DNA from: a virus
DNA length: 64,000 nt
Reading direction: 5' to 3' (one strand)
IMG/VR virus record: IMGVR_UViG_3300042010_000030
Coordinates: 1-64,000 of that record
This document shows positions 1 through 64,000 of this stretch, in pieces. Every line of letters starts with the position of its first letter. Position 1 is the stretch's first letter. The position numbers were made by a program, and so were the translations under genes. The notes below the pieces were generated by a model. It did not search any database. It was not told the origin of the DNA and saw only the letters and a program-made list of their open reading frames with translations.

Positions 1-2
1 AT

Positions 3-470
3 AACCCAGCACGGTCATCCTCGTACATCTTCACGATTACTGGTTTCCGTGACCTTTCATTCAAGCTGCAAAACGCGGCTGTCCCTGACGTCAACCTTGG
101 CGGTTCACCTTTTCCTACACGCACTGTCGACATTCTGATACCAAGTAACAAGCTGTCGTATGACCCAGTTCCGTTCAACTTTCTTGTGTCTGAAGGTCTG
201 AAAGAGTGGATTGAGGTGTACAAGTGGATGGATGACTTGACTCGACTTGACGGTCAGAACGACATGACTGCCGAGATGACTATTCTCGATTCAGTGAATC
301 GACCTGTCGCACGCTTCATCTATACGGGTGTGTATCCCTTGATGTTGGGTGGACTTCAATATAGTATGATGGATCAGGAACGTATCATATCATGCAACCT
401 TACGTTGCAGTTCGATGAGTTTCAGGTCGAAAATTTAGTGAGTGGAGATCGCATTACCCATGGCAACTAA
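3..470 (+). CDS. Tail-tube-like virion protein, 5' end missing
   Basis: The reading frame is open from the left edge, so the start lies outside the window; 155 residues remain. The visible protein has the pattern of the phage tail-tube beta-barrel family (gp19/gp54 type): an N-terminal beta region, a PxxNLGG turn, a central SEGLKEWIEVYKWM helix and a C-terminal beta hairpin ending in a DEFQVE segment. Proteins of this kind stack as the inner tube of the contractile tail or cap the baseplate. The stop overlaps the uvsY start by 11 nt. I cannot tell tube, tube initiator and related baseplate proteins apart from the fragment. Confidence 0.5.
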   Translation, partial: NPARSSSYIFTITGFRDLSFKLQNAAVPDVNLGGSPFPTRTVDILIPSNKLSYDPVPFNFLVSEGLKEWIEVYKWMDDLTRLDGQNDMTAEMTILDSVNRPVARFIYTGVYPLMLGGLQYSMMDQERIISCNLTLQFDEFQVENLVSGDRITHGN

Positions 471-936
471 CATGGAACATTATAAAAGTCTGAAACAGGA
501 TGTCGCAGACCGCTTTACTGAGATCAAAGAGCTTGCCACAGAAGAGAACGTTATCAACGAGTTCAACCTTGATGGTGAGTCTCTTCGCACGCCAAAGCTA
601 CATGGTCGCTGGTTGGGTCTGTTAGGTGAAGAGGCAATCAAGGCAAAACAGATCCAGAACATGCTGAAGAAGGTTACACTCGAACGCACTCGTTGGTATA
701 TGGGTTCGCAAACTGACAAGTACTATGCGGAATACGGTCAACCGCATACACGTGTAGCCAAGACTGATCTTCCGTTGTACCTTGATGCTGATGACTACAT
801 GGGCTTGATGCGTGAGATCTATGAGATCCAATCGCAGATGGTCGACTTCTTGGAAAAGACTATCAAGGAAATCAGTTCACGCACGTTTCATATACGATCA
901 GCAATTGATTGGCGCAAGTTCGAAAGCGGTTCATGA
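460..936 (+). CDS. uvsY: UvsY-like recombination mediator
   Basis: A 158-aa basic, helical protein matching T4 UvsY, which loads UvsX recombinase onto SSB-coated single-stranded DNA. Support comes from the KLHGRWLGLLGEEAIKAK block, the YYxG-type central segment (KYYAEYGQ) and the C-terminal SRTFHIRSAIDWRKFESG, which parallels the T4 UvsY tail. I place the start at ATG 460 (MATNMEHYK) rather than the GTG at 442, because a GGAG at 444-447 precedes it. UvsX is encoded at 29236 and UvsW at 1386, so the full T4 recombination trio is present. Confidence 0.82.
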   Translation: MATNMEHYKSLKQDVADRFTEIKELATEENVINEFNLDGESLRTPKLHGRWLGLLGEEAIKAKQIQNMLKKVTLERTRWYMGSQTDKYYAEYGQPHTRVAKTDLPLYLDADDYMGLMREIYEIQSQMVDFLEKTIKEISSRTFHIRSAIDWRKFESGS

Positions 937-980
937 TGACAGGGCACTTCGGTGCCCTTCTTTATGGTTAAAATTCCGAC

Positions 981-988
981 GATAAGTA
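981..988 (+). promoter_or_regulatory. Late-promoter-like motif GATAAGTA
   Basis: The octamer resembles the T4 late promoter TATAAATA with one change inside TAAATA. It lies 31 nt before the ATG of the ParB-like gene, the same distance as cleaner copies upstream of other candidate virion genes in this window. gp55 encoded at 4147 would recognise such sites. Confidence 0.4.
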
Positions 989-1018
989 GTAGATCTAAAC
1001 CATACCACAGGTTCATCT

Positions 1019-1393
1019 ATGCTTTCGTTCAACCAATATGTGACTGAGCAATCTGTTATCGGCGGGTTCAACATCCCACGCGCTAGCATGCCTCAGATTG
1101 CAGACCAAACGGCGTTCGCCGCATACCTCGAATTCTTAGGTATAACTGTCAAGAAAGGCCCGATTGCACTGCATCAAGTGCGGCCTACTCAGACTGAATT
1201 TGACCAAGCCAAAGTTGACGGTATGGTTGGCCCTTACGGTTCAATCATTGTCTCGACTGACGGTTATATTCTTGACGGTCACCACAGATACTTTGCAGCC
1301 ATGCGCGATCAAACTGAGATCGACTGTTACGCCTGTGATGTGCCTATCAACCAGTTGCTTGCGCACGCCAACGATTACTTGTCTGATGAATAA
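1019..1393 (+). CDS. ParB/Srx-like domain protein
   Basis: 124 aa. The core STDGYILDGHHRYFAAM is the signature of the ParB N-terminal/sulfiredoxin-like fold (a V-P---Q-type segment, then IIVS-DG-ILDGHHR), which in ParB binds and hydrolyses nucleotide. The N-terminus MLSFNQYVTEQ looks like the T4 internal-protein capsid-targeting type MKTYQEFIAEA, and a late-like motif sits 31 nt upstream, so a packaged virion protein is possible. Its last codons overlap the uvsW start by 8 nt. The biochemical role in phage is unknown to me. Confidence 0.6.
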   Translation: MLSFNQYVTEQSVIGGFNIPRASMPQIADQTAFAAYLEFLGITVKKGPIALHQVRPTQTEFDQAKVDGMVGPYGSIIVSTDGYILDGHHRYFAAMRDQTEIDCYACDVPINQLLAHANDYLSDE

Positions 1394-2966
1394 TCCAGAC
1401 ATCGTTATCACCAAACTCAATTCGACCTGGATGCATATCAGGTGCAAAGAAGTCTCTATGGAAATGGAGATCTCCGAGCGCTTCAGCTTCAAGGTCGACA
1501 ATGCACAGTTTGACCCACGCGTTCGCAGTGGTCGTTGGGACGGCATCAAGCGCCTCTACAATCGCACGCATAAGCGCATGTACAGCGGCCTTTTGTTTGA
1601 GCTTGTGAAGTTCCTCACTAAGCAAGACTACAGCTTCAAAATCGATCCTACGTTGCTTGTGGCCCCGTCTGCCGAGCGTGCTGACATCGAGGCACTGACG
1701 ACTGACTTCATTCGCCCGCATGATAAAGGTGTGGCTATCGATCCGTACGATTACCAGTACGATGCAGTGACTTACATGATGAATGCTGGTCGCTCTATCT
1801 GTCTGGCGGCGACGTCTGCTGGTAAGAGTCTGTCGATGTACTTGGCGATTCGTCTGTATCAGATGGCCGATGAACTCGAAGGTAAACGGATTCTGATCGT
1901 CGTGCCGTCGAAGATGCTAGTTGAGCAACTGTATGACGACTTCGACAACTATTCGACATTCACAGGTTCACAGTGGAAAGCAAGCACTTTCTGCCAGAAG
2001 GTGACTGGTAACTATTCGAAGTTCATCGAACGGCCGATTGTGATTACTACATGGCAGTCGCTGAAGACACTGCACGAAAGCACGATCACGCAAGCAGGTG
2101 CAATCTTCGTCGATGAGTGTCATAGCGTCAAAGGCCCTGTGCTGGCTGAGTTGCTAGAAGCTGCTGTGAACTGCGACATTCGACACGGGCTGACGGGCAC
2201 ACTCGACGACATGGAGAGCAACGTTCTCGCGGCACAGGGGCTACTAGGCCCAGCCAAACGTATTGTCACAGCAAAGCAGATCATTGATGCAGGCCGCGCC
2301 ACTGAGGTTGTGGTGAATTGCATGATTCTCGACTATGACAAGGATACCAAACGGGCATTCGATCAAGACCAACAGAATGCGCGCAAGTCGACTGTACAGA
2401 ACGCACGGTATCAGTCCGAAATCAACTTCATCAATAACCTGAAGTGTCGGTTCAACTTCATTCAGACGATGGTATTGTCACTCAAGGGTAACAGTATCGT
2501 GTTGTTTGATCGTGTCGAAGATCAAGGTATTCCACTGTATGAGGACATGAAGGCTCGACATGAACACACATATCTGATTTGTGGTGATACAAGCGATGCC
2601 GAGCGTGAAGAAATCAAGGCGATGTTCGACAAGTATAACGACGTCATTCTCTATGCAACCTTCAGCATCATGTCGACTGGTGTGAGTATCAAGAACTTGC
2701 ACAACATGATTTTTGGTTCTTCGTCTAAGGCAAAGATTCGAGTGTTGCAATCGATTGGTCGGTTGATGCGTCTGCATGAGTCAAAGTCAGTGGCTACACT
2801 GTATGACCTTGTTGACAAGATCGACTACAACGGTCAACCTAACGCGACCTTCAAACACATCGAGGAGAGGATTAAATTCTATGCAGCAGAAAAGTTCAAA
2901 GTCAAATTTATGACATTGAACCTGAATGAAAAGAGATTAGATGAAGAAACGGTTCAATTGCTTTAA
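1386..2966 (+). CDS. uvsW: UvsW-like recombination helicase
   Basis: 526-aa superfamily 2 helicase that in T4 unwinds R-loops and branch-migrates recombination intermediates. It has an N-terminal DNA-binding domain (residues 1-110), Walker A AATSAGKS near 136-143, DECH box at 243-246, a GLTGT motif and a C-terminal helicase domain with QSIGRLMRL (motif VI). The true start is ATG 1386 (MNNPDIVITKL), which overlaps the ParB-like gene; the longer open frame upstream only reads that gene in another frame. It follows uvsY as in many T4 relatives. Confidence 0.9.
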   Translation: MNNPDIVITKLNSTWMHIRCKEVSMEMEISERFSFKVDNAQFDPRVRSGRWDGIKRLYNRTHKRMYSGLLFELVKFLTKQDYSFKIDPTLLVAPSAERADIEALTTDFIRPHDKGVAIDPYDYQYDAVTYMMNAGRSICLAATSAGKSLSMYLAIRLYQMADELEGKRILIVVPSKMLVEQLYDDFDNYSTFTGSQWKASTFCQKVTGNYSKFIERPIVITTWQSLKTLHESTITQAGAIFVDECHSVKGPVLAELLEAAVNCDIRHGLTGTLDDMESNVLAAQGLLGPAKRIVTAKQIIDAGRATEVVVNCMILDYDKDTKRAFDQDQQNARKSTVQNARYQSEINFINNLKCRFNFIQTMVLSLKGNSIVLFDRVEDQGIPLYEDMKARHEHTYLICGDTSDAEREEIKAMFDKYNDVILYATFSIMSTGVSIKNLHNMIFGSSSKAKIRVLQSIGRLMRLHESKSVATLYDLVDKIDYNGQPNATFKHIEERIKFYAAEKFKVKFMTLNLNEKRLDEETVQLL

Positions 2967-3069
2967 AAACGTTCAAGAAGCTTTTGATCTTGGCTTCTTA
3001 TTTGAATCGGGGGAGCGAGCCGTATTTTGCCTGGAAAGGACAAAAACAGACTCGGCTCCACTCGTTACG

Positions 3070-3116
3070 GCATTCACCTAAACACTCAAAAGAAAGCAGT
3101 GTGTTTAGGTGAATGC
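3070..3116. repeat. Long inverted repeat, 16-bp stem
   Basis: GCATTCACCTAAACAC at 3070-3085 is perfectly complementary to 3101-3116, with a 15-nt loop. Beyond one G/G mismatch three more pairs extend it to 19 of 20. No T-tract follows, so it does not look like a simple terminator of uvsW, which ends 103 nt earlier. Confidence 0.8.
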
Positions 3117-3201
3117 GGTATCGCTCACCGTACATAAGAAGTTTAACCTATAACATCTAGGATTAGGGAGGGGAACCGAACTCCTTTTACAAACTGTTTG
3201 C

Positions 3202-3210
3202 TGGTATAAT
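3202..3210 (+). promoter_or_regulatory. Extended -10 promoter candidate
   Basis: TGGTATAAT contains a perfect TATAAT (3205-3210) with a TGn extension, which can drive sigma70 transcription without a good -35. No good -35 is visible. It would transcribe the downstream half of the non-coding region. Confidence 0.4.
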
Positions 3211-3673
3211 TCCCGGCAAGTCTCGCGTAGCCTCTTATGCAACAGCGCGGACTTCGATGTTTGCTTCGGAAGCAGTGACATCATCTTGACGTTTGATTTG
3301 GTAGAAATTCATCTACTCGGTAGCATTAACGTCTTCATCTACCTCAAGCTCGCAATAGCTTGTTCTGTATACCTTTCCACCCTACGAACCACTCGGACTA
3401 GGGACTTGCACATAGCATTGTCATAATATATTCGTCGTTGGCTATCTGCTATGTGAGCATTGCGGGTTCAGCTCCCACACCAACTAGACGTGAATCTTTG
3501 CGATATTACCAATATAAAGTGTTGAATCTATTCATTAAAATATTTTGAAAGGGCATCATACAGCCTATTTAGTCTGAATCAAAATTTAAATCCATTAAAA
3601 ATTAATGCTTGCTAGCCTGATTTTCTATCTGTATAATACTTTTTCAACTTGAATGAAGACAGAATTTATACTT

Positions 3674-4147
3674 ATGAATTTTCAGATTTGGACTGATGGT
3701 GGATTCTCTTTCAACAATAAAATAGGGTCGTGGTCGTTCTTGTTATACCATGATAACAAGGACCAACGCATTGAGCAATATGGATTGGTCGAGCATCACA
3801 AGCAGACCTCACAGATTGCCGAGATGATGGCGATTGTCAAAGCACTCCAGTTCGTCAGTGACGTGCTGTGTGAAGACGATCTGGTCAAAGCAAAAGCTGT
3901 CGACATCACCATTACAACAGACTCCATGTACTGTGTCAACTCTATGAACGACTGGATGCACAAATGGCAACGTGCAGGCTGGCCGGCAGACAAACAAAAC
4001 CTTGATTTGTGGATGCAAGTCTACGCACTGAAGTTAAGGTTCAAAACGGTCAACGCGGTCTGGGTGAAAGGTCACTCAGGCGTCGAACTTAACGAACGCG
4101 TAGATCATCTAAATCAGCTAGCACTCATCGAAAAGGGTTTACGTTAA
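3674..4147 (+). CDS. rnhA: Ribonuclease HI
   Basis: 157 aa. It cleaves RNA in RNA-DNA hybrids, probably removing primers. The acidic active site is visible: D8 in WTDGG, E50 in IAEMMA, D83 in TTDSMY and D in ERVDHL, together with the KGHSG loop. This is the cellular RNase HI fold, not the FEN-type RNase H of T4. The start at 3674 (MNFQIWTDGG) places the first beta strand normally; an ATG at 3653 would add seven residues. The stop overlaps the gp55 start (TAATG). Confidence 0.88.
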   Translation: MNFQIWTDGGFSFNNKIGSWSFLLYHDNKDQRIEQYGLVEHHKQTSQIAEMMAIVKALQFVSDVLCEDDLVKAKAVDITITTDSMYCVNSMNDWMHKWQRAGWPADKQNLDLWMQVYALKLRFKTVNAVWVKGHSGVELNERVDHLNQLALIEKGLR

Positions 4148-4785
4148 TGACCATCGCAACTCAAGAAATCCTCGAAGGCGACATCGACTCGCTAACGTTT
4201 GAACTGTGCGCCAAAGCCCCTGAGAAGTCCAAGCCAGCCCAGTACGTCAACAACAAAGAGCTACAGGCAGAGTTCGTTATCTACGCGACGAAAAAAGAGC
4301 TGTGGCTGTCTGAAGGCAAAGGCATCCCACCGATGTCGAACAAGATCGGTCAGGCAATCATCGACATCGCCACACGTCGCACCTACTCCCGCAACTTTGT
4401 AGGCTACACGCAGGCATGGAAAGAAGAGATGATCGGTGACGCTATCGAGACGTGCGCCCGCTATGCTCACAACTACAACCCTTTCAAGTACAACAACCCT
4501 TTTGCCTACATCACGCAACTGGTGACCAACGCAATCATCCTGCGAATCAAGCGTGAGAAGAAACAAACCTACATCAAGTTCAAGTCATACGACAACGCGC
4601 ACGGCTTCAATGGATTGTTGGATGAGAACATCAGCGAAGATGACCTGTTGCTGATGGACGAGACGACCGACATGTACCGTGATCACCTGAACTACATCGC
4701 CGACTATGAAACGCGCTACATGACTAAGCCTGAAAAGGAAGATGTAGACGACTGTAATATGGGCGTGTTAGAGTTCCTCGCCTAA
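4147..4785 (+). CDS. 55: Late-transcription sigma factor gp55
   Basis: 212 aa, similar to T4 gp55, which directs host RNA polymerase to TATAAATA late promoters. Recognisable parts are the KPAQYVNNKELQAEFVIY segment, the region-2-like stretch with the Y-NPFKYNNPFAYITQ block and an acidic linker. The hydrophobic/acidic C-terminus (MGVLEFLA) matches the sliding-clamp-binding tail of gp55. The TAAATA motifs annotated in this window are its expected targets. Confidence 0.87.
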   Translation: MTIATQEILEGDIDSLTFELCAKAPEKSKPAQYVNNKELQAEFVIYATKKELWLSEGKGIPPMSNKIGQAIIDIATRRTYSRNFVGYTQAWKEEMIGDAIETCARYAHNYNPFKYNNPFAYITQLVTNAIILRIKREKKQTYIKFKSYDNAHGFNGLLDENISEDDLLLMDETTDMYRDHLNYIADYETRYMTKPEKEDVDDCNMGVLEFLA

Positions 4786-4815
4786 CACATCTCAACTAAC
4801 TTGTAAGGATTGGTA

Positions 4816-5244
4816 ATGAACAGTAACTATGATGCGTCGATGTCGTTTCAGTTTAAAAACAGTGGGCTTTTGTATTCTTACAATGGTAAGACTAACGAAG
4901 TAACAGGGCAGACAATCAACGATTCAATCAAGTACACGCCTACTCGCGTAAATCAATGCCTGCAAACTGGTGAATGGCAAGTTGTACCTGCGAAAGAGAA
5001 ATTCCCACGCGCTGGCATCTATGTAAAAGTTGACACCAACGTGAAAGCGTTTTTGGTTGGCCCGTCTACTCAGACAGGGTACTGGGTCGTTGAAGTTGAC
5101 GGTGGCTCTGTGTTCAAAGTAAGAGTTGGCCAACTGAAAGAACTCCAAGACGATGATACTAAGGCGTTTGATATCGCCCGCGACCTCAACATCTCGTTTA
5201 ACACCGCGATGCAGATGGTCAAAAAAGGCTACGGTAAGCTATGA
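4816..5244 (+). CDS. Hypothetical protein
   Basis: 142 aa, not recognised. ATG 4816 follows AAGGAT at 4805-4810, so the TTG at 4810 is not needed. A central region rich in beta strands (GIYVKVDTNVKAFLVG) precedes a C-terminal helical part (FDIARDLNISFNTAMQMVKKGYG) that could be a helix-turn-helix. The stop overlaps gp47 as ATGA, so it is translated in the recombination operon. Confidence 0.75.
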   Translation: MNSNYDASMSFQFKNSGLLYSYNGKTNEVTGQTINDSIKYTPTRVNQCLQTGEWQVVPAKEKFPRAGIYVKVDTNVKAFLVGPSTQTGYWVVEVDGGSVFKVRVGQLKELQDDDTKAFDIARDLNISFNTAMQMVKKGYGKL

Positions 5245-6332
5245 CTGTTGCGATCATCACTGATACTCACCAGGGGGCTCGGTCATCGAGCTCCATCTTC
5301 CGTTCCTATATGCAATTCTGGTATGACACTGAGTTCTTTTCGAAGCTGAAAGCTCAAGGCATCACAGACATCCTGCACTTGGGCGACTTCTTTGATAACC
5401 GCAACTCAATCTCGGTGTTCGACATCGACTTCGTAGTTGGCTGGTTCGCACAACAGTTGATTGAAGGTGACTTCAACTTCATCGTCATTCTGGGTAACCA
5501 CGACGTCGCCTACAAGAATACGAACAAGATCCACAGTCTGGCAGTGCTGAAAGCTGCTGCACCGAACAACGTGACCGTGATTGAAGAGTGCACGACAAAA
5601 GAGCTTGACGGGCAACTGTACGCGCTCGTGCCGTGGATTAACTCGGAGAACTACGACAACACGATGGATTTCCTGGCTACTCATCCTGACAAGGACACGA
5701 CAGTGGTTGCTGGTCACTTTGAGATTCAAGGGGCCAAGCACTACGCGTCGTCAGCACCTGCTGAACACGGCCTGAATGCTGAGCTGTTCAAAGAGTTCCA
5801 AGAAGTCTGGTCTGGGCACTTTCACCACAAGTCGAAGTTGTCCAACGTGCGCTACATGGGTTCGGCGTTCCATCTGAACTGGCAGGATTACGGCGATGCT
5901 CGTGGTCACCACTTGTTCGATGCACGCACACAGACCTTGACCTTTGTCGAGAACACCACCTGCCTGTTCACCATGGTAACATTCGAAGCTGACGTGTTCA
6001 AGGCAATGACTGATGCTGAGTACCTCGACCTGTTCGAAGGCATGTTTGTTCGCCTCGTTGTCAACAGTGAGTATAATCGCGTCGACTTGATGGATACTGT
6101 GAGTAAGATCAACCGTGCGAAGCCTCATGACCTGCAAGTGGTCAACACCTATGCCCTGACTGAAGACAGCTCTGACACTGCTGAAGACGTCGAAGAGCGC
6201 ACGAGCAAGACGACTCAACAGTACATCGAGGACTATATCTCGAATAACCCACAGTTTGGTGATAAGGCAGTACGTGAGTTGATGACGAAGCTGTTTGCTG
6301 AAGCCTCAACTATCCTGCTGAAAGGTGAGTAA
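5241..6332 (+). CDS. 47: gp47-like recombination nuclease (Mre11/SbcD family)
   Basis: 363-aa manganese-dependent nuclease subunit of the gp46/gp47 complex, which resects DNA ends and degrades host DNA. The phosphoesterase motifs are in order: DTH at 8-10, GDFFD at 48-52, GNHD at 85-88, then AGHFE and SGHFHH in the 150-200 region. It overlaps the preceding gene by 4 nt and gp46 by 1 nt (TAATG), so the two subunits are co-translated. Confidence 0.92.
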   Translation: MTVAIITDTHQGARSSSSIFRSYMQFWYDTEFFSKLKAQGITDILHLGDFFDNRNSISVFDIDFVVGWFAQQLIEGDFNFIVILGNHDVAYKNTNKIHSLAVLKAAAPNNVTVIEECTTKELDGQLYALVPWINSENYDNTMDFLATHPDKDTTVVAGHFEIQGAKHYASSAPAEHGLNAELFKEFQEVWSGHFHHKSKLSNVRYMGSAFHLNWQDYGDARGHHLFDARTQTLTFVENTTCLFTMVTFEADVFKAMTDAEYLDLFEGMFVRLVVNSEYNRVDLMDTVSKINRAKPHDLQVVNTYALTEDSSDTAEDVEERTSKTTQQYIEDYISNNPQFGDKAVRELMTKLFAEASTILLKGE

Positions 6333-8035
6333 TGTTAACGTTTAAGAAGGTCAAGTATAAGAACTTCCAGAGCATCGGCAACGCGGCAATCACGATTGAT
6401 CTTGATCGTTCACCAACGACTTGCATCGGTGGCCATAACGGCGCTGGCAAGTCGTCGTTGCTTGAAGCGATCTCCTACGGGCTGTTCGGTAAGTCGCTGA
6501 AGAAGGTCACGCTGAGCCAGTTGATCAACACGATCAACAAGAAGAACATGGTTGTTGAAATCGAGTTCGAGAAGAATGGTAAGGCGTATAAGGTCGTGCG
6601 CGGCCAGAAGCCTGCGGTGTTCGAGTTCTGGATTGATAACGAACTGCAAGACCAAAGCGCGGCGTCGAAAGACTACCAGGCTAAAGTCGAGTACGTTCTT
6701 GGTATGGACTTCAAACTGTTCACTCAGATCGTCGTCCTGAACAAAGAGAAGTATGTACCGTTCATGGAGCTTGGTGCTGCTGATCGTCGCAAAGTCGTTG
6801 AAGACATCTTGGACATCTCGGTGTTCAGTGTCATGTCCGATCTACTGAAGAAGGTCACCTCGAACCTCAACACGGAAATCGAAGACCTCAAGTATGAGCG
6901 TGAACGTCTGGACGAGCGCATGCGTGGTCAGCAACGTCTGATCGATGAGGCTGCTTCTAACGTTGACGGTCAGATCGCAATCATCAACGAGACCATCAGC
7001 ACTCTTGGTGACCGTATCGAAGGGCTTGAGACTGAATGCCGTTCGTATGACGATGAGCTTGAAACCCTCAAAGACATCGCGCAGAAGGTCAACGATGCCA
7101 GCAAGACCAAGCGCCAGTTCGAAGACGTTGCAGTCAAGTTCCAGTCGAACATCACTGACCTTCAGAAGACCGCAAAGTTCTTCGAGGACAATGATGTCTG
7201 CCCGACTTGCTCACAAGCAATCGACGATGCCACCAAAGCAAGCAAGCACACCGAGTGTAATGACAAGGTGTCTGGTATCAAGGCGTCGGCCACAAGTATG
7301 GTCGAACACTACCAGAAAGCAGTAGCCGACCTGACAGCCCTTGTAACAGCCCAACAGCGTGAGCAAACGTTGCGTCAAGGCATACGTCAGCTTGAAAGCG
7401 AGATGCAGCGTATACGCGGTGAGATTCGTTCTAACGTCGCATCTGTGCAGCGTCTGTCGGCTGAATCGAAAGTTGACCAGTATGTTGCTGAGTTGACCAA
7501 GACCAAAGAGTCGCATCAGCTCATGACTGACAGCCTCAACGGTCTGAAGCTGACGCAAGAAGCCCAGTCGAAGTGTAAGGAGTTGCTGAAGGACGACGGT
7601 ATCAAGGCGTCTATCGTGCGTGACTACATCGAGTTCATCAACAATCGTCTGAACGAATACCTAGGGGCGATGGATTTCCATCTGAACTTGTCGATCAACG
7701 AGAAGTTCGAAGACAAGATCAACGCAATCAACCGCGAAGGCTTCACCTACGATAACCTGTCGACTGGTCAGAAGTGTCGCGTCAACCTTGCTCTGTGGCT
7801 TGCTCTGCTCGAAGTCGCGTCGATTAAGAACTCTGTTGTGACCAACATCTTGTTCCTCGATGAGATCCTCGAACCAATCGACCGTGAGGGTGTAGGGATG
7901 TTCATGAAGCTGGTGCGTGAGAAGTTGCCACACAAAAACACCTTCGTCGTGACCCAGCGCTTCGATGAGTTCAAAGACCACTTCCGCAGTGAGCTTCAGT
8001 TCAGATTGAACGAGGGCTTCACTGAGATCGTATAA
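6332..8035 (+). CDS. 46: gp46-like recombination ATPase (Rad50/SbcC family)
   Basis: 567-aa SMC-like ATPase partner of gp47. Walker A GGHNGAGKS lies at 33-41, a long coiled coil follows with a zinc hook CPTC at 290-293, and the C-terminal lobe carries the signature LSTGQ at 476-480 and Walker B FLDE around 508-511. The coiled-coil arms are short compared with cellular Rad50, as usual for phage gp46. A strong hairpin follows the stop. Confidence 0.93.
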   Translation: MLTFKKVKYKNFQSIGNAAITIDLDRSPTTCIGGHNGAGKSSLLEAISYGLFGKSLKKVTLSQLINTINKKNMVVEIEFEKNGKAYKVVRGQKPAVFEFWIDNELQDQSAASKDYQAKVEYVLGMDFKLFTQIVVLNKEKYVPFMELGAADRRKVVEDILDISVFSVMSDLLKKVTSNLNTEIEDLKYERERLDERMRGQQRLIDEAASNVDGQIAIINETISTLGDRIEGLETECRSYDDELETLKDIAQKVNDASKTKRQFEDVAVKFQSNITDLQKTAKFFEDNDVCPTCSQAIDDATKASKHTECNDKVSGIKASATSMVEHYQKAVADLTALVTAQQREQTLRQGIRQLESEMQRIRGEIRSNVASVQRLSAESKVDQYVAELTKTKESHQLMTDSLNGLKLTQEAQSKCKELLKDDGIKASIVRDYIEFINNRLNEYLGAMDFHLNLSINEKFEDKINAINREGFTYDNLSTGQKCRVNLALWLALLEVASIKNSVVTNILFLDEILEPIDREGVGMFMKLVREKLPHKNTFVVTQRFDEFKDHFRSELQFRLNEGFTEIV

Positions 8036-8038
8036 CCT

Positions 8039-8062
8039 GAAGGGGCCTTGATTGGCCCCTTC
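8039..8062 (+). terminator. Hairpin terminator after gp46
   Basis: GAAGGGGCC pairs with GGCCCCTTC around a 6-nt loop (TTGATT), starting four bases after the gp46 stop. Only a weak pyrimidine run follows. Confidence 0.7.
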
Positions 8063-8072
8063 CTACCTCTGA

Positions 8073-8080
8073 GATAAATA
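8073..8080 (+). promoter_or_regulatory. Late promoter motif GATAAATA
   Basis: One change from T4 TATAAATA, located directly after the gp46 terminator and 67 nt before the next ATG. Confidence 0.6.
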
Positions 8081-8146
8081 CCAGTATCTTTACGTCACGG
8101 GTGCGCTATACTCGTGATGTGACCGTTTACATCAAAAGGTATTTGT

Positions 8147-8980
8147 ATGATCACATTAGGTGAATATCTGTCACTCCACGAAAAGCTGATGGTCTTCGGT
8201 AAAGTCGCATACCCGAAGTTTGGCAACGTGGTCATTCTCGCGGGTGGTGCAGGTAGCGGTAAAGGATTCCAGAAGTCGAACCTGCTCGGGATCGAAGGTA
8301 AGAGCTTCGACGTTGACGCACTGAAAGAGCTTGCGGTGAAGTCTACCAAGTTCGCACAGAAGGTCAAAGAAGAGACAGGTCACGACATCAAGACCTTCGA
8401 CATGAAGAACCCCGACAACGTTGGTAAAATGCACGACATTCTGTCGAGCGTCTACAACATCACGAACAAGAGCGATCAGACCGTATTCGCGTCGATACTC
8501 GCTTCAGCCGCAGACCGTAAGCCCAATCTGATCTTCGACGTTACGCTGAAAGACATGAGCAAACTCGAATCGATCACGCGCAACGCACAAGAGCTTGGTT
8601 ACAGTAAAGTGAACATTCACATCGTCTGGGTGGTGAATGACATCAGCGTTGCAATCGACCAGAACGCCAAGCGTAGTCGGGTTGTCCCTGATGAAATTCT
8701 GATGGCGACCCATGAGGGTGCTGCTCTGACCATGAAGAAAATACTTGACATGGGCGACAAGCTGCTCAAGTACATGGACGGTGCGATTTACGTCAGCTTC
8801 AACCGCGTCGGCACTGATACCACTATTGCGAAGTCTGGTAAAGGTGGTGCATACGTCAAAGACGCCAACTACATCTTGGTCAAGAAGCAAGGTTCACCGC
8901 AATTGTCAAGCGCTGAGCTAGGCGATGCCGTCTACAACAAGATCAAAGATTATGTACCTAAAGTGGACACATGGGGTTGA
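8147..8980 (+). CDS. Zeta-toxin-like P-loop kinase
   Basis: 277 aa. GGAGSGKG at 33-40 is a Walker A loop. DVDALK and the later VWVVNDISVAIDQNAKR...VPDEILMATHEGA segment resemble the zeta-toxin/AAA kinase arrangement (strand, Arg lid, VP-E--H). Zeta enzymes phosphorylate UDP-N-acetyl sugars, but the substrate here is unknown. The N-terminus MITLGEYLSLHE resembles a capsid-targeting peptide and a late promoter precedes the gene, so it may be packaged and injected. Confidence 0.55.
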   Translation: MITLGEYLSLHEKLMVFGKVAYPKFGNVVILAGGAGSGKGFQKSNLLGIEGKSFDVDALKELAVKSTKFAQKVKEETGHDIKTFDMKNPDNVGKMHDILSSVYNITNKSDQTVFASILASAADRKPNLIFDVTLKDMSKLESITRNAQELGYSKVNIHIVWVVNDISVAIDQNAKRSRVVPDEILMATHEGAALTMKKILDMGDKLLKYMDGAIYVSFNRVGTDTTIAKSGKGGAYVKDANYILVKKQGSPQLSSAELGDAVYNKIKDYVPKVDTWG

Positions 8981-9004
8981 CAGCTACCTGTGTGGCTGTA
9001 CAAT
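8977..9004 (+). promoter_or_regulatory. Sigma70-like promoter for HAD gene
   Basis: TTGACA at 8977-8982, 16-nt spacer, TACAAT at 8999-9004. The -35 overlaps the stop codon of the kinase gene. An imperfect ACACA-GG/CC-TGTGT inverted repeat surrounds the -35 box. Confidence 0.75.
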
Positions 9005-9048
9005 CAGTCACATCAAGTAAGTCGTCTGATAAGAACTAAGGAATTGAG

Positions 9049-9498
9049 ATGCTCGTTACCACGAAAGTAAGCTTCGACATGGACGGTGTGTTGTGTGATT
9101 GGGTACACGCTTTTGAATCGAACTGTGATGTTCCGCTTGAAGTGTTTAACACAATGGCCACTGCTGAGAAGAACGCGATCAAAGAAACCTTGTTCACCTA
9201 CGACTTCTTCCGGAACATGCGGCCTATCGCAAAAGGTATGGCGATGCTCGCTGAGAACATCGAGTTCGCTGATATCTTGAGCGCAAGTGGTTATATCAAC
9301 GCTGCTGAAGTACGTCGGGCAAAGCTTGACTGGATCGCTGAACACGTTGGTGAGATCGAAGTGAAATTCGTTGACAAAGTCGAGATGAAAGGTCAACATG
9401 TTGACAGTAACATCGACGTACACATCCTCGTTGATGATCGGCAGAAAGCGATTGATGCGTGGGTAGCCGCAGGTGGTAGAGGCGTACTGTTCGTCTGA
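9049..9498 (+). CDS. HAD-family phosphatase, 5'(3')-nucleotidase-like
   Basis: 149 aa. It starts with SFDMDGVLCDW, the DxDGV nucleophile motif of haloacid dehalogenase phosphatases, and ends with a VDDRQKAIDAW loop as in NT5C-type deoxynucleotidases. Such phage enzymes dephosphorylate nucleoside monophosphates. A sound AAGGA ribosome site lies at 9038-9042. It has its own promoter and is not coupled to neighbours. Confidence 0.75.
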   Translation: MLVTTKVSFDMDGVLCDWVHAFESNCDVPLEVFNTMATAEKNAIKETLFTYDFFRNMRPIAKGMAMLAENIEFADILSASGYINAAEVRRAKLDWIAEHVGEIEVKFVDKVEMKGQHVDSNIDVHILVDDRQKAIDAWVAAGGRGVLFV

Positions 9499-9504
9499 TT
9501 GTTG

Positions 9505-9533
9505 TTGCATGGTAATGATTGTGGTGCTACGAT
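9505..9533 (+). promoter_or_regulatory. Sigma70-like promoter candidate
   Basis: TTGCAT at 9505-9510, 17-nt spacer, TACGAT at 9528-9533, 30 nt upstream of a small gene with a GGAG site. Confidence 0.45.
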
Positions 9534-9562
9534 TACTATATTGAACATTGGAGTGAGATGAG

Positions 9563-9715
9563 ATGAACATTCAAGAATGTGTAGCCCGAGCTAGGAATCT
9601 TAACCAACAAGCAATTCAGGATGAAAAGTCGGGTCATAAAGATTGGGCTCTGCGTTGCCGACAAGAGCGTGATTTCTTTATCGAGTCAGCCCGCGTCATT
9701 AAGACTTACCGATAG
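9563..9715 (+). CDS. Small hypothetical protein, 50 aa
   Basis: MNIQECVARARNLNQQAIQ... is a charged, helix-rich protein without a recognised domain. GGAGTGAG at 9550-9557 provides a good ribosome site, a promoter precedes it and a strong terminator follows it, so it is a self-contained unit. Confidence 0.65.
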   Translation: MNIQECVARARNLNQQAIQDEKSGHKDWALRCRQERDFFIESARVIKTYR

Positions 9716-9733
9716 TTGATACCGCTCCACAAC

Positions 9734-9764
9734 AAGCCCCTTAGTTGGGGCTTTCCTGTTTTCT
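9734..9764 (+). terminator. Intrinsic terminator
   Basis: AAGCCCC (9734-9740) pairs with GGGGCTT (9747-9753) around TTAGTT, followed by TCCTGTTTTCT. Confidence 0.85.
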
Positions 9765-9769
9765 AAATA
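9764..9769 (+). promoter_or_regulatory. Late promoter motif (C)TAAATA
   Basis: It lies immediately after the terminator and 38 nt before ATG 9807. It also decides the start of the next gene: an ATG at 9771 would fall at or before the expected transcription start. Confidence 0.6.
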
Positions 9770-9806
9770 GATGGATAATCACCTTACACATAAAGGGCAC
9801 ACCTTA

Positions 9807-12800
9807 ATGGAAGACCAAGAATTGATGCTTGAATCTCTGCTGACTGAGATTCTTGATTTGAACAGTGCGAAGTATTTCGACTTCCAAGAAACGCCGGCAA
9901 ACAAGATGCCAGGCATCCCTACGCTCAAGTTCCAGACCGAGTTCGTCACTGACAAAAACAAAGAGTACGCGTTCCGTGTGCTGCGCAAGCCTGAGATCGG
10001 TCGTAACAGTCGTTGGGTGTTCGTATCGATCCGTGCGGCCGGTGGTAAACTGAAAAGTCAAGACCTGATGTTTGATGTCGGTGACATGAAGAAAATCCTG
10101 GTCACCCTGCTCAAGTCGTACCAGCTGTACAAAGAAAGTCCTGACGGTCACCAGACTTCGTCCTACGACTTCACCTTCCCTGCGAAGTATGAGCGCTTTG
10201 CTCCGTTCATCGTCAAGGTCATTCAGCGCGCATTCAAGACCGAACCACGCGCTGCTCTGGATCTGGCCGGCGCTGTCGCTGAAAAGACTGTGTTCCACTT
10301 GTACTACACCAACCGTCAAAGTACTGTGCCGTTCTTCGGTGGTAAAGACTTCGACCCTGTTGCTGTCAAGTCGAACCCGTTCTATGCGAGCCTGGTCAAA
10401 GCGACTCCACCTGATGCCAAGTCTGACGGTTCAGCGGCTGTCGCAGTTGCTGTAGCGAACCAGATTGTCACTGCTACGACTCCGACCCCTGTCGTCGCCC
10501 TAGTTGCCCCTGTCGTCAATACTACGCCGAAAGTCGATGCAGTAGACCCTATGAACAACCCGACAGCGTTCAATGACTCGCTGTTCAACCGTCTACACTT
10601 CGCTAAAGGGCGTGACGACTTCGCGGCGATTCTGCGTGATGTACGCGTGCATCGCAAGTACATGCAAGACCACTTTGAACCGATGTTCAACGCGCTGTAC
10701 GTCAGCAAGCCACTCGACCAGATGTTCGCCAACGTCAACATGAAAGAATGGGACGAAGGTATGGGCTTCTATCTGAAGCGCTACGACCCGTCTGCCTACG
10801 CGTACATCAAGGTGCATGCTGCAATCTCTATCGCCAGCGTACCAGACATGGTAAAAGCGTTGGGTGACGTTCCTAAGGAACTTGCTCAGTTGCGTTCGAG
10901 TCCTGTGATGAACAACAGTGCATGGTCTGTTGCTAAGATGCTCGCTGGCGTCTATAGCCGCGTGTGCGCGTACATCGTCAACATTACCTCCGACACGACT
11001 GCTCAGAGTTCGTTCCTAGCTGACCAAAGATTGATCACTGGTATCATCAACGGCATGACGAATGCTTCGTTTGGTAATACTATTGCTGCTGTCGAAGCGT
11101 ACCTTGCAGATAGCCAGACAAGTATCGCCGACGGTGACCGTATCAAGTCGGCGCTCGTGTTGTATTTCTACAGCATGATGACCGCTTCAATGGCAGTTGA
11201 TATCGTTCGCACTTATGCAAGTAACCCGAAAGTTCGTACCATGCCTAACGGTGACTACAACGTTGATGACATCGACAGCCTCTTCACCAACTCTGCGGTG
11301 ATCATCGATGCACTTGACTCGTTGTTCACAAGTCGGACAATGATCACCTTCGGCGCTTACACGGGTCCGGAAGATGGTCTAGTTGCAATGTTCAAATCAA
11401 AGCAGTGGATGAACCTGTCGAATGCTCTTCGCCTTTCTGCAACATACGACAAGGAAACTTTCTCGCGTATGATGGTTGACTTCGTTAAAGGTGCCAGCTC
11501 CGACTTTATCATTGAGACCTTCGACGACGTTATTACTGGCAGCATGTTCCCGTACAACGTTGCGACGGTACGCACAACTGTGCAAGCTGCATACGGTGAT
11601 CGTATTGCGCAACTTCCAGATGATGTCAACCTCAGTTCAGATATCGAAAAACGTCTGTTTGCTCTATTTGTTGCATCGCCTTCAGCGGCGCTTGTACCAG
11701 CGGCGACTCTGTACTTCAGAAAGCGCGTTCAACGTCTATACGATGTCGCCCTGATCGAACATGACAACTACAGCTATGGTGATGACGCGTTTGTGAAACG
11801 CATCCAGCCTATCGGTATCGATATGGACGCATACGTCCGTAACATCGCCCGTACTGTCGTTTTTGGTCAGAGTAGCTTTTTCATCTCAACGATCATCGTG
11901 AAGGGCCTGGCAAAGTATCTGACATCGGCTCAACTCGATACACTGCTGATGGCCGGTATCATCACCAATGACGGTCTGATGGTCATGTATTATGAGTCGC
12001 GTTCGAAGGTTGTTCTCGATAAGTACAACGAACGTGTTGGTATTATGACCCTGTTGAATAACAACACTGGTCGGATGTACGGTACGACTTGGGCTATGTC
12101 AAAAGCTCTGTACAACATCAGTTCTGACGCTGTTAAGGCTGAGGCGGCAGTGAAGCTGCTTAAAGACCTAGCGACATTCCCTAACGAAGTGGCCGATATC
12201 CTAGGTACAGAAGTAGTCAGCGAACATGTGATTACAGACCCAACATTTAACTATAGGTACAATGCCGCTGAGGTCTTTGCTGTACTGAACGCTAAAGCGT
12301 CTGATGCCGCTATTGCTCGCACTTCTGCAAGTGGTCGTGTGGTTAGCGTCTCTTCGATTATCGATGGTCTCAACCGAAGCGGTAACATGGACAAGCTGTC
12401 AAAGGCGTCCTATGAATCGCTGTTCGCATCGAGTAACAGTTATTTCCGTGGGACAAAGCCATCGCAACGTCGTGAGTTCGAAGACGCAAATGCTCAGGTT
12501 GTTGTAAGTGCGTGGAAGAGTGATCCAAAAGTCGGTGAAGCACTGTTCAATCAGTTGACCACAGACGACAAGAAGATCATTACCAAAAGCGTAATCGCCA
12601 ACAAGTTCGTCGCGGTGACTCGTGATGCGCTTGCAGGTGACCATGTGCCAATCAAGCCACTTGTTGACCTCGATGAAAAACGTATCTTGGACATCCTCAA
12701 GTACAACAACATCAAAGTACCACGTGCGCCGAAAATTGACGACAATGCGACATTGACCGACGTGATGTCGAAGACAATTAACAAATCGGACATCAACACC

Positions 12801-13730
12801 CTTGCTGTTACCGAAGTGCCTAAGACTGCTGAAGAGCTTGAGCAAATGTCGGTGGAGTACGATGCATTCAACCGCTATCGTCACGGTAACATCGCAGCCA
12901 AGATCGTTCGTGCATTCGACGTAAGCATCCCGATTCAGGACGCTGGTTATGCTGCATGGACTGCTAAGATGGCCGCTGAAGGGACTAACTCGAAGATCAT
13001 GCGCCCTGTGTTCCACGGTACGGGCACAGTCGCTGCTTCGATGATCTTGCGTTACGGATTCCGTGTGATCAAGTCGAATGATCCTTCAGTTGCTGGTCGT
13101 ATGCTCGGTGATGGGATCTACTTCAGTAACGTGATCGACAAAGTCAGCCAGTACATGTCTGATGGTCGTATGACGCGTGGTCTTGGTGCGAAGGGCTACA
13201 TCTTTGAGATGGAAGCATCTCTTGGTCAGTATGATCGCGACTTCAAAGCAGCCGGCCCAGGCACTGGTTATAGCGAAACAAGTGTGATTAGTCCTGAGTG
13301 GGCGGTGTTCAACGTCAACGAACAAGTGAAAATTTATCGGGCATATCAGTGCGAACTGATTGACAAAGATATGATGTCCGAGCTAAAATCGAAACACGGT
13401 ATAAATGAAAATACAACCGCTGTAGGTATCAAACACTTTAAGGGGTTTATCAATGAGGCGCTAGGGGGATCAATGAACAGGAAGAACAAGGTCGTCTACA
13501 TCTTTATGGACGGTACTGTTCCTGTATCGAAAGTCAAGTCTGTCGAGTTCGAAGACTTTGATGCCAAGAAGTTCGGTAGCCACGTTCATCTTGACTGGTC
13601 TGGTTCGGGTCCTACTGTTCAGTTCGACACGAACGGCGAAGGCGGCGTGTTCTGCATTCGCTACACCAATCAGTTCATGCACGATGGTAAACAGATCGAC
13701 AAGTTCATTGCTCTCCTTAACGAGAAGTAA
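9807..13730 (+). CDS. Giant virion-type protein with C-terminal PARP-like ADP-ribosyltransferase
   Basis: 1307 aa from ATG 9807 (MEDQELMLESLL). A large N-terminal and middle part of no recognised family, with an Ala/Val/Pro-rich linker near 210-250, precedes a C-terminal ADP-ribosyltransferase domain. The PARP-type triad is visible: H1070 in FHGTG, Y1105 in GIYFS, and E1164 in SPEWAVFNVNEQVKIY. T4 Alt and ModA/B use R-S-E instead, so this is a different subclass. A late promoter and large size suggest packaging and injection, like Alt. About 80 residues follow the ART domain. The target is unknown. Confidence 0.72.
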   Translation: MEDQELMLESLLTEILDLNSAKYFDFQETPANKMPGIPTLKFQTEFVTDKNKEYAFRVLRKPEIGRNSRWVFVSIRAAGGKLKSQDLMFDVGDMKKILVTLLKSYQLYKESPDGHQTSSYDFTFPAKYERFAPFIVKVIQRAFKTEPRAALDLAGAVAEKTVFHLYYTNRQSTVPFFGGKDFDPVAVKSNPFYASLVKATPPDAKSDGSAAVAVAVANQIVTATTPTPVVALVAPVVNTTPKVDAVDPMNNPTAFNDSLFNRLHFAKGRDDFAAILRDVRVHRKYMQDHFEPMFNALYVSKPLDQMFANVNMKEWDEGMGFYLKRYDPSAYAYIKVHAAISIASVPDMVKALGDVPKELAQLRSSPVMNNSAWSVAKMLAGVYSRVCAYIVNITSDTTAQSSFLADQRLITGIINGMTNASFGNTIAAVEAYLADSQTSIADGDRIKSALVLYFYSMMTASMAVDIVRTYASNPKVRTMPNGDYNVDDIDSLFTNSAVIIDALDSLFTSRTMITFGAYTGPEDGLVAMFKSKQWMNLSNALRLSATYDKETFSRMMVDFVKGASSDFIIETFDDVITGSMFPYNVATVRTTVQAAYGDRIAQLPDDVNLSSDIEKRLFALFVASPSAALVPAATLYFRKRVQRLYDVALIEHDNYSYGDDAFVKRIQPIGIDMDAYVRNIARTVVFGQSSFFISTIIVKGLAKYLTSAQLDTLLMAGIITNDGLMVMYYESRSKVVLDKYNERVGIMTLLNNNTGRMYGTTWAMSKALYNISSDAVKAEAAVKLLKDLATFPNEVADILGTEVVSEHVITDPTFNYRYNAAEVFAVLNAKASDAAIARTSASGRVVSVSSIIDGLNRSGNMDKLSKASYESLFASSNSYFRGTKPSQRREFEDANAQVVVSAWKSDPKVGEALFNQLTTDDKKIITKSVIANKFVAVTRDALAGDHVPIKPLVDLDEKRILDILKYNNIKVPRAPKIDDNATLTDVMSKTINKSDINTLAVTEVPKTAEELEQMSVEYDAFNRYRHGNIAAKIVRAFDVSIPIQDAGYAAWTAKMAAEGTNSKIMRPVFHGTGTVAASMILRYGFRVIKSNDPSVAGRMLGDGIYFSNVIDKVSQYMSDGRMTRGLGAKGYIFEMEASLGQYDRDFKAAGPGTGYSETSVISPEWAVFNVNEQVKIYRAYQCELIDKDMMSELKSKHGINENTTAVGIKHFKGFINEALGGSMNRKNKVVYIFMDGTVPVSKVKSVEFEDFDAKKFGSHVHLDWSGSGPTVQFDTNGEGGVFCIRYTNQFMHDGKQIDKFIALLNEK

Positions 13731-13744
13731 TCGCTTAACCAACT

Positions 13745-13766
13745 AGGGCCCGCAAGGGTCCTTTTT
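13745..13766 (+). terminator. Intrinsic terminator
   Basis: AGGGCCC pairs with GGGTCCT (one G-U) around GCAA, followed by TTTTTG. Confidence 0.85.
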
Positions 13767-13767
13767 G

Positions 13768-13796
13768 TTGACTCCGATTCCTTAGGCATGTATGCT
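13768..13796 (+). promoter_or_regulatory. Sigma70-like promoter
   Basis: TTGACT at 13768-13773, 17-nt spacer, TATGCT at 13791-13796, directly after the terminator and before a gene with an AGAGGAG site. Confidence 0.65.
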
Positions 13797-13822
13797 GGAC
13801 GGCTAGATATAGAGGAGATGAT

Positions 13823-14146
13823 ATGGCAAATGTAAACCTAGTACTCGCTGAACAACAAGGGCTTGATGACGCTGACCACGAAAAGTTGCAAGCGTTGTAC
13901 AACGCACTTGACGACCTGCTAACGAACCCTGAGAACTATGACAATCCAGTGAACCTGATCGAACAGGTCGAGTTCAAGTTACAGAAGGTGTGGAAGTTCC
14001 CACAAGATGCGCGCTACCACACGCATTGGGTCAAGATCAAGGGATGTACCTGCCCTAAACTGGACAATAAGAACTACTTCGGTTCTAATATCTGTCTGAT
14101 CAATCAACTGTGCCCATGGCATTCAACGAGAAACAGCAATGTCTAA
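13823..14146 (+). CDS. Small putative zinc-binding protein
   Basis: 107 aa. An acidic helical N-terminus is followed by GCTCPKLDNKNYFG...CLINQLCPWH; the Cys and His residues could bind zinc. I do not recognise the function. The stop overlaps the exonuclease start by 8 nt. Confidence 0.75.
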   Translation: MANVNLVLAEQQGLDDADHEKLQALYNALDDLLTNPENYDNPVNLIEQVEFKLQKVWKFPQDARYHTHWVKIKGCTCPKLDNKNYFGSNICLINQLCPWHSTRNSNV

Positions 14147-14780
14147 ACCACCTAGCGTCCTGTTTGACTTCGAAACTGTTGACGTTCGCCCTACTGCTAT
14201 CGTTCTCGACCTCGCCGCTGTAGTGTTCGATGAATCGAAGATCGACACCTTCACTGACCTCATCAACAGCCCTAAGCGCATGTTCAGGGTAAAGTTCGAT
14301 GTGCGCACACAGAAAGGTCGGACTGTTGATCAATCGACTCTTGACTGGTGGGCTAAGCAAGGTGCTGATGCTCGCGAAGTCTTCAACCCGTCGCAGATCG
14401 ACGTCAGCATTCAAGACGGTATCAATGCGTTCAAGGAATTCTGTGTCAGCTCTGGCGTTGACCCTAAGAATTCGCTGGCGTATGTGCGTGGTGCATCGTT
14501 CGATTTTTCAATTCTTGCAAACATCATGCGCACTGTATTCAATGCAACCGAAGATAACTTCCCTGTAGCATTCTGGCAGCAACGTGATGTGCGCACTGCG
14601 ATCTCCTATGCCATGCTCGAACCACACCTGCGTAAGCTGCCAGTCCCTAAAGGGCTGTTTGAAGGGTTCGTCAAACACAACTCACTCCACGACTGCTGCA
14701 AGGACGTGATCTTGCTACAACACGCGCTGGGCTACGGTCTAGGGACGATTGAAGTGCCTGATGAGTTCGACTTGATGTGA
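14139..14780 (+). CDS. dexA: DexA-like 3'-5' exonuclease (DnaQ fold)
   Basis: 213 aa. FDFETVD near residues 9-15 is the ExoI motif (D10, E12). LDWWAKQG, the GASFDFSIL block (ExoII) and NSLHDCCKDV (ExoIII, H-x-x-x-x-D) match T4 exonuclease A. DexA contributes to degradation of DNA ends. It is co-translated with the upstream zinc-binding protein. Confidence 0.85.
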   Translation: MSKPPSVLFDFETVDVRPTAIVLDLAAVVFDESKIDTFTDLINSPKRMFRVKFDVRTQKGRTVDQSTLDWWAKQGADAREVFNPSQIDVSIQDGINAFKEFCVSSGVDPKNSLAYVRGASFDFSILANIMRTVFNATEDNFPVAFWQQRDVRTAISYAMLEPHLRKLPVPKGLFEGFVKHNSLHDCCKDVILLQHALGYGLGTIEVPDEFDLM

Positions 14781-14788
14781 TTGCGTAA

Positions 14789-14822
14789 ATAGTGGTGTCG
14801 ATAAATAAATTGATACCACTAT
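14789..14822 (+). terminator. Hairpin enclosing late-promoter motif
   Basis: AATAGTGGTGTC (14789-14800) pairs with GATACCACTATT (14811-14822, one G-U). The loop contains GATAAATAAA, so terminator-like stem and late promoter are interleaved. Confidence 0.65.
14800..14807 (+). promoter_or_regulatory. Late promoter motif (G)ATAAATA
   Basis: TAAATA at 14802-14807 is 40 nt before ATG 14847; a second TAAATA is at 14786-14791. Confidence 0.55.
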
Positions 14823-14846
14823 TCATTCTCACAAAGGGTAATACAG

Positions 14847-15185
14847 ATGATCAGTCTAAAAGAACACATGGAAATCAATCGTGTGGTGAAGCTTATGGAA
14901 GGCGAAAGCCCTCAGTTCACCGACGAACAGCTACAAGCCGCAGAGTCCTACGCACTGAAGTGGAACCCTGTCTCAGGTAATACCATTCTCTGTCTGTATG
15001 ACGCTGCTGACCTCAGCCTCGGCAACATGGAATTCGAAGACGCTGACGTGGCCATCGCATTCGTTGAAGAGTACTTCGACCTTGAAGATGACGACCTAGC
15101 AGACCTCGAGTCCTACGACTGGGCCAACGACAATTACGATGACCGTATGCTCAACGCCCTTGGTGACGATGGTACATCTGTCTAA
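14847..15185 (+). CDS. Acidic hypothetical protein, possible internal virion protein
   Basis: 112 aa, strongly acidic in the C-terminal half (EEYFDLEDDDLADLESYD). The N-terminus MISLKEHMEINRVVKLMEGES resembles a gp21-type capsid-targeting peptide with an L-x-E site, and the gene follows a late promoter. An acidic DNA-mimic role is possible but unsupported by any recognised fold. Confidence 0.65.
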   Translation: MISLKEHMEINRVVKLMEGESPQFTDEQLQAAESYALKWNPVSGNTILCLYDAADLSLGNMEFEDADVAIAFVEEYFDLEDDDLADLESYDWANDNYDDRMLNALGDDGTSV

Positions 15186-15194
15186 CAAAAACGG

Positions 15195-15222
15195 TTGACA
15201 ACCTACCTGCATCGTGTAGAAT
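15195..15222 (+). promoter_or_regulatory. Sigma70-like promoter for first AP2-like gene
   Basis: TTGACA at 15195-15200, 16-nt spacer, TAGAAT at 15217-15222. An 11-bp perfect inverted repeat (ACAACCTACCT 15198-15208 with 15250-15260) starts in the -35 and ends one base before the ATG. Confidence 0.75.
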
Positions 15223-15261
15223 CCGACTCATGTGAAGACAAACGTGATGAGGTAGGTTGTT

Positions 15262-15789
15262 ATGAGAAGGTCTAACTTGAACCGCGACGAACACGGTTAC
15301 GTCAACAACATCGGTAAATCGAAGTACTGGGGCGTTACGACCAATACCAGCGAGTCCGGTAGCGATCTCTGGGCAGTCAGCTATCAACCACAAGACGGCA
15401 CCGTGACTCACTCGTTGACCGCGCGTGATTTCACCCTGCGTGAAGTTGATGCAGCGCGCTTCGCCAGCGCGATCTATGAGACTGGTCGTCGTAAGACGTC
15501 GACTGTCAAGCTGAAAGTGTTGTGCGAAGACGGCTTGTTTGTCATGCGACTGCGTGGTAACGCGATCTACCGTGAACCGTACACCGATCAAGACGTCTAT
15601 GTACCGAACCCTGACTTCGACAAGGTTGAGGTTGAAGAACAGGTTACAGATGTCGACATCAAGCACGTCAAGCGACATGCTAAAGGTGACGACGAATACA
15701 CCGCGAACCTCGCAAGAATGATCCTCGACGGTAACATCTCGAAAAGTGCTGCCAAGTTGTTGATCGGGATCCTGAAACTGAAAAAGTAA
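15262..15789 (+). CDS. AP2-like DNA-binding protein, paralogue 1
   Basis: 175 aa. GKSKYWGVTT near residues 18-27, a following tryptophan strand (LWAVSYQP) and a helix with conserved AA (DAARFASAIY) resemble the AP2/integrase-like DNA-binding fold found in phage homing and regulatory proteins. The C-terminus (LARMILDGNISKSAAKLLIGIL) forms a second conserved helical block shared with the next gene. No nuclease domain is visible, so a transcription or DNA-organising role is plausible. Confidence 0.6.
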   Translation: MRRSNLNRDEHGYVNNIGKSKYWGVTTNTSESGSDLWAVSYQPQDGTVTHSLTARDFTLREVDAARFASAIYETGRRKTSTVKLKVLCEDGLFVMRLRGNAIYREPYTDQDVYVPNPDFDKVEVEEQVTDVDIKHVKRHAKGDDEYTANLARMILDGNISKSAAKLLIGILKLKK

Positions 15790-15800
15790 CAGCGCTCCGT

Positions 15801-15839
15801 AAGAAAACCCTAGAGTTCAAAAGATTCTAGGGTTTTCTT
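15801..15839 (+). terminator. Intrinsic terminator
   Basis: A 14-bp perfect stem (AAGAAAACCCTAGA with its complement at 15826-15839), loop 11 nt. The right arm ends in TTTTCTT. Confidence 0.85.
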
Positions 15840-15842
15840 GCC

Positions 15843-15885
15843 TTAGGCGTTGACACAGGAAACAGCATCGATATACTACGCCTAA
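15843..15885 (+). promoter_or_regulatory. Promoter enclosed by an inverted repeat
   Basis: TTGACA 15850-15855, 16-nt spacer, TATACT 15872-15877. TTAGGCG (15843-15849) ends exactly before the -35 and CGCCTAA (15879-15885) starts just after the -10, so the whole promoter sits in the loop of a 7-bp repeat. Confidence 0.75.
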
Positions 15886-15915
15886 CTTTCGAAACATCCA
15901 CACAAGAGAGACAGT

Positions 15916-16506
15916 ATGAAGCGAGTTCACAGCATGAAGTATGACGGGATCGGTTATGTAAACGGTCGCGGTAAATCGAAGTACTGGGGCGTTACCACCG
16001 GCATCGACGGCAGTGGTCGTGACTTCTGGATTGTCAGTTTCACCCCTGTCGAGCGTGTTGAAACCTTCACCCTGCACTCCGAGAACTTCAAGCTGGGCGA
16101 ACTCGATGCCGCGAAGATCGCAGCCTACATCGTCGAGAACGGTCGCAGCATGGTCAACTTGCAAGACGCGAAGATCCTGTCCCACGACAAGCGCTTCGTT
16201 CTGTTCATCAAGCACACCTCGATCTATCGTGAGCGGTTTGTCAACCAGATCACCTACAAAAACAAAACCGAAGTCAACCTGTTTGACGCGGTGCTGCCAA
16301 CCAAGCCTGCTGGCACTCCTGAAGTTCTGACTGCTCTGCGTCAGTTCCCTACTCAGCTTGAGACGAAAGCGGTTGTAGTCGAAGCTAAACCAGTCGATAC
16401 TGAATCATCGGACATCGCGACACTTGCTCAGATGATCCTCGACTGTAACCTGTCTGCGCGTGCATCGCGGGTACTCATCGCCGTGCTGCAATCTAACATC
16501 GCCTAA
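15916..16506 (+). CDS. AP2-like DNA-binding protein, paralogue 2
   Basis: 196 aa, a diverged tandem copy of the gene at 15262: it shares GYVN-GKSKYWGVTT, the W-VS strand, the DAAKIAAYI helix and the C-terminal LAQMILDCNLSARASRVLIAVL block, but has an extra 35-residue linker before the last block. It has its own promoter, so the copies can be expressed differently. Function unknown; DNA binding is inferred from the AP2-like pattern. Confidence 0.6.
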   Translation: MKRVHSMKYDGIGYVNGRGKSKYWGVTTGIDGSGRDFWIVSFTPVERVETFTLHSENFKLGELDAAKIAAYIVENGRSMVNLQDAKILSHDKRFVLFIKHTSIYRERFVNQITYKNKTEVNLFDAVLPTKPAGTPEVLTALRQFPTQLETKAVVVEAKPVDTESSDIATLAQMILDCNLSARASRVLIAVLQSNIA

Positions 16507-16518
16507 CTCAAGGAAATC

Positions 16519-17010
16519 ATGATGAAAACTGTTACAGGTAATCTGGTATCGATGGTCAAGCAAGGCCAGTTCGACATCATCATTCACGGTGCGAACATCC
16601 ACAACACGATGGGTAGCGGCATCGCTGCTGAGATTCGTCGTGAACTGCCTGAGATGTATGAGGCTGACTTGGCGACTCGGATGAGCGACATCCGCAAGCT
16701 CGGTCACTTCTCGGTTGCTCAGCTTGTCAAGTATGAGACTCAGACAGGCAACCCATTCATCGACCGGCCGTTCGGTATCAACCTGTACACGCAAGCAACG
16801 ATGGGCGGGCCTGGTGTCCACATCGACTACGAAGCGTTTGAGCGTGGCATGTACGCGATCAACATGATGTTTGCTGCATACCCTGTTCAACCGAAGTTCG
16901 GTATCCCGAAGATCGGCGCAGGTCTGGGTGGTGGTGACTGGGATCGCATCGTGGACATCGTCAAGAGCATCGGCTTTGCTGACATCACCTACGTCGAGTT
17001 CGACAACTAA
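16519..17010 (+). CDS. Macro-domain protein
   Basis: 163 aa, a single macro domain. GNLV at 7-10, DIIIHGANIHNTMGSGIAAE at 19-38 and the C-terminal GIPKIGAGLGGGDWDRI match ADP-ribose-binding macro domains of the Appr-1''-p/ADP-ribosylglutamate hydrolase type. Such proteins bind or remove ADP-ribose from protein or nucleic acid. A PARP-type transferase is encoded 2.8 kb upstream. It is followed two bases later by a HAD phosphatase gene. Confidence 0.83.
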   Translation: MMKTVTGNLVSMVKQGQFDIIIHGANIHNTMGSGIAAEIRRELPEMYEADLATRMSDIRKLGHFSVAQLVKYETQTGNPFIDRPFGINLYTQATMGGPGVHIDYEAFERGMYAINMMFAAYPVQPKFGIPKIGAGLGGGDWDRIVDIVKSIGFADITYVEFDN

Positions 17011-17011
17011 T

Positions 17012-17608
17012 ATGGCTATCATCGGCGTAGACGTTGACCTGACTGTCGTGAACAGCGACATTGCGTGGTTTGACTGGTGCAACTCGAAGTGTCGCAACAA
17101 ACTTAACCATGCTGAGCTGATCGCTGAACGTGGTATGATTCCATATCACTTCGGTGAGCTGTTTGGCTTCGTCAATCCAGAAACTGCGCTTGACTTCTGG
17201 GATGAGGAGTATGTCTACGATGAGCTTGAGCCTATCGCGCACTCTGTCAATGCGTTGAAGGAACTCAGCAGACATCACCAGATCGTCTTCGTGTCGAAGC
17301 TGATGGGTAATCACTTCGAAAGTAAGAAGAGCTTTCTTGAACGCAACTTCCCGTTCATGTCTGGTTTCATCGGCACTGATCAGAAACAGTTCGCCCGCGT
17401 AGACATCTTGATTGATGATCGAGTCGACCACCTAAATAAGGTGCAGAAAGCAGGGATCGTCCCTATTCAGTACATGACACCATACCATCAAGATGAAGAA
17501 CCGGCCACTGACATGGCGTTCATCAAATCGTGGCTTGACCTGTTGTGCACTAATGAGGACACCTTGTACAATGCACTCTTCGAAAACTACCGGACAGCTA
17601 AAGTATGA
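17012..17608 (+). CDS. HAD-family phosphatase
   Basis: 198 aa from ATG 17012. GVDVDLTVVNSD is the DxD nucleophile motif near the N-terminus, VFVSK is motif II and DILIDDR is motif IV of the NT5C-like HAD group. It is a second, distinct copy of the type at 9049. It overlaps queE as ATGA, so a role in nucleotide supply for the deazaguanine pathway is possible. Confidence 0.7.
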   Translation: MAIIGVDVDLTVVNSDIAWFDWCNSKCRNKLNHAELIAERGMIPYHFGELFGFVNPETALDFWDEEYVYDELEPIAHSVNALKELSRHHQIVFVSKLMGNHFESKKSFLERNFPFMSGFIGTDQKQFARVDILIDDRVDHLNKVQKAGIVPIQYMTPYHQDEEPATDMAFIKSWLDLLCTNEDTLYNALFENYRTAKV

Positions 17609-18489
17609 AAGATGTAAAGTTCACTGAGATGTTCTACTCGATTCAGGGTGAAGCACTCAACACAGGTAAGCTGTGCACTTGGCTGCGCTTGTATCTGTGT
17701 TCGTTGCAGTGCCGTGGCTTCGGTCAAGTCGAACCGGGCAACCCTGAGACATGGGCTGAGCAATACCCGCTGATCGACGTGAAGAACATCACCGAGCTTG
17801 AGAAAGTGCCAACCCCAAGCACTGGTTGCGATTCCGCATACTCGTGGAGCGCACAGTTCAAGCACCTCGTCAAGACCAAGACCACGCGTGAAGTTGCGAC
17901 TGAAATCCGTGCAATGACGGGTCAAAAGAACTTCGGTAAGATCGGTCACGTCTTCACAGGCGGTGAACCTATGATGCAGCAGGAAGCAATTGCTGAAATC
18001 ATCATGTACTGGATCGATGTCGATGAAGACTGGCCAGCATGGGTCGGCTTCGAAACGAACGTTACTCAGAAGATCAAACCCGAGTTGCGTAAGGCGATCC
18101 AAGCGCTGAAAGACCATGAGTGTCATGTCTACTTCTCTATGTCGCCTAAGCTGTTGCACGTCTCAGGTGAAGAGCCGAAGAAAGCGATTCGCATTGACCT
18201 GATGGCTGAATACGTCAACCTCTGCCCTCAGAGCTACCTGAAGTTCGTGTTGAACGAAGACCAGCGTGCCTGGGATCAAGCTGCAAACATCGTACACGTC
18301 CTCGAACACTGCGGATCTTGCAACTACTGCGACATTGATGTATGGGTAATGCCTGTAGGCGGTGTGATCGGTCAACAGCTTGACCCTGCTGTAGGTCGTA
18401 TCGCAGACAAAGCGATCAAAGAATACCAGTGGAACGTTAGCCCTCGGGTACATGTTCTGATCTGGGGCGATGATCAAATCGGACGCTAA
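17605..18489 (+). CDS. queE: 7-carboxy-7-deazaguanine synthase QueE
   Basis: 294-aa radical SAM enzyme that converts carboxytetrahydropterin to 7-carboxy-7-deazaguanine. FYSIQGEALNTG and WLRLYLCSLQC near the N-terminus, the later cluster cysteine in TGCDSAYSW after a long insert, and FTGGEPMMQQ match phage QueE. The insert between cysteines with GFGQ is typical of T4-like phage versions. It starts within the stop of the HAD gene and heads the QueE-membrane-QueD run. Confidence 0.9.
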   Translation: MKDVKFTEMFYSIQGEALNTGKLCTWLRLYLCSLQCRGFGQVEPGNPETWAEQYPLIDVKNITELEKVPTPSTGCDSAYSWSAQFKHLVKTKTTREVATEIRAMTGQKNFGKIGHVFTGGEPMMQQEAIAEIIMYWIDVDEDWPAWVGFETNVTQKIKPELRKAIQALKDHECHVYFSMSPKLLHVSGEEPKKAIRIDLMAEYVNLCPQSYLKFVLNEDQRAWDQAANIVHVLEHCGSCNYCDIDVWVMPVGGVIGQQLDPAVGRIADKAIKEYQWNVSPRVHVLIWGDDQIGR

Positions 18490-18492
18490 CTG

Positions 18493-18735
18493 ATGATCAC
18501 CATCGCAACATGGGGAGGTATCCTGATGTGTATCGGGGCCTTCCTTTCATTAAAGGGTAAAATCTATCAAGCTGTAGCAACATACCTGTTTGCTGATGCG
18601 TGCTGGGTTTGGTTAACGTTCGACAAGGGCGACTACCAAGCGCTGTTCTTCACGTTAATAGGTTCACTGCTAAGCTTGGCAGCGTTCATCAAAATGTACC
18701 TAGGTGTCATGAGGAAGGACTTGAAAAATGATTGA
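18493..18735 (+). CDS. Small membrane protein in the deazaguanine operon
   Basis: 80 aa with three hydrophobic stretches (ITIATWGGILMCIGAF, AVATYLFADACWVWLTF, LFFTLIGSLLSLAAFIKMYLGVM). It lies 3 nt after queE and overlaps queD by 8 nt, so it is co-translated with the pathway. No family recognised. A role in uptake or membrane placement of a precursor would be inference from position only. Confidence 0.75.
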   Translation: MITIATWGGILMCIGAFLSLKGKIYQAVATYLFADACWVWLTFDKGDYQALFFTLIGSLLSLAAFIKMYLGVMRKDLKND

Positions 18736-19345
18736 GGTTCACAGCACCAAAGTTTATCAACGACTTGCAACGGCGCATGCCCAGTTCTTCGACAAAGAAC
18801 CAGACGGCTCGCCAGGTGAGTGCGCAAGCGTTCATGGTTATGACCGAACGATCTCTCTCACCTTCTCTGGTGAAATTGACGAAAATGGTTGGATCGTTCC
18901 CTTCGGTGAACTGCAAGAAGTCAAGAAGTTTCTTGAATTCTACTTTGACCACACAATCGTCTTGCCAGCGAACGACCAGCGTATCAGTGGTATCACACAA
19001 GAAATGACCAAGCCAGGAGGTCTGTTCAGCAAGTTGCGTATTCTACCATGCGGCGTAAGCATGGAAATGTCCTCTCTGTTCATCTGGGAGTTCATTTCAC
19101 CGTATATCACCCACGTTACCAACGGTCGGTGCTATGTGTCGCGTGTTGAGAGCCGTGAGCATGAATGCAACAGCGCCTACATCACCGTAGACCGTGAGAC
19201 TGCAATGAAGACCTACAAGCAGTTGATCGCAGGTGGTGAACAGTTCATGGGCGACCCTACGGCGTTCTTGCTTGTCAAACAAGCAAGTTGGGATTACATC
19301 GCGCCGAAGGACGCGCTTGATTGGTACAGCAAGCTATCAGCATAA
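18728..19345 (+). CDS. queD: 6-carboxytetrahydropterin synthase QueD
   Basis: 205 aa, T-fold enzyme turning dihydroneopterin triphosphate into carboxytetrahydropterin. Seen: a possible zinc His in ATAHAQFF, catalytic-type C32 and H36 in CASVHGY, PFGELQEVKKFLEFYFDHT, GVSMEMSSLFIWE and RVESREHECNSA. Where bacterial QueD has HGH, this protein has HGY (Y38), so one usual zinc ligand is changed or supplied elsewhere. It is longer than cellular QueD (about 120 aa), as in other phages. Confidence 0.85.
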   Translation: MIEVHSTKVYQRLATAHAQFFDKEPDGSPGECASVHGYDRTISLTFSGEIDENGWIVPFGELQEVKKFLEFYFDHTIVLPANDQRISGITQEMTKPGGLFSKLRILPCGVSMEMSSLFIWEFISPYITHVTNGRCYVSRVESREHECNSAYITVDRETAMKTYKQLIAGGEQFMGDPTAFLLVKQASWDYIAPKDALDWYSKLSA

Positions 19346-19364
19346 CCTAGTCGATAGGTAATCA

Positions 19365-19408
19365 CAATGGTCTAACAGGTTGACGCAACTGTTAGACCAT
19401 TGTAGTAT
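19365..19408 (+). promoter_or_regulatory. Inverted repeat with promoter -35 in its loop
   Basis: CAATGGTCTAACAG (19365-19378) is perfectly complementary to 19389-19402. The 10-nt loop plus one base carries TTGACG (19380-19385) and TAGTAT (19403-19408) follows the right arm with a 17-nt spacer. It ends the queD unit and starts the next. Confidence 0.75.
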
Positions 19409-19487
19409 CTGCTCTATAGAAAGACGAAACGTGAAGTGGTTGCAGAGCGAGTCAGAAAGCGAAAACCAAAAAGATTGAAGAAACAGG

Positions 19488-19516
19488 TTGACGCAGGTAC
19501 TCACTAGAGTTAAGAT
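19488..19516 (+). promoter_or_regulatory. Second sigma70-like promoter
   Basis: TTGACG 19488-19493, 17-nt spacer, TAAGAT 19511-19516. Between this and the upstream promoter no open frame with a ribosome site is seen. Confidence 0.6.
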
Positions 19517-19563
19517 GAAATCACTGAAGCGAAACTACACCATTCTGAAGAGAGACCTACATC

Positions 19564-20259
19564 ATGACTAGCCCAATCAAAGTTATCGACCCAGCTGTTA
19601 AACTGAACCTCGCTATCGAATCCCTGCTGAAGCCGCAACTGAAAGCGAAAGAACTCGCTGAACAGTTCGGTATGAGCGAGACGACCGCCAAGCGTGCGAT
19701 GAAAGACTTTCACGACGAAGCGTGCAAGATCATCGACCAGCGCGTAGCTGACGAAGAGGCCGCCCTGCAAGCTGCTGAAGACGCGAAGAAAGCTGCAAAG
19801 ACTTCGTCGTCGAAGAAGGGCGGTAAAAAAACTGAAGCTGATGCACCAAAGACCGATGCTCCAAAGGTCGAAGATGCACCGAAGACTGATGCACCACCAG
19901 CAGCGCCGGCGGCCCCAGCAACACCAAAAGCACGCGCTCCAGGTACTGACATCGCTCGTGGTGAAAAGGGCTTCAAGCCGCGCAACGGTCGCTGGACTGT
20001 GCTGAACGCACTGTTCGCTGAAAAGGGGTTCGATGATGCAGCGGCCCTGTACATCGAAGCGAACAAGCGTGGTGTAGCTGCTGGTCTGAAAGAGCTGAAT
20101 CGCGGTAGCTTCTACTCGATGTTGAGTATGGCGAAAAAGAAAAGCTTGACGGCTGCGGCTACGGCTGCTAGTGTTAAAGATGTAAACAAAGATGACAACA
20201 AAGCAGCAGACACAAGCACTAGCAATGACGCAGGTGCTGCTGACACAGACAAGAGTTAA
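19564..20259 (+). CDS. DNA-binding-like protein with Ala/Pro linker, paralogue 1
   Basis: 231 aa. An N-terminal helix-turn-helix-like part (LKAKELAEQFGMSETTAKRAMKDF) is followed by a Lys/Ala/Pro-rich linker with repeated DAPK units (about 85-135). A compact C-terminal domain (GFKPRNGRWTVLNALF...GSFYSMLSMAKK) and an acidic tail close the protein. The C-terminal domain recurs in the gene at 20367. The architecture suggests an abundant chromatin-like or regulatory protein; the family is not recognised. Confidence 0.7.
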   Translation: MTSPIKVIDPAVKLNLAIESLLKPQLKAKELAEQFGMSETTAKRAMKDFHDEACKIIDQRVADEEAALQAAEDAKKAAKTSSSKKGGKKTEADAPKTDAPKVEDAPKTDAPPAAPAAPATPKARAPGTDIARGEKGFKPRNGRWTVLNALFAEKGFDDAAALYIEANKRGVAAGLKELNRGSFYSMLSMAKKKSLTAAATAASVKDVNKDDNKAADTSTSNDAGAADTDKS

Positions 20260-20366
20260 CAGTTAGCTGTAATCGATTCAAACGCATTGTTTTCGTAGTA
20301 TTGCGTCGTTTCTGTTAGTGAGTCTGTTGTGTTCTGAAACCATTCTTGAATACTTGGAGTACTACC

Positions 20367-20831
20367 ATGAAAACTATCGACACTACCAAAGCTCGCATTG
20401 AAGTCGCTAAAATCGCAATCGAATCAATCAAGATGCTTGCGCATCTTGAAGGTACTGATCTCGCTAGCTTGCTCGCTGAGTTGAACGCTGAAGACTCGCA
20501 ACTGAATGCCGCAACACCAGCTGTGCAACCAGCTAAGGGCTCCAGGAGCAAGAAAGCGACAGGTACCGTTATCGCGACTATTCCGGCTCCAACCCCAGCA
20601 CCATCAATAGCAAACGATGGTGTCGATGAGCGTGGTTATCACCCTCGCAACGGTCGTTGGGAAATGCTGAACAAGATGTTCGCAGAAGTTGGCTTCAATA
20701 AGAGTACTGGTGAACTTTTCGACGAGGCGAATAAAAGGGGTGCAGCACTTGGTCTCGAACCTTTGCGCAAGACCACGTTCTACTCGATGCTCAGCGTTGC
20801 CAAGAAGGCCGCTGGTTACGTCAAGAAGTAA
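20367..20831 (+). CDS. DNA-binding-like protein with shared C-terminal domain, paralogue 2
   Basis: 154 aa from ATG 20367, with TTGGAGT upstream at 20354-20360. A helical N-terminus, an Ala/Pro/Lys linker and the C-terminal domain GYHPRNGRWEMLNKMF...TTFYSMLSVAKK align with the gene at 19564. The N-terminal domains differ, so the C-terminal module is the conserved functional unit. Function unknown. Confidence 0.7.
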   Translation: MKTIDTTKARIEVAKIAIESIKMLAHLEGTDLASLLAELNAEDSQLNAATPAVQPAKGSRSKKATGTVIATIPAPTPAPSIANDGVDERGYHPRNGRWEMLNKMFAEVGFNKSTGELFDEANKRGAALGLEPLRKTTFYSMLSVAKKAAGYVKK

Positions 20832-20857
20832 CACCGCGCAACGATACACCGTAACAC

Positions 20858-20898
20858 CAGGAAGGCGAAACTCTAGACAAAAGAGTTTCGCCTTCCTG
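20858..20898 (+). terminator. Strong hairpin terminator
   Basis: A 17-bp perfect stem (20858-20874 with 20882-20898) and a 7-nt loop, followed by a pyrimidine-rich stretch (CTTTCCTC). Confidence 0.85.
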
Positions 20899-20909
20899 CT
20901 TTCCTCTGT

Positions 20910-20930
20910 TATAATATCCTATCCTAAATA
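20910..20930 (+). promoter_or_regulatory. TATAAT and TAAATA motifs before folE
   Basis: TATAAT at 20910-20915 is a candidate -10 but its -35 region falls in the terminator. TAAATA at 20925-20930 lies 46 nt before folE. Which, if either, is used cannot be told from sequence. Confidence 0.4.
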
Positions 20931-20975
20931 GGTTCACATGAAATTTATTCTCAACACCATCAAAAAGGTAGATCG

Positions 20976-21650
20976 ATGTCCTTCCAACCTACGAAAACCG
21001 ATGCAGCACTCGGCAAAGCTGTCAACGATTACTTGATCCTGAAAGGTGTAGCTACACCGACTATCGCGTCTGACCTGAGCGACGACGACAAGGTTCGGAT
21101 TATCGAAGATCACATGACCGAAGTACTCACCACTCTTGGTCTTGACCTGGCTGATGATTCTCTGGCTGAGACACCTCGTCGTGTGGCCAAGATGTTTGTC
21201 AAAGAACTGTTCTGGGGCCTGAAGACCGAGAACTTCCCTAAGGCTACCACTGTCGACAACAAGATGTCCTACAACCAGATGGTTGTTGAGAAAGACGTGA
21301 CCATCATGTCGAGCTGCGAACACCACCTTGTCACGATTGACGGTATCGCGCACATCGCCTACATCCCTAAGGGTAAGGTACTGGGTCTGTCGAAGCTCAA
21401 CCGTATCGCTGAGTACTTCGCTCGCCGTCCACAGATTCAAGAGCGTCTGACCTTGCAGATCGCACACAGTCTTCAGTTCATCCTCGACACCGAAGACGTT
21501 GCTGTTGTGATCGATGCTGAACACTACTGCGTCAAATCGCGCGGTGTTGAAGACCACGGTAGCCATACAGTCACTTCGTACCTCGGTGGTTCGTTCAGCA
21601 GTAATCCAGTATGCCGTCAAGAGTTCATGAGCATCGTCTACTCCAAGTGA
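20976..21650 (+). CDS. folE: GTP cyclohydrolase I FolE
   Basis: 224 aa. It makes dihydroneopterin triphosphate from GTP, the first step toward 7-deazaguanines. The ETPRRVAKMF segment, zinc Cys/His in SSCEHHL (C114, H117), GLSKLNRIAEYFARRPQIQE and the second zinc Cys in AEHYCVKSRGVE are all present, so it should be active. It is followed 8 nt later by dpdA. Confidence 0.93.
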   Translation: MSFQPTKTDAALGKAVNDYLILKGVATPTIASDLSDDDKVRIIEDHMTEVLTTLGLDLADDSLAETPRRVAKMFVKELFWGLKTENFPKATTVDNKMSYNQMVVEKDVTIMSSCEHHLVTIDGIAHIAYIPKGKVLGLSKLNRIAEYFARRPQIQERLTLQIAHSLQFILDTEDVAVVIDAEHYCVKSRGVEDHGSHTVTSYLGGSFSSNPVCRQEFMSIVYSK

Positions 21651-21658
21651 GGTTTTAA

Positions 21659-22936
21659 ATGTTTGAGTACGTTGCTTCTGGTCTGAGTCACACTCGGATC
21701 ATGCAAAAGATGGCACTTGAGTCGCCCGCGCACCTTGCTATTGACGACATGATCGGCTCTATGCAAGGTAAGTACGGGCACACGTACAGTTGCCTGTTCA
21801 ACGCGCACACTGAAAAGCAATACGGGCCACAGGTCAACGAGTTCTACAAGCAGTGGCATAAGATCCATTCTGACTCTGGTGGCCTTCAGATCATCACCCA
21901 GGGCCTGACGATTACCGAGCAAATGAAGCTAGATGTCTATGACATCCAGTCGAAATATTCGGACATCGCCATGAGCTTCGATGAAATCCCGATTGTCCTG
22001 ACAGGCAAGACGTCTGGTCGTAACGATACCGATGACCGCTTCTTTGATGCTGCGAACTTCACCGACTATGCCAAGCGCACAGGTGAGAACATCCGCAAGC
22101 AAATCGAATTCATCGTTGACAATGACCGCATGCGCTGCAAGCCGCTGTTGATCATTCAAGGCAACTGTGTTGACACGTACAAGCAATGGCTAGATGTCCT
22201 GCTTGAGACCATTCCTGATAACTTGCATCAGTACATCGGTGGTATCTCTCTAGGGGCGGCAGGCCTCGGTACAGGCCCGCTGGAAGACATCGAACGTATG
22301 TTCAGCTTCACGCAACTTGAAGCACCAGACCACATCAAGAATACCTTGCACATCCTTGGAGTCGGTAGCGTCAAGCGTCTGTTGCCTGCGGTGATGTTCA
22401 AGCGTTCAGGTATGTTGGATGGGGTGCATGTGTCGTATGACTCGACGTCGCACACGAGTGGCGTGACGATGGGTCATTACTACAGCTACGATTTTAAAGG
22501 TAATCGGAAGTTCCCTGTGACCTTCTCTCGGTTCTCTGAACAGATCATGCGCGACATCGAAACCTACTTCGGCTTTAACCTTGACCCTATTATCTTTATG
22601 GATTCAATCCGTTTAAGTAATAAGGCATTTGCTGACAGGCATGGTGAGCCTGATGACGCAATGAATGAACTTCGGTTGAAGATTTGTTTTGGTTTTATTT
22701 GCGCATCGATACTTAACTTTACTCGGCACGTTGACGAAATCACAACTAACGAGTATAGTTTGACCGAGTTCGTGCAAGAGCAAGGGTTGAACCCTATGCT
22801 GCACCTGCGCGATGTAAATGACATGGCAAGTTGGAACGACTGGAAACGGAACTTCGGTAAGAAGGTTCAAAGTCGTCGCATTAAACACCTCAGTGAAGCA
22901 AACAATCAATCTACTCTTTTCGACTTAGCAGGATAA
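21659..22936 (+). CDS. dpdA: DNA guanine transglycosylase DpdA
   Basis: 425 aa, TGT-related enzyme that swaps guanine in DNA for a 7-deazaguanine. DSGGLQ at 72-77 is the TGT active-site loop, followed by SFDEIP, the base-pocket strand GGISLGAAGLGTGP, and LLPAVMFKRSG. The canonical tRNA-TGT zinc site (CxCxxC) is absent, as is typical for phage DpdA. The neighbouring folE, queD and queE supply the substrate. Which DpdA subfamily it belongs to cannot be judged here. Confidence 0.85.
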   Translation: MFEYVASGLSHTRIMQKMALESPAHLAIDDMIGSMQGKYGHTYSCLFNAHTEKQYGPQVNEFYKQWHKIHSDSGGLQIITQGLTITEQMKLDVYDIQSKYSDIAMSFDEIPIVLTGKTSGRNDTDDRFFDAANFTDYAKRTGENIRKQIEFIVDNDRMRCKPLLIIQGNCVDTYKQWLDVLLETIPDNLHQYIGGISLGAAGLGTGPLEDIERMFSFTQLEAPDHIKNTLHILGVGSVKRLLPAVMFKRSGMLDGVHVSYDSTSHTSGVTMGHYYSYDFKGNRKFPVTFSRFSEQIMRDIETYFGFNLDPIIFMDSIRLSNKAFADRHGEPDDAMNELRLKICFGFICASILNFTRHVDEITTNEYSLTEFVQEQGLNPMLHLRDVNDMASWNDWKRNFGKKVQSRRIKHLSEANNQSTLFDLAG

Positions 22937-22940
22937 GTTA

Positions 22941-23330
22941 ATGATCACCAAGTATAACAGTGAAGTATTCGTGACCTTTCAACGTGAAGGTATCCATTGC
23001 TATCCGGCCGCTGCAACTGATCCGAAGTTGGCAACTGGTGGCTGGGATGATGTTAGCTTTCTCGCATCGCCACATCGCCATATGTTTCACTTCAAGTTGA
23101 CCCTCGAAGTATTCCACAATGACCGTGATATCGAGTTCATCCAACTCAAACGTCAATGTCTGAAGTGGTATGACGAAGGCACTCTGAACTTCGACCACAA
23201 GTCCTGCGAGATGCTGGCCGATGAACTTGCCGAACGCGTTGCTGCACAGTGGCCAGGTCGCACCATCAAGATCGAAGTGAACGAAGATGGTGAAAACGGT
23301 TGCGTCAACTCTTACTGCGACGGTATCTAA
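22941..23330 (+). CDS. Second QueD-like T-fold protein beside dpdA
   Basis: 129 aa. The T-fold pattern of 6-pyruvoyl/carboxy-tetrahydropterin synthases is visible: PHRHMFHF (H45, H47 match the zinc HxH), DIEFIQLKR (matches the DF-LK segment), SCEMLADELAERV (matches PT-E-LA) and IKIEVNEDGENG (matches the E-T region). The catalytic Cys four residues before the HxH is missing. A full-length QueD is encoded at 18728, so this protein probably does a different step, perhaps tailoring the base. It starts 4 nt after dpdA. Confidence 0.65.
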   Translation: MITKYNSEVFVTFQREGIHCYPAAATDPKLATGGWDDVSFLASPHRHMFHFKLTLEVFHNDRDIEFIQLKRQCLKWYDEGTLNFDHKSCEMLADELAERVAAQWPGRTIKIEVNEDGENGCVNSYCDGI

Positions 23331-23333
23331 CTC

Positions 23334-24377
23334 ATGGGCACAGTGCACCTCATCGAACTAGAACCGATTGAGAGTCGCTATACATCGATCTGGAAGCACA
23401 CGCTTCCAGCATTGATCGAGACTCACGGGATGAAAGTCAACGTCATTGCAGGGGAAGCCAGGGGCTCCGACACTGCAACAGAAGGCGCGTTTCTCAACTT
23501 CACGAAGACCAACGAGTTCAAAGCATCACAAGCGATCATCTTGGCGCGTGCGTTTGATGATGGTACAGTCACTGATGGTGATGTGCTGTTGTTCACTGAT
23601 GCATGGAACCCTGTGATCTTGATGGCGCGCTACATGATCGACTTGACAGGTAAAGATGTTCAGATCGCCAGCATGTGGCACGCAGGTAGCTATGACCCTC
23701 AAGACTTTCTTGGTCGCAAGATCCCGAGCAAGACATGGTCATTCAATGCTGAGCGCGCAATGTTCTATGCTGCCGACGTGAACTTCTTTGCGACTCAGTT
23801 CCATGTTGACATGTTCTGCAATACGCTCGGTGTCGATAGACGTCATTCGACGATCCATAAGGCGGGCTTCCCGTTCGAATACATCGCAGAGATTGCGCAA
23901 TGTGCAACGCCTGCTGATCTCGTTAAGGAAGATATTGTTTGTTTTCCGCACCGACTAAGCGAAGAGAAGAACTATAACCTGTTTAAGCAACTTGAAGTTA
24001 TGTTACCACAATATAAGTTCATTGCCTGTCAGGAAAGTTCGTTGACTAAGGACGAGTATTACAATATCCTTGCTCGCTCTAAGTTGCTGTTCTCGGCAAA
24101 CAAACAGGAAACTCTCGGTATCGGCACATATGAAGGATTGGCTCTCAAGGCAATCCCGATGGTGCCCGACTACTTGTCATACTCGGAAATGTACAACGTA
24201 CTGTTCAAGTATGATCCAGCGGAGATGCGTGACCCACAGGCAATGGCTGACTTGATTGTTCATTACATGAATAACTATGACAAGCTTGCGCCGCGACTCG
24301 ATAAAGAGTTCGAACGCATCTCTGCGACCTTCTTCACCTCAACCTCAATGATGACCACTTTAAAGGAACTGATGTAA
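23334..24377 (+). CDS. Glycosyltransferase-like protein
   Basis: 347 aa with a GT-B-like layout: an N-terminal acceptor half, VCFPHRLSEEKNYNLFKQLEVMLP (as in GT4 'rlspeKN'), SKLLFSANKQETLGIGTYEGLALKAIPMVPD (the E-x7-E-type donor site). It follows the QueD-like gene by 3 nt. It could glycosylate the modified DNA base or act on the host surface; the position in the modification cluster favours the former, but this is inference. Confidence 0.7.
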   Translation: MGTVHLIELEPIESRYTSIWKHTLPALIETHGMKVNVIAGEARGSDTATEGAFLNFTKTNEFKASQAIILARAFDDGTVTDGDVLLFTDAWNPVILMARYMIDLTGKDVQIASMWHAGSYDPQDFLGRKIPSKTWSFNAERAMFYAADVNFFATQFHVDMFCNTLGVDRRHSTIHKAGFPFEYIAEIAQCATPADLVKEDIVCFPHRLSEEKNYNLFKQLEVMLPQYKFIACQESSLTKDEYYNILARSKLLFSANKQETLGIGTYEGLALKAIPMVPDYLSYSEMYNVLFKYDPAEMRDPQAMADLIVHYMNNYDKLAPRLDKEFERISATFFTSTSMMTTLKELM

Positions 24378-24379
24378 CT

Positions 24380-25063
24380 ATGAACTTCGATACTTTTAAC
24401 CGCCAAATCCAAGACGTTATCGACTGGAACGCGGTTGCTCGCAAGATGACCCACACCTTCACTCCAGAACAACTGGTAGCACAGACTGCATATGTCCATG
24501 AAGAGGTGATGGAAACTATCGCAGGCATCGCAACCAAAGACACGAAGGAAACTCTGGATGGCATCGCTGACATCTTCGTCACCCTTGCCTACAAGTACTT
24601 CCTGATGCGTCAAGAGTTCAATGCCGACTTCAACGTTGAAGACCTGTTCGGTGAAGACATCAGCACAGACCCTCGCCTGCAACAAGACTACCTGCTGTCG
24701 CTGACCAGCACCATCTCAACCAACAACCTGTTTGCAGAAGGCCTGCACGACATCGAATTCACCATGAGCCTGCTGTACCTGCTGATGTACGTTGCTGAAG
24801 ACCTGTATAAGGTTGATATGCATGTCGTCGTCGATGCGGTGATGGAAAGCAACTGGAGCAAGTTCCCAATCGCCAGCGAAGTCAAAGACATTGACGCTAT
24901 GTGTGAGTGGATTGAAGAAGTCCGCAAGCGCGAAAACGTCGGCTACTCGTTTGCTGAAGTTGCTGGTGTCCAGCGTGTAACCTTCCGTGACAACTTCGGT
25001 GAAGGCAAGATCATGAAGCCTTCGACTTTCGTTGAGCCGAACATCGCCGCACTGCTGAAGTAA
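24380..25063 (+). CDS. MazG-like nucleotide pyrophosphohydrolase
   Basis: 227 aa. YVHEEVMETIAGIATKDTKETLDGIADIFVTLAYKYF has the EExxE...ExxD helix pair of all-alpha NTP pyrophosphatases. The C-terminal 100 residues form a second helical part not recognised. It lies 2 nt after the glycosyltransferase. It may clear nucleotides or signalling nucleotides. Confidence 0.65.
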   Translation: MNFDTFNRQIQDVIDWNAVARKMTHTFTPEQLVAQTAYVHEEVMETIAGIATKDTKETLDGIADIFVTLAYKYFLMRQEFNADFNVEDLFGEDISTDPRLQQDYLLSLTSTISTNNLFAEGLHDIEFTMSLLYLLMYVAEDLYKVDMHVVVDAVMESNWSKFPIASEVKDIDAMCEWIEEVRKRENVGYSFAEVAGVQRVTFRDNFGEGKIMKPSTFVEPNIAALLK

Positions 25064-25075
25064 ATCGCCCCTGCG

Positions 25076-25110
25076 AGTCGCTGTAAGCCCTTTACAGCGA
25101 CTTCGTTCCT
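25076..25110 (+). terminator. Intrinsic terminator before DNA polymerase
   Basis: AGTCGCTGTAA (25076-25086) pairs with 25092-25102, loop 5 nt, followed by TCGTTCCTTT. Confidence 0.8.
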
Positions 25111-25154
25111 TTAGTAGTATCGTCGCCCATTTATCCAACTAAGGCTGCTAATAC

Positions 25155-27773
25155 GTGAGTACTGATGCGCTCTACACGTTCTATAAGACATGGGGTAGCA
25201 ATATCCTGTTTCGCTATCGCAAGAATGGAAAGTCATATGCAAAGAAGGTAGACTTCTACAAACCCTCGCTCTACACCAAAGCTGATGCAAGCGCGCCTGG
25301 TGATACTGTTCCGTCGATCTTTGGTTATGACTTGAAGCGAGTGCAGTTCGATTCGATCCGTGATGCTAAAGGCTTCGTCAACTCTTACAAAGACGTTGAA
25401 GGCTTTACTATCGAGGGCAACAGCAACTACGCCAACCAGTTCATTATCGAGCTGTATGATGGTAAGATGCCTGAGTTCGATCCAAGTCAGATTCGTGTGG
25501 GTATTCTCGACATCGAGGTCAATGTACCTGATGGTGAAGGTTTCCCTGAGCCGGCTGAGGTCAAGTGGCCAATCAACGGTATTACGTTCTATGACAACTT
25601 CACCGACACCTACTACTGCATTGGTGATAAAGAATACGTCCACGATGCGCAAGACAAAGATGTGGGTCACCTGAAAGTTGAGTATCAACGGTGTGATGGT
25701 GAAGTCTCATTGTTGAAGGCGATGCTGCGTCACTTCAAAGAGTTCAACTATGATGCAACTTCAGGTTGGAACTCTGAGACGTTTGACATGCCGTACATCG
25801 TCAATCGTTGCTACAAGATCTTGGGTGAAGAGACAACCAAGTCGCACCTGTCGCCGTTCAACCATATCGAACTGCGTGAAGTTAACGGTAACTTCGGCAA
25901 ACCTCAGTTAAAAGCGGACATCATGGGTGTTCCTCACCTTGACTTCCTGCAACTGTACAAGAAACACATCTATGTCCCGCGTGAAAGTTATCGACTCGAC
26001 TTCATCGGTAATGCTGAACTCGGCATGAGCAAGATGAGCTATGAGGAAGAAGGCTCGCTGCGTGCGCTGTATGAGCAGAACCCACAGAAGTTCTACAGCT
26101 ATAACATCAAAGATACCGCGCTCGTTAAAGCGCTGAACGACAAGCTCGGTCTGTTCAACATCACCTTCACCCTGGCGTATTACTGTCTGGCGAACTATGA
26201 AGAGACGCTGGGAACAACCAAGATCTGGGAACAACTGATCGCCAAGCAACTGTACATCAAAGGTCAAGTGCCTCTGTTTGCAGCCAAGCGTCAGGCCGGT
26301 AAAGAGTTCGACGGTGCATTCGTTCACCCGACTGTTGTGGGTTTCCATCGCTGGTTGGTGTCTATCGACTTGAACTCTCTTTATCCGATGAATGAAATAC
26401 AATACAACATCGGCCCGAACACCTACATTCCTCGTGAACGTCTACCTGCATGTCTGCAAGAGCTGAAATCGAAGTACACACTTGACGACCTGGTTCATAA
26501 GCGTGTGGACTTGTCTGATCTGGCGAAGTACAACCTGATCATGGCCGGCAACTTCGAATTCTACGACCGTAGCTATGTTGGCTTCATGGCTGAGATCAAG
26601 GATGAGTTGTACACAGGTCGTAAGGTCAAGAAGAAACTGATGCTCAAAGCTCAGACCGAATCTCAACGCGTCAAAGCTGAGATGAAGGTTCAGGGTATGC
26701 TTGATGAGCTTGTGCAGGAACTCAAGAAGTGGGAACTGCAAGACGGCCTGAACGGTAACTTGCAACTGGCACTGAAGATTTTGCTCAACGCTGGTTACGG
26801 TGCTATCGGTAACGAACACTTCCTGTACTACAAGGTCGAGAATGCTGAAGCAATCACCCTGTCTGGTCAACTGATCAACAAGTGGACTCACGTCCGCGTC
26901 AATGCACTGTTGAACAAGATGCTTGGCACTGTCGATGTGAACCGTACTGTGGCTGGTGATACTGACTCGTTGTATCTGGTACTTGATGACGTGGTCGAGA
27001 TGATGGGCATTCGTCACATGACCGACAACGAGATCGCTGACCAGCTTGACCAGTTCATGAAGCAAGTGCTGTCACCGAAGGTCGATCAGTTTTCGCAGGA
27101 ACTCTGTGAATACATGAACGGTATGCAAAACAAGATGGTCTGGGAGCGTGAAGTTATTTCACCTATCTCCATCTTCGTGCGTAAGAAAGGTTACACGATG
27201 AGCATCATTGACAGCGAGGGCGTTCGCTTCACTGAGCCTAAGTTCAAGGTGACTGGTCTAGAAGCCGTGAAGTCGTCGACCCCTGAATGGTCGCGTAACT
27301 ACTTGAAGGAGTGCTACAAGATCGCGTTGACGCGTGACCAGAACAAGTTGCATGCGCGTGTAGCTGAGATTCGTCAGGAGTTTATGAAGCTCTCGGTTAA
27401 CGATATTGCAATCCCTCGTGGTGTAAACAACCTCGAAAAGTATACAGATGATACAAGCATCTATATCAAAGGGACGCCGAAGCACGTCAAGGCCGCACTC
27501 GTCCACAACCACCTCGTTAAATCGCGTGGCATGAATACGCAACTGATCAGTGGTGGTAACAAGATCAAGTTCATTGACCTGAAGCGACCGAATCCGATTA
27601 ACCAAGACGTTGTCGGCTTCAACTACTTCTTACCGGCCGAGTTTGAGCTTGATAAGTTCGTTGATCGAGACACGATCTTTGATACCGCTTTCATGAGTCC
27701 ACTGCTGATCTTCCTCGAGGCGATCAAGTGGTCACACGAACCTGTAATCAGTCTTGAAGACTTTTTCTCCTAA
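25155..27773 (+). CDS. 43: DNA polymerase gp43 (family B)
   Basis: 872-aa replicative polymerase with proofreading. ExoI LDIEV (D119, E121), ExoII GWNSETFDMPYI, ExoIII YNIKDTALV; polymerase motif A SIDLNSLYP, motif B KILLNAGYGAIGN, motif C GDTDSLY (601-607). The C-terminus SLEDFFS fits the clamp-binding peptide. The start is GTG 25155 with AAGG 11-14 nt upstream. All catalytic residues are present and there is no intron. Confidence 0.96.
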   Translation: MSTDALYTFYKTWGSNILFRYRKNGKSYAKKVDFYKPSLYTKADASAPGDTVPSIFGYDLKRVQFDSIRDAKGFVNSYKDVEGFTIEGNSNYANQFIIELYDGKMPEFDPSQIRVGILDIEVNVPDGEGFPEPAEVKWPINGITFYDNFTDTYYCIGDKEYVHDAQDKDVGHLKVEYQRCDGEVSLLKAMLRHFKEFNYDATSGWNSETFDMPYIVNRCYKILGEETTKSHLSPFNHIELREVNGNFGKPQLKADIMGVPHLDFLQLYKKHIYVPRESYRLDFIGNAELGMSKMSYEEEGSLRALYEQNPQKFYSYNIKDTALVKALNDKLGLFNITFTLAYYCLANYEETLGTTKIWEQLIAKQLYIKGQVPLFAAKRQAGKEFDGAFVHPTVVGFHRWLVSIDLNSLYPMNEIQYNIGPNTYIPRERLPACLQELKSKYTLDDLVHKRVDLSDLAKYNLIMAGNFEFYDRSYVGFMAEIKDELYTGRKVKKKLMLKAQTESQRVKAEMKVQGMLDELVQELKKWELQDGLNGNLQLALKILLNAGYGAIGNEHFLYYKVENAEAITLSGQLINKWTHVRVNALLNKMLGTVDVNRTVAGDTDSLYLVLDDVVEMMGIRHMTDNEIADQLDQFMKQVLSPKVDQFSQELCEYMNGMQNKMVWEREVISPISIFVRKKGYTMSIIDSEGVRFTEPKFKVTGLEAVKSSTPEWSRNYLKECYKIALTRDQNKLHARVAEIRQEFMKLSVNDIAIPRGVNNLEKYTDDTSIYIKGTPKHVKAALVHNHLVKSRGMNTQLISGGNKIKFIDLKRPNPINQDVVGFNYFLPAEFELDKFVDRDTIFDTAFMSPLLIFLEAIKWSHEPVISLEDFFS

Positions 27774-27791
27774 CACAAAGGTATACACAAC

Positions 27792-28604
27792 ATGATCGAC
27801 AGCATTGGTTTGATGGGCGCAGCTGGTAGCGGCAAAGACACTACGGCGCGCATTCTGATTCAGAAGTTGGAAGACGCCGGCATCGGCTCTTTCGAGACCT
27901 ACAGCTTTGCCCGGCCACTGAAAGAGTTCACCGTAGACGTGTTCGGTATTGCACCCAGTATCATTGAGCCTACGACCCCTGAGGCACGCGCTCTGCGCGA
28001 AACAGTGACTCGGGTCACGTACACTGACGCCGACTTGCGTAGCGCGTTTGACGATGCGCTGACTAACATTCTCGAAGCTTACGGTGAAGCGATTGACATC
28101 CCCTTCGATGGTCTGGTCGCATGTCTTGGCTACTTCAACGCTAAAGACGCCTATGCAGGTCTTTACAAAAAATATCTTGAAGTTCTTCGTGGTGAGATGT
28201 ATACGCCCAATGCCTTTATGCGTATACTGCATAAGCTGGTTGACAAAGAGCCGATGGTGCGATTCAAGACCAGTCCAAGACGGTTGTTGCAAAAGACTGG
28301 TACAGAGTTCTTTCGAGACACAATCTCGCAGTCATTCTGGACCGACGTAGCACCAAAGCGCAATGTGATCTATACCGATGTGCGCTTTGGTAATGAACTC
28401 GACTTTGTTCATCAGAATGGTGGCCTTATGTTGAAAATTGTCAATACGAATCAACAAGTTATCAAAAGTTCTTCACACGCTTCTGAAGAACTCGTATATA
28501 CTGCGACTGCTGATCATGTCATAGAGCACGACGGCAAACGTCTTGAGACAATTCACCAAGCGGTTGACCGTTTCATCGCTATTGCTAAAACACTTAACAA
28601 CTAA
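27792..28604 (+). CDS. 1: Deoxynucleoside monophosphate kinase gp1
   Basis: 270 aa. GAAGSGKD at 9-16 is the Walker A loop. SFARPLKEF, the LLQKTGTEFFRDTI...FWTD segment and the IYTDVRFGNELDFV region match T4 gp1, which phosphorylates dTMP, dGMP and hydroxymethyl-dCMP. In a phage with modified guanine its dGMP activity would supply the polymerase before DpdA acts. Confidence 0.85.
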   Translation: MIDSIGLMGAAGSGKDTTARILIQKLEDAGIGSFETYSFARPLKEFTVDVFGIAPSIIEPTTPEARALRETVTRVTYTDADLRSAFDDALTNILEAYGEAIDIPFDGLVACLGYFNAKDAYAGLYKKYLEVLRGEMYTPNAFMRILHKLVDKEPMVRFKTSPRRLLQKTGTEFFRDTISQSFWTDVAPKRNVIYTDVRFGNELDFVHQNGGLMLKIVNTNQQVIKSSSHASEELVYTATADHVIEHDGKRLETIHQAVDRFIAIAKTLNN

Positions 28605-28636
28605 AGACCATCATAATAAACGGGGTTCACCATAAT

Positions 28637-29152
28637 ATGCTGTACGCGAAATTTGAAGTACTTGAGACACCTGATACCACTGAACTGCACAAATACCTTC
28701 AGAGCATTGCGGCAGAAATCAAGTTTGAATCGACGTTTGAAGTCGAAAGCGACTTTGTTAGCGTCTACTTCGAAACGCAACGCGATGCCAAAGAGTATCT
28801 GCGTCGTGTGATTGAAGACTACGCGACACTGGGGTTCGAAGTTGAGCAAGAGGTTGACTTGTTCGACCTGAGCGTCTACATCAATGACCCTGAGCTTCAA
28901 GCGTTCTTCATGACTCAGCGCATGAACATTCAGCAAGTGCAGACTGAAGCACTCGGTGAAATTCTGAGCGAGGCGAACGCTGGTGTTGACAGACTCAATC
29001 GAGTCAACGAAACCAACGAAGCAATCGCCCTGAAGAACGGTCTAAGCAGCATGCGCAAGATCATCAACGTCATTGTGGCGCGACTCGAGGAGAAGAACAT
29101 CTTCTTGAGTGATGAGATCAACAAGGTCTCTGAGCGCGACACGATTCACTGA
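28637..29152 (+). CDS. Hypothetical protein
   Basis: 171 aa, unrecognised. The first half alternates strands and helices (FEVESDFVSVYFETQRDAKEYLRRVIEDY), and the second half is helical and probably coiled coil. It lies between the dNMP kinase and uvsX, so it may belong to the replication operon; a hairpin follows it. Confidence 0.75.
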   Translation: MLYAKFEVLETPDTTELHKYLQSIAAEIKFESTFEVESDFVSVYFETQRDAKEYLRRVIEDYATLGFEVEQEVDLFDLSVYINDPELQAFFMTQRMNIQQVQTEALGEILSEANAGVDRLNRVNETNEAIALKNGLSSMRKIINVIVARLEEKNIFLSDEINKVSERDTIH

Positions 29153-29169
29153 TCCACATAAGTAAACCG

Positions 29170-29200
29170 TAAATACTACACGGGTCGATTGCCCGTGTAG
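29170..29200 (+). terminator. TAAATA motif and hairpin upstream of uvsX
   Basis: TAAATA at 29170-29175 abuts a 9-bp stem, CTACACGGG 29176-29184 with 29192-29200, loop 7 nt. The hairpin probably ends the upstream transcript; the hexamer may be chance. Confidence 0.65.
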
Positions 29201-29235
29201 TCTCACCTGTAAACTCCTAAAGGAAAGCATCAATT

Positions 29236-30321
29236 ATGTCGAGTATTATGGAACGTATGAAGAAAGCCTCGTTTGTTGACAGTGCTGCTGCACTCTCTTC
29301 ATCCGAGTTCTTCAAGGGGACTGACCTGGTCGCTATGCCGGTCTACATGATGAACGTAGCGTTCTCTGGCACCCTTGACGGTGGCTTCATGCGCGGTCTG
29401 CACCAACTCGCAGGTCCTTCTAAGCACTTCAAATCGAACATGGCGCTTGTGTTGTGCAAAGCGTTTCAAGACAAGTACAAAGACGGGATCATCCTGTTCT
29501 ACGACTCGGAGTTCGGTGCAACGCCTGAATACTTCGAAACTGCGGGGATCGACAACGACCGCGTGTTCCACATCCCGATTACCAACATCGAAGAACTGAA
29601 CTTCGACCTGAACAAGAAGCTTGACGAACTCACCAAGAAAGATCGGGTGATGATCTTCGTTGACTCCATCGGTAACCTTGCCTCGAAGAAAGAAGTCGAG
29701 GACGTCAAGAATGAGAAGTCTGTCGGTGACATGACTCGGGCCAAGACCCTGAAAAGTCTGTTCCGTATCGTCACGCCGAAGCTGACCACGAAAGACATTC
29801 CGATGGTCTGCATCAACCACACCTACGACACTCAGGAAATGTATTCCAAGAAAGTCGTGTCCGGTGGTACTGGTATCGAATACAGCTCCCATACTGTACT
29901 GATCATCGGTAAACGTCAAGTAAAAGAAGGTACTGAACTGCTGGGCTTTGAGTTCGTGCTGAACGTCAACAAATCGCGCTTCATCAAAGAGAAGTCGGCT
30001 ATCCCTATCACTGTGACCTATGACGGTGGTGTTGATCGCTTTTCTGGATTGCTTGATGTTGCTCTGGAAACTGGCCATGTCGAGAAGCCAAAGAATGGCT
30101 GGTTCACTCGTCCTGGTGTTGCCGGTGATCGCAACTGGCGTCGGGCTGATACAAGCAGTGACGCATTCTGGGATCCTCTGGTTAATGATCAGAGCTTCAA
30201 AGACGCGGTACAACAGATGTTCTCGCTGACCAGTCCGAAGACTTTCACCATTGATGATGGGGTTGAGGAAATTGATGGCGTTCGCATCGACAAGGCAACT
30301 GGTGAGATCATCGAAGATTAA
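29236..30321 (+). CDS. uvsX: UvsX RecA-like recombinase
   Basis: 361 aa. It forms filaments on single-stranded DNA for strand exchange. The Walker A variant GPSKHFKSN at 60-68 is characteristic of T4 UvsX (GPSKSFKSN). FYDSEFG, VMIFVDSIGNL and the DNA-binding loop region VSGGTGIEYSSHTVLIIGKR follow. The C-terminus is acidic. UvsY and UvsW, its helpers, are encoded at the left end of the window. Confidence 0.93.
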   Translation: MSSIMERMKKASFVDSAAALSSSEFFKGTDLVAMPVYMMNVAFSGTLDGGFMRGLHQLAGPSKHFKSNMALVLCKAFQDKYKDGIILFYDSEFGATPEYFETAGIDNDRVFHIPITNIEELNFDLNKKLDELTKKDRVMIFVDSIGNLASKKEVEDVKNEKSVGDMTRAKTLKSLFRIVTPKLTTKDIPMVCINHTYDTQEMYSKKVVSGGTGIEYSSHTVLIIGKRQVKEGTELLGFEFVLNVNKSRFIKEKSAIPITVTYDGGVDRFSGLLDVALETGHVEKPKNGWFTRPGVAGDRNWRRADTSSDAFWDPLVNDQSFKDAVQQMFSLTSPKTFTIDDGVEEIDGVRIDKATGEIIED

Positions 30322-30337
30322 GCAATAGGCGTTGTTA

Positions 30338-30370
30338 ATAGCCGTGCAGTCTAATACACTGTGCGGCTAT
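30338..30370 (+). terminator. Hairpin between uvsX and gp41
   Basis: ATAGCCGTGCAGT (30338-30350) pairs with 30358-30370 through 13 pairs including two G-U, loop 7 nt, followed by CTCATTT. Confidence 0.75.
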
Positions 30371-30399
30371 CTCATTTAAGTTGTTGTCGGAGTAGTAGT

Positions 30400-31806
30400 G
30401 TGCAGTCCATAGAACAAAGTATCCTAAAGGGTTTAATGTACGATGATGAATTTTCGAGGAAAGTATATCCATACCTGAAAGAAGAGTACTTCGATGGCGC
30501 AACCCGCGAAGTCTTCAACCTCTTTGGTGAGCTGTACGACAAGTATTCAACCATACCAAGTATGGAGGCAATGCTAGTTTCGATTCAAGCGAAAGGCTTG
30601 TCTGAGGATGTGTTTGAAAGCGCGGTCGAAACATTGCAGGGCGCGTACAACTCGAAAGATGATGCACCTGATACCAAGTGGCTCATCGACGAAACCGAGA
30701 AGTACTGTACCGACAAGGCATTGTTCAATGCGATCTACAAATCCATCTCAATCATCGAGGGCAGTGACAAGAAGCTGGACAAGCATGCAATCCCTGAGAT
30801 TCTGGATGAAGCGCTGTCGATCAGCTTTGAGCAGTCTGTAGGCTCTGACTACCTCGAAGATGCGATGCGCCGCTTTGAGTACTACACCAACACCGAGTTG
30901 CGTCTGAAGTTCCCGTTGAATGCGCTGAACGCGTTGACCAACGGTGGCTTGCCTCCTAAGACCCTGTCAGCGTTCCTGGCTGGTTCGAACGTCGGTAAGT
31001 CTGCGTTGATGTGCTATCTGGCCGGTGAATGGCTGAAGATGGGTAAGAACGTTCTGTACATCACTCTGGAAATGTCTGAAGAGGCAGTTCAGGAGCGTAT
31101 TGATGCGAACTTGCTTGATATCTCGACTGACGACCTGAAGAATCCTGACCTTGATAAGGAATGGTTCCTTGGTAAAGTCAATGCACTCAAACTGAAGACA
31201 GTTGGTAAGTTGATTGTCAAAGAGTATCCGACAAGCTCGGCACACTCAGGACACTTCCGACACTTGCTGAAAGAGTTGCGTCAGAAGAAGAAATTCAAAC
31301 CTGATGTGATCTTCATCGACTATATCAACATCTGTGCTAGTGCGCGTTATAAGGCCGGTGGCGGGGCGAACTCATACACAACAGTCAAATCGACTGCGGA
31401 AGAGCTACGCGGGCTCGCTGTTGAGTTTAATCTGCCTATTGTGACAGCGACTCAAACAACGCGTGAGGGGATGAGTTCGCAGAACCCAGACATGGCGTCA
31501 ACGTCTGAGTCTGTGGGGTTACCTCAAACACTCGACTGGTTTGCGGCTATCGTCACCAACGATGAGTTGATGGAGATGGGTCGACAGATGATGATCCTGA
31601 TCAAGACGCGCTTTGGTAACAAGCAAGGCATGAAGCGTCAGTTGTTGGGGATCGATTGGAATCGGATGCGCTACAGCGATGTGGACTCAGACACCGAGAA
31701 GGATCAGAAGGTGAAAGCTGTACAGCAAGCAGTCGCTAAAGACGAACCGCTGTTCAACAAGCAGCCGAGAGTGACAGGCATCCCAGCAGATATTGACTGG
31801 GGTTGA
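30400..31806 (+). CDS. 41: Replicative helicase gp41 (DnaB family)
   Basis: 468 aa from GTG 30400, preceded by CGGAG at 30388-30392. The N-terminus QSIEQSILKGLMYDDEFSRKV aligns with T4 gp41. GSNVGKS at 195-201 is Walker A, VLYITLEMSEE and PDVIFIDYIN (Walker B) follow, and LLGIDWNRMRY lies near the end. It unwinds the fork ahead of gp43. Upstream codons in frame fall inside the terminator and are not part of the gene. Confidence 0.92.
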   Translation: MQSIEQSILKGLMYDDEFSRKVYPYLKEEYFDGATREVFNLFGELYDKYSTIPSMEAMLVSIQAKGLSEDVFESAVETLQGAYNSKDDAPDTKWLIDETEKYCTDKALFNAIYKSISIIEGSDKKLDKHAIPEILDEALSISFEQSVGSDYLEDAMRRFEYYTNTELRLKFPLNALNALTNGGLPPKTLSAFLAGSNVGKSALMCYLAGEWLKMGKNVLYITLEMSEEAVQERIDANLLDISTDDLKNPDLDKEWFLGKVNALKLKTVGKLIVKEYPTSSAHSGHFRHLLKELRQKKKFKPDVIFIDYINICASARYKAGGGANSYTTVKSTAEELRGLAVEFNLPIVTATQTTREGMSSQNPDMASTSESVGLPQTLDWFAAIVTNDELMEMGRQMMILIKTRFGNKQGMKRQLLGIDWNRMRYSDVDSDTEKDQKVKAVQQAVAKDEPLFNKQPRVTGIPADIDWG

Positions 31807-31818
31807 TGAGGAAAGTAG

Positions 31819-31847
31819 TTGACAAGGGCCTTCGGGCCCTTTACCAT
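31819..31847 (+). promoter_or_regulatory. Promoter with a hairpin as its spacer
   Basis: TTGACA 31819-31824, 17-nt spacer, TACCAT 31842-31847. The spacer is an AAGGGCC-TTCG-GGCCCTT hairpin (31824-31841) with a UUCG tetraloop and a short T run, so terminator and promoter share the same bases. Confidence 0.75.
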
Positions 31848-31888
31848 GGACACATAGAAAGCAAACAACGCGAAGAAGGACAGACATC

Positions 31889-32122
31889 ATGAACGTTACT
31901 GAAGCAACCAAACTCTACAGTCGCAACTGGAACAAGCCTTTCACCACACTTGAAGCGCTGTTCGCTCAAATCAAGATTCTGGCCGAAAACGGTTGCTACA
32001 CCATGTGCATCGGTGTTAACAGTGATGAAGCCTACGCGACCGTCTGCACTCTTCGCGATCTCGGCTATGAAGTTGAAGACTACAACGGCGGCAACGAAAT
32101 CCTCGAAATCACCTGGGGCTAA
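31889..32122 (+). CDS. Small hypothetical protein
   Basis: 77 aa, unrecognised; alternating helix and strand pattern (TLEALFAQIKILAENG...DEAYATVCTLRDLGYEVEDYN) suggests a compact alpha/beta fold. It is preceded by the recurring leader ...ACAACGCGAAGAAGGA...ATCATG and its own promoter, so it is probably an early gene. Confidence 0.75.
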   Translation: MNVTEATKLYSRNWNKPFTTLEALFAQIKILAENGCYTMCIGVNSDEAYATVCTLRDLGYEVEDYNGGNEILEITWG

Positions 32123-32126
32123 CATC

Positions 32127-32381
32127 ATGCTCACCCTCAAAGCAGTCAACAAAGCTATCGCAGCTCGAGGCATCAAAGCTGAACTGGTTCAAGGCAACGG
32201 CTACCTGTGGTTCTTCGGTGCTGATGTCGAGTACGCGCAAACCACAAGCGTGTCCGTGTGTCGTCTAAACCATCTGACACTTGAGCGTTGGATGTCCGAA
32301 CTCGATAGCTTCGTCGCCGACTCGAAAAAAGTTGAAAATGATTTAGCTGAAAGGGTTTACAATCGCATCAAGCCTCAGTAA
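32127..32381 (+). CDS. Small hypothetical protein
   Basis: 84 aa from ATG 32127, 4 nt after the upstream stop. It reads like a small phage protein with an N-terminal helix (LKAVNKAIAARGIKAELVQG), an aromatic YLWFFG strand and a charged C-terminus. Not recognised. Confidence 0.75.
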   Translation: MLTLKAVNKAIAARGIKAELVQGNGYLWFFGADVEYAQTTSVSVCRLNHLTLERWMSELDSFVADSKKVENDLAERVYNRIKPQ

Positions 32382-32384
32382 TAT
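32356..32384 (+). promoter_or_regulatory. Sigma70-like promoter
   Basis: TTTACA 32356-32361, 17-nt spacer, TAATAT 32379-32384, overlapping the end of the upstream gene; the shared GTGAAAGAGGA...CATCATG leader follows. Confidence 0.5.
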
Positions 32385-32424
32385 ACACGGACTGAAGCAA
32401 ACAACGTGAAAGAGGAACTACATC

Positions 32425-32706
32425 ATGAATCCTACTCTCAAATACATTGAACAATCGCTGAACGTCAAATTGGGCAAACTTCTCGCACCAAGCGGTTGCA
32501 GCTACGCCTACAGCGGCACGCTAAGCGAAGTCATTTTGACTGAATTGATCAAGACCACTGTTCTTGAGTGGCAGGATGAGAGCGCGCATGATTGTGGTAA
32601 CGACGACGGTATGTTGTACGTCTATCTGCCATCGAATGAAGAGCTTGAAGAAGGTGAGCTGTTCATCTGTGTTGACGTTGCTAATAACGTCATTGACTTT
32701 TGTTAA
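32425..32706 (+). CDS. Small hypothetical protein
   Basis: 93 aa, acidic (DESAHDCGNDDG, NEELEEGE). No known domain. The leader AACGTGAAAGAGGAACTACATCATG matches those of other early genes here. Confidence 0.75.
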   Translation: MNPTLKYIEQSLNVKLGKLLAPSGCSYAYSGTLSEVILTELIKTTVLEWQDESAHDCGNDDGMLYVYLPSNEELEEGELFICVDVANNVIDFC

Positions 32707-32716
32707 GGGGTTCATC

Positions 32717-33091
32717 ATGGGTAAGCTCTATTTTCACTGTGGCATTTACTGTGGCGTCCTCAAGATAAAACCTGAAGTGTTGGGTTCACTGTATGCCACT
32801 GGTCTTGAGATGTCGACCATCGGCCGCGAACTGCGTATTCCTGATGAAGGTGAACGCCATGTCTTCAGCAACAACGACAACCTGTTCAACGGCCTGCGTG
32901 TCGCGATCAGCAAAAACTTGATTGATGTTGCTGACCTGGTTGTTCATTACGACCACATCGTTGACGGCAAAGTTCAAACTACAATGGTAACATTCACTCA
33001 GGATGGATGCGCTACTCACTGGCCTATCGGGTTCTTTGATCAGTGCGAAAACGACCTGATGACTCTCCTCAACTGGGAACCTATCGCATGA
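32717..33091 (+). CDS. Hypothetical protein
   Basis: 124 aa from ATG 32717 with AAGGGG upstream. A mixed alpha/beta protein with a FFDQCENDLMTLLNW C-terminus, unrecognised. The stop overlaps the next start (ATGA). Confidence 0.75.
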   Translation: MGKLYFHCGIYCGVLKIKPEVLGSLYATGLEMSTIGRELRIPDEGERHVFSNNDNLFNGLRVAISKNLIDVADLVVHYDHIVDGKVQTTMVTFTQDGCATHWPIGFFDQCENDLMTLLNWEPIA

Positions 33092-33555
33092 AGTTTCGTT
33101 TAAAAATTGGTCACTTTTACGGCCCGCTCAACCCTGAATTGAACAGCGGTCGCACCTACGGTATGCTGATGGTGCCGTGGATTAAGACGGCTCGTGACTA
33201 CCTGGGCACTGGTCTGAAAGAAACCAAATCGCTCGCTGACTTCTTGCGTGCTTCAACAGAAGATGCCAACGGCGTATTCAAAGGCGCTGAAGTAACAGTT
33301 GACACTGCGATGTTTCCGTTCTTGGTGCATGTTCCACTGCCACTGCCAAACAACGCGGTCGTCGACTTCATTGATGAACACGGTGAATTGGAGCCGCCTG
33401 TAACGTGCATCGTGGCCAATGCGCCATATGAAGGTAATCCGTCGATCAAGATCGTCAAAGACGCCTTGTATCAACTGATAGAACTCCACAAATGGGACGA
33501 TGTTCGCCGCCTCGCTGAAGTACTGATGGATATTGAAGATGCACAATCTGTCTGA
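33088..33555 (+). CDS. Hypothetical protein
   Basis: 155 aa from ATG 33088. Contains a Pro-rich strand segment (HVPLPLPNNAVVDFIDEHGELEPP). No recognised family. It is translationally coupled to the gene before it and overlaps a short frame after it. Confidence 0.75.
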   Translation: MKFRLKIGHFYGPLNPELNSGRTYGMLMVPWIKTARDYLGTGLKETKSLADFLRASTEDANGVFKGAEVTVDTAMFPFLVHVPLPLPNNAVVDFIDEHGELEPPVTCIVANAPYEGNPSIKIVKDALYQLIELHKWDDVRRLAEVLMDIEDAQSV

Positions 33556-33688
33556 CTTCGTCGCATATGATGATGAGATAACCACAGGCGCACACCCTGT
33601 ACTGGTGTGGTCGCTGAAGACTGGTTATTACTTCACTCAATTCGGATTTGTGATCGATGGTCTCAAGATCATCGCTCGCCTGAAGTAA
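33539..33688 (+). CDS. Short hypothetical protein, 49 aa
   Basis: ATG 33539 lies 17 nt inside the upstream gene; the product MHNLSDFVAYDDEITTG...LVWSLKTGYYFTQFG has a strand-rich pattern. The overlap fits local gene packing, but the ribosome site is weak. Confidence 0.5.
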   Translation: MHNLSDFVAYDDEITTGAHPVLVWSLKTGYYFTQFGFVIDGLKIIARLK

Positions 33689-33746
33689 CGTTTCACACTG
33701 AACGCAGGGTTATCCTGCAACCTAACCGAAAGGAAGTAGATCCAAA

Positions 33747-34088
33747 ATGGCAAAAGAAATCGTAGAAATCGTGATCCCTTCGTCCCCTGTTGATCGCAAA
33801 GCGGTTGCTGACGGTATCAAGGAAATCAGCAACAGCCTGACCCGCATCGAAGGCGAACGTACCTACATCAAGGAGTCAATTGACGCCCTGAGCGAGAAGT
33901 ACAACCTCGACAAGAAGTACCTGCGTCGTATGGCTCGTGACTACCACAAAGACCAGTTCGAAGTGGTGACCGAGGAAGATGCTCAGTACTCCGACTTGTT
34001 CGAAGTGATCATGCTGTCTGGCAAGTCTGCGCCTGTAGACGATGAAGACGAAGACCTGTCCGACGAGGATCTTGATGATGCGGCGTGA
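33747..34088 (+). CDS. dsbA: DsbA-like double-stranded DNA-binding protein
   Basis: 113 aa. T4 DsbA binds late promoter regions and stimulates gp55-dependent transcription. The pattern GIKEISNSLTRIEGER...KYNLDKKYLRRMARDYHKDQFEVVTEE matches T4 DsbA (KLKIS-YNELIKDIR...LYHKDN). An acidic tail (DDEDEDLSDEDLDDAA) is added. The upstream AAGGAAG site is strong. Confidence 0.78.
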   Translation: MAKEIVEIVIPSSPVDRKAVADGIKEISNSLTRIEGERTYIKESIDALSEKYNLDKKYLRRMARDYHKDQFEVVTEEDAQYSDLFEVIMLSGKSAPVDDEDEDLSDEDLDDAA

Positions 34089-34290
34089 TAACGCATTCGC
34101 ACTCGGTGGGTTGATTGTCGTACTCATCTGGATCTTGGGCATCATCGGCTACATCATGAACGCTTGGAAGTGCATATCGAACTTTATGGACGCACCAACA
34201 ATCGGTCAAGCATCGACTGTTGCATGGGTTCAACTGATCGGCATCTTCACTGGCCCGATTGGTAGTGTGATGGGTTGGTTTGTTTGGTAA
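34075..34290 (+). CDS. Small membrane protein
   Basis: 71 aa from ATG 34075, inside the last codons of dsbA. Two hydrophobic helices (ALGGLIVVLIWILGIIGYIM and VAWVQLIGIFTGPIGSVMGW). No family recognised; coupled expression with dsbA. Confidence 0.7.
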   Translation: MMRRDNAFALGGLIVVLIWILGIIGYIMNAWKCISNFMDAPTIGQASTVAWVQLIGIFTGPIGSVMGWFVW

Positions 34291-34303
34291 GTTGAAAACA
34301 ATG

Positions 34304-34332
34304 CTGTACACTTCAGACAAAGGAGTGTACAG
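34304..34332. repeat. Inverted repeat upstream of HNH gene
   Basis: CTGTACACT (34304-34312) is complementary to 34324-34332 with an 11-nt loop. It could be an operator or a hairpin in the leader. No clear promoter boxes accompany it. Confidence 0.6.
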
Positions 34333-34366
34333 TACTTGCACTAAACATCTGAAGTTGGAACTACAT

Positions 34367-34747
34367 ATGCGAAATCCATCAAACTATGAGCGTTTGACCA
34401 CTGTACCTCTTGAAGATGTTGTTGGTATGATAGGCTTACCGCCTCATCGCCCAACGATAACTATCATGGGTCAAGAGCTAAAGTTATACAGCTTGCGTTT
34501 GCGCACCTTCGCTAAGACTGGCACGCGCTGTCATGGATGTGGAGCTTACGCGTCGTTCTTCGCAGTTGAGAGACAGGTAAATGGTGGCACTGACAAGTAT
34601 CACTTGAACTTATACGGTCTTGTGGATGGTCGTGAAGAGTTGTTTACATGTGATCATGTGCATGCACGCTCTAAAGGCGGTGCAAACAACCTCAGCAACA
34701 CGCAAACGATGTGCATCACTTGTAACAGCAATAAAGCTGATAAGTAA
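34367..34747 (+). CDS. HNH-type endonuclease domain protein
   Basis: 126 aa from ATG 34367. CHGCG and MCITCNSNKADK provide two Cys pairs, and FTCDHVHARSKGGANNLSN is an HNH-like DH...N segment. Free-standing HNH proteins beside tRNA clusters are often mobile homing nucleases. A packaging or restriction role is less likely at this size. The catalytic H in CDHVHARSKGG appears intact. Confidence 0.75.
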   Translation: MRNPSNYERLTTVPLEDVVGMIGLPPHRPTITIMGQELKLYSLRLRTFAKTGTRCHGCGAYASFFAVERQVNGGTDKYHLNLYGLVDGREELFTCDHVHARSKGGANNLSNTQTMCITCNSNKADK

Positions 34748-34753
34748 CACTCT

Positions 34754-34827
34754 GGGCCCATAGCTCAATGGAGAGCTGAGTCCTCATAAGACTTGGGTTG
34801 TCGGTTCGAGTCCGGCTGGGCCCACCA
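34754..34827 (+). tRNA. tRNA with CAU anticodon (Met or Ile2)
   Basis: GGGCCCA acceptor pairs with TGGGCCC; the anticodon arm GAGTC-CTCATAA-GACTT gives CAU; T-loop TTCGAGT; encoded CCA. CAU could be elongator Met or a lysidine-modified Ile tRNA; the stem cannot decide. Confidence 0.9.
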
Positions 34828-34867
34828 TATTTTGAAAGCAACTCCACTAACTGTAAGGAAGTAAACG

Positions 34868-35008
34868 ATGTCCGAAATCAAAGCTTGCAAATGTAAACAC
34901 GCTGCACAAGACGCCCTGCACGGTGCCGGCCAGCGCGTACACAACCCTAACGCTAAAGGCGCACTGAAGTGCACTGTATGTGGCGCTGGCGGCGAGAAAA
35001 AGAAGTAA
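34868..35008 (+). CDS. Small zinc-ribbon protein
   Basis: 46 aa: CKCKH near the N-terminus and CTVCG near the end could bind one zinc, with the QDALHGAGQRVHN middle common in small phage proteins of this type. AAGGAAG lies upstream. Lys-rich tail. Confidence 0.75.
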   Translation: MSEIKACKCKHAAQDALHGAGQRVHNPNAKGALKCTVCGAGGEKKK

Positions 35009-35065
35009 TCGCTAACTACTGATATGAGGGTGGCAAGCGTCACCCTCACTACAAGGAACACTGTA

Positions 35066-35482
35066 ATGAAGCTGATCGACACCCTGAAAGAAATGCGCAA
35101 TCTTTACCGCAAAGCGCCTAACGTGGTGACTGAGTTCAACCTCTTGACTCTGGTAGTCGGTGAGTGTGAACGTGTAGGTAAAGAGGTTGATGACCTCGCA
35201 GTCCTTTCGATCCTGCGCAAGATGCACGGCTCGAACGCCGAGTGCCTGAAGGTGGCATGCTCGCGGGTTAGTGGTAAGCTGATGGATGAAAACAATTTCA
35301 TCAATCAACTGCTGGAAAAGTACACACCGACACAGTTGAGCGCTTCCCAGATCATCCAGCGCATCACACAAAACAGCATCACTAACATGGCCGATGCCAT
35401 GAAGTGGCTGAAGGCTAACTGTGCTGGTCAGTACGACGGTAAGGTTGCTTCTGACGCTGTCAAACAACACTTTGCCAAGTGA
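35066..35482 (+). CDS. GatB/YqeY-like domain protein
   Basis: 138 aa from ATG 35066, AAGGA at 35053-35057. A helical protein resembling YqeY/the GatB tail: an N-terminal pair ending ...LAVLSILRKM, and a QIIQRITQNSITNMADAMKWLKAN...GQYDGKVASDAVKQHF C-terminus like the GatB/YqeY 'N-g-vMk-lk' block. That domain binds tRNA in amidotransferases, and the gene sits in the tRNA cluster. Confidence 0.7.
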   Translation: MKLIDTLKEMRNLYRKAPNVVTEFNLLTLVVGECERVGKEVDDLAVLSILRKMHGSNAECLKVACSRVSGKLMDENNFINQLLEKYTPTQLSASQIIQRITQNSITNMADAMKWLKANCAGQYDGKVASDAVKQHFAK

Positions 35483-35676
35483 AATTCGATCGGAGTAGAC
35501 GTGACATGCGCAGTCGATTCGCAAACGTTGATTACGAACCACAGCCACTTGATAGGAGCGAGCAATATGAAACGGGACTGAAACGTGTAGGTGAGCATAC
35601 CAACTACGCCCAGGAAGATTTGGCTTTCGATGAAGGTCAATCCAAGGGCACTACTGAACAGGAAACCGAAGAATGA
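35479..35676 (+). CDS. Small hypothetical protein
   Basis: 65 aa, start GTG 35479 overlapping the upstream stop (GTGA). Highly charged (DRSRRDMRSRF, then TEQETEE). An internal ATG at 35506 is possible. No domain recognised. Confidence 0.6.
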   Translation: MKFDRSRRDMRSRFANVDYEPQPLDRSEQYETGLKRVGEHTNYAQEDLAFDEGQSKGTTEQETEE

Positions 35677-35897
35677 AATACCGCGTACAGATGCAAGACA
35701 CTGTCAATGGCCAAGCGTTCAACTTCGCTATGGTCTATGATGCCTGCATGCCAAACGGTGCAAGTGACTCTGCTATTGCCGAGTTTCCTGAAGCGACTGT
35801 TGTTAGCATAACTGTCGTCCAACCGAACTTGGGTGAATTGCTGCAACAAGCAATTGATAAAATTGCTGTAGAGGAGTTGCTACAACGGGTAGCATAG
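35673..35897 (+). CDS. Small hypothetical protein
   Basis: 74 aa, ATGA overlap with the preceding gene. A strand-rich N-terminal half (YRVQMQDTVNGQAFNFAMVYDA) and a helical tail; unrecognised. Confidence 0.7.
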   Translation: MKYRVQMQDTVNGQAFNFAMVYDACMPNGASDSAIAEFPEATVVSITVVQPNLGELLQQAIDKIAVEELLQRVA

Positions 35898-35906
35898 TTG
35901 TATAAT
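35877..35906 (+). promoter_or_regulatory. Sigma70-like promoter candidate
   Basis: TTGCTA 35877-35882, 18-nt spacer, perfect TATAAT 35901-35906. It leads into a very short frame and the tRNA cluster. Confidence 0.5.
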
Positions 35907-35933
35907 TGGCACTACTATATAGGAGTGTAGGGA

Positions 35934-36020
35934 ATGAAGAAACTGTTGCAAGATTGGGGCAAGTGGTTAAGGTTGCAATGTCGAGTGACAGTGGCATACC
36001 TCAAAACCCTGAAGTATTGA
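35934..36020 (+). CDS. Very short frame, 28 aa
   Basis: MKKLLQDWGKWLRLQCRVTVAYLKTLKY is basic and amphipathic, preceded by GGAGTG 11-16 nt upstream and a TATAAT promoter. It may be a real peptide or a leader. Confidence 0.4.
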   Translation: MKKLLQDWGKWLRLQCRVTVAYLKTLKY

Positions 36021-36032
36021 AAAGATTTACGG

Positions 36033-36076
36033 TATCAGGATAAAATAATTCGAAAAAGCTTTGTTTTATCCTGATA
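36033..36076 (+). terminator. Hairpin upstream of tRNA cluster
   Basis: A 13-bp perfect stem, TATCAGGATAAAA (36033-36045) with 36064-36076, loop 18 nt. A TATACT follows at 36085-36090 and TAAATA at 36095-36100, possibly promoters for the tRNA block. Confidence 0.7.
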
Positions 36077-36214
36077 TTAGAATATACTAAGCACTAAATA
36101 GACATACAGAAACAAAGCTGTTCTAGCAACAGCGTTCAATATGATCAGGATGAAGCTAGGCTACTCTGAGGCCTAGATTAAAGGTTAATAGAGCGCTGCT
36201 GTAGAAAAGTTTAT

Positions 36215-36292
36215 TGGTAGTGAGCCATCTAGGTGAGGGCACTGGACTGTTAATCCAGATGAAGTAGGGTTCGAATCCCTGACTACCAGCCA
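36215..36292 (+). tRNA. tRNA-Asn (GUU)
   Basis: TGGTAGT/ACTACCA acceptor, anticodon arm CTGGA-CTGTTAA-TCCAG, T-loop TTCGAAT, G73 and encoded CCA. Confidence 0.9.
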
Positions 36293-36297
36293 AATTC

Positions 36298-36381
36298 GCC
36301 GACTGAAAGTTTGCTGGGACAAACGCTGGACTGTAAATCCGGTACTGAGGTTATGTGGTTCGATTCCATCAGGCGGCACCA
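36298..36381 (+). tRNA. tRNA-Tyr (GUA)
   Basis: Class II tRNA with a long variable arm; anticodon loop CTGTAAA, T-loop TTCGATT, encoded CCA. One A-G mismatch in the acceptor stem. Confidence 0.85.
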
Positions 36382-36522
36382 AATTTACCTTAGGGTGAAT
36401 CGCGAGCGGCGCGGAGACCGTATCCTTATGAGTTGGAAGGCATAACTCTTAGCCTGAGATACGGGCTGTAGCTAGGAAGTGCGCCGTTTAGCCGCCAAAT
36501 ACCTAGCAGTTCAAGAATTTGG
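36382..36522 (+). other. Structured spacer between tRNAs
   Basis: Nested complementarity: GCGGC...GCCGC, GGCGC...GCGCC, CCGTATC...GATACGG and a TATGAGTT/AACTCTTA inner pair. The motif TAGCCTGAGATACGGGCT (36450-36467) recurs with one deletion at 38079-38095. It could be a small stable RNA or a processing element. Confidence 0.4.
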
Positions 36523-36550
36523 TTGACATGTGCTTAGACTCTAGTAGAAT
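36523..36550 (+). promoter_or_regulatory. Sigma70-like promoter inside tRNA cluster
   Basis: TTGACA 36523-36528, 16-nt spacer, TAGAAT 36545-36550, 33 nt before a small gene. Confidence 0.75.
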
Positions 36551-36582
36551 GGACACAAGAGACAACACATATGGAGAGCAAG

Positions 36583-36717
36583 ATGATCGTTTATATCGTA
36601 ACAGTGCAGGGTCGGTTCGTAGATGTCTTCTTGAATGAAGTGGATGCTGAAAATCTGCGAAAGTCGTTGTACATGGGTGGTCATGATGGTATCTCTGTAA
36701 TCAGTAAATCGATATAG
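36583..36717 (+). CDS. Small hypothetical protein, 44 aa
   Basis: MIVYIVTVQGRFVDVFLNEVDAENL... has a beta-hairpin-like start and a short helix. GGAG precedes the ATG by 6 nt and a good promoter lies upstream, so it is likely expressed. Unrecognised. Confidence 0.65.
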   Translation: MIVYIVTVQGRFVDVFLNEVDAENLRKSLYMGGHDGISVISKSI

Positions 36718-36732
36718 GATTTAAAAGTTCAT

Positions 36733-36808
36733 CAGAGTGTAGCTCAGTTGGTAGAGCGCTTGGTTTGGGACCAAGAGGTCGCAGGTTCGACGCCTGTCAC
36801 TCTGACCA
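36733..36808 (+). tRNA. tRNA-Pro (UGG)
   Basis: CAGAGTG/CACTCTG acceptor, anticodon arm CTTGG-TTTGGGA-CCAAG, T-loop TTCGACG, A73 and encoded CCA. Confidence 0.92.
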
Positions 36809-37148
36809 GTTTCACCCAGTGTAGCGGAAGGTGGGCTTAGAAGCAGCCATCCTTTAAAGAGTGGAGCAAGATTCGAACGTGCGGTTTGCTGGGAATGTAA
36901 ACCCAAGCAGCATCTCGAATTGGTAAGTAAGAAGGCACCCCGGAGACGGTAAGGCTAACTTCTCCTTTGGCGTAATAGCGCACCTCTACACTGATCAATT
37001 TGTACCAATATATTCGAAAGGATCTATTGGTGGATGTAGCGTCAGCTCGAACAGCACTCTATCAACCTAGGAGAAGCTAGCGAGTCAGTTCAACTAGGTC
37101 GTGGTTGCCCTTATTGACATACGCTACATCAACCAATACATCTTTCAC
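36809..37148 (+). other. Spacer with tRNA-Tyr remnant
   Basis: No gene seen in these 340 nt. Positions 36871-36901 repeat parts of the tRNA-Tyr gene at 36298: ATTCG, GTTTGCTGGGA and TGTAAA occur in the same order with the D-arm shortened and 12 nt lost before the anticodon. It looks like a decayed copy. The rest includes GC-rich inverted segments. Confidence 0.45.
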
Positions 37149-37225
37149 GGGTCGCTAGCTCAGCTGGTTAGAGCTCCAGACTTTTAATCTGGATGTCCTG
37201 AGTTCGAATCTCAGGCGACCCACCA
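37149..37225 (+). tRNA. tRNA-Lys (UUU)
   Basis: GGGTCGC/GCGACCC acceptor, anticodon arm CCAGA-CTTTTAA-TCTGG, T-loop TTCGAAT, A73 and CCA. Confidence 0.93.
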
Positions 37226-37409
37226 GTTTTGTACCCGAGCTACCACAGGCACTAAGCGCTTTCGAGCGTGCCCAAAGTGGATAGGTACTGTCACTCCAAT
37301 CTCGGTGAGGTGTGACCTCTAAACAGTACAGAGAAAAGTGGGCTGTGGTAAGCTCAAGCAACTGTAAAGCGCCAGGCCTTGACATGCTTTGAAACTGTCT
37401 TGAGAATTC

Positions 37410-37494
37410 GCGGACGTGGCGGAACTGGTAGACGCGCTTGGTTTAGGCCCAAGTTCTTTCGGGAGTGAGAGTTCGAGTCTCTCCGTCCGCACCA
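37410..37494 (+). tRNA. tRNA-Leu (UAG)
   Basis: GCGGACG/CGTCCGC acceptor, anticodon arm CTTGG-TTTAGGC-CCAAG, long variable arm, T-loop TTCGAGT, encoded CCA. Confidence 0.93.
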
Positions 37495-37662
37495 AATGCA
37501 AGCGATACGAAGTGGGGTTCAATACCCCGGCTCGAAAGGTCTAATCGGAATGACTTCGAGGTAGCTTGACAGAGAGGCAACGGTGCGCTGGCTAAGTACA
37601 CGTCACTCGCACCTTGTCTCTCGGATCTAATTCAATCAACGCTGTACAGTGGAGTAATACAT
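37495..37662 (+). other. Structured spacer between tRNAs
   Basis: Contains a T-arm-like GGGGTTCAATACCCC (37513-37527) without a surrounding cloverleaf, and a composite stem GAGAG...GGTGCG paired with CGCACC...CTCTC (about 37574-37621). No gene seen until the small ORF at 37663. Confidence 0.4.
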
Positions 37663-37827
37663 ATGTTCGGTAGCATGTTTAATAGTCTGGTTGGTGTTGC
37701 AAGTGACGTTGTGAAAGTCGTGGCAGCCCCTGTAGAGATCGCGCTTGATGTCACCCGTGCAGTCACTAAGCCGATTGCTGACGTCGCGCAGGAAGCTGTT
37801 AAAGAGATCAAGAAAGACTTGAAGTAA
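37663..37827 (+). CDS. Small amphipathic protein, 54 aa
   Basis: MFGSMFNSLVGVASDVVKVV...KEIKKDLK: a hydrophobic/amphipathic helix with a basic tail, GGAG 8-11 nt upstream. It resembles small phage proteins of unknown role that associate with membranes. Unrecognised family. Confidence 0.65.
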   Translation: MFGSMFNSLVGVASDVVKVVAAPVEIALDVTRAVTKPIADVAQEAVKEIKKDLK

Positions 37828-37929
37828 TGCACTAAATCACTGTATAGTCCTTGTTCGTCATTAAATCTGATGGAGAGGCAGTGCCCGACGTCGAGAACGT
37901 CCCTGTATGTAGGTAAGCAGGAAGAATTC

Positions 37930-38006
37930 AGAGGGTTGGCGAAGAGGCCTAACGCATCAGGTTTTGATCCTGACATTCCTTGGTTCGAATCCAAGACCCT
38001 CTACCA
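37930..38006 (+). tRNA. tRNA-Gln (UUG)
   Basis: AGAGGGT/ACCCTCT acceptor, anticodon arm TCAGG-TTTTGAT-CCTGA, T-loop TTCGAAT, A73 and CCA. Confidence 0.9.
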
Positions 38007-38171
38007 AATTGGAAGTCACGCCCAATAGCGCGTTCAACTGCGTAGAGTGTTGATACGTAGCCTTCGATTCGATAAAGGTAGCCTGAGAACGGGCTTTAGG
38101 TGAATGGAGCGATGCAACCGCGCGTGTAGTTGTGTCAAGTCTCACTAGCGTAGAACCAGTTCAAGAATTTT
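38007..38171 (+). other. Structured spacer between tRNAs
   Basis: No gene. Holds TAGCCTGAGAACGGGCT (38079-38095), nearly the same as 36450-36467, flanked by GC-rich segments. Confidence 0.35.
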
Positions 38172-38247
38172 GCAGGTTATGGTGTAATCTGGGTACACGG
38201 CGTGGCGACGGCTTCGCAGTTGAAGTTCGAATCTTCTAACCTGCCCA
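38172..38247 (+). tRNA. tRNA-like element, anticodon unclear
   Basis: GCAGGTT/AACCTGC acceptor, a D-arm GTGT...ACAC and a T-arm GAAG-TTCGAAT-CTTC are clear, but the anticodon arm cannot be folded into a 5-bp stem with a 7-nt loop and U33. CCA follows directly without a discriminator base. Either a decayed tRNA or an unusual tRNA-like RNA. Confidence 0.5.
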
Positions 38248-38252
38248 AATAT

Positions 38253-38354
38253 GGGGTGATAGTGTAATTGATTGCTGGTAGGCCTTCTGGTTATCACGGC
38301 AGCACGCTTAGCATCGAGCTATGAAGAGTCGTTCGAATCGACAATTCCCCGCCA
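38253..38354 (+). tRNA. tRNA-like element, long, anticodon unclear
   Basis: Starts GGGG, ends CCCCGCCA, and has a T-arm GTCG-TTCGAAT-CGAC, but only four acceptor pairs are sound and the 102-nt length leaves no clear anticodon arm. Confidence 0.4.
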
Positions 38355-38374
38355 AACAAAGTGAAGAGGTTGTT

Positions 38375-38581
38375 ATGTCTCGTGATTATTCAAGTCTACA
38401 TACAAAGCAACTGTTGAACTTGCTACAAAGCTTTCGCAAAGGTTACTCGCCATTCGAAGAGCAAATTAACTTCGAAGTCGAAAGCACCGCAGTACGTGCT
38501 GAGCTTGCAAAGCGTCCGCATATACCAAACAAGGTTGAGTCTCGTGTAATCAGACAAGCCGCAGCTAAGAAGGGTCGATAA
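38375..38581 (+). CDS. Small hypothetical protein
   Basis: 68 aa from ATG 38375, preceded by GAAGAGG. Helical: LHTKQLLNLLQSFRKG then a basic RPHIPNKVESRVIRQAAAKKG tail. Such proteins are common in T4-like genomes without known role. It overlaps the next start by 1 nt. Confidence 0.7.
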   Translation: MSRDYSSLHTKQLLNLLQSFRKGYSPFEEQINFEVESTAVRAELAKRPHIPNKVESRVIRQAAAKKGR

Positions 38582-38781
38582 TGTCGCGAAGTGTAAGAGG
38601 TTCAAAGGGTGATGGTTATGAGTACTGGGGTAAGCGGGCACTGAGCCAATGCGATCCAGGTCGCTCAAGCAAGAAGATCACACTCGGTATGGAACGTGCC
38701 GCAACGCGCCAACAAATATATGATGAGGTTCAAAGTGCGAACAGTGAAGATAACACCCCATGCGAGGAAGAGGTTTCGTGA
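38581..38781 (+). CDS. Small hypothetical protein
   Basis: 66 aa, basic N-terminus with RGSKGDGYEYWGKRALS and a C-terminal ...MERAATRQQIYDEV helix. The GSKG-GYEYW-KR pattern recurs in phages; function unknown to me. It overlaps the following gene in another frame. Confidence 0.65.
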   Translation: MSRSVRGSKGDGYEYWGKRALSQCDPGRSSKKITLGMERAATRQQIYDEVQSANSEDNTPCEEEVS

Positions 38782-39058
38782 GCGTTTTCGCTTACAGTTC
38801 CATCCTGACATCTTCAGAGAAGGCCGCGATCTATCAATGATCCGCAAGCTCTTCAGTGAAGCAAAGTCAGTTGACTTCGCACTGATGCAGTCAAGAGGTC
38901 ATTACAACGCGCTGTGTATCAAACACGGTAAAGTTGTAAGAGTGTCAAAGGTTAGAAACTTTGTGTTCGTTCACGGTGAGCCAGATGAACATAAAGAAGT
39001 AGTCATATATACAATGATGCAAGAGGGCAGCGCCCGGATTGCTCATAAACAGTTTTAA
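38720..39058 (+). CDS. Hypothetical protein with RelE/DUF4258-like start
   Basis: 112 aa from ATG 38720 (or 38723). VKITPHARKRFRERF resembles the H-x-x-R-x-x-x-R start of DUF4258/RelE-like toxins, followed by strands VVRVSKVRNFVFVHG. It overlaps the upstream gene by 62 nt, unusual even for this genome. The toxin-like fold is a weak inference. Confidence 0.55.
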   Translation: MMRFKVRTVKITPHARKRFRERFRLQFHPDIFREGRDLSMIRKLFSEAKSVDFALMQSRGHYNALCIKHGKVVRVSKVRNFVFVHGEPDEHKEVVIYTMMQEGSARIAHKQF

Positions 39059-39059
39059 T

Positions 39060-39135
39060 GGTCACGTGGCTTTAAAGTCACACTCGGATTCGACATGTCG
39101 GTTCGAGACTGAAGGTAAAGCTTCGGTGATCGCCA
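39060..39135 (+). tRNA. tRNA-like element with extended anticodon hairpin
   Basis: 76 nt with encoded CCA, an acceptor of 5-6 pairs, a D-arm-like hairpin, a 25-nt hairpin with 8 pairs in place of the anticodon arm (loop centred on CGACATGTC) and a last arm CTGAAG-GTAAAG-CTTCGG without the usual TTC. Not a standard tRNA. Confidence 0.4.
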
Positions 39136-39141
39136 GTTTGT

Positions 39142-39218
39142 AGCGGGGTAGTTCAGCTTGGTAGAACAGAGGTCTCATAAGCCTCATGTCGTAGGTTCAA
39201 ATCCTGCTCCCGCATCCA
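39142..39218 (+). tRNA. tRNA-Met (CAU), initiator-like
   Basis: Anticodon arm GAGGT-CTCATAA-GCCTC gives CAU. The first base A39142 faces A39214, an unpaired 1-72 position as in initiator tRNA, then GCGGGG pairs with TCCCGC. Encoded CCA. The three G-C pairs of a classical initiator anticodon stem are only partly present. Confidence 0.8.
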
Positions 39219-39225
39219 GTTTCAC

Positions 39226-39301
39226 GCCGCTATAGCTCAGTTGGTAGAGCGTCTGACTTGTAATCAGAGGGTCTCGGGTTCGAATCCTGATGGCGGCACC
39301 A
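39226..39301 (+). tRNA. tRNA-Thr (UGU)
   Basis: GCCGCTA acceptor, anticodon arm TCTGA-CTTGTAA-TCAGA, T-loop TTCGAAT, encoded CCA. Confidence 0.92.
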
Positions 39302-39312
39302 GTTTTGAAATG

Positions 39313-39425
39313 TAGTAGGTTTTGGTAAGGTATAGGGTTCGATTCCCTGCTCTGTTGTTTGGGGCTCTCTTCTGGTGGAGAGATCAAGGCTTAAGACTGC
39401 GGGTTCGATTCCCGACACCTACTGC
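39313..39425 (+). tRNA. tRNA-like element with two T-arms
   Basis: AGTAGGT (39313-39319) pairs with ACCTACT (39416-39422), but the 113-nt unit carries two T-arm-like hairpins (GGG-TTCGATT-CCC at about 39334 and 39401). CTTAAGA resembles a UAA anticodon loop but lacks a stem. Possibly two fused, decayed tRNA genes. Confidence 0.35.
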
Positions 39426-39443
39426 ACTTCAGATTAATTTTAT

Positions 39444-39522
39444 GAGTTGGCATGGTGGCTGTGTTGATCTGTGGAGTACTACACGATTGATGCGGTCGAG
39501 GGTTCGATCCCCTTAACAACTC
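39444..39522 (+). tRNA. tRNA-like element, anticodon unclear
   Basis: GAGTTG pairs with CAACTC and a T-arm GAGGG-TTCGATC-CCCTT is well formed, but no proper anticodon arm is seen and CCA is not encoded. Confidence 0.4.
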
Positions 39523-39533
39523 TCTCATATTAT

Positions 39534-39609
39534 GGCCGAGTGGCTGAACGTAAGAGCACAAGCGAACAGTGGACACTTGAATACGAAGGTTTAACTCCTT
39601 CCTCGGTCT
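39534..39609 (+). tRNA. tRNA-like element, anticodon unclear
   Basis: GGCCGAG pairs with CTCGGTC (one G-U) and a perfect 5-bp last arm GAAGG-TTTAACT-CCTTC is present, but the middle cannot be folded into a normal anticodon arm and CCA is absent. Confidence 0.35.
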
Positions 39610-39619
39610 TCCTAACAAT

Positions 39620-39695
39620 ACCCCAGTAGTTCAATTGGCAGAATGACGGATTCCAAATCCGTTGGTTGGTGGTTCGACTCCATCCTGGGGTGCCA
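39620..39695 (+). tRNA. tRNA-Trp (CCA)
   Basis: ACCCCAG/CTGGGGT acceptor, anticodon arm ACGGA-TTCCAAA-TCCGT, T-loop TTCGACT, G73 and encoded CCA. Confidence 0.92.
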
Positions 39696-39723
39696 AATTC
39701 ATTAGACAGCAAGAGATTCAGCG

Positions 39724-40044
39724 ATGGCTTCAAAGAACGACATTACAGGCGATAACATTCAGACACGCGCAGCAAGTGAGGCCTACGCCAACAACTACGA
39801 CAATATCTTCGGCAAGCGTTCGCTACCTGAAGGTCGAATCGAAGTCAAACACTTGAGAAGTGGTCAGATTGTATATGACCTCGATGTAGATGACCATTAC
39901 AAAGTCTACTCAGCACCGAAGATCGTTAACGGTCAATGGGAATGTGAGACAACAAGTTCAGGTGACTATGTTGTCGTCTTTCACGAAGGTGCTAAGCTGT
40001 GGACAAGTGAAGCAGCGCGTGATGCCGAGATGGGCACAGAGTAA
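39724..40044 (+). CDS. Hypothetical protein
   Basis: 106 aa. Strand-rich middle (GRIEVKHLRSGQIVYDLDVDDHYKVYSAP), conserved-looking W residues and an acidic end; not recognised. It sits between tRNA-Trp and tRNA-Ser. Confidence 0.7.
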   Translation: MASKNDITGDNIQTRAASEAYANNYDNIFGKRSLPEGRIEVKHLRSGQIVYDLDVDDHYKVYSAPKIVNGQWECETTSSGDYVVVFHEGAKLWTSEAARDAEMGTE

Positions 40045-40053
40045 AACGAATAT

Positions 40054-40141
40054 GGTGACGTGGTCGAGTGGCCTATGGCGGCGGTCTTGAAAACCGCAGA
40101 CTGGAAACGGTCCGTGAGTTCGAATCTCACCGTCACCTCCA
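40054..40141 (+). tRNA. tRNA-Ser (UGA)
   Basis: GGTGACG/CGTCACC acceptor, anticodon arm GCGGT-CTTGAAA-ACCGC, long variable arm, T-loop TTCGAAT, encoded CCA. Confidence 0.93.
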
Positions 40142-40235
40142 ATCAAAGCGCTGAACCGTCCTGCCCATAAAGCAGTTGCGCTCCCACCTGTAACAAGGTC
40201 TAGCCCGTGGCGGTAAGGGGTTTAATTCGGTAGCT

Positions 40236-40273
40236 GTAAATAAAAGCCCAACTAAGGGCTTTTATTTTGGCTG
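40236..40273 (+). terminator. Terminator repeat, left copy
   Basis: GTAAATAAAAGCCC, loop AACTAA, GGGCTTTT, then ATTTTGGCTG. A near-identical unit closes the next gene at 41827-41862; both include TAAATA. Confidence 0.85.
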
Positions 40274-40291
40274 TAAATAGTGCCCACGTAC

Positions 40292-40297
40292 TAAATA
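40292..40297 (+). promoter_or_regulatory. Late promoter motif TAAATA
   Basis: 30 nt before ATG 40327; another TAAATA is at 40274-40279. Confidence 0.5.
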
Positions 40298-40326
40298 ATG
40301 GTACTATAACTAAGTGGGAAACCATC

Positions 40327-41820
40327 ATGAAATATCCATCCTGGTCACGTAAACCACACATCAGAAAACGCAATGTCGTGCTGACTGAAAAAGGTTGGAT
40401 CGTTCAAGAGACTGGCGAACTGCTTGTTTCGAACGTACAACTTCCAAAGAGCATCCAAGCTTACTTCGACCTCATTTCACCTCCTACAATCGACAGTGAC
40501 TCGGTCAACATGACCTATCTAGGCACGACGATTGTTCTTGACTTTGATGACCTACAAGGCTTCATCGATGATCCTGAAAGCTTCATGGACGCGCCGATGT
40601 TTGTCCTTGCTAACAACCGTATTGCAATTCTCGGTGACAGCATTACCGCTCAGTGTTCAACCACAACGAACGGTACTGAAAACTACGGTTACATCAGCAA
40701 CGCACTTCGTCGCGCCAAACAACGCTTTGTCTTCAAGTTGACCGATAACTATGGTCAGGGTGGTGACACTACTGCAATGATGAAACCTCGTACAGCCAAC
40801 GTAATCGCTTCTGGTGTAGGTGCTTGCGTTATCATGGGTGGCACTAACGACCGTGGCTCGGCTGCGATGACTGCTGAACAGACAATGGTCAACTTGCGTC
40901 AGATGCGCGATGAACTAATTGCTGCTGGCATCTTCGTAATCATCATGACCCCTATGCCACGCGGTGATGCGCTGTTCCCTGAGAAGTACCTGTCGGGCGC
41001 TCAACTGGCTTACCATATCGAAGTGCATGACCGCATCCTGGCTGAACTGCCAAGCAACAACTGCAAAGTGGTTGACAACTGGCCGACACTACTTGACGTC
41101 GCTTCAGGTGATCTGAAAGGTATCAAACTAGGCTACACGCACGACGGTCTGCATCCTCGTACAGTTGGTGCTTACTGGACAGGCTACCCGCTGGGCGATG
41201 TCATGAACACAATGACGCCTGTTGAGATCATCATGCCTAATGCTGACAACGTCTGGGTGGCTGGTACTAACGTCACAGGTGATGCATCGGTTAACCCGCT
41301 GTTCTTGGGCACTGCAGGGGTTCCTGGGACAGGTGGTAGTGGTGTTCTTGGTGATGGCTGGGGTGGTACTAACGCGACAGGTACAACTGGTGTGACTCGC
41401 ACTTACTCGAAAGTGAGTGATTGGCAACAAGTCGTCATTGGTGGTATTGCTGCAACATCTGCTGCCGCTGTCGACATTCTCCGTCAAATCAGCCTACACA
41501 CTAAATGCGTGCCTGGTGCTACCTATGAGGCTGTCTGCGAATATGAGCTTGATGCAGGGGCTACCAATGTCCTGTCATTGCAACTCGGTGCAACGGTAAC
41601 TGCTGTGTCTGGTGCTATCGCTCTCTGGGATGGTGATCGATACGACAACGCCAGTCCTATTCAGCCTGTTGCAACTGCTGGCTTCATTCGTTCACCACGC
41701 TTCGTGATGCCCGCTGATGCCACTGACGTGCGTCTGCGTCTTGCTTGCTACCTATCGACCAGTGGTGCTCCATCAGCCACTGTACGCGTGCGCAAGATGA
41801 GCCTGAGGCAAGTGTTGTAA
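40327..41820 (+). CDS. SGNH/GDSL hydrolase with virion-type N-terminal domain
   Basis: 497 aa from ATG 40327. An N-terminal 40-residue domain (VVLTEKGWIVQETGELLVS) also occurs in the protein at 50172. The hydrolase domain has GDSIT (S105), GQGGDT, GGTNDRG and the catalytic pair D273/H276 in HDGLHP; a beta-rich C-terminal domain follows. SGNH enzymes deacetylate or hydrolyse sugars, so it may be a virion or fibre-associated esterase acting on host glycans. The gene is bracketed by near-identical terminators, as a cassette would be. Confidence 0.82.
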   Translation: MKYPSWSRKPHIRKRNVVLTEKGWIVQETGELLVSNVQLPKSIQAYFDLISPPTIDSDSVNMTYLGTTIVLDFDDLQGFIDDPESFMDAPMFVLANNRIAILGDSITAQCSTTTNGTENYGYISNALRRAKQRFVFKLTDNYGQGGDTTAMMKPRTANVIASGVGACVIMGGTNDRGSAAMTAEQTMVNLRQMRDELIAAGIFVIIMTPMPRGDALFPEKYLSGAQLAYHIEVHDRILAELPSNNCKVVDNWPTLLDVASGDLKGIKLGYTHDGLHPRTVGAYWTGYPLGDVMNTMTPVEIIMPNADNVWVAGTNVTGDASVNPLFLGTAGVPGTGGSGVLGDGWGGTNATGTTGVTRTYSKVSDWQQVVIGGIAATSAAAVDILRQISLHTKCVPGATYEAVCEYELDAGATNVLSLQLGATVTAVSGAIALWDGDRYDNASPIQPVATAGFIRSPRFVMPADATDVRLRLACYLSTSGAPSATVRVRKMSLRQVL

Positions 41821-41826
41821 AAGTTG

Positions 41827-41862
41827 GTAAATAAAGGCCCGAAAGGGCTTTTATTTTGGCTG
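41827..41862 (+). terminator. Terminator repeat, right copy
   Basis: GTAAATAAAGGCCC, loop GAAA, GGGCTTTT, ATTTTGGCTG. The last 18 bases (41845-41862) are identical to 40256-40273. Confidence 0.88.
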
Positions 41863-41918
41863 GAGTACCTATAGAATAGCGTCATACACAACGAAACACT
41901 GTGAAGAAGGATTACATC

Positions 41919-42140
41919 ATGCTCAAGCGAATCATTGCAGCACTGACGACTAAACCAGCTGCACCTAAGCAATACATCCTGGTTCGCCGGTCAAAAGAAA
42001 ATCCTAGCGATATGGCCCTGTGTTGCAACATCGTCCAGGGTGAAACTCTGTTCAACTACCAACAAGCCCGTGATAGCCAAACCATCATGGGCATGCAACA
42101 CCCGAAAAACGAATACCTTATCGTCGAATGGACCAACTAA
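41919..42140 (+). CDS. Small hypothetical protein
   Basis: 73 aa from ATG 41919, behind the shared leader GAAGAAGGATTACATCATG. TAGAAT at 41872-41877 is a likely -10. Basic N-terminus, strand-rich middle (KQYILVRRSKENP), unrecognised. Confidence 0.75.
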   Translation: MLKRIIAALTTKPAAPKQYILVRRSKENPSDMALCCNIVQGETLFNYQQARDSQTIMGMQHPKNEYLIVEWTN

Positions 42141-42168
42141 TCAACGCACAGTGAAGAGGTACTACATC

Positions 42169-42408
42169 ATGAGTCGTCAAATCAACGAAATCGCAAAAGA
42201 CATCAGCGCAGCATGGCCGAAACCGAACTATGCCGCTAAACCTTACCTCGATGCAATGCACAGCTTGACCACGATTGACAGCAAGTATGGTCTTGATGAT
42301 GCAGACTCGATCATCCTTTACTTTCTGGCAAATGCCGCATCGTTTCGCGGTGAGTCGGCGCGTGCCCTGAAAGCTGAGTTGAAAGCACTGATCAAAAAAG
42401 CAAAATAA
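42169..42408 (+). CDS. Small hypothetical protein
   Basis: 79 aa, helical, from ATG 42169 with the shared leader GTGAAGAGGTACTACATCATG. DDADSIILYFLANAASFRGESARALKAEL suggests a helical bundle. Not recognised. Confidence 0.75.
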   Translation: MSRQINEIAKDISAAWPKPNYAAKPYLDAMHSLTTIDSKYGLDDADSIILYFLANAASFRGESARALKAELKALIKKAK

Positions 42409-42413
42409 TTGTT

Positions 42414-42451
42414 GCGAAGGCATTGACACTCGTTGATGCCTTCGCTAACAT
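42414..42451 (+). promoter_or_regulatory. Hairpin overlapping a sigma70-like promoter
   Basis: GCGAAGGCAT (42414-42423) is complementary to 42436-42445; TTGACA 42423-42428 runs into the loop, 17-nt spacer, TAACAT 42446-42451. Confidence 0.78.
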
Positions 42452-42501
42452 AGGCAACGTGAACAAAACACTTAAATCATGACACTGAAAGAGAAAGACA
42501 A

Positions 42502-44571
42502 ATGAGCGAGTTTTCCGTATTCAGCCAAGCAGTAACCCGCAATTTCAACACAATGATCAAGAAAGACGACGGTAAGAAGATGAACCTCTTCATCGTCGAC
42601 ATCACCGGTGACGAACTGTATGCCCACTACCTGGCATCGTTCCCTGAAGGTACAAACAAGATGTTCCGCGAGCGTACCGAGCATGATTGCTCTACATGCC
42701 GCAACTTCATCAAGAACATCGGTGGTGTGGTCTTCGTCAAAGGTAATGAATTTCACACAGTCTGGGACTCGATCCTCGGTTTGGGTGAATACGATGTCGT
42801 CGCCAAGGCAATGACTGAGCTGGTTCGCAGCAAAGCGATCAAGTCCGCGTTCTACGTCGGTGAACCAAGCTACGGCGCAGCAACCACAAAAGCTGAAGAT
42901 GGTACGACCTGGAATCACTTCTTTGCCAGCGTACCGCGCATCTATCAGTTCAAACACAACGGCTCGAACGTTGTCGGTGGGCGCAATGACGACGTGGCGA
43001 TCCTGAAACGGTCGATCACTGAACTCACCGACGCATCGGTTGACATCGTTGAAGAACTGATGGATCAAGGTTCGCTGTATCGCGGTGATGAATACAAACA
43101 CCACATCAAGCTGTTGAAGACTCTGAAGGTTGCTTACAACAAGCTGAAGACTGACCGTCAACGTGAAGTTTACCTCTGGACCACTGCGACCCCTTCGACT
43201 CGCATCCGTAACACTGTCATCGGTGCGCTTCTGGTTGACCTGTCCGCTGATATGGAACTGGAAGTCGCTGTAGGTCGGTACGAATCGCATGTTGCACCGG
43301 CGAACTTCAAACGTCCGAAAGCTCTAGTCACTCAAAAGATGATTGACGAAGCCAAGAAACAAGTTGACAAACTTGGTATCGAAGATGCGCTGGCACGTCG
43401 GTACGCCGTTCGTGAAGACATCTCGGTCAACGACATTCTGTTTGTCAACGGCTCTGTGAAACCGAAGCTCCTGGGCGGCGCGTTCGACTCGGTCAAACCG
43501 ACCAAGAAAGGTGCTGTACCTGAGCTGAAAAACGTTGACAACATCAGCGTTGAAGACTTCATCAACAACGTGTTGCCGAAAGCCGACGAAGTTGAACTGT
43601 TCATCAAGAATAATCTTGTCGGTAACTTCGTCAGCCTGGTAGCGCCGGTACATGCTGAAGCGGCATCTTTGTTCAAGTGGGACAGCAAGTTCTCCTGGTC
43701 GTACAGTGGTGAACTCGCTGACTCGGATATTCGTCGCGCCGTACAGGCAAAAGGTGGTCGGGTCGACGGTGTGCTTCGCTTCTCGCACAGCTGGAACTAT
43801 GACAAGCGCAACGCCTCGCTGATGGACTTGCACGTCTTCATGCCAGGTTGCAAGCATGAATCTGGTAAGCATGACCGATACGGTCTTGGTGGTCAGCGTG
43901 TAGGCTGGAACAACCGCAGTGATGCAGCGTCTGGTGGTCGTCAAGACGTCGATTATGTCGAAGCAGCACCAATTGGTTATGTTCCGGTCGAGAACATCAC
44001 TTTCCCAGACATCAAGCGATTGAAGGATGGTGAGTATCAGTGCAAGATTCACAACTGGAATCTGCGTCAACCTACACTGGGCGGCTTCAAAGCTGAAATC
44101 GAGTTCGCTGGTCAAGTGTTCGAGTATGAATACGACAAGCCGCTTGGTCACAAAGAGTGGGTCGACGTTGCAACGATCACACTGAAAAACGGCGTGTTCA
44201 GCATCGTGCATCACATGCCATGTGGTGCAAGCTCGAAAGACATGTGGAACATCAAGACTGAAGAATGGGCAAAAGTCGACATGGTCATGCGCTCTCCGAA
44301 CTTCTGGGGCGGTAAGCAGACCGGTAACCAACATGTGTTCTTCATGCTGAAAGACTGCGTGAACCCTGAAGGTACTCGCGGCTTCTACAACGAGTTCCTG
44401 CGTGATGATCTGTCTGCGCATCGCAAGGTGTTTGAACTGCTCGGTAGCAGCCTGAAAGTACCAGCGAACGACAACCAACTGAGCGGCGTGGGCATCTCGA
44501 CAACGAAGAAAGAAGAAATCCTGATTCGTGTCAAAGGCAGTATCAATCGCGTCCTGAATGTTGTATTCTAA
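42502..44571 (+). CDS. Large conserved phage protein with DUF2135-like domain
   Basis: 689 aa. It has an N-terminal HDCSTCRNFIKNIGGVVFV segment (possible metal site), a helical middle and a C-terminal part with SLMDLHVFMPG...GGRQDVDY...DGEYQCKIHNW, resembling the DUF2135/TerD-type beta sandwich (DLDLHV-P-G...GG-LDVD). Proteins like this pair with the gene at 44621 in many phages, but I know of no defined function. Its own promoter and strong leader suggest high early expression. Confidence 0.7.
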   Translation: MSEFSVFSQAVTRNFNTMIKKDDGKKMNLFIVDITGDELYAHYLASFPEGTNKMFRERTEHDCSTCRNFIKNIGGVVFVKGNEFHTVWDSILGLGEYDVVAKAMTELVRSKAIKSAFYVGEPSYGAATTKAEDGTTWNHFFASVPRIYQFKHNGSNVVGGRNDDVAILKRSITELTDASVDIVEELMDQGSLYRGDEYKHHIKLLKTLKVAYNKLKTDRQREVYLWTTATPSTRIRNTVIGALLVDLSADMELEVAVGRYESHVAPANFKRPKALVTQKMIDEAKKQVDKLGIEDALARRYAVREDISVNDILFVNGSVKPKLLGGAFDSVKPTKKGAVPELKNVDNISVEDFINNVLPKADEVELFIKNNLVGNFVSLVAPVHAEAASLFKWDSKFSWSYSGELADSDIRRAVQAKGGRVDGVLRFSHSWNYDKRNASLMDLHVFMPGCKHESGKHDRYGLGGQRVGWNNRSDAASGGRQDVDYVEAAPIGYVPVENITFPDIKRLKDGEYQCKIHNWNLRQPTLGGFKAEIEFAGQVFEYEYDKPLGHKEWVDVATITLKNGVFSIVHHMPCGASSKDMWNIKTEEWAKVDMVMRSPNFWGGKQTGNQHVFFMLKDCVNPEGTRGFYNEFLRDDLSAHRKVFELLGSSLKVPANDNQLSGVGISTTKKEEILIRVKGSINRVLNVVF

Positions 44572-44620
44572 ACATCAACTCTCGGCTAATCCGAAAATTT
44601 AATCTGAAGGAACACTTGCA

Positions 44621-45022
44621 ATGACTACTACAACTGAAACCATGTTCGAAGCTGCATCCCGTCTGAAGCTGCGTTTTGCTTCGCAAGTCGGTCAACTGTC
44701 TGTTGAAGACCTCTGGGACTTGCCGCTGACCTCGGCTACCAAGCCGAACCTGGACGCAATCGCAGTCGAGCTGAACCGTCAACTGAAGGGCACCGAAGAA
44801 AGCTTCGTATCGACCGGCAAGAAAAACGCTGTGCTGGAACTGAAGTTCGAAGTTGTCAAGCACATCATCGACGTCCGCGTTACCGAGAACCAGGCGAAGA
44901 TCGATGAGCGCAACCGTCAGGAACGCAAAGCGCAAATCGCTGACTTGATCGAACAGAAGAAAAGCGAAGGTCTGAAAGCTCTGTCCCTGGAAGAGCTTGA
45001 AAAGTTGGCGGCCACGCTGTAA
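44621..45022 (+). CDS. Conserved partner of the 689-aa protein
   Basis: 133 aa. MFEAASRLKLRFASQVGQLSVEDLWDLPL is a motif seen in many phage and prophage proteins that follow the large HDCSTC gene. The C-terminal half is a helix with many Lys/Glu, likely coiled coil. Function unknown. A terminator follows. Confidence 0.75.
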   Translation: MTTTTETMFEAASRLKLRFASQVGQLSVEDLWDLPLTSATKPNLDAIAVELNRQLKGTEESFVSTGKKNAVLELKFEVVKHIIDVRVTENQAKIDERNRQERKAQIADLIEQKKSEGLKALSLEELEKLAATL

Positions 45023-45039
45023 AGCTTCACAGTGGTAAA

Positions 45040-45067
45040 GAAACGCCCTTCATTGGGCTTTTCTTTT
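45040..45067 (+). terminator. Intrinsic terminator
   Basis: GCCC-TTCATT-GGGC extended by AAGAAA/TTTCTT beyond one mismatch, then TTTTGG. Confidence 0.75.
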
Positions 45068-45123
45068 GGTTCCGATACCAGTATACTGATCACATCAAAC
45101 AACAGTGAAGAGGTTTATAGATC

Positions 45124-45396
45124 ATGAAAGTCTCCTACGTCACTCTCTCGTTCACCAGCAAAGACAGCAACACAGAGACCCTACTAGGGTCCGCTGAGAA
45201 CTTTGGTGACGCGCATGCGATGATCATCACGCACATCGAAGCAGAGCGCGCTAAGATCAAAGCAGCTTGGTACGAACACTTCAACGCTGAGTGGCCGGGC
45301 GAGCATCACGAAATCGAACTGGTGCAGACCAACGTCGGTAAAGTCATTGTCGTGACCTACGCTGCCGATACTTGCTGGTATCAAATCACCAAATAA
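45124..45396 (+). CDS. Small hypothetical protein
   Basis: 90 aa behind the leader ACAACAGTGAAGAGG...GATCATG. TATACT at 45082-45087 is a candidate -10. An alpha/beta pattern ending VIVVTYAADTCWYQITK; unrecognised. Confidence 0.75.
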   Translation: MKVSYVTLSFTSKDSNTETLLGSAENFGDAHAMIITHIEAERAKIKAAWYEHFNAEWPGEHHEIELVQTNVGKVIVVTYAADTCWYQITK

Positions 45397-45408
45397 AGGT
45401 ATACGCCG

Positions 45409-45436
45409 ATGTGTGTAGGTAATACACTGCACACAT
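45409..45436 (+). promoter_or_regulatory. Inverted repeat with -10-like box in loop
   Basis: ATGTGTGTAG (45409-45418) pairs with CTGCACACAT (45427-45436, one G-U); the loop carries TAATAC. No strong -35. Confidence 0.5.
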
Positions 45437-45458
45437 GCAAACACTGATTGGATACCAC

Positions 45459-45653
45459 ATGAAGACTTATTTGATTCAACTGTGTAATGAAGACGGGTCA
45501 ACCCCTCTTGGCAAATGCCCTGAATATGAGATCGAAGGTGAAGACTACCTCGATGCTCAGTTCAAAGCGATGAAAGCTCATCCAGGCACAGAGGTCGTTT
45601 CCTGGGGGTTGAAGTCAGATATTGAAGCATACAATAAACGTTGGAATTTGTGA
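45459..45653 (+). CDS. Small hypothetical protein
   Basis: 64 aa. I prefer ATG 45459 (MKTYLIQL) to ATG 45435, which falls inside the inverted repeat and near the likely transcript start. Short strand-helix-strand protein, unrecognised. Confidence 0.65.
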   Translation: MKTYLIQLCNEDGSTPLGKCPEYEIEGEDYLDAQFKAMKAHPGTEVVSWGLKSDIEAYNKRWNL

Positions 45654-45666
45654 GAGGTATTAGATC

Positions 45667-46053
45667 ATGAAAGCAACAATGTACCGTAAGTCAGAGTTCA
45701 TGGGCAACATCATCAAACATGAGATTACCCTGATCGAAGTCAAAGACCATCAGAAGTATGCACAGTACAACAACGCGGTCAAAGTGCTGTGCCGTCACAA
45801 GAAGAAACGTCTTGACTCTGAACACACCTTCAGCTACGACCCGTATGTGGTGATTGTTGAAGGTTGGAATCGTCCAGAGCCAGCAGACATGTTCGACGTG
45901 GTCGAAAAGACCGACACGTTGACCATCAAGAAGTCGTCCTACGCGTCGTTCGATGCGCGCTTCATGACTGACTTCGATCAAATGGTTGATGAGGGCAAGC
46001 TCGGTAAGGTGATCTTCGAAGCCCGTAGCACAAAAGGTTATAGCTGCTACTGA
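45667..46053 (+). CDS. Hypothetical protein
   Basis: 128 aa, 13 nt after the upstream stop with GAGAGG before it. Basic and strand-rich (EHTFSYDPYVVIVEGW). Not recognised. Confidence 0.75.
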   Translation: MKATMYRKSEFMGNIIKHEITLIEVKDHQKYAQYNNAVKVLCRHKKKRLDSEHTFSYDPYVVIVEGWNRPEPADMFDVVEKTDTLTIKKSSYASFDARFMTDFDQMVDEGKLGKVIFEARSTKGYSCY

Positions 46054-46069
46054 AGAAAATAAATTGGCT

Positions 46070-46105
46070 AGGAGTGTTTACATTGAGCATTCCTTTCCAT
46101 ACAAT
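46070..46105 (+). promoter_or_regulatory. Promoter with -35 in a hairpin loop
   Basis: AGGAGTG (46070-46076) pairs with CATTCCT (46088-46094, one G-U). The loop starts with TTTACA (46077-46082); 17-nt spacer, TACAAT 46100-46105. Confidence 0.72.
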
Positions 46106-46138
46106 AGCGGCATACGAAACTTCTGAAGAGTGAACGAC

Positions 46139-46513
46139 ATGAGTAAGGCAAAGATTTCCGATGTTCGTCAAGGTGTGACCCTGTACTACGTGCTCGCGTT
46201 TCCACACAAAGGTATGCCGTCGTACATCAACACGGTGGTCGTCGCCAAACGGCCAGTGTTAAGGTCGTCAGGTGCTCTGTTTGGTGAAGTTCTCGAATAC
46301 TTCGATGATGACCTAGGGACTGGCTCGTATACTCGGCCGTTCTCGTTGCGTGACGCAGGCATCATTCAGAACAGGTACAACTTCCACTGTACCTTCACTT
46401 CCCTGAAAGCGGCAAAGCGTTATGCCGAGCGCATGGATCGTGTATGCTTGAACGCTGCCGAGCGTGTGAAGTACAACCGGAAAATTGCAGAGTCCAACGA
46501 CCCTTTCTTCTAA
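46139..46513 (+). CDS. Hypothetical protein
   Basis: 124 aa from ATG 46139 (the GTG nine bases earlier is not needed). Strand-rich with a C-terminal helix (SLKAAKRYAERMDRVCLNAAER). Unrecognised. Confidence 0.72.
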   Translation: MSKAKISDVRQGVTLYYVLAFPHKGMPSYINTVVVAKRPVLRSSGALFGEVLEYFDDDLGTGSYTRPFSLRDAGIIQNRYNFHCTFTSLKAAKRYAERMDRVCLNAAERVKYNRKIAESNDPFF

Positions 46514-46535
46514 CACAAAAAGTTTCCAAACAGAC

Positions 46536-46565
46536 AACGCCACTCATTGTGGCGTTTTCCTTTCC
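46536..46565 (+). terminator. Intrinsic terminator before rIIA
   Basis: AACGCCAC pairs with GTGGCGTT around TCATT, followed by TTCCTTTCC. Confidence 0.82.
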
Positions 46566-46587
46566 TCAGCAAAAAGGTAAGATTGTA

Positions 46588-48930
46588 GTGAAGATACGCC
46601 AAGAAGATAATTTGATCCTGACGAACGGTAATAACGAAAAGAAGTTTACCATTCAGGCAAGCGCGAAAGCGTTCCAGATCCTGAGTTCGGCATTGTACTC
46701 GCGCAAGATCGAGGCAATCATTCGTGAGCTGAGTTGTAACGCGCATGATAGCCATGTCCAGGCAGGTTGCCCTGAACGGCCAATTTTGGTGCATATGCCA
46801 AACACCTGGGAACCCGAATTCTACGTGGAAGACTTCGGTATCGGTCTGGATGCAGACGATGTGGAGAACATCTATACCTCGTATTTTACATCAACCAAGA
46901 CAGAAAGCAACGATGTAATTGGTGGATTTGGTCTGGGTTCGAAAACGCCGTTCTCCTACTGCGACAGCTTCAACATCCGTGCACGCAAGAATGGCTATGA
47001 ATACCACTTCAATGCCTTCATCAACATGCAAGGTGAGCCTGCCACATCGCTGATCAGCAAGAGCGAAACGACCGAACCTAACGGCGTGCGTGTGACTGTT
47101 CCTGTCAAGACAACTGACTTCAATCAGTTCAATAGTGATGCAGTGAAGGTCTTCAAGTGGTTTGTCGTCACCCCTGAAGTCGTCGGTGGTTCTATCGCAG
47201 TCGACAACAGCAAAGCGCTTCGTCTTGCTAAAGAAGGATCGTTCTGGTCGACCTATTCGAAGGATGGGTGGGAACGTAACACGATTACCGCAGTGATGGG
47301 TAACGTTGCCTATCATGTGCCTAGCGTGTCTGAGACCTTTGCATCTCACTTCAACCCAAGCGAATGCGCGTTCTTCAAGAACAACACCTTGACCGTCAAG
47401 TTCGACATCGGTGAACTGGATGTTGCGGCTTCGCGTGAAACGATCTCCTTTGATGAAGAGACTGAAAAGCAATTCATCAAGCGCGTTAAGGAAGTGATCA
47501 ATCAGTTCTGTGCCGACACACAAGCCAAACTTGATAGCGAAGTTGACAACGTACCTGACGCAATTGCTCTGGTTGAGGAAAGTGTAGGTGCATGGGCTTA
47601 TGACATGTTCACCTTCAACGGTGTGAGTATTCGCACCCTTGCAGACGACAACTTCATCAAGGTAATGAACGCCGAGTTTGAAGAGTCTACAAATGAAGAC
47701 AGCAGACTTGACAGCTACTACTTTGCCGAGAACCGTCGTGGTCAAGTGAAGCGACATTCACTCGATTACGTCGGAGGAATGACCTTCAGCAAGTTGCGCC
47801 AACGCAAGATCGTTATCCTGCAGGGCAACGACAAAGGCTTCCAGCGCGTTGCACGGTCTTTGGTCAAAGATTCAACCGGATTCTTTGGTGTGTTCTTCAC
47901 TGATGTTCTGGTTGAACAGGCTGTTCGAGATGAGTTGGTTAAAATCTTCGGTGACTATATCGAGTTCAGTGTTGCTGCCGATCTTCTTGTTATTGATAAG
48001 GCTGAGCGTAAAGCCCAACGTGATGCGCTGAAAGCCCTGCAAGGGCCTACAGTACGTGCGAAAGCCGCTGCCCGTATAGCGACTGACAGCGTGCGTGTGA
48101 AGCTGTTCGAGTTGATCACAGACCCAACAACAGGTATCCTGACATACAACTATACCAATGAAAAGATTGTTACTGCCGATGTTGTTAACGGTAAAAATTA
48201 CTTGCTCCTACAAGAGCGTTACTTTGAAGCCGACGTAACAGTTGCGCGGCCCTCTAGAACTCTAGTTGGTGAACCTGCATCGGCACTGGATGGTGATGAG
48301 TTTCACCATACTGTTGCTACTTCGGTAGGTGGGTCGATGTTCGCATTCTGCCGCATGTTTAAAATCGATATGCTGATCATCGTTAAGACACCTGCTCTGA
48401 AGAAAGCCGAGAAGATGTTTGGTGCTAATGCGATCAAAGTGGTCAACACCTACGACATCGATTACATTCGCGCAGTGACATTGAAATACAAGCTTGATAA
48501 CTACGGTTTTGACGTTAATATCAAGTCGGTAATGGCCAAGTTCATGGATAGTGATGCCCGTCGCCTAGCTGATGAGATTGTTGGTCGGGCTGAGCGTTTT
48601 ATTGAAAGTAGTCCTAATAGTGACCTGGCTAAGGCATTGTCGTTAGTCTCTAATCTATCGGATGAGGATGTTTACTCTAAACTGCCGTATAACATTCGGT
48701 TCTTGGATCATGACGCCACATTTAACCCATCCACACTTGCGTCAAACGCCCTAGCAACTGCTAAGACGATATTCGACGGCGTGGTATATGACTACCCGAT
48801 GATCTTCGACAGTGAAGATGTTGATTATGTTAACCAGTATGTTCAGCACATGGACAAATTGCGTGAACTGAATGTGTTTATCGAAAAAGAAGTACAGAAG
48901 GATGAGGAATTCCTTGACGACGAGGAATGA
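46588..48930 (+). CDS. rIIA: rIIA-like protein
   Basis: 780 aa from GTG 46588 (MKIRQEDNLIL), AAAAAGG upstream. The N-terminal 200 residues form a GHKL ATPase-like domain: IIRELSCNAHDSH (E and N of the N box), EDFGIGLDADD and GGFGLGSKTPFSYCDSF (G1 and G2 loops). The middle and C-terminal parts match no family I know. In T4 rIIA and rIIB control lysis and exclusion by lambda Rex; the molecular function is unclear. The upstream open frame in this register is not coding. Confidence 0.85.
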   Translation: MKIRQEDNLILTNGNNEKKFTIQASAKAFQILSSALYSRKIEAIIRELSCNAHDSHVQAGCPERPILVHMPNTWEPEFYVEDFGIGLDADDVENIYTSYFTSTKTESNDVIGGFGLGSKTPFSYCDSFNIRARKNGYEYHFNAFINMQGEPATSLISKSETTEPNGVRVTVPVKTTDFNQFNSDAVKVFKWFVVTPEVVGGSIAVDNSKALRLAKEGSFWSTYSKDGWERNTITAVMGNVAYHVPSVSETFASHFNPSECAFFKNNTLTVKFDIGELDVAASRETISFDEETEKQFIKRVKEVINQFCADTQAKLDSEVDNVPDAIALVEESVGAWAYDMFTFNGVSIRTLADDNFIKVMNAEFEESTNEDSRLDSYYFAENRRGQVKRHSLDYVGGMTFSKLRQRKIVILQGNDKGFQRVARSLVKDSTGFFGVFFTDVLVEQAVRDELVKIFGDYIEFSVAADLLVIDKAERKAQRDALKALQGPTVRAKAAARIATDSVRVKLFELITDPTTGILTYNYTNEKIVTADVVNGKNYLLLQERYFEADVTVARPSRTLVGEPASALDGDEFHHTVATSVGGSMFAFCRMFKIDMLIIVKTPALKKAEKMFGANAIKVVNTYDIDYIRAVTLKYKLDNYGFDVNIKSVMAKFMDSDARRLADEIVGRAERFIESSPNSDLAKALSLVSNLSDEDVYSKLPYNIRFLDHDATFNPSTLASNALATAKTIFDGVVYDYPMIFDSEDVDYVNQYVQHMDKLRELNVFIEKEVQKDEEFLDDEE

Positions 48931-49002
48931 TTCAAATACACTACACGCCACAATATGAAAGAATGATTCAAACTTACTTTAATGATCTGAGGATACATCG
49001 CA

Positions 49003-50073
49003 ATGACTAAAGCTCTCAACACTCCAATCGAAACCAAACGTGATGCGCGTGACCTGGTAGTAAGTGGTGACACTAAGACCGCGGTTGCCGCCGCTTATGG
49101 AGTGTCTATCCGGACTCTCGGTCGCTGGATTGAAGATGCCAACGCTTCGACAGTTGCAAAGAAAGCCAAACCGGTGAAAGTTAAACAGGCTGTGATGCCT
49201 AAATCGACTGGCGTTGCAGGTGGTTATGCCGACGGTGATGCTTATCGCCAGCCATTCAACGCGCCGACTATCGTTGAAGACGATGTCGAATACCGCGTTC
49301 TGGCAACTCGCAAATCGATCAGCCTGACTCGCCTGGTTAATAGCGCTGTGGACAGTTCGGTTGTGATTGATCGCAGTGCCGATACCTTCGACGAAGTGTT
49401 TGAACTGATCGTCAACAGCGGTATGGCTCAAGACGCATTGGAAAAAGCGTACTTCATGTGCCAGCCAAAGAAAATGGTTGAAGGTTTCACCAAAGGCAAG
49501 TTCAAGGTCGACGTAGTGAAAGGTTCGATTCTGTACACGCCTGATGTAGGTGTACCGTTCGAAGTCAGCGGCAAACTGAGTCAGCGTATCATCGACACCA
49601 TTAAGAACGATGGCGTTGAAGGTGTTGAGTCGCTGTTCAACTTCCTGGACAAGCTGATGCTGAACCCAAGCAACCGTTCGGTTAACGAGCTGTACGGGTT
49701 CCTGACGCACAACGACATCGAGATCGCGCCTAACGGCAACTTCTATGCATGGAAAGTCGTGCGTGATACCTACTTCGACGTACACTCCAACACGATGGAC
49801 AACTCTGTCGGTAATGAAGTGCGTGTTGCCCGTAACCAGGTGAACGAAAACAGCGAAGTGACCTGCTCCTACGGTCTGCACGTTTGCGCCAAGTCTTACA
49901 TCAAACACTTCTCCAGCAATGGCAATCGTGTTGTGAAGGTTGAAGTGCATCCACAAGACGTTGTAGCAGTACCGAAAGACTACAACGACAGCAAAATGCG
50001 TTGCGCTGGCTACAACGTGGTTGAAGATGTCACTGATGCATTCTCGGCAGAGATTCGTGGCAGCTCCTGGTAA
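49003..50073 (+). CDS. rIIB: rIIB-like protein
   Basis: 356 aa. N-terminal helix-turn-helix (GDTKTAVAAAYGVSIRTLGRWIEDA), a linker with basic residues, then the conserved rIIB core ending NGNFYAWKVVRDTYFDVHSNT and CSYGLHVCAKSYIKHF...GNRVVKVEVHPQDVVAVPKDY. It follows rIIA by 72 nt, as in T4. A terminator follows. Confidence 0.88.
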   Translation: MTKALNTPIETKRDARDLVVSGDTKTAVAAAYGVSIRTLGRWIEDANASTVAKKAKPVKVKQAVMPKSTGVAGGYADGDAYRQPFNAPTIVEDDVEYRVLATRKSISLTRLVNSAVDSSVVIDRSADTFDEVFELIVNSGMAQDALEKAYFMCQPKKMVEGFTKGKFKVDVVKGSILYTPDVGVPFEVSGKLSQRIIDTIKNDGVEGVESLFNFLDKLMLNPSNRSVNELYGFLTHNDIEIAPNGNFYAWKVVRDTYFDVHSNTMDNSVGNEVRVARNQVNENSEVTCSYGLHVCAKSYIKHFSSNGNRVVKVEVHPQDVVAVPKDYNDSKMRCAGYNVVEDVTDAFSAEIRGSSW

Positions 50074-50090
50074 GCTTCACTAGCTAGAAA

Positions 50091-50118
50091 ACAAAAGGGC
50101 GCTTATGCGCTCTTTTGT
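50091..50118 (+). terminator. Intrinsic terminator after rIIB
   Basis: ACAAAAGGGCGC pairs with GCGCTCTTTTGT (one G-U) around TTAT; the right arm contains the T run. Confidence 0.88.
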
Positions 50119-50132
50119 CGTTTCAGAATACC

Positions 50133-50139
50133 ATAAATA
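50133..50139 (+). promoter_or_regulatory. Late promoter motif ATAAATA
   Basis: CATAAATAGG lies after the rIIB terminator and 33 nt before ATG 50172. Confidence 0.58.
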
Positions 50140-50171
50140 GGTTCATACTTAATCAACATGTGGACTTAATT

Positions 50172-50570
50172 ATGAGCGCTCCTGCTTTCCTCAACAAACC
50201 AAAGCACAAAGACAACGTAATTGCGACGCCTAAAGGCTGGGTTGTCGAGAAGACTGGTGAACTACTGGTCAGCGTAAAGAATCTTGACCAACGCATTGCT
50301 GAACATCTTGGTCTACCTACATTCCAGTTCGAGTCAGCACGTACTACCGAAGTGACCGAGCTGCCTGAAGGTACTGCACTGTCACTGGAAGCCCCTGTAA
50401 CAGCCGATACGTCGATTGATGACCTGCTTGACACACTCGATACTGCCAAGCCAGATGTCGTTGTAGAAGACATCGTAGAAGACGTGGTCAAGGAATCCGC
50501 TGAACCCGTCGTTGCCGAGAAAAAGAAACGCGGCGGCTACCGTCCACGCAAGCCAAAGGTTGATGCCTAA
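50172..50570 (+). CDS. Small virion-type protein sharing SGNH N-terminal domain
   Basis: 132 aa from ATG 50172. HKDNVIATPKGWVVEKTGELLVS parallels VVLTEKGWIVQETGELLVS of the SGNH protein at 40327. A Thr/Glu/Val-rich linker and a basic tail (KKKRGGYRPRKPKV) follow. A late promoter precedes it, so it is probably a structural or decorating protein. The upstream frame before the promoter is not part of it. Confidence 0.7.
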   Translation: MSAPAFLNKPKHKDNVIATPKGWVVEKTGELLVSVKNLDQRIAEHLGLPTFQFESARTTEVTELPEGTALSLEAPVTADTSIDDLLDTLDTAKPDVVVEDIVEDVVKESAEPVVAEKKKRGGYRPRKPKVDA

Positions 50571-50933
50571 GTGCAATTAACTGACTCGACGTTTCGTCTC
50601 TTCGCAGCCAAGCATTACGATAATCCGTTTTGCTTGACTGAAGCGGAATTTGAATCAGACCTTTACCGTGCAAGCATCATTAAGAAGCTGATCACCAATC
50701 GTCTTGACTTAGGCAAGGACAACACAAGAGTCATTGTCAACAGTGTGATAAGCTTCTTTAATGTGTTCGAGACCCATGCCGCAATCAGGATTCTCGAATA
50801 CAAGCTGTTTGATCATCAGGTCAAATATGCAAACTCGGTACTGCTGTTTCTCTCATTACCACTAATCGAACCAAAACATTTTGATTCGCAATTTCTTATC
50901 GAGGTCGGGAACCTTTATGCAGAGTCTCATTGA
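50571..50933 (+). CDS. Hypothetical T4-type helical protein
   Basis: 120 aa, start GTG 50571 directly after the previous stop. FAAKHYDNPFCLTEAEFESDLYRASIIKKLI...NSVISFFNVFE matches a helical protein type common in T4-like phages (HY-NP-C---EF--DL). Function unknown. Confidence 0.7.
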   Translation: MQLTDSTFRLFAAKHYDNPFCLTEAEFESDLYRASIIKKLITNRLDLGKDNTRVIVNSVISFFNVFETHAAIRILEYKLFDHQVKYANSVLLFLSLPLIEPKHFDSQFLIEVGNLYAESH

Positions 50934-51234
50934 ACACCTACTGCTTGGCTTGCTTGAGTCTGAGTCGGCCGCTCCTACGAACACAACTGGCGGTGTTGCG
51001 ATTGCTGATGCTCCGTTCAAGTCGGGTAGCATTGCAGGTCACAAGTACGTTGAAGTCGATCATGATACCTATGTGCGTTGTCAACTAGGTAAGATCCCAT
51101 ACGCTAAGTGGGATGGTTACATCGAGGATGAGCAACTGCGCACCTTCGTCCAGAAGCACTATTCCACCGCCAAGTCGTTGCTGGTTGTCAACAAGACATC
51201 AGGTGCGGCCTCATTCTTGCGCAAGCCAAAATAA
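50917..51234 (+). CDS. Hypothetical protein with capsid-targeting-like start
   Basis: 105 aa from ATG 50917, inside the upstream gene, GAGG upstream. MQSLIEHLLLGLLESESA looks like a hydrophobic targeting peptide with an L-x-E cleavage site. The remainder (HKYVEVDHDTYVRCQLGKIPYAKWDGYI) is a compact basic domain. Confidence 0.62.
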   Translation: MQSLIEHLLLGLLESESAAPTNTTGGVAIADAPFKSGSIAGHKYVEVDHDTYVRCQLGKIPYAKWDGYIEDEQLRTFVQKHYSTAKSLLVVNKTSGAASFLRKPK

Positions 51235-51249
51235 AAGGAGCTTGGTCAC

Positions 51250-51651
51250 ATGTTCGACTTGCTGAAATCGAAACTCATTGCTATCGTTAGTGGTGTAGCT
51301 GTAATGCTGTTACTGATGGTGATCAGCCTAGGTGCGCTGTACAACAATCAGCTTCAGAAAACCGCAGATGTGAAGAGTGACCTTAGCGCCCTGCAATCAA
51401 AATATGATGAGGTGCAAGCCGCTATCGAAGCCGACAAGAAAAATCGCATCGAGACGGATAAAAAGGTTGCAAACTCTGGCCAAAAGTTCAATGATACTAA
51501 ACGTACAGTTGAGAAATTCACAGGTCGAGAAGCCGTGTTGCGAGCTAAGCCGACGCTGACTGAGAAGATGATCAACCAAAGCTTCAGCTCGTTTACTGAT
51601 GAAATTTCATGCACTACAGGAGACTCAACACCATGTTTAAGAAAACCCTGA
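51250..51651 (+). CDS. Inner-membrane spanin (Rz-like)
   Basis: 133 aa. A single N-terminal membrane segment (LIAIVSGVAVMLLLMVISLGALY) followed by a long periplasmic coiled coil (LQSKYDEVQAAIEADKKNRIETDKKV) is the i-spanin layout. The o-spanin gene overlaps its end. Spanins fuse the inner and outer membranes at lysis, which implies a Gram-negative host. Confidence 0.78.
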   Translation: MFDLLKSKLIAIVSGVAVMLLLMVISLGALYNNQLQKTADVKSDLSALQSKYDEVQAAIEADKKNRIETDKKVANSGQKFNDTKRTVEKFTGREAVLRAKPTLTEKMINQSFSSFTDEISCTTGDSTPCLRKP

Positions 51652-51944
51652 TGGTAGCGTGTGTACTTGCAATGGTCGGTTGCTCAAGCACACCTGAGCC
51701 AGCGCCGATGTCGCACCCTGCGCTACCCACACCAATCAGTCCGTACACGTTTCATTGGAAGGTCATTCCCCTTGAAGACCATGTCTATGTCGGGCTCACA
51801 TATGACGAATCCCTGCGCCTCAAGGTGCTAATGGAAGACATGACGCGTTACATGCGCGATTCAAACGCTGTCATGTGTTTCTACCGTAAAGAGTTAAACG
51901 AGTACCGTTGTCTGGAAGCCCCACCCTCCGCCGCAAGTCGCTGA
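51633..51944 (+). CDS. Outer-membrane spanin lipoprotein (Rz1-like)
   Basis: 103 aa from ATG 51633. Signal peptide with lipobox LAMVGC, then SSTPEPAPMSHPALPTP, the Pro-rich segment typical of o-spanins. It overlaps the i-spanin by 19 nt. The C-terminal 60 residues are longer than in lambda Rz1. Confidence 0.78.
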   Translation: MFKKTLMVACVLAMVGCSSTPEPAPMSHPALPTPISPYTFHWKVIPLEDHVYVGLTYDESLRLKVLMEDMTRYMRDSNAVMCFYRKELNEYRCLEAPPSAASR

Positions 51945-51961
51945 TAGCTTGGAGAATTGTG

Positions 51962-52261
51962 ATGAAGACCTTTGTTATTATCTTCTTGTCGATCTTGCTT
52001 ATCACTGGCACTGATGTCAGACCCGTGTTCGTTCACATGTTCAGAGCGCTAAGCTACGCTGCTGAATCAACCGTGTCGGGGATATCAGGGGCACATGTGC
52101 AGCGACAACCAGTGTCGATACCCGAAGAGCCGGAACCGACGCCCATCAAGCTCCCATTTCTTGAATCCCCTACAGCAAGCACAACAGAAGACCTGACGCT
52201 GGAAGAGGCACTTGAAGAGGCTGAACAGATTCGAATTGGTAGGGAGTCGAAAAATAAATGA
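51962..52261 (+). CDS. Membrane-anchored or secreted hypothetical protein
   Basis: 99 aa from ATG 51962. An N-terminal hydrophobic stretch (FVIIFLSILLITGTDV), then a Pro/Glu-rich extracytoplasmic part (SIPEEPEPTPIKLPFLESP) and an acidic helix. It follows the spanins, so a lysis-related role is possible. Confidence 0.65.
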   Translation: MKTFVIIFLSILLITGTDVRPVFVHMFRALSYAAESTVSGISGAHVQRQPVSIPEEPEPTPIKLPFLESPTASTTEDLTLEEALEEAEQIRIGRESKNK

Positions 52262-52270
52262 AAATATTCG

Positions 52271-52309
52271 CGAGGTAGGCTTTACAACCTATCTCGTTCG
52301 ACGTACCAT
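52271..52309 (+). promoter_or_regulatory. Promoter with -35 in a hairpin loop
   Basis: CGAGGTAGG (52271-52279) pairs with CCTATCTCG (52288-52296, one G-U). TTTACA 52281-52286 lies in the loop; 17-nt spacer, TACCAT 52304-52309. The shared AACAACGTGAAGAAGGA leader follows. Confidence 0.75.
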
Positions 52310-52349
52310 GAACACATCGAAACAAACAACGTGAAGAAGGAATTAAATC

Positions 52350-52754
52350 ATGAAAACTGTCGCAGACTTCCCAGCAATGACCATCGTTGACCTTGAACAA
52401 GACGTGATTGAACTGTCGCGTGAATCGCTCGAACAGTTCAATGGTCTGAAGTTCTGCGTCTCCAAAGAGACCATTCGTCACGGTAATCTGTACCCTGAAG
52501 TTCGGCCGTACTGCGCCGCTTACTACGCTCAAGACTATAACGAAGATCCAGTCGAAGCTGAAGCGCGTTGCGACAAGTTCGGTCACGAGAAATATTGGAT
52601 CAACAACTGCGGAGCGTCGATCACCTCTCACGAACGCGCCAAAGAAACTCGCATCCTGCTGAAGCCAGGTCAAAAGATCCTGATGAACGGTAAGTTGCTC
52701 GAAGTTTTCCGAAAAGGTAACAGTGAGCATTACGGTCTGAAAAACGCTGAGTGA
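52350..52754 (+). CDS. Hypothetical protein
   Basis: 134 aa. Cys-containing (CVSKE, YCAAYYA, RCDKFG, NNCGAS), alpha/beta pattern, ILLKPGQKILMNGKLLEVFRKG at the end. Unrecognised. Shares the early-gene leader GAAGAAGGAATTAAATCATG. Confidence 0.75.
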   Translation: MKTVADFPAMTIVDLEQDVIELSRESLEQFNGLKFCVSKETIRHGNLYPEVRPYCAAYYAQDYNEDPVEAEARCDKFGHEKYWINNCGASITSHERAKETRILLKPGQKILMNGKLLEVFRKGNSEHYGLKNAE

Positions 52755-52812
52755 TCGACGACTTGCCCGATGTAACAGTCGGGCAACCCTTTTGTGGAGT
52801 AGGATCTTTACC

Positions 52813-53016
52813 ATGAAACTCAAAATGAAAGTCATTCCACCAACCGAGAAGTTCAACCTCGATTGGGCGCACTACTCGAAAGAGAACCGTGAGTTCCTAC
52901 GTCGCTTTCCTAAAGCTGTGTTCAACCGTTGTGTCAAGCACAACATGAATTATTATCGGTTACCTAACGGTTTCCTCGTTCATGTGTACCACTGCTACGA
53001 GGTGGAGAGTGATTAA
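52813..53016 (+). CDS. Small hypothetical protein
   Basis: 67 aa from ATG 52813. Basic, aromatic (KFNLDWAHYSKENREFLRRF, YYRLPNGFLVHVYHCYEV). No domain recognised. Confidence 0.68.
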   Translation: MKLKMKVIPPTEKFNLDWAHYSKENREFLRRFPKAVFNRCVKHNMNYYRLPNGFLVHVYHCYEVESD

Positions 53017-53119
53017 GCTTTTCGCTAGACTCATGCTGCGTTTCACTGTTACAATAGGACTTCTGTTAGCCACTGCTGCAATCTACGCTGAAGGTGCATC
53101 ATGGACAATTCTCTACTGA
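53009..53119 (+). CDS. Short membrane peptide, 36 aa
   Basis: GTG 53009 overlaps the upstream stop and follows GAGGTGGAG. MIKLFARLMLRFTVTIGLLLATAAIYAEG looks like a signal or membrane segment. It overlaps the next gene by 19 nt. It may instead only be leader sequence. Confidence 0.45.
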   Translation: MIKLFARLMLRFTVTIGLLLATAAIYAEGASWTILY

Positions 53120-53379
53120 ACTCCGAAGATTACGAAAAGATGCCAGTTGCTCCAGCCAACGAAGAAATCAAGCAAATACTGTTGAGATCGCTCCGTGCTG
53201 CTGAAGCTGACCTTGTAGGTGCTGCAATCGCGGTACGCTGTATTGAACGAGGTCTGCTGCGCGACATGTGTCGCAATGCAACAAGCGACATCGCTCGATA
53301 TGCTGAAGAATGTAGGGCGTTCAAAACGCTCCTCGATATAATCGTCATCCCAACCGTTGAGAAGAAAAAGCATGTATAA
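53101..53379 (+). CDS. Small hypothetical protein
   Basis: 92 aa, helical with LRAAEADLVGAAIAVRCIERGL; unrecognised. Coupled to the next gene by overlap. Confidence 0.7.
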   Translation: MDNSLLNSEDYEKMPVAPANEEIKQILLRSLRAAEADLVGAAIAVRCIERGLLRDMCRNATSDIARYAEECRAFKTLLDIIVIPTVEKKKHV

Positions 53380-53587
53380 GCCGTATATGAATGATGATCC
53401 TGCTCGCACCTGGTCTAATGCCTGGGGTCAGGATGCAATTGATTGGTGTAAAGAGTTCTTTCGCAAGGGTTCGTATGCAGACAAACAAAGCTTTGTTCGT
53501 GCGTGCATGACCGCAACCAAAGGCAAGATGAACCCACAGGTTGCGTTCGACGTTTGGGATGAAAACCAAGTGAAAGAGGCTGCCTGA
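53372..53587 (+). CDS. Small hypothetical protein
   Basis: 71 aa from ATG 53372. WSNAWGQDAIDWCKEFFRKGSYADKQSFVRACM is helical and aromatic. No known role. Confidence 0.7.
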   Translation: MYKPYMNDDPARTWSNAWGQDAIDWCKEFFRKGSYADKQSFVRACMTATKGKMNPQVAFDVWDENQVKEAA

Positions 53588-53589
53588 AC

Positions 53590-53943
53590 ATGAGCTTTGA
53601 TTCTCCTGACATCGAACTGATCCGCTACAATCTCATCATGACAAATCGTCGGCTGACATTTGATATCAGCTACCAACACCCTGCAACGCGTTACATGGGT
53701 GAGGATGATGGTGACTATTTCACGTTCACTGCTAGCAATGGCTACCAGGTCATCAGTCGCAGTCGGATGGACATTCAGACTGAACGTCTGTGGTTACTCG
53801 GTGCGCTGGAAAACGAACGCTCGGGCAGCATGGTCTTCAGCAGTAACGAAAAGCGCAACGCGGCGTACACTCAGTTTCAGAAAGCGATGGCCGAGTGGTG
53901 TCGCTGGCAACGTCAAACCAACAAGGGCGTACCAATAGCGTGA
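53590..53943 (+). CDS. Hypothetical protein
   Basis: 117 aa, 2 nt after the preceding stop. Strand-rich first half, helical C-terminus with RNAAYTQFQKAMAEWCRW. Unrecognised. Confidence 0.7.
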   Translation: MSFDSPDIELIRYNLIMTNRRLTFDISYQHPATRYMGEDDGDYFTFTASNGYQVISRSRMDIQTERLWLLGALENERSGSMVFSSNEKRNAAYTQFQKAMAEWCRWQRQTNKGVPIA

Positions 53944-53949
53944 AAGAGG

Positions 53950-53993
53950 TTGACCGTCTCTGTGTGTGGTATCATAATACACGCATAGAGACG
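53950..53993 (+). promoter_or_regulatory. Promoter with -10 in a hairpin loop
   Basis: TTGACC 53950-53955, 17-nt spacer, CATAAT 53973-53978. CGTCTCTGTGTGTG (53955-53968) pairs with 53980-53993 (14 pairs, two G-U), placing the -10 in the loop. Confidence 0.72.
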
Positions 53994-54015
53994 AACAACT
54001 AACTAGGACTTCATC

Positions 54016-54456
54016 ATGACTAAGCAAACTTGCCCTAACTGTGGTTCACATGATGTTGAATTGCGCGAATACTACGACGAAGGCGTCCTGACTGATCAAC
54101 TGTTTGAATGTAAAGCTTGTGGCGAAACAGGCGACAAGTACGACTTTGCTCAATCTGAAGGTGCTACTGTGAACATCGACCAAGAAATGGCTGAAGCCGC
54201 AATGATGATGTGTGGCGTTGACCCTGAGCCAGAGCGCAAGAAAGCTGAATACAAGATACGCGTTCTTCAAATCATCCCGTGCATGAGCGTGCGCCCTGAC
54301 TGCCCTCAATACGCTGGCAAGTTCGTGGCTGAAGGCTTCGTACTCGACTACGAAGGTGAGCAAAGCCCGTTCAAGACTCGCACCTCGCTGTTGGTCAAGA
54401 TCGACATCGAAAAGGGCTACATCGAAACCCTGAACTCAATTTACTGGATCGTTTGA
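54016..54456 (+). CDS. Zinc-ribbon protein
   Basis: 146 aa. CPNC at 6-9 and CKAC around 36-39 form an N-terminal zinc ribbon typical of nucleic-acid- or polymerase-binding proteins. The rest (YKIRVLQIIPCMSVRPDCPQYAGKFVAEGFVLDYEG) is a beta domain not recognised. Confidence 0.75.
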   Translation: MTKQTCPNCGSHDVELREYYDEGVLTDQLFECKACGETGDKYDFAQSEGATVNIDQEMAEAAMMMCGVDPEPERKKAEYKIRVLQIIPCMSVRPDCPQYAGKFVAEGFVLDYEGEQSPFKTRTSLLVKIDIEKGYIETLNSIYWIV

Positions 54457-54457
54457 C

Positions 54458-54559
54458 ATGTGTTTTACTGAACCTCAACTATTACTTGACTACCTGAGAA
54501 TGTTCGGCTTAGGTATGTTTGTTACGGTGATGCTGTTCTGTTACCCAAAGCGAAAATAA
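54458..54559 (+). CDS. Short membrane peptide, 33 aa
   Basis: MCFTEPQLLLDYLRMFGLGMFVTVMLFCYPKRK: one membrane segment and a basic tail. It starts at the end of the zinc-ribbon gene and is followed directly by a terminator. Confidence 0.5.
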   Translation: MCFTEPQLLLDYLRMFGLGMFVTVMLFCYPKRK

Positions 54560-54562
54560 ACC

Positions 54563-54589
54563 AAAACGGTGTCCAAGTGACACCGTTTT
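54563..54589 (+). terminator. Intrinsic terminator
   Basis: AAAACGGTGTC pairs perfectly with GACACCGTTTT around CAAGT. Confidence 0.88.
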
Positions 54590-54628
54590 GCTATTTGAAG
54601 GTAAAGAGTTGCGTTGCGCGATCAGGTG

Positions 54629-54663
54629 TAGTAGAGTTGACGTACTCAATCTACTAATAAGAT
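54629..54663 (+). promoter_or_regulatory. Inverted repeat with -35-like box in loop
   Basis: TAGTAGA (54629-54635) and TCTACTA (54650-54656) enclose TTGACG (54637-54642). TAAGAT at 54658-54663 follows with a short 15-nt spacer. Confidence 0.55.
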
Positions 54664-54677
54664 GTGGGGTCGAAACC

Positions 54678-55082
54678 ATGAACACTGTTCCGCGTTATGA
54701 CGTACACCAGTTCGGTCATCCTGTTGAAATGGTCATGGCTTCGGCCTACGATGAACAAGCGGTAGAAATCAGACGACTCAAGTCTCAGCTTACCGAGATT
54801 CAGTTGAAAATCTCTGATCTACACCTCGAAGCGCATGCTGATACAGTCTTGCTTCAGCGTGTCATTGCTGAGAACTCTGCTCTGCGCAGTGACATCGACA
54901 TCTTAGGTAACGTACTAGACTCAGCGATCAATCATGCTGCTCGGTACCTCGATGCTCACAAAGCGTTTCGACAGCGTATCTTAGAGCTTGCTGAAGAGTA
55001 CGACGACAGAGAAGACCCAAGCATTGCGCTCGGTAATCTACGTGACGCGATGGTCGCAGAAGTCAAGCACAATAGACCTTAA
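54678..55082 (+). CDS. Coiled-coil hypothetical protein
   Basis: 134 aa from ATG 54678. A long heptad-like stretch (IRRLKSQLTEIQLKISDLHLEA...VIAENSALRSDIDILGNVL) suggests a coiled coil, followed by a helical C-terminus. Unrecognised. Confidence 0.72.
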   Translation: MNTVPRYDVHQFGHPVEMVMASAYDEQAVEIRRLKSQLTEIQLKISDLHLEAHADTVLLQRVIAENSALRSDIDILGNVLDSAINHAARYLDAHKAFRQRILELAEEYDDREDPSIALGNLRDAMVAEVKHNRP

Positions 55083-55095
55083 TGAGGTGGATCAA

Positions 55096-55320
55096 ATGAT
55101 GGTCAACAAGCAATACCCTGACACTGAAGAGGGCGCAGTCGAATACCTCGAAGCTCAGACATGTTATGATCCTGAACAGGTCAAGAAGGTGACAAAGTCG
55201 AACATCAGTGATGGTGTGTACGCAATCGACTTCCTCAGTGGTACTCGCGTCATTGTCTTTTTGATGGGTTACGGTTTTCAGAAAGACGATTCAAACAACT
55301 CATTCATAGTCATGTGGTGA
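55096..55320 (+). CDS. Small hypothetical protein
   Basis: 74 aa from ATG 55096 (or 55099), GAGGTGG upstream. Alpha/beta with GVYAIDFLSGTRVIVFLMGYGF; unrecognised. Confidence 0.7.
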   Translation: MMVNKQYPDTEEGAVEYLEAQTCYDPEQVKKVTKSNISDGVYAIDFLSGTRVIVFLMGYGFQKDDSNNSFIVMW

Positions 55321-55325
55321 ACTCA

Positions 55326-55670
55326 ATGCTCGTAATTGAGAAAGAATGGTTTCATGGTGAGCGCTCGTACAACGCGTTCCTGCTTGCTGTTGACCTCACG
55401 CTGAAGCTCGAAGCACTGCGTTTGAAAGGTGCGATGATCTTTGATGAGGGCGACGTCTGTAACACTGAAGGTAAATGGCGTGTGCGTCTCGAAGGTGACC
55501 AGTCGAACGTTGGTTACACATTCGACAAGTGCACCCAGCTTTATGCAGGTTGCACTCATGATGCAGAAACCGGTAAAATCTGGCTGACCAAGAAGATGGT
55601 CAACGAAGCGTTCGCAGACGTTAAAGTTGTCATGCCAAAAGACATAATCTCACTCAAGGATCTGAAATAA
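55326..55670 (+). CDS. Hypothetical protein
   Basis: 114 aa from ATG 55326; a GTG at 55314 is an alternative start overlapping the gene before. Strand-rich (GKWRVRLEGDQSNVGYTF) and ends in a Lys-rich segment. Its stop is immediately followed by the next ATG. Confidence 0.7.
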   Translation: MLVIEKEWFHGERSYNAFLLAVDLTLKLEALRLKGAMIFDEGDVCNTEGKWRVRLEGDQSNVGYTFDKCTQLYAGCTHDAETGKIWLTKKMVNEAFADVKVVMPKDIISLKDLK

Positions 55671-56006
55671 ATGCAACGTGTTTCTCTGCTGAAAGAAGTT
55701 GATGTTGGTTATAGCACTGGGACGGTAAACCTTTTCACCGCTAATGCTGGCGCAGGTAAAACAACTCTAACTGTTGTTGATGGTTGGATACCTTGCAGTG
55801 AGGAACTACCACTTGACGACGTGACCGTACTGATCTTGTGCAGGGGTAAACGTCGCATCGGTGTTCTTAGCTGGGACATCGCAGGTGTCGAAGACTGCTA
55901 CAAGTCGTATCGTTACTGGGATGATCCCGATTGCGATGGTCAAGACTGGGAATGGGATGATGTTACACATTGGCAACATCTTCCTCCCGTAATTGAGTTA
56001 CAATAA
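55671..56006 (+). CDS. DUF551-like protein with N-terminal P-loop segment
   Basis: 111 aa. The C-terminal 75 residues show the DUF551 pattern WIPCSEELPLDD...VTHWQHLP. Before it lies VNLFTANAGAGKTTLTVVD, which reads like the Walker A region of a RecA-type ATPase but has no Walker B. It may be a truncated ATPase start fused to DUF551. Function unknown. Confidence 0.7.
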   Translation: MQRVSLLKEVDVGYSTGTVNLFTANAGAGKTTLTVVDGWIPCSEELPLDDVTVLILCRGKRRIGVLSWDIAGVEDCYKSYRYWDDPDCDGQDWEWDDVTHWQHLPPVIELQ

Positions 56007-56071
56007 ACATCCATCTCACTCACTGAGCATTCCGTTTGGTGAGTTCAATTTAATAAAGGGTAGTCGAACTA

Positions 56072-56236
56072 ATGTACTTCAAAGTCCTCGCAATGCCGTT
56101 GAGCCGCACCGAAACTCTGTTTTCAGTGGTAGACCCTCACTTCAAATTCAACGAACCATTCGCAACTGAAGCCCTGGCGCAAGTGCGCGCTGATGAACTC
56201 AACGCTGAATACGACCGCATCCTGGCCGCTCTGTAA
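56072..56236 (+). CDS. Small hypothetical protein, 54 aa
   Basis: MYFKVLAMPLSRTETLFSVVDPHFKF... with a C-terminal helix rich in Ala/Glu. AAAGGG lies 13 nt upstream. Unrecognised. Confidence 0.6.
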   Translation: MYFKVLAMPLSRTETLFSVVDPHFKFNEPFATEALAQVRADELNAEYDRILAAL

Positions 56237-56247
56237 GGGAATACACC

Positions 56248-56673
56248 ATGAAGATCACTAGCACTAGCTGGCACTTTCGTTTCAATAGTAAAATCCAAAG
56301 CGACCGCTTTACCGATAAGGCTCGTTGTGGACGTTTTACAACGTGTAGCTACATCCGTACTTCAATTTACTCGGTAGTGCAAGCGTTGTGGTTTACCTTC
56401 CTAGCATGCTTTAGCGTGATAGCTATTGCTTGTGTAATTGGTTGTGCAATTTGGGTGCCGTTCTCGATTTTCTTCTTGAACGGCACACCACCAGGTGAGG
56501 CATTAACCGCAGCCTCTGTGGTGTGGGGCCTGATTGCCTTCGGATTGCTTGTAATGACCTGGAAGTACGTCGAACCACGCTTCGTCGCACCGGCCATCAA
56601 AGAACCTAACGTATTCATCCAGGCGATCAAAGATCACCACGGCAAATTCTGCACTCGCGTAGAAGTTGTATAA
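56248..56673 (+). CDS. Membrane protein with two helices
   Basis: 141 aa. Basic N-terminal 45 residues, then two hydrophobic helices (FTFLACFSVIAIACVIGCAIWV and TAASVVWGLIAFGLLVMTW) and a soluble tail. No family recognised. Confidence 0.68.
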   Translation: MKITSTSWHFRFNSKIQSDRFTDKARCGRFTTCSYIRTSIYSVVQALWFTFLACFSVIAIACVIGCAIWVPFSIFFLNGTPPGEALTAASVVWGLIAFGLLVMTWKYVEPRFVAPAIKEPNVFIQAIKDHHGKFCTRVEVV

Positions 56674-56704
56674 CACTGAATGGAGATGCTATCATGGCAT
56701 CTCC
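56666..56704 (+). promoter_or_regulatory. Promoter with -10 in a hairpin loop
   Basis: TTGTAT 56666-56671, 18-nt spacer, TATCAT 56690-56695. GGAGATGC (56682-56689) pairs with 56697-56704, so the loop is TATCATG. Confidence 0.72.
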
Positions 56705-56731
56705 AAACGAATCTGAAGAAGGAATTACACA

Positions 56732-57952
56732 GTGACCGTTCAAAGTTATGAAATGATCGAAAGCTACGGTAAGCCGATCAAAGCATGGACTCGTGGTGTG
56801 CTTGTCGAAGAGCAAGCCAAAGAACAACTGCGCAACGTCGCACAGATGCCGTTCATCCATAAGCATCTCGCAGTAATGCCTGATGTGCATTGGGGTATGG
56901 GTGCAACTGTAGGGAGTGTCATCGCAACTAAAGGTGCAATCATCCCTGCTGCTGTAGGTGTTGACATCGGTTGCGGTATGATCGCTCAAGAAACCTCTTT
57001 GCGAGCAATCGACCTTCCAGACAGCTTGGCGTTGATTCGCAGTGACATCGAACGCGCTGTACCTCATGGTTTCGTGTCGACACCAGGTCGTTCCAAGAAT
57101 GGTAGCTGGATGGTCGCGCCGAACTCTGCAATCACGCGTTATAGCACTCTTGCTGATCGCTACGACAAGATCCTCGAAAAGCATCCGCTGATCAACCAAA
57201 ACAACCCGTTGAAACAAATGGGCACACTCGGCGGTGGTAATCACTTCATCGAACTGTGCCTTGATGAGCGTGACCATGTGTGGGTGATGTTGCACTCTGG
57301 TAGTCGTGGTGCTGGTAACAAGATCGGTACATACTTCATCGACAAAGCAAAAGAAGAGATTGCACGCCAGTACATTCACTTGCCTGACAAAGATCTGGCG
57401 TATCTGGTTGAAGGTTCTGAACTGTTTGACGACTACTGTGAAGCGGTGTCGTGGGCTCAGGATTACGCCATGATGAACCGTCTGCAAATGATGGAGCTGA
57501 CCCTCGGTGTGTTGCGCAAGCATTTGACCGCATTCAGCTTGCAGAAGAGCGCGGTCAATGCTCACCATAACTACGTGTCGAAAGAGTTTCACTTCGGCTC
57601 TGATGTTCTGGTAACGCGTAAAGGCGCGGTCAGTGCGCAAGTCGGTCAACTGGGTATCATCCCAGGTAGCATGGGTGCGAAGAGCTTCATTGTTCGTGGT
57701 AAGGGCAACGCCGATTCGTTCTGCTCGTGTTCGCACGGTGCTGGTCGTGTCATGAGTCGCACCCAAGCCAAGAAACAGTTCACGGTTGAAGATCACATCG
57801 AAGCGACCAAAGGTATCGAGTGCCGTAAGGACAAAGAGGTCATCGACGAAACGCCGGCAGCCTACAAAGACATTGAAGCGGTAATGGCTGCGCAGTCTGC
57901 ATTGGTTGATATCGTTCATACCCTGCGCCAAGTGATTTGCGTTAAGGGCTAG
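56732..57952 (+). CDS. rtcB: RNA ligase RtcB
   Basis: 406 aa, start GTG 56732 after GAAGAAGGAATTACACA. GTP-dependent RtcB joins RNA 2',3'-cyclic phosphate (or 3'-phosphate) ends to 5'-OH ends. PDVHWGMGATVGSV, GVDIGCGM (metal Asp/Cys), GTLGGGNHFIEL, LHSGSRGAGN and the guanylylated His in SCSHGAGR are all present. It could repair tRNAs cut by host anticodon nucleases. Confidence 0.95.
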   Translation: MTVQSYEMIESYGKPIKAWTRGVLVEEQAKEQLRNVAQMPFIHKHLAVMPDVHWGMGATVGSVIATKGAIIPAAVGVDIGCGMIAQETSLRAIDLPDSLALIRSDIERAVPHGFVSTPGRSKNGSWMVAPNSAITRYSTLADRYDKILEKHPLINQNNPLKQMGTLGGGNHFIELCLDERDHVWVMLHSGSRGAGNKIGTYFIDKAKEEIARQYIHLPDKDLAYLVEGSELFDDYCEAVSWAQDYAMMNRLQMMELTLGVLRKHLTAFSLQKSAVNAHHNYVSKEFHFGSDVLVTRKGAVSAQVGQLGIIPGSMGAKSFIVRGKGNADSFCSCSHGAGRVMSRTQAKKQFTVEDHIEATKGIECRKDKEVIDETPAAYKDIEAVMAAQSALVDIVHTLRQVICVKG

Positions 57953-57961
57953 TACAATCGA

Positions 57962-57992
57962 GTAAAGGGATGTATGATGTGCATCTCTTTAC
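57962..57992 (+). promoter_or_regulatory. Hairpin with TATGAT in loop
   Basis: GTAAAGGGATG (57962-57972) pairs with 57982-57992 (one G-U). The loop begins TATGAT, but no good -35 is visible. Confidence 0.5.
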
Positions 57993-58020
57993 AACAATCC
58001 ATTTGAAGAAGGCTTATATC

Positions 58021-58521
58021 ATGAACCAAGAACAAGCTGCAAAGTGCGTGCTGAAGCTCAACACGCCAGTCTTGAACGCACTGTTCCCTGAAGGCACAGA
58101 AGCCCGTGTAGAGCTTGTCAACGCGGCTCTGACTGAGGTTACTAACACCTACGTCAAGACTGCATTGACCCAACACGTCCAGGATCATCTGCGCACTCTG
58201 ACTCAAGAAGTCAAGCAGGCAACTAATGTCAAAGCAATCGTTGAAAAGTACTTCGCCGATAGCGGTTTGTGGAACTCTGTCACAAAGTTGCAGCCTGGTA
58301 CCAAACTCGTCGAGGCACTTGCTCGGGCGGCTGAAAATGCGTTGAGTGACAAGTTCTACCAAATGCTCAGCGACAAGGTTGAAGCTGTTGCTAAAGAATA
58401 CGAGGACAAGCTTGACGCTCGGGTTGAATATGCTATCAAGCAGCGCATTGATCGACTGACCACTGATGCAATTCAGAAGCGCGTTGATGCGGCTGTCAAT
58501 GCTGCACGGGCGGCAATGTAA
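58021..58521 (+). CDS. Hypothetical helical protein
   Basis: 166 aa from ATG 58021 with GAAGAAGG upstream. Almost entirely helical with Ala/Lys/Glu heptads; probably oligomeric. Overlaps the next start by 1 nt. Unrecognised. Confidence 0.72.
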
Positions 58522-58823
58522 TGAGCGGCATCATCGCGATTATCAACAAGATGCATGAATCAATCAGTGCAATGGGTGTTGTTCTCAACCAGGTAGCAGA
58601 TTACAAATGCCCCGGTCGCAATGAAATGAACAAGCGATGGAACGAGCTTGAACGCATGATGAAAGAGCTGAACAGACCGCCTGTTGAGATCACCGCTAAA
58701 ATGGTCAGGGACTTACATGGGCACACCGGTGAAGGTTTGATGGCGTGCAAGAAAGCGCTGGTCGCTTCACATGGCCACTACGACAAAGCGCTTGAACATC
58801 TGCGCACCTCAGGCAACTGTTAA
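58521..58823 (+). CDS. Protein with EF-Ts-type UBA domain
   Basis: 100 aa. Residues about 57-95 ([29 protein letters not shown]...KALEHLR) match the N-terminal UBA-like domain of elongation factor Ts (LR--TGAGMMDCKKAL-E--GD---A---LR), which binds EF-Tu. The N-terminal half is an unrecognised helix. It could contact host EF-Tu. Confidence 0.65.
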
Positions 58824-58838
58824 TCAAAGGAAACCGAA

Positions 58839-59126
58839 ATGTTGAAAACGTATGAAGCTGAAGTCTGCATTGACGGTATCTGGCACTGTCAGCCTGTTGT
58901 CATTCTCAGTGACCTCAAGACAGTTAACATTGAAGCCGAACGTGCGCTGTTCGAAAGCACCAACAAAGTTCCGAACGGTGTGTTCTGGGCCGGTGATTGC
59001 TACAACTTCACTTGTGGCACTGACCAGACAACCTGGATGATGTTCGACAATAAATGGTACGGCTGGCTCAAATGTGCGCAAGTGCGCGCAAAGCAAGCCG
59101 AACAACTCGAAGGAGAAGAAGTATGA
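58839..59126 (+). CDS. Small hypothetical protein
   Basis: 95 aa, AAAGGA upstream. Strand-rich with aromatic residues (DGIWHCQPVVIL, TTWMMFDNKWYGWLKC). Ends in the next gene's start (ATGA). Confidence 0.7.
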   Translation: MLKTYEAEVCIDGIWHCQPVVILSDLKTVNIEAERALFESTNKVPNGVFWAGDCYNFTCGTDQTTWMMFDNKWYGWLKCAQVRAKQAEQLEGEEV

Positions 59127-59431
59127 CCGCTGTCAACACGTTGGATGATGTAAAACGCGACTACCGTTATGTCTGGGAGTTCAAAGCCGAATACATTGCC
59201 GGCCTATACAAGCGCGATGCCAATTCATGCCTAACACTGTCAAAGGTGATGGGTGTTGACTTCAAAGCTGTGTATCGCCACGAAAGTCAACTTACCGGTG
59301 AGTTCCATAAAAACAAATGGGATGAAGGTAATGTCGATTGGGACACCGAAACTTTCTACGCTGTCAATCCTAAAGGCAAGGTTATCGTGTTCTCTAACTC
59401 CGAATGGGGTGGTGTGGGGCGCGTGAAGTAA
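59123..59431 (+). CDS. Small hypothetical protein
   Basis: 102 aa from ATG 59123, AAGGAGAAG upstream. Aromatic- and charge-rich, unrecognised. Confidence 0.7.
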   Translation: MTAVNTLDDVKRDYRYVWEFKAEYIAGLYKRDANSCLTLSKVMGVDFKAVYRHESQLTGEFHKNKWDEGNVDWDTETFYAVNPKGKVIVFSNSEWGGVGRVK

Positions 59432-59736
59432 TGAGCTGCCCTATTGGTTATATCCTGAGCGTGTCGCAGAAGTATTGCACCTACGACAAGAACCAGATCA
59501 TGCATGCTGTAACCGAAGAGACAGGTGAACTTGCAACTGAAGTCGCCATCGATCTTGGTTACAAAGACCGTGAACCTGGTCCTGACGGCGTTGTAGGTGA
59601 GGCTGTTGACTTGATCATCACCGCAGTCGACATGATGAACGCACAAAAGCCTGGCATTACGGTTGAAGAGATCTATGCCATTGTCAACAACAAATGCAAC
59701 AAGTGGATTGCAAAGGTGGAGAAAGGATTGAAATGA
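59431..59736 (+). CDS. MazG-like nucleotide pyrophosphohydrolase, short
   Basis: 101 aa from ATG 59431. VTEETGELATEVAIDLGYKD...VVGEAVDLIITAVDMM carries the EE--E and E--D helix motifs of MazG/dUTPase-like all-alpha NTP pyrophosphatases. It is a second such protein besides 24380. Confidence 0.75.
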   Translation: MSCPIGYILSVSQKYCTYDKNQIMHAVTEETGELATEVAIDLGYKDREPGPDGVVGEAVDLIITAVDMMNAQKPGITVEEIYAIVNNKCNKWIAKVEKGLK

Positions 59737-60221
59737 AACCGTTAATCAAACATCAGACGCAACCATGTACTGTGAGTTGCGTTGCTACATGCCTGGCAAT
59801 GTTGGTTGATGAACCTGTACAAGGTTTGATTGACCAGTTCCATGAGAAGTATCGCGCAGGTGCGACTTCGATGGGGCAACTGCTGAATGAACTGCAAATC
59901 CCTTGTACGTCGTTCGACAGTCTATCCCTACCTACGCTGATCTCCTCTGGTGCGTATCTGGTTAGCGTTCCATCTCTGAACATTCAGGGTGGCATGCACC
60001 AGATCATCATTGAAGTCACCGAGGATGGTTACTTCGTCAACGATCCTGTCAAAGGCATTGAAGGCAAGTTGTTCTATGGTCTCCGCGGTGAAACCTTTCC
60101 TGTTGAAGGTGAGGTCGAACTGGGTGGCTTCGTTGTCGATGGTTTTATTGACCGTGAATGGTTGGAGGGACGTGATGCGAGGGTATCGAATCAGCCAAGC
60201 GCAACTGAACAAGCTTGTTGA
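59733..60221 (+). CDS. C39-type cysteine peptidase-like protein
   Basis: 162 aa from ATG 59733. QTQPCTVSCVATCLAMLVDEPV at the N-terminus and GGMHQIIIEVTEDGYFVNDPVKG later have the Cys...His...Asp layout of C39-like peptidases (also used by bacteriocin-processing domains). No transporter or precursor is seen nearby. Target unknown. Confidence 0.65.
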   Translation: MKPLIKHQTQPCTVSCVATCLAMLVDEPVQGLIDQFHEKYRAGATSMGQLLNELQIPCTSFDSLSLPTLISSGAYLVSVPSLNIQGGMHQIIIEVTEDGYFVNDPVKGIEGKLFYGLRGETFPVEGEVELGGFVVDGFIDREWLEGRDARVSNQPSATEQAC

Positions 60222-60369
60222 CTTGGCGACGACTCAGGAAGCGCTGACTATCTTGGACAGCCTACAACTGCTAGAGAACCCGTACAGCACGGTACAGCGT
60301 CAGCCTGACAAACGTGCATGGCCCGAGACTGTCACAGCGGGTGACGTGCGAAAAGGTAATTTTCCTTAA
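60175..60369 (+). CDS. Small hypothetical protein
   Basis: 64 aa from ATG 60175, inside the previous gene, with TTGGAGGGA upstream. Helical N-terminus (ISQAQLNKLVDLATTQEAL), unrecognised. Confidence 0.65.
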   Translation: MRGYRISQAQLNKLVDLATTQEALTILDSLQLLENPYSTVQRQPDKRAWPETVTAGDVRKGNFP

Positions 60370-60377
60370 AATAATGC

Positions 60378-60406
60378 TTGTGGCATTGAGTGATCATCTG
60401 TAGAAT
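60378..60406 (+). promoter_or_regulatory. Sigma70-like promoter candidate
   Basis: TTGTGG 60378-60383, 17-nt spacer, TAGAAT 60401-60406. Confidence 0.5.
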
Positions 60407-60451
60407 CGTTCTCATAGTGAAGCAACAACTTATCATGAAAGGAGAATCAAG

Positions 60452-60691
60452 ATGGTCTCTCAAGCTCATCAAGTCCTCGAAAAGACGTTTGAGGCAGCAG
60501 GTTTCAAAGGCTCTTGGATCAAAGGCACACTGCATGACGGTGGTGCCATCTTCCTCAACGCGCAAAAGATGTTCCCTAATTGCGTTTGGAACAGCGTGTA
60601 TCAGCAGATTGACTTCAACGACCAAAGCTGCATCGAATACATCGCTCACGCCAACTCAATGTTTGAAGTGACCTACAAGGCGGTGTGGTAA
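60452..60691 (+). CDS. Small hypothetical protein
   Basis: 79 aa, AAAGGAG upstream. VSQAHQVLEKTFEAAGFKGSWIKGTLHDGG...; unrecognised. Stop overlaps the next ATG. Confidence 0.7.
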   Translation: MVSQAHQVLEKTFEAAGFKGSWIKGTLHDGGAIFLNAQKMFPNCVWNSVYQQIDFNDQSCIEYIAHANSMFEVTYKAVW

Positions 60692-60852
60692 TGTTCTGGA
60701 GCTTCGGTAATTTCCAAGCTGAACAAAAGGTGTGGGCTAAGTCATACGGCCGTTGCAGACACATCACCGATTACAAACTCCCAAGCGGCTATCGAGCCAA
60801 ACGCAAACAAAAGCGTAAGGCTCAACGCGTAGCACGGAAGATGAAACCATGA
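60691..60852 (+). CDS. Small basic protein, 53 aa
   Basis: MFWSFGNFQAEQKVW... ends in a Lys/Arg-rich tail (RAKRKQKRKAQRVARKMKP), suggesting nucleic acid binding. It overlaps both neighbours by 1 and 4 nt. Confidence 0.7.
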   Translation: MFWSFGNFQAEQKVWAKSYGRCRHITDYKLPSGYRAKRKQKRKAQRVARKMKP

Positions 60853-61082
60853 AACGTTTATTCCTGTTGTGCGCTATTGCGTCAGTTCTGACTGGTTGCG
60901 CAATCACTGAAGAACAACGCATCGACGAAGCCTATGAGTTTTGCGGCTTTCGCGGTTACAAGTACCTGAAGGTCTATCGTGCGTACGGTGAGATCGATGC
61001 AATCTACTGTTCACTCGGTGAAGGTATCCGAGAAGAACCTTTCACTAACCCTCTTGAAAACCTGGATGTGCCTCATGAATAG
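60849..61082 (+). CDS. Lipoprotein
   Basis: 77 aa. Signal peptide MKRLFLLCAIASVLTGCA with lipobox LTGC, then a small soluble domain. Outer-membrane or periplasmic location is likely; role unknown, possibly superinfection exclusion. Confidence 0.75.
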   Translation: MKRLFLLCAIASVLTGCAITEEQRIDEAYEFCGFRGYKYLKVYRAYGEIDAIYCSLGEGIREEPFTNPLENLDVPHE

Positions 61083-61089
61083 GACAACC

Positions 61090-61344
61090 ATGTTTGCCGT
61101 TTGTGACACTTGTGGTGCGACTGCAATGTGTTATGATCTAGGCGAAGACACCCACATTTGCGAAGCTTGCGATTGGGCACCAAAGATCGAAGCTGAGCGT
61201 AAACAAATGCGAGCAACTATCGCCACGCTGACCAACAACCAAGCATTATTGGTTGAAATGCTCAAGAAGCTTTGGTTCATCGTCCCTAACGGTTACAAAT
61301 CCGAAATCACTGCTAAGCTGTCGGAGATCAAAAATCATGAGTAA
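61090..61344 (+). CDS. Zinc-binding hypothetical protein
   Basis: 84 aa from ATG 61090 with AGGA upstream (ATG 61075 is possible). CDTC and CEAC form a zinc ribbon, followed by a helix (KIEAERKQMRATIATLTNNQALLVEMLKKL). Confidence 0.68.
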   Translation: MFAVCDTCGATAMCYDLGEDTHICEACDWAPKIEAERKQMRATIATLTNNQALLVEMLKKLWFIVPNGYKSEITAKLSEIKNHE

Positions 61345-61642
61345 GTATTGCAACAGTCTCACCACGATGGGTCACGGCGAAGGAGCACGTTGTGGTCAAC
61401 AGTACTACGATGAAATTTACCAGTGTGGTGCGTGCGCCAAGAAAGAATTGAAGCGCTTGCAATCGATTGTAACAGTCGCTACAATGATCGCTGCCGAGGT
61501 AGATCGGTCTGAAGCTGAACTTGGTCGACCATACAAAGAAACCTACGTTCATCCAAGTACTGGTAAAACCGAAGACAACGCCCTCACCATCAATATGCGT
61601 TTGCTGAACCAGCTGCGCAAAGCTGTTAAGGAACTCAAATGA
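61337..61642 (+). CDS. Zinc-binding hypothetical protein
   Basis: 101 aa from ATG 61337. CNSLTTMGHGEGARCG...QCGACAKKELKRLQ gives a zinc-finger-like N-terminus followed by helices. Unrecognised. Confidence 0.7.
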   Translation: MSKYCNSLTTMGHGEGARCGQQYYDEIYQCGACAKKELKRLQSIVTVATMIAAEVDRSEAELGRPYKETYVHPSTGKTEDNALTINMRLLNQLRKAVKELK

Positions 61643-61863
61643 ACGTCAAACAATATCGTTTGCTGACTGACAGCACGACTGAACCAAAGGCCACCAAGGG
61701 CACAGTCGTGCAAAAGTGCCGCATGCACGACTACGGTTGCGCCAGTGACGATACTCGAATTACCTGTGTACATCACATCAGCTTGACACTCGATGTGGAT
61801 GGTGGCTATCCGTTCTTCACCCACCCATTCAAAGATCTTGAAGAAATCAAGGAAGCCGAATAA
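61639..61863 (+). CDS. Small hypothetical protein
   Basis: 74 aa. Strand-rich with two Cys and several His (KCRMHDYGC, TCVHHIS). Coupled to both neighbours. Confidence 0.7.
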   Translation: MNVKQYRLLTDSTTEPKATKGTVVQKCRMHDYGCASDDTRITCVHHISLTLDVDGGYPFFTHPFKDLEEIKEAE

Positions 61864-62063
61864 TGGACGGCTTCGCTGCATTCATCCTTGTAATGTTCTT
61901 CGTAGGTGGTATCAGCTTTTCTGCGGGCCGCTATACGCCACTTGCTGACGTCAAATCCGATTGTGCCAAGGCAGGTGAAACTACCATTCAGGGCACGATC
62001 ATCAAATGTAAACCTGTCGCTGCCTGGGTTGATGGCAAGCGTGTCGAATTCGTGGAGCAATAA
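61863..62063 (+). CDS. Small membrane-anchored protein
   Basis: 66 aa. An N-terminal membrane segment (FAAFILVMFFVGGISFSAG) and a short outward domain with two Cys. It starts in the previous stop (TAATG). Confidence 0.68.
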   Translation: MDGFAAFILVMFFVGGISFSAGRYTPLADVKSDCAKAGETTIQGTIIKCKPVAAWVDGKRVEFVEQ

Positions 62064-62065
62064 CT

Positions 62066-62728
62066 GTGGCAAAGACTTGTAAGAACATGAGCGCATTGGG
62101 TGGCTGCCAAATGCATAACCTCCACTGCGGTTATCCAAAGTGCTTGACCGATGATGTAATGCAACCTGCTGTAAAAGAACCTGCGAAGAACTATGTACTC
62201 ATCAATGGCATGCACTTCAGCCACAGTGAAATCCTCGAATGGCGTGAGAAAGAAGTCGCCTACAGGGACCGTCACGCTGATGATGTTGCGGTTGATACGT
62301 TCGCTCAAGCCATGAAGAACAAGATGGCTCAGATGCGTGAGCGGGGTCGTGGTGGCTGGGATAAGCCGGATGAGTGTACTGTGGAATCGCTTATCCAAAT
62401 GCTGATCGAAAACATCAGTAAAGGTGATCCAGTCGACATCGGCAACTTCGCCATGATGTTGTTCCATCGTGATGTACTTGCAGTTGACATGGCTAAGGCT
62501 TTGATGGATTCATACCTCACCTATCACAAACATATGGAAGCCGCAAAGAGGAAAGCCAAAGACGCGATGGGTATCGTTGAATTGCCTCGCATCCTGGTTG
62601 AACTCTACATCGACATGCAAAACAATGCCAGTCGTTACACTGTCGACCGTCGTATCACAACCGAAGAACGTCTGGTCAAGTTGCTCGCATATCCTGAAGA
62701 CCATAAGAAGGTTAGCAATGAGTTCTGA
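62066..62728 (+). CDS. Conserved phage protein with Cys-rich N-terminus
   Basis: 220 aa, start GTG 62066. CKNMSALGGCQMHNLHCGYPKC is a possible metal site. The middle KNKMAQMRERGRGGWDKPD...LIENISKGDPVDIGNFAMMLFHR follows a pattern (R-KGR-GW...H--KGDP-D--NF-MML) found in many phage proteins. Function unknown. Confidence 0.72.
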   Translation: MAKTCKNMSALGGCQMHNLHCGYPKCLTDDVMQPAVKEPAKNYVLINGMHFSHSEILEWREKEVAYRDRHADDVAVDTFAQAMKNKMAQMRERGRGGWDKPDECTVESLIQMLIENISKGDPVDIGNFAMMLFHRDVLAVDMAKALMDSYLTYHKHMEAAKRKAKDAMGIVELPRILVELYIDMQNNASRYTVDRRITTEERLVKLLAYPEDHKKVSNEF

Positions 62729-62912
62729 AAATATCTGCATACCTCGTGAACTTGCTGAAAGGCTTACACGGGTATATCCGAGAAATATCACTGACCCAGT
62801 GACAATACGAACAATCCAAATTCAGTCGGCGGCGGCGCATGATGAATTGCGCGCCGTTCTAGCATCAACTGAACATCGGACACCAGACATTACTAAAGGA
62901 ACATCCGAATGA
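62718..62912 (+). CDS. Small hypothetical protein
   Basis: 64 aa from ATG 62718, overlapping the previous gene by 11 nt. Basic, helical; unrecognised. Confidence 0.65.
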   Translation: MSSENICIPRELAERLTRVYPRNITDPVTIRTIQIQSAAAHDELRAVLASTEHRTPDITKGTSE

Positions 62913-63187
62913 AAAAGCTTATCGCACTCGCTGTACTGTCGTTGGCACTGGTTGGCTGTGGCCCAACCCATAACGAAGCCGCAATCGCCAACAGCTACAA
63001 CCTGAACTCCCCGATCAAGGTAGGCACGTTGCCTGATGGTCGTGGTGTTTCTCGCGTCATCATCGCCGTTCCTGGTAGCGTTCATCCACACTATGTCTAC
63101 TTCGTTGAAGGTGGCGGTACTACAGTCAATCGTGCGGTGTCTGAAGGCAAGACCACTCGCGTTCAAACCAACTCTCTTCTGGATTGA
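62909..63187 (+). CDS. Lipoprotein
   Basis: 92 aa. Signal peptide MKKLIALAVLSLALVGCG with lipobox LVGC, then a strand-rich domain ending in a TTVNRAVSEGKTT segment. Role unknown. Confidence 0.75.
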   Translation: MKKLIALAVLSLALVGCGPTHNEAAIANSYNLNSPIKVGTLPDGRGVSRVIIAVPGSVHPHYVYFVEGGGTTVNRAVSEGKTTRVQTNSLLD

Positions 63188-63195
63188 AGTCGTTA

Positions 63196-63243
63196 GCGTG
63201 GGCGCGAAAAAGCTTGCAAAGCATCAACCCCACGCCATACAAT
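63196..63243 (+). promoter_or_regulatory. Promoter with -35 in an inverted-repeat loop
   Basis: GCGTGGG (63196-63202) pairs with CCCACGC (63229-63235). TTGCAA 63214-63219 lies in the loop; 18-nt spacer, TACAAT 63238-63243. Confidence 0.65.
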
Positions 63244-63270
63244 GGAATCTGAAGACAAACATACTGGAGA

Positions 63271-63558
63271 ATGAATGTGAAGCTGTCTGAAGCTATTGAA
63301 CGCGCATTGGTAAAAGGTGTCTATGATGCCTCCAACCCATACATGTGCAACGCGATGTATTCGATGGGTTACCCTAACTTTGAGGCTGATATTGCCGAGA
63401 TGCTGGATACAATCAGCCCTGACAATTACACCTTGATTGGTGCTCTGGGCGACGTCTACCCAGATACGTTCGGCAACATGAACTACCTCAAAAAGTTTGC
63501 ATACACTTCCCAGCTGTATTGCTGGTGGGTATTCGATCTCAAGCGTAAGGGACTTTAA
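63271..63558 (+). CDS. Hypothetical protein
   Basis: 95 aa from ATG 63271; GTG 63277 (MKLSEAIERAL) fits the GGAG at 63266 better and may be the true start. Helical, aromatic C-terminus (QLYCWWVFDLKRKGL). Unrecognised. Confidence 0.7.
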   Translation: MNVKLSEAIERALVKGVYDASNPYMCNAMYSMGYPNFEADIAEMLDTISPDNYTLIGALGDVYPDTFGNMNYLKKFAYTSQLYCWWVFDLKRKGL

Positions 63559-63560
63559 TC

Positions 63561-63800
63561 ATGGCGTTCAAATCGCAAGGTAAAACCTGGGGTGAAGTCT
63601 ACGAACCAAAGGCACCGTTGCCAGGTAAAGGCCTTGAAGGTCAGAACTGCAATGTCACCCAATGCCAGAAGCCGAACAGCGCGCATCACTTCAACACTGT
63701 GATGAAAGCTTGGTACTGCCTTGAGTGTGCAGAGAAGATCGAATACTGGGCTAACAAAGACGGCAATTCGTTTTACGAAGGTGTGGTAGGGAGACGATAA
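63561..63800 (+). CDS. Small zinc-binding protein
   Basis: 79 aa. NCNVTQCQKPNSAHHF...AWYCLECAEKIEYWAN has paired Cys/His typical of a small zinc protein common in T4-like phages. Overlaps the next ATG. Confidence 0.72.
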   Translation: MAFKSQGKTWGEVYEPKAPLPGKGLEGQNCNVTQCQKPNSAHHFNTVMKAWYCLECAEKIEYWANKDGNSFYEGVVGRR

Positions 63801-64000
63801 TGGCTATTCATGAACATGATTGCGATGTGTGCATCAGCCTGGGTGAATTCAACGGTGAAGACTTGTACTTTCACCCTGGCAAGCACTGGACGTTGATCAG
63901 TCGCTACGGTCCTCATGGTGAATACTGCTCTGGTAGTCATGTCACCAAATACCCGCAAATGGCTGAAGCCCGTCGCCGTGCAGTTGAACGTGGTTTCATC
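63800..64000 (+). CDS. Hypothetical protein, 3' end missing
   Basis: 67 residues visible before the window ends. CDVCISLGEFNGEDLYFHPG with RYGPHGEYCSGS resembles small phage zinc-containing proteins; the C-terminus lies beyond the edge. Confidence 0.65.
   Translation, partial: MAIHEHDCDVCISLGEFNGEDLYFHPGKHWTLISRYGPHGEYCSGSHVTKYPQMAEARRRAVERGFI

What the first reader, a model, noticed from the sequence alone, without database searches (positions are those of the whole stretch)
13014..13360. PARP-type H-Y-E ADP-ribosyltransferase on a 1307-aa late protein
T4-like Alt/Mod enzymes use an R-S-E triad. This domain shows H1070, Y1105 and E1164 in PARP-like contexts at the end of a giant protein under a late promoter. 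It may be an injected effector with protein, RNA or DNA targets different from Alt.
Basis: partly seen in the sequence, partly recalled or inferred. Interest (0 to 1): 0.74.

Follow-up and report, generated by a model that had tools for sequence, protein, structure and literature searches.

The report
Phage-packaged PARP-type ADP-ribosyltransferase, Alt-like

Summary
Window 9807-13730 (+) encodes a 1307-aa protein whose residues ~998-1188 form a PARP-type catalytic domain (Pfam PARP above cut-off; predicted fold matches PARP1/tankyrase, Z 16). H1070, Y1105 and E1164 are the PARP triad; across 39 family members Y and E are invariant and H is kept in 37. The domain itself is not new: relatives in Aeh1, pf16 and Menderavirus were already annotated as PARP-like, and viral PARP-family ARTs were surveyed in 2022.

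What I add is how it is probably deployed. (1) A T4-type late promoter core (TAAATA) precedes 26 of 35 family genes (5% expected), here TCTAAATA at 9762. (2) An L-x-E site near the N-terminus and a conserved F-x-x-x-[LI]-x-E site in a disordered linker after the ART match T4 prohead-protease sites; T4 Alt is cut at just such N- and C-terminal sites. (3) In one relative, adjacent Alt-type (R-S-E) and PARP-type genes share a 62%-identical N-terminal module. Best explanation: a head-packaged, twice-trimmed, injected H-Y-E counterpart of Alt. Packaging, injection, activity and target are inferred, not shown.

The parts
9762..9769 (+). T4-type late promoter -10 element TCTAAATA
   Evidence: core TAAATA upstream of 26 of 35 family genes against 5.4% background; same core 19-33 nt before late-looking genes of this contig; CTAAATA is the published Aeh1 late promoter (PMC1524935)
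9792..9797 (+). ribosome-binding site AAAGGG, 9 nt before the ATG
   Evidence: read in the sequence
9807..13730 (+). CDS, 1307 aa PARP-type ART giant protein (144.8 kDa)
   Evidence: full-length 40% homolog pf16 gp92
9807..9848 (+). predicted N-terminal propeptide, residues 1-14 (MEDQELMLESLLTE), cut after L-T-E14
   Evidence: LxE in the first ~30 aa of 35/36 family members, mostly LxEN[ST]LY; T4 Alt is cut at ITE-6 (PMC5694885); Alt relatives have LNE-VF, as in the G002 PARP-type protein
9849..10421 (+). N-terminal module (residues 15 to about 205), found in pf16 gp92 and in both ARTs of G002
   Evidence: 0 non-synonymous against 15 synonymous changes over residues 1-250 versus L011
10557..12506 (+). 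poorly conserved, mostly helical middle region, residues 251-900, function unknown
   Evidence: no PHROG family; low-confidence helical model; dS and dN both raised versus L011
12798..13370 (+). PARP-type ART domain, about residues 998-1188
   Evidence: Pfam PF00644; fold match to PARP1/tankyrase Z 16.4
13014..13016 (+). catalytic H1070
   Evidence: 37 of 39 family members H; aligned with the PARP1 H
13119..13121 (+). catalytic Y1105
   Evidence: 39 of 39 Y
13296..13298 (+). catalytic E1164
   Evidence: 39 of 39 E; aligned with the E of PARP1 LLYNEYIVYD
13437..13457 (+). second predicted prohead-protease site FKGFINE|A (residues 1211-1217) in a disordered linker
   Evidence: motif at this place in 29 of 40 non-redundant members against about 2% expected; linker pLDDT under 50; pf16 gp106 (major capsid protein per PMC5587285) carries FMKSINE|AAG
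13458..13727 (+). C-terminal tail, 90 aa, predicted to be removed at head maturation
   Evidence: conserved YxFxDGxIP...VxFxDF module; T4 Alt loses 63 C-terminal aa at LTE-619 (PMC5694885)

Best explanation
It is a late-made, head-packaged and injected ADP-ribosyltransferase that works like T4 Alt but uses a PARP-type (H-Y-E) catalytic domain. Inferred steps: gp55-type late transcription; entry of the precursor into the prohead core through its N-terminal targeting peptide and module; removal of about 14 N-terminal and 90 C-terminal residues by the prohead protease, leaving residues 15-1217 (133 kDa) inside the head with the DNA; ejection into the next host; NAD+-dependent ADP-ribosylation of a host macromolecule at the start of infection. 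Shown computationally: domain, fold, triad, conservation, late-promoter core, the two conserved site motifs, and (in one relative) an N-terminal module shared with an Alt-type ART. Not shown: packaging, cleavage, injection, activity, target, mono- or poly-ADP-ribosylation.
For: PARP fold and triad. Late promoter core in 26/35 relatives against 5.4% background and before late-looking genes in the same contig. C-terminal site in 29/40 non-redundant members against about 2% expected, in a disordered linker. N-terminal L-x-E in 35/36. T4 Alt cut by gp21 at ITE-6 and LTE-619: PMC5694885; the same two-site layout can be read in 15 of 16 Alt sequences. pf16 capsid protein FMKSINE|AAG matches pf16 gp92 FTNFINE|AG and window FKGFINE|A. 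Adjacent Alt-type (phrog_802, 1.3e-30) and PARP-type genes in G002 share an N-terminal module, 62% identity over 165 aa. Purifying selection on N-terminal module and ART.
Against: No virion proteomics or enzyme assay of any member was found. Family members are related, so the counts behind the motif tests are not independent. A bare L-x-E within 30 aa is common by chance; only its position and context are telling. Eleven of 40 members lack the strict C-terminal motif at the searched place (some of these are truncated or were mis-anchored by the script, e.g. OC, L037, L056, L058). The window contig shows no head genes, so its own protease specificity could not be read; pf16 was used instead. 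T4 Alt's N- and C-terminal regions show no profile homology to those of this protein.
Confidence: 0.74

Rival explanations
1. [quoted passage not shown]
For: PMC9503650; an ADP-ribosylglycohydrolase gene lies directly upstream in Aeh1, Ah1, PX29 and phiAS5.
Against: No ARG match in 12 of 17 records carrying the ART, among them complete pf16, Marzo, X1 and OC; a late promoter lies between the two genes and the ARG has no TAAATA core and no targeting motif; giant size and two protease-like sites are not toxin-antitoxin features.
Confidence: 0.08
2. It is made late but stays in the producing cell, modifying host or phage proteins during assembly or lysis; the L-x-E sites are incidental.
For: Late promoter core alone would fit; no packaging data exist.
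Against: C-terminal site conserved in an otherwise variable disordered linker; N-terminal module shared with an Alt-type protein in G002.
Confidence: 0.12
3. It is a virion structural or ejection protein whose ART domain is no longer active.
For: Most of the protein is a non-ART, mostly helical region; two relatives have Y or S in place of the triad H.
Against: Triad, plus M1099, K1112 and Y1116, kept in 37-39 of 39 members; 8 synonymous and 0 non-synonymous changes in the ART segment against L011.
Confidence: 0.06

Closest known systems
T4 Alt (R-S-E ADP-ribosyltransferase, head-packaged, injected)
   Same: Late protein with ART domain towards the C-terminus, L-x-E site near the N-terminus, second L/I-x-E site after the ART with a 60-90 aa tail; in G002 the two types share an N-terminal module.
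   Different: Catalytic domain is PARP-type H-Y-E, not R-S-E; about twice as long; no detectable profile homology to Alt's N- or C-terminal regions; packaging not shown.
Phage PARP-domain proteins: Aeh1ORF131c (PMC1524935), pf16 gp92, Menderavirus ADP-ribosyltransferase, phrog_18612
   Same: Same family: 40% identity over 99% of pf16 gp92; 30-37% over the C-terminal 270-460 aa of the others.
   Different: Sequence divergence and an unrelated or highly divergent N-terminal and middle region in all but pf16; no function had been assigned beyond the domain name.
PARP1/PARP2/tankyrase catalytic domain (PF00644)
   Same: Fold (Z 16), H-Y-E triad, and residues aligned with PARP1 M890, K903 and Y907 (PARP1 numbers from memory).
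   Different: About 20% identity; the PARP1 serine after K903 is V/S/A/I here; no recognised DNA-damage-sensing or regulatory domain; bacterial host.
Viral PART family and ART-ARG pair of Aeromonas phages (PMC9503650)
   Same: The survey places phage ARTs of this type in the PART family and suggests that many phage ARTs are head-packaged.
   Different: It reads the Aeromonas ART-ARG pair as toxin-antitoxin; late promoter, two processing sites and the module shared with an Alt-type protein are not described in the passages read.

Membership tests
PARP-type (PF00644, H-Y-E) ADP-ribosyltransferase | curated profile match | tested here: met
   27.1 bits against cut-off 26.7, E 3.6e-6; 10 of 10 relatives match
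PARP-type (PF00644, H-Y-E) ADP-ribosyltransferase | PARP catalytic fold | tested here: met
   Foldseek E 2.9e-11 to PARP1; VIA-align Z 16.4, rmsd 3.4-4.0 over 178-187 residues
PARP-type (PF00644, H-Y-E) ADP-ribosyltransferase | H-Y-E triad | tested here: met
   H1070, Y1105, E1164; H in 37/39, Y and E in 39/39
PARP-type (PF00644, H-Y-E) ADP-ribosyltransferase | NAD+-dependent ADP-ribose transfer; poly- or mono- | not testable with these tools
   needs an enzyme assay
Alt family (R-S-E, phrog_802, PF03496) | R-S-E catalytic domain | tested here: not met
   H-Y-E domain; no PF03496 or Alt match in the contig
Alt family (R-S-E, phrog_802, PF03496) | Alt N- and C-terminal regions by profile comparison | tested here: not met
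   hhalign probability 1.3% or less; the PARP-type protein of G002 does share its N-terminal module with an Alt-type neighbour
Head-packaged, prohead-protease-processed effector (works like Alt) | L/I-x-E processing sites at both ends | tested here: met
   LLTE14 and FINE1217; conserved in the family; sequence motif only, cleavage not shown
Head-packaged, prohead-protease-processed effector (works like Alt) | late expression | tested here: met
   promoter core only, 26/35 relatives against 5.4% background; transcription not measured
Head-packaged, prohead-protease-processed effector (works like Alt) | presence in the virion and injection | not testable with these tools
   no virion proteomics found
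ART-ARG toxin-antitoxin pair | adjacent ADP-ribosylglycohydrolase | tested here: not met
   no PF03747 in the 92.8-kb contig nor in complete pf16; adjacent only in four Aeromonas phages

The most novel reading that the evidence does not exclude
A capsid-delivered enzyme of PARP1 type that poly-ADP-ribosylates bacterial proteins or nucleic acids on entry: an injected PARylation system of a phage, standing in for Alt in phages in which none was found (pf16, Menderavirus) and possibly supplied with NAD+ by the phage's own salvage genes. Residues aligned with PARP1 M890, K903, Y907 and E988 are invariant, so chain elongation is not excluded.
Probability: 0.13. Interest if true: 0.8.

Novelty: new variant of a known kind. 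Interest (0 to 1): 0.52.

Why it matters
If right, T4-like phages deliver two mechanistically different classes of ADP-ribosyltransferase from the head, R-S-E (Alt) and H-Y-E (PARP-type), in one known case on a shared N-terminal module. The chemistry and targets should then differ from Alt's arginine modification of RNA polymerase, which bears on how phages take over Pseudomonas, Stenotrophomonas, Xanthomonas and Aeromonas hosts, several of them with no Alt found. It also questions a proposed phage toxin-antitoxin pair, and it is readily testable by virion proteomics of phages already isolated.

Tried and rejected
Homology of T4 Alt's N-terminal or C-terminal region with those of this protein: hhalign not significant; hmmsearch of the C-terminal tail against T4 Alt gave no hit. 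T4 consensus TATAAATA: no exact match in the window, and one-mismatch matches are no more than chance; only the comparative test with the TAAATA core was informative. The strict form CTAAATA alone is in 7 of 36 relatives. Domain assignment of residues 1-900: no PHROG, AlphaFold model with pLDDT 56, so its fold was not searched. A bare L-x-E near the N-terminus was not treated as evidence by itself because it is common by chance. Cellular relatives: a scan of 84,980 species genomes gave one hit, a contig in an Anaerolineae bin. Virion proteomics of family members: none found in the literature held.

Full report
What is there. Window 9807-13730 (+) encodes a 1307-aa protein; the open frame could start at 9771 (1319 aa), but TCTAAATA at 9762-9769 and AAAGGG at 9792-9797 make ATG 9807 the likely start. 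The contig is a 92.8-kb virus record; its nearest named relative is Pseudomonas putida phage pf16, a peripheral T4-like phage.

The catalytic domain. Pfam gives only PF00644 PARP, E 3.6e-6, just over the curated cut-off; ten of ten aligned family members match. A 39-sequence family profile finds PARP1 in the PDB at 1.6e-7. The AlphaFold model of residues 902-1307 has pLDDT 84.6 and matches PARP1 (Foldseek E 2.9e-11) and PARP1/tankyrase at Z 16.4. H1070, Y1105 and E1164 fall on the PARP1 triad at exactly the coordinates given. Y and E are invariant in 39 members and H is kept in 37; M1099, K1112 and Y1116, aligned with PARP1 residues M890, K903 and Y907 (numbers from memory), are invariant too. 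Against a near-identical contig (L011) the ART segment has 8 synonymous and no non-synonymous changes.

Not new as a domain. A 2006 paper listed Aeh1ORF131c as a PARP-domain protein (E 0.026) and the neighbouring Aeh1ORF132c as an ADP-ribosylglycohydrolase (PMC1524935). A 2022 survey lists the PARP-type PART family among the commonest viral ARTs and suggests many phage ARTs are packaged (PMC9503650). Homologs are in 34 phage records and 55 IMG/VR loci; a scan of 84,980 prokaryote species gave one hit, a contig in an Anaerolineae bin, so at that scan's sensitivity the family looks confined to phages.

Late expression. CTAAATA is the published late promoter of Aeh1. The core TAAATA lies near the start of 26 of 35 non-redundant family genes against 5.4% of background windows. 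In the window's own contig the same core precedes minus-strand genes g109, g110, g112 and g119, in a block that looks like tail and baseplate genes (their identity was judged by position and sequence, not by a family search).

Head targeting and processing. T4 Alt loses six N-terminal residues at ITE-6 and 63 C-terminal residues at LTE-619 through the prohead protease (PMC5694885); Alt relatives keep this layout. The PARP-type family has L-x-E near the N-terminus in 35 of 36 members, mostly as LxEN[ST]LY and often preceded by a targeting-peptide-like stretch such as MKFKEFL, and F-x-x-x-[LIMF]-x-E between the ART and a C-terminal module in 29 of 40 members against about 2% expected. In the window this is FKGFINE|A, in a linker with pLDDT below 50. 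The pf16 major capsid protein (gp106) has FMKSINE|AAG near its N-terminus, where a propeptide would end, and pf16 gp92 has FTNFINE|AG. The counts are not independent because the proteins are related; what matters is that a short motif is kept in a linker that otherwise varies.

A bridge to Alt. In the IMG/VR genome G002, an Alt-type protein (phrog_802, 1.3e-30) and a PARP-type protein are neighbours and share their N-terminal module (62% identity over 165 aa); both carry LNEVFD near the start, as Alt relatives carry LNEVF. The window and pf16 proteins carry a divergent version of this module. Profile comparison does not tie the module to T4 Alt's own N-terminal region, so this shows module sharing in one genome, not common descent with T4 Alt. 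Alt-type ARTs are also present in the Aeromonas phages, and none was found in pf16, Marzo, X1 or OC.

Mechanism. Best explanation: a late, head-packaged, twice-trimmed and injected ADP-ribosyltransferase that works like Alt with a PARP-type active site. It is not a member of the Alt family (R-S-E not met). The target is unknown; mono- or poly-ADP-ribosylation cannot be decided. The middle 650 residues are mostly helical in a low-confidence model, poorly conserved and unexplained.

Rivals. The 2022 survey reads an ART-ARG pair of certain Aeromonas phages as toxin-antitoxin; it does not name the genes in the passage read, but this family is the likely one. The glycohydrolase has no match in 12 of 17 records tested and is adjacent only in four Aeromonas phages, where a late promoter lies between the genes. 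A late but unpackaged enzyme, and an inactive structural protein, are less likely but not excluded.

Score. The domain is known and the packaging is inferred, so interest is moderate; the inference is specific, conserved across phages of several hosts and directly testable.

Noticed in passing
window 8147-8980 (+): Zeta-toxin-like P-loop protein (PF06414, 6.5e-9) with a late-type GATAAATA at 8073 and an L-H-E near its N-terminus (MITLGEYLSLHE); its homolog (48% identity) lies directly after the PARP-type gene in G002 with N-terminus MSFTKFLESRE. It may be another packaged protein.
   Followed up: partly
window 10557-12506 versus L011: The middle region (residues 251-900) differs from the near-identical contig L011 by 90 non-synonymous and 107 synonymous changes, while the N-terminal module and ART have no non-synonymous ones: looks like recombination or fast change confined to the middle.
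   Followed up: partly
L014:4108-5286 and L040:3882-4991: Family members with Y or S instead of the triad histidine (FYGTG, FSGTG): possible altered or inactive enzymes.
   Followed up: no
records W01-W06, W09 and G002: A nicotinamide phosphoribosyltransferase-type gene (PF04095) is in 8 of 8 other ART-carrying records tested, not in the 92.8-kb window contig; such genes are common in large phages generally.
   Followed up: partly
window 34754-40141: Array of ten tRNA genes in an ORF-poor stretch.
   Followed up: no
L100 (Anaerolineae bin contig CAKZJX010000007.1): A PARP-type family member 49% identical sits in a contig binned to an Anaerolineae genome; probably a phage contig in the bin.
   Followed up: no

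Follow-up and report, generated by a model that had tools for sequence, protein, structure and literature searches.

Which base does a phage place in its DNA when it encodes FolE, QueD, QueE and a DpdA transglycosylase, but shows no QueC? The question is raised by a 64,000-nucleotide stretch of viral DNA (the window), positions 1 to 64,000 of IMG/VR record IMGVR_UViG_3300042010_000030, a record that is an open-ended fragment of 92,779 bp from an incomplete genome. A first-pass annotation of the window suggested that 7-carboxy-7-deazaguanine (CDG) or a further derivative, rather than preQ0, may be inserted. The reading preferred here, at a little better than an even chance, is a QueC-independent 7-deazaguanine DNA modification that would end in a 7-deazaguanine carrying a sugar and blocking restriction.

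Genes of the locus and the search for QueC

The queE, queD, folE and dpdA2 genes are all real and lie near the coordinates first given for them. The interval originally drawn, 17605-22936, stops just short of two more genes that belong to the set, at 22941-23330 and 23334-24377. Three transcription units interleaved with DNA-binding-like genes had been described; two HTH-like genes do separate the set, but into two groups, queE-TM-queD and folE-dpdA2-o129-GT-mazG, the latter flanked by strong terminator-like hairpins. The closest known phage is Pseudomonas phage pf16 (Chakrabartyvirus; genome 158 kb), with a FolE-DpdA2-QueF-QueC-GATase locus. The features are:

17605..18489, + strand: queE (CDG synthase); phrog_2076, E 2e-55
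18493..18735, + strand: 80-aa membrane-protein-like ORF between queE and queD; 74% identical in pf16, same position
18728..19345, + strand: queD (CPH4 synthase); PF01242 E 7e-12, phrog_2389 E 7e-27
19564..20259, + strand: HTH-like ORF; weak HTH_11 match below cut-off; related to pf16 gp82/gp83
20346..20831, + strand: second ORF of the same family; E 5e-14 to pf16 gp82; no Pfam match
20858..20898, + strand: terminator-like hairpin upstream of folE; 17-pair stem
20976..21650, + strand: folE (GTP cyclohydrolase I), the operon's first gene; PF01227 E 3e-62
21659..22936, + strand: dpdA2 (predicted DNA guanine transglycosylase); phrog_10773 E 3e-100; homologous to nt-1 YP_008125322
22941..23330, + strand: o129, 129-aa protein with the QueD fold (T-fold) but lacking QueD's catalytic Cys; phrog_17812; AF2 model
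23334..24377, + strand: GT, candidate base glycosyltransferase of the retaining GT4 type with a GT-B fold; AF2 model; phrog_4356 glycosyltransferase E 7e-4
24380..25063, + strand: MazG-like nucleotide pyrophosphohydrolase, the operon's last gene; phrog_671 E 8e-23; 53% identical to pf16 gp76, same place in pf16
25075..25103, + strand: terminator-like hairpin at the operon end; 13-pair stem

Profile matches and motif checks bear out the claim that FolE, QueD, QueE and DpdA are present with intact motifs, QueD being a variant. QueE keeps the cluster cysteines (CxxxC...CD) and TGGEP, and QueD retains DH and E but carries CxxxHGY instead of the usual CxxxHGH, a form invariant in 17 relatives. DpdA2 has intact TGT-type motifs (DSGGLQ, FDEIP, QGN, HxLG, YDST) and is homologous to Vibrio phage nt-1 YP_008125322 (tblastn E about 2e-42; accession confirmed), the founding DpdA2 protein (PMC6884629); on both grounds it belongs to that family. 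The 80-aa ORF matched no Pfam family above cut-off, and the HTH-like ORF at 19564..20259 is probably not part of the pathway.

No match to QueC (PF06508) was found by profile search anywhere in the incomplete 92,779-bp record, which extends the earlier observation beyond the window; the same search does detect QueC in pf16, nt-1 and 12 of 14 control genomes. Of the genes by which Group 2 preQ0 phages are recognised (PMC6884629), the record thus holds those for FolE, QueD, QueE and DpdA, but not, over its 92.8 kb of an incomplete genome, that for QueC. Searches of the record also detected no sugar-epimerase, phosphoribosyltransferase or second GT, and a near-DNA search of the phage collection with this sequence gave zero matches.

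That a QueC gene lies in the unsequenced part of the genome, making this an ordinary preQ0/G+ system, is scarcely probable. The record is indeed an open fragment much shorter than the pf16 genome, but the syntenic slot has been sequenced and is occupied by other genes, and PF06508 is without a match in nine complete relatives, ACP17, ZZ01, PA5oct, Phosso, RHph_I1_18, Ahp1, Bakedbeans, phiST and MA9V-3. Strict mutual exclusion of o129 and QueC was considered and rejected: a few o129-bearing phages hold divergent QueC-like proteins (PP-loop, CxxCxxC) distant from the cassette, an observation that also counts against the pathway preferred here.

Cassette exchange relative to known phages

Gene order from an NT5C-like gene to PolB is alike in pf16 and the window, with identities of 77% for QueE (60% to PA5oct), 67% for QueD, 53% for MazG, 74% for PolB and 53-77% for flanking genes. 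Within this shared order pf16 holds QueF, QueC and an amidotransferase (GATase), whereas the window holds o129 and GT. FolE is nearer to those of Acidovorax phage ACP17 (63%) and Synechococcus phage BUCT-ZZ01 (ZZ01; 61%) than to that of pf16 (53%). In the DpdA2 tree the window protein groups with DpdA2 proteins that are accompanied by GT, apart from the pf16/nt-1 QueC-bearing clade (100/98), and the GG-loop reads GGxAxGAAxLG in the window's clade as against AGxAxxDTCIG in the other. From the different slot content and the different DpdA2 clade it follows that the whole cassette was exchanged.

Phage nt-1 shares with the window the DpdA2 family, FolE, a QueD-like protein and QueE, but has QueC beside DpdA2 and neither o129 nor GT near it; its DNA contains mainly dPreQ0, plus dG+ and dADG (Hutinet et al. 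2019, PMC6884629). A host QueC might finish the pathway, with DpdA2 inserting preQ0 as in nt-1, and many bacteria do possess QueC, as in the 12 of 14 control genomes. This is very unlikely, however, as other DpdA2 phages encode their own QueC adjoining dpdA2, and here the QueC block has been exchanged along with a different DpdA2 clade and GG-loop. The view that preQ0 is an unlikely product therefore stands, QueC being absent here and near nearly all cassette relatives.

ACP17 and ZZ01 resemble the window in encoding FolE, QueD, QueE, DpdA2, o129 and GT in complete genomes without QueC, their DpdA2, o129 and GT being annotated as "hypothetical". Both differ from it in gene order, and ZZ01 has a second GT plus a phosphoribosyltransferase. 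Phages of the Cellulophaga phage phiST type share FolE, QueD, QueE, o129 and the lack of QueC, but a 285-aa DpdA-like protein replaces DpdA2 and there is no GT. Searches of bacterial genomes with the window's DpdA2 found no relatives, and sequence searches of the PDB with DpdA2, GT and two DpdA-like profiles gave no relevant match.

The QueD-fold protein and the glycosyltransferase

The likeness of o129 to QueD emerged only once more sequences were aligned and the structure was modelled. A three-row profile gave no match, either to QueD by hhalign or in an HMM search of the PDB, whereas the deeper alignment gave 83% over 44 columns to QueD by hhalign. The AlphaFold (AF2) model (pLDDT 90.7) has E. 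coli QueD as its best PDB match (Foldseek probability 1.00) and hence the T-fold. The motif is HxH; the Cys four residues upstream, part of CxxxHGH in QueD, is missing in the aligned members shown, and o129 is therefore not classed as QueD/PTPS. Cui et al. 2023 are said to have reported dDG and a decarboxylase, DpdL, and to have proposed a CDG-using step in phages. The fold and position of o129 make it a candidate CDG-converting enzyme, possibly DpdL.

The GT model (pLDDT 89) best matches MshA/BshA/PglA in the PDB (Foldseek probability 1.00) and also resembles the GT4 enzyme UDP-Glc:tetrahydrobiopterin glucosyltransferase. A GT-B fold together with an E-x7-E motif (E259-x7-E267, with R207, E211 and K212) places it with the GT4-type retaining enzymes; the motif is E-x7-E in the window's subfamily and D-x7-E in the other. 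Against Pfam glycosyltransferase models the window GT falls below the cut-offs, its ZZ01 homologue just above those of PF13692 and PF00534.

The three genes are tightly spaced, with gaps of 4 bp from dpdA2 to o129 and 3 bp from o129 to GT. Among 80 viral contigs picked by DpdA2 alone, in a search that lists relatives nearest to the window first, both o129 and GT were present in 72 and nearby QueC in none (0/80). In seven of the eight exceptions the contig stops about 0.8 kb or less from the last gene detected; the eighth, L116, has GT, with o129 not detected. Contigs selected by GT, again with the nearest relatives first, contained o129 in 76/80, the other four starting at GT. The o129-GT gap has a median of about 210 bp (148 loci), and in the phage collection o129 accompanied all 16 records whose GT match covered at least 80% of the query, in five unrelated groups. 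The o129 and GT genes almost never separate from the window's DpdA2 clade. A nucleotide-sugar epimerase family was found in 38/71 loci with GT.

A pathway ending at CDG, with DpdA2 inserting it as dCDG and o129 and GT incidental, was the version first put forward. FolE, QueD and QueE are enough for CDG, QueC is absent, and dCDG was reportedly found in phage DNA in 2023. CDG in QueC-less phages is also allowed by the literature, having been suggested for Mycobacterium phage Bipper (PMC6884629). Such an end point is nevertheless improbable, given that o129, a pathway-enzyme fold, sits in DpdA2's operon and at nearly every DpdA2 locus with GT. On the best reading CDG is not the end product: the phrase "CDG or a further derivative" pointed in the right direction, while CDG as the final inserted base is unsupported, the slot holding o129 and GT linked to the DpdA2 clade.

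It might also be that o129 decarboxylates CDG to 7-deazaguanine (dDG), which DpdA2 inserts, and that GT has a different target: some other base, a protein of the phage or its host, or a sugar of the cell surface. The phiST-type phages, which have o129 but GT in 0/17, show that o129 is able to work without GT, and the dDG and DpdL reportedly described by Cui et al. 2023 point the same way. This explanation is rather unlikely, as a GT with an unrelated target should not follow the pathway as tightly as it does in the GT-selected contigs, where the few lacking o129 are cut at GT. The complete GT-bearing phages ACP17, ZZ01 and X1 moreover have no thymidylate-synthase (TS)-family enzyme, so that no hydroxymethyl-pyrimidine made by that route would be there to accept the sugar. 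A role for GT in a hydroxymethyl-pyrimidine system is thereby made unlikely in these three, but PA5oct and Phosso each have such an enzyme. The linkage suggests that the acceptor of GT may be a base in DNA.

A proposed pathway and its meaning

Computation shows the gene content, folds and operon layout, the exchange of the QueF-QueC-GATase cassette and the way in which DpdA2, o129 and GT stay together across many contigs; the reactions that follow are proposed. FolE, QueD and QueE, all of well-known families, would convert GTP to CDG. The o129 protein would then act on CDG with its zinc-site histidines and a base-anchoring Glu, decarboxylation to 7-deazaguanine being the likeliest reaction. 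DpdA2, judging from its family, would put the base so formed in place of guanine in the phage's DNA, and GT, to judge from its near-obligatory linkage, would add a sugar from a host nucleotide-sugar before or after insertion. The sugar-bearing 7-deazaguanine in DNA may then protect against restriction.

Several observations sit uneasily with this scheme. Decarboxylation by o129 would remove the obvious group for sugar attachment, so that the sugar would have to be joined as a C-glycoside at C7 or else as an ester to CDG, and neither is usual. The incomplete record, moreover, yields no epimerase match, and QueC might be supplied by the host.

The 7-deazaguanine bases known from phage DNA bear small groups, and the DpdL, dCDG and dDG work of Cui et al. 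2023 reportedly describes no glycosyltransferase. Literature searches on DpdL and on deazaguanine glycosylation turned up nothing relevant. If confirmed, a sugar on deazaguanine would open a new hypermodification class, one that resembles the glucosylated hydroxymethylcytosine of T4 but is built on a deazapurine rather than a 5-hydroxymethyl-pyrimidine, and it could protect DNA against restriction and CRISPR enzymes. The wider suggestion, about evenly balanced though not quite favoured, is that glycosylated 7-deazaguanine, formed without QueC through a QueD-fold enzyme and a GT4 glycosyltransferase dedicated to it, occurs in the DNA of many dsDNA phages, among them ACP17 and jumbo phages of the Pseudomonas PA5oct/Paride type. 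The DpdA2-o129-GT linkage offers a testable function for two unannotated families, phrog_17812 and GT, which occur in cultured phages as well as in viral contigs by the hundred. Exchange of a cassette that includes the transglycosylase is a route by which a phage may replace one base with another.

Deazaguanine genes of the record and their counterparts in pf16

The source IMG/VR virus record (92,779 bp, ends open) encodes a T4-like DNA polymerase, UvsX and DnaB-type helicase, and its kinship is to Pseudomonas phage pf16, the closest known phage (PolB 74% and QueE 77% identical). The first-pass annotation named FolE, QueD, QueE and DpdA in the absence of QueC and this was borne out, as all four were found and a PF06508 search of the entire record was empty, while the same search detected QueC in pf16, Vibrio phage nt-1 and 12 of 14 control genomes. 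The DpdA is of the DpdA2 family and matches nt-1 YP_008125322, the protein that defines it (PMC6884629). Between queE and queD lies an 80-aa membrane-like ORF (18493-18735) with 74% identity to its pf16 counterpart.

That gene set was incomplete, missing two further genes (o129 and GT). The run folE, dpdA2, o129, GT and a MazG-like gene has intergenic gaps of only 8, 4, 3 and 2 bp and is flanked by strong terminator-like hairpins, which have the longest stems in a region where the total of such sites was no higher than in shuffles.

20858-20898: terminator-like hairpin
22941..23330 (+): o129, a 129-aa protein with a QueD fold
23334..24377 (+): GT, a 347-aa GT4-type glycosyltransferase
25075-25103: terminator-like hairpin

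The window and pf16 share their gene order on both sides, as far as DpdA2 and then from MazG through to PolB; the interval separating DpdA2 and MazG holds QueF, QueC and a glutamine amidotransferase in pf16, replaced by o129 and GT in the window. The pf16 QueF is gp79 (L001 11333-12277), annotated as a GTP cyclohydrolase and assigned to QueF by Pfam. The window FolE is nearer to those of ACP17 and ZZ01 than to that of pf16. In a maximum-likelihood tree DpdA2 of pf16 clusters with nt-1 and other QueC-bearing Vibrio phages (100/98) and that of the window falls among proteins from GT-bearing phages. The other QueC-bearing pair, Moby and Yut2, lies on the GT side, on long branches; the tree therefore requires at least two changes of QueC/GT state. 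The pattern is most simply read as a joint exchange of DpdA2 and its partner enzymes. In the GT-associated proteins one DpdA2 loop reads GGxAxGAAxLG; the QueC-bearing Vibrio/pf16 clade has AGxAxxDTCIG or a similar sequence, and X1 and Moby are unlike both. If this loop corresponds, as assumed here, to the TGT loop close to the 7-substituent, the difference would agree with a different 7-group without proving one.

Predicted functions of o129 and GT

The AlphaFold2 model of o129 (pLDDT 90.7, from a 36-sequence alignment) has the bb-aa-bb layout of a T-fold, and among solved structures Foldseek ranked PTPS proteins first, led by E. coli QueD (probability 1.00; TM roughly 0.6-0.74), with QueF-like ones next. 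Profile comparison also matched QueD (83% probability, 44 columns). From what is known of the family, conserved H19, H45-R-H47 and E115 are as expected for the metal site and the Glu that anchors the base. Since model and profile match QueD and the catalytic Cys is absent, o129 is a second, altered QueD-like enzyme. Cui et al. 2023 reportedly proposed a phage decarboxylase, DpdL, acting on 7-carboxy-7-deazaguanine (CDG); that o129 is DpdL is a lead only.

The GT model (pLDDT 89) matches retaining GT-B GT4 enzymes, among them MshA, BshA and PglA, as well as a UDP-Glc:tetrahydrobiopterin glucosyltransferase, and R207, E211-K212 and E259-x7-E267 fit the GT4 retaining class. An hm-pyrimidine is unlikely to be the acceptor, because thymidylate-synthase-family enzymes were found neither in ACP17, BUCT-ZZ01 and X1 nor in the 92,779-bp record. 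Of 71 GT-bearing loci, 38 were found to encode a nucleotide-sugar epimerase family and 18 an additional GT.

The route to CDG by FolE, QueD and QueE is established (PMC13329287). Fold, operon and linkage suggest that CDG would be converted by o129, and the product inserted by DpdA2 and glycosylated by GT. Previous work covers 7-deazaguanine DNA systems, DpdA2 and the suggestion that phages lacking QueC may carry CDG (PMC6884629); in the openly accessible literature no report was found of QueC-less DpdA2 systems that regularly include a glycosyltransferase.

Linkage of o129, GT and DpdA families

When 92 o129-bearing records were split by DpdA type, GT accompanied DpdA2 in 15/15, a 520-aa DpdA-like family (including PA5oct) in 50/53 and a 285-aa DpdA-like family (including phiST) in 0/17; it was present in 6/7 without a recognised DpdA. 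IMG/VR contigs chosen solely by DpdA2 carried both o129 and GT in 72/80 cases and contigs chosen solely by GT carried o129 in 76/80 (the other 4 begin at GT), both sets being biased to relatives of the window and not phylogenetically independent. Among the remaining eight DpdA2-selected contigs, DpdA2 stands alone in six, which stop no more than about 0.8 kb beyond it; L111 stops just past o129, and L116 has GT with o129 undetected. Cultured phages show the o129-GT pairing in five unrelated groups (the PA5oct group, ACP17, Phosso, X1 and BUCT-ZZ01).

No QueC lay within 10 kb in any of the 80 DpdA2-selected contigs, and whole-genome searches found no PF06508 in 9 of 11 complete o129-bearing phages; a match falls short of the cut-off in X1 and exceeds it in D479. 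Among the partial matches that were inspected are genuine PP-loop/zinc-motif proteins, which are divergent and distant from the cassette, and the exclusivity of o129 and QueC is therefore strong but not absolute.

Both additional DpdA-like families are unannotated. The ~520-aa family, with DSGGFQ and TGT-like motifs, lies directly upstream of o129/GT in PA5oct (L087 7209-8831) and 52 other loci; it matches the DpdA2 profile at 87% and is probably another DpdA subfamily. The ~285-aa family (phiST, L094 8789-9568; L091, L092, L095 and others), found with o129 and never with GT, is DpdA-like by motif order only (DNSAFE, PQGE, HFLG, SWDSS).

Other features of the window

A 1319-aa ORF (9771-13730) has a PARP-type ADP-ribosyltransferase domain (PF00644, 27.1 bits), and pf16 gp92 is of similar size in the corresponding place. 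A macro-domain-like/phosphatase ORF (16519-17010, phrog_335) is a possible eraser close to this ADP-ribose writer. Related adjacent ORF pairs at 15262-16506 and 19564-20831, each with pf16 relatives, look like local duplications. Ten tRNA genes lie within about 5.4 kb (34754-40141).

Follow-up and report, generated by a model that had tools for sequence, protein, structure and literature searches.

Why should a phage that encodes a full QueD keep a second, shorter QueD-like protein directly beside its DNA-guanine transglycosylase, and on what does this protein act? The question arises in the window (the whole stretch of 64,000 nucleotides analysed here, part of a 92,779-base IMG/VR virus record), which possesses the following genes, all on the plus strand: QueE, the radical SAM CDG synthase (17605-18489; phrog_2076, E 2e-55), QueD, the CPH4 synthase (18728-19345; PF01242 (PTPS), E 7e-12; phrog_2389, E 7e-27), FolE, GTP cyclohydrolase I (20976-21650; PF01227, E 3e-62), a DpdA2-family DNA-guanine transglycosylase of 425 aa (21659-22936; phrog_10773, E 3e-100), the QueD-like T-fold protein of 129 aa, here called X (22941-23330, ATG to TAA; phrog_17812, E 8e-34), a GT4-like glycosyltransferase (GT, 23334-24377; profile matches weak, the best being the mannosyl transferase 2f9f with E 0.0012, and phrog_4356 with E 7.5e-4) and a MazG-like nucleotide pyrophosphohydrolase (24380-25063; phrog_671, E 8e-23), whose membership in the pathway is uncertain. 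A macro-domain-like protein (16519-17010; phrog_335, E 7e-46) lies 5' of this deazaguanine cluster. Within the cluster, two adjacent ORFs (19564-20259 and 20346-20831) have the C-terminal motif NGRW..LN..FAE.GF...ANKRG...FYSMLS.AKK in common and are apparently paralogues. The QueD of the window contains HGY instead of the usual HGH, which we take to be a zinc-type ligand site; one ligand looks replaced, with Cys and Asp-His retained.

The stop codon of dpdA ends at 22936 and is separated from the ATG of X by 4 nt (GTTA), and only 3 nt connect X to the GT4-like gene. An AGGA at 22930-22933 (plus strand), Shine-Dalgarno-like and 7 nt 5' of the X ATG, may serve as its ribosome site. Compared over 125 codons with a 93% identical homologue (L005), X differs in 46 nucleotides, 34 of them in third positions, and in 9 amino acids (dN 0.039, dS 0.702, dN/dS ~0.06); the ORF is genuine and under purifying selection. 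A minus-strand ORF overlapping X (22938-23348) is unsupported. The first-pass annotation had described a short QueD-like ORF 4 nt from dpdA with a full QueD at 18728, and both are present as described; its motifs H45-R-H47, DIEFIQLKR (63-71), SCEMLADELA (88-97) and VNEDGENG (113-120) are likewise found where it placed them.

The AlphaFold2 model of X, built from the window sequence and 51 viral homologues, has a mean pLDDT of 93.7 and a pTM of 0.84, and its elements (E7-19, E45-57, H62-78, H89-103, E109-115 and E120-125) follow the beta-beta-alpha-alpha-beta-beta order of a T-fold. Foldseek against the PDB places E. coli QueD at the top (4ntk_D, E 3.5e-4, TM 0.66), followed by other PTPS, QueF-Like and dihydroneopterin aldolase. 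VIA-align yields Z 11.8 with Pyrococcus PTPS (2.1 A over 93) and Z 10.8 with QueD (2.4 A over 107), the latter value being equalled by dihydroneopterin aldolase; because of this tie, structure alone gives the T-fold, and Foldseek and sequence give QueD. Structure prediction against QueD had been set beforehand as a test in the first-pass annotation, and by its predicted fold X is a T-fold protein with QueD as its nearest relative.

Profile-profile comparison of 234 X and 59 QueD sequences aligns the two families near end-to-end (probability 94.6 local, 98.1 global), and across families QueD receives 57%, seven others at most 1%. The PHROG match of X to the QueD family is weak (E 0.036), as it is in 12 of 52 X family members (best 0.007). 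Searches of Pfam, NCBIfam and PDB sequences with X return nothing above chance; a PTPS Pfam match is absent for X of the window, and a distant member (L227) stays under the cut-off with E 0.025. A match of X to nicotinamide-nucleotide adenylyltransferase (E 0.0058) dissolves into short pieces.

In the profile alignment H19, H45 and H47 of X fall on three zinc-type His of QueD, E115 on the ring-binding Glu and S88-C89-E90 on T-x-E, and the IDF/IEF helix is aligned between both families. F40 stands where QueD has its catalytic Cys, and X possesses nothing that corresponds to the Asp-His loop; we presume the QueD residue roles to be those of zinc His, catalytic Cys, Asp-His pair and pterin-ring Glu. 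S88, C89, E90 and E115 are each present in 234/234 X sequences down to ~32% identity, R62 and E65 in 231/231, H45 and H47 in 228/228 and H19 in 227/227 non-gap sequences; H59 is a further conserved residue. A Cys anywhere within residues 25-44 occurs in just 2 of 234 sequences, and no reductase or oxygenase motif is seen in X. Since an invariant active-site-like set is conserved across 234 sequences, X reads as no decayed QueD, with a firm residue set of its own that includes C89. The earlier statement that X lacks the catalytic Cys therefore holds for the QueD position (F40) and overlooked the Cys of the family itself, C89, which is present throughout.

The X family is phage-borne and widespread. 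It is found with tblastn in 27 of 50,697 phage records, annotated as hypothetical and at <60% identity in all of them, among others in the Pseudomonas PA5oct/Paride group, Acidovorax ACP17, Cellulophaga phiST and Sinorhizobium Phosso. The X protein is gp040 (AGO47179.1) in phiST and ASD50405.1 in ACP17. For PA5oct, a deazaguanine system is already noted in passages of PMC7824862. X relatives are encoded by 391 of 394 pattern-matched viral stretches and, in a second viral-contig scan, by 579 of 598 pattern-matched stretches among the matches listed. Locus counts given here refer to the best 80 loci per scan, i.e. to high-scoring members, and the scans overlap, with some loci sharing contigs and one contig possibly counted more than once. 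Scans seeded with X of phiST or of Ahp1 return zero relatives in viral contigs. In a set of bacterial and archaeal genomes, one for each species, there are 21 X loci, all judged by their neighbour genes to be phage or prophage; 20 of them contain one or more of the pathway, DpdA or GT families, and L218 has X alone. For the two Amycolatopsis loci among these (L228 and L230) a bacterial secondary-metabolite origin was considered; phage head genes, recognised by eye in the translations, make prophages likelier. Two BFVD entries ('alcohol dehydrogenase' and 'AAA domain protein') apparently contain an X-like part; such a fusion is absent among 77 further X frames, of which the sole long one (L236) resembles a read-through of a non-coding upstream frame.

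X is accompanied by DpdA-type genes in 178 of 197 viral loci, in line with the co-occurrence proposed by the first-pass annotation; neither of the two outcomes that it had named as contradicting it, a fold other than the T-fold or the company of QueD without DpdA, is observed. Of three transglycosylase-type families, each of these 178 loci has a single one in its fetched flanks; no locus has two, and 19 have none. The first is the type of the window, kin of nt-1 DpdA2: the window DpdA matches the Vibrio phage nt-1 gene with ~38% over 64% of the query, nt-1 being among 70 matching records, and matches TIGR00449 with E 0.006, under the family cut-off. The name DpdA2 for the nt-1 gene is given in passages of PMC6884629. 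The second type, of 515 aa, matches that of the window by profile comparison (probability 93.3). The third, the A8 family of 286 aa (e.g. L006, 5955-6821), has no usable sequence match to known TGT/DpdA. Its predicted structure (mean pLDDT 89.0) has tRNA-guanine transglycosylases or DpdA (7ui4) as the first 36 Foldseek matches, and in VIA it scores Z 17.8 against archaeal TGT and Z 17.6 against DpdA; as modelled, the family has a transglycosylase fold.

Among 74 X loci flanked by 6 kb or more on each side, FolE is present in 67, QueE in 52, QueD in 25, a DpdA type in 71 and the glycosyltransferase in 68, the QueD and QueE counts per locus being low because both profiles started from window sequences and the flanks extend only a short distance. 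In 30 whole X records, several of them fragments, FolE is over the Pfam/PHROG cut-off in 25, QueD in 21, and a full-length QueE (E < 1e-40) is present in 25. In L021 (175 kb) and L025 (160 kb), which contain X, a full FolE, QueD or QueE is not found, and in L021 neither is a DpdA; the missing enzymes may be supplied by the host or by the remainder of the genome.

Several other genes recur around X. In L021 (9773-10390) and L025, X adjoins a macro-domain-like gene. In L227 (9929-10861) X and a MazG domain (PF03819, E 5e-9) form one fusion protein; a DpdA of the 286-aa type and, by eye, a YhhQ-like transporter come next. The A5 family of 172 aa (e.g. L071, 8927-9442) is present in 114 of 197 X loci, mostly directly upstream of X, with no family match over cut-off in PDB, PHROG or Pfam. 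A phosphoribosyltransferase family (PF00156, e.g. L018, 19237-19776) occurs in 87 of 197 X loci, beside the base-exchanging DpdA.

A near-full-length QueC is found in none of 73 X-holding records (the window's own record, 29 and 43 others), and the matches there extend over little more than half of QueC at most. The 29 include Faecalibacterium phage Roos (W08), with a weak X relative (E 2e-5) and without QueE or QueD. Five partial QueC matches are over the cut-off, i.e. two NAD synthases, one PP-loop protein and two divergent QueC-like proteins (Vibrio D479 and G021), and five are below it (G012, G015, G016, G020 and W11). In contrast, QueC is over the cut-off in 7/7 DpdA records that lack X (nt-1, Moby, pf16, VH7D, 1.081.O, 2.275.O and K566), full length in six and divergent in Moby; this contrast group was chosen by hand and five of its members are Vibrio phages, so that they are non-independent. 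X is found in 0 of these 7, the control of the scan giving no match either, and in several of them QueC and DpdA share one gene cluster. Vibrio nt-1, with DpdA2 and QueC, contains mainly dPreQ0 according to passages of PMC6884629. As near-full-length QueC is missing in X records and QueC is present in DpdA records without X, X is probably an alternative way to use CDG that replaces QueC; the association of X and dpdA with QueC-less phages, suggested by the first-pass annotation, is thus recovered with a contrast group.

The computed properties of X are its T-fold, its kinship to QueD, the kept metal-type and ring-binding residues, the loss of QueD catalysis, the link to DpdA and the exclusion of QueC. 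Its anatomy and the gene content make it very probable that X acts on CDG or its product, in support of the earlier proposal of a deazaguanine base as target; CDG is the substrate that we infer. In the proposed pathway, FolE, QueD and QueE would lead to 7-carboxy-7-deazaguanine (CDG), and X would occupy the branch point after it, QueC's place in other phages. E115 would bind the guanine-like edge, with the 7-carboxylate placed close to a metal that H19, H45 and H47 coordinate; a conserved acid (C89, H59 or E65) would protonate C7 and CO2 depart. The product, 7-deazaguanine (DG), would then be swapped for guanine in phage DNA by the neighbouring DpdA.

This decarboxylation is favoured because, of the reactions that need no co-substrate, taking off the carboxylate is the simplest, and as a hypothesis we give it an even chance. 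CDG without its carboxylate is 7-deazaguanine, and protonation of the electron-rich pyrrole at C7 with subsequent CO2 loss suits a small metal-holding T-fold. Cui et al. 2023 are said to describe 2'-deoxy-7-deazaguanine (dDG) and dCDG in phages, and reportedly named a predicted CDG decarboxylase DpdL. That study is cited in passages of PMC13329287 and PMC12783734. No published description of the X family was found in the open-access literature, a scope without Cui et al. 2023. Against decarboxylation stand L021 and L025, which carry X with the gaps given above, the divergent QueC-like protein in two X-holding records, and TubF, a proposed CDG-type decarboxylase that is of UbiD type and acts on a nucleotide according to passages of PMC6112128. 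The main strain is that plain 7-deazaguanine offers no obvious attachment point to the X-dependent glycosyltransferase.

What is new here is this GT4-like glycosyltransferase tied to X. A scan seeded with GT gives 79 best-scoring loci, 75 of which contain X; in the other four, GT lies right where the locus is cut. X is present in 15/15 phage records in which 80% or more of GT is covered, and four further phage records share 60% of GT at 23.6% identity. X occurs without GT in Cellulophaga phages including phiST and in 29 viral loci whose DpdA is of the 286-aa type; across X loci this DpdA type and GT are mutually exclusive. In ACP17, Paride, X1 and Magnetospirillum loci, X, DpdA and GT are close together in differing orders. 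Families of NDP-sugar epimerases and UDP-glucose dehydrogenases are present in many GT/X/DpdA loci (GT loci L314-L388). As GT is never found without X where testable, and gene orders near X and DpdA vary, the gene arrangement suggests that GT works on the product of X, hinting at glycosylated deazaguanine DNA in phages with X and GT. Only tentatively can the whole be read as FolE, QueD, QueE and X making a base of no known pathway, which one of several DpdA families inserts and the X-dependent GT glycosylates in DNA. Equally tentative is its extension to the PA5oct/Paride group, ACP17, Phosso and the phage of the window, and hence to many large phages.

The strain on decarboxylation would be relieved if X gave a 7-deazaguanine with a nucleophilic handle (e.g. 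a hydroxyl), or readied the base, for a sugar added by the GT4-like enzyme. The dependence of GT on X (75 of 79 loci with four cut at the edge, 15/15 phage records), the shuffled orders of DpdA, X and GT and the nearby NDP-sugar epimerase and UDP-glucose dehydrogenase families are what such a role would leave behind, and the T-folds, fold kin of X, include a cofactor-free urate oxidase. However, the 29 loci and the Cellulophaga phages with X and without GT indicate that a handle is not needed everywhere, and X has no motif of a reductase or oxygenase, so we hold this route unlikely. It is rather improbable that X is a non-enzymatic CDG carrier or specificity partner of DpdA, with dCDG inserted: the loss of the QueD catalytic residues and the tight linkage to DpdA of three families would fit, but the metal-ligand set, S-C-E, H59, R62 and E65 are kept to ~32% identity and look catalytic, and a metabolite fits the service of three unlike transglycosylase families better than a partner protein.

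Action at the nucleotide level, e.g. on the mononucleotide of CDG or DG and in concert with the phosphoribosyltransferase, MazG and kinase-like genes, could explain why 87 of 197 loci have the phosphoribosyltransferase family, as well as the fusion of X with MazG in L227 and an AAA_18 gene that overlaps X in phiST; we consider it quite improbable, as more than half of the loci have no gene of this kind in reach and TGT-type enzymes work on free bases. The kinship of X to QueD raises, finally, the idea of a second CPH4 synthase, i.e. a QueD isozyme, or of a dihydroneopterin triphosphate enzyme. A full QueD is encoded in the same genome and is over the cut-off in 21 of 30 X records, and X lacks the catalytic Cys and Asp-His of QueD; the isozyme identity was rejected on the missing residues and the nearby QueD, and we hold this idea scarcely credible. 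Decarboxylation of CDG by X would provide a concrete small protein for the use of CDG in QueC-less phages, and the exclusion of QueC predicts dDG, or something derived from it, in place of dPreQ0 or dG+. An X-dependent GT would further predict hypermodified guanine in already cultured phages, and the invariant S-C-E, His and Glu of X single out residues for point mutation.

Among known systems, TubF is proposed to remove the 7-carboxylate from the same ring system, in contrast to X as a UbiD-family protein with a proposed prFMN cofactor and a nucleotide substrate (passages of PMC6112128), and no kinship between the two is seen. With QueD/PTPS (PF01242; E. coli QueD 4ntk) X has in common the predicted T-fold, three metal-site His, the IDF/IEF helix, T/S-x-E and the ring Glu; it differs by F40 in place of the catalytic Cys, by deletion of the Asp-His loop and by the additional invariant C89, and X of the window has no Pfam match and works beside a full QueD. 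QueF and QueF-Like are T-folds as well and weak structural kin of X (5k0p); QueF works on C7 of deazaguanine, where it acts on a nitrile, with its Cys at another place than in X. QueC (PF06508) would share with X the substrate CDG and the slot in the pathway, and is of the unrelated PP-loop fold. It is ATP-dependent and makes preQ0 via ADG, as given in passages of PMC13329287. The X phages fit a gene set of FolE, QueD, QueE and DpdA from which near-full-length QueC is absent. This setting, which we take to define DpdL, presumably puts X at the same step, and X may well be the DpdL family of Cui et al. 2023. The 'tailoring enzyme class' of the first-pass annotation stands as a supported reading, its novelty less so, as such an enzyme may already be predicted in print as DpdL. 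If X is the published DpdL, it forms no new class, and the present analysis adds its anatomy, its reach and its link to a glycosyltransferase.
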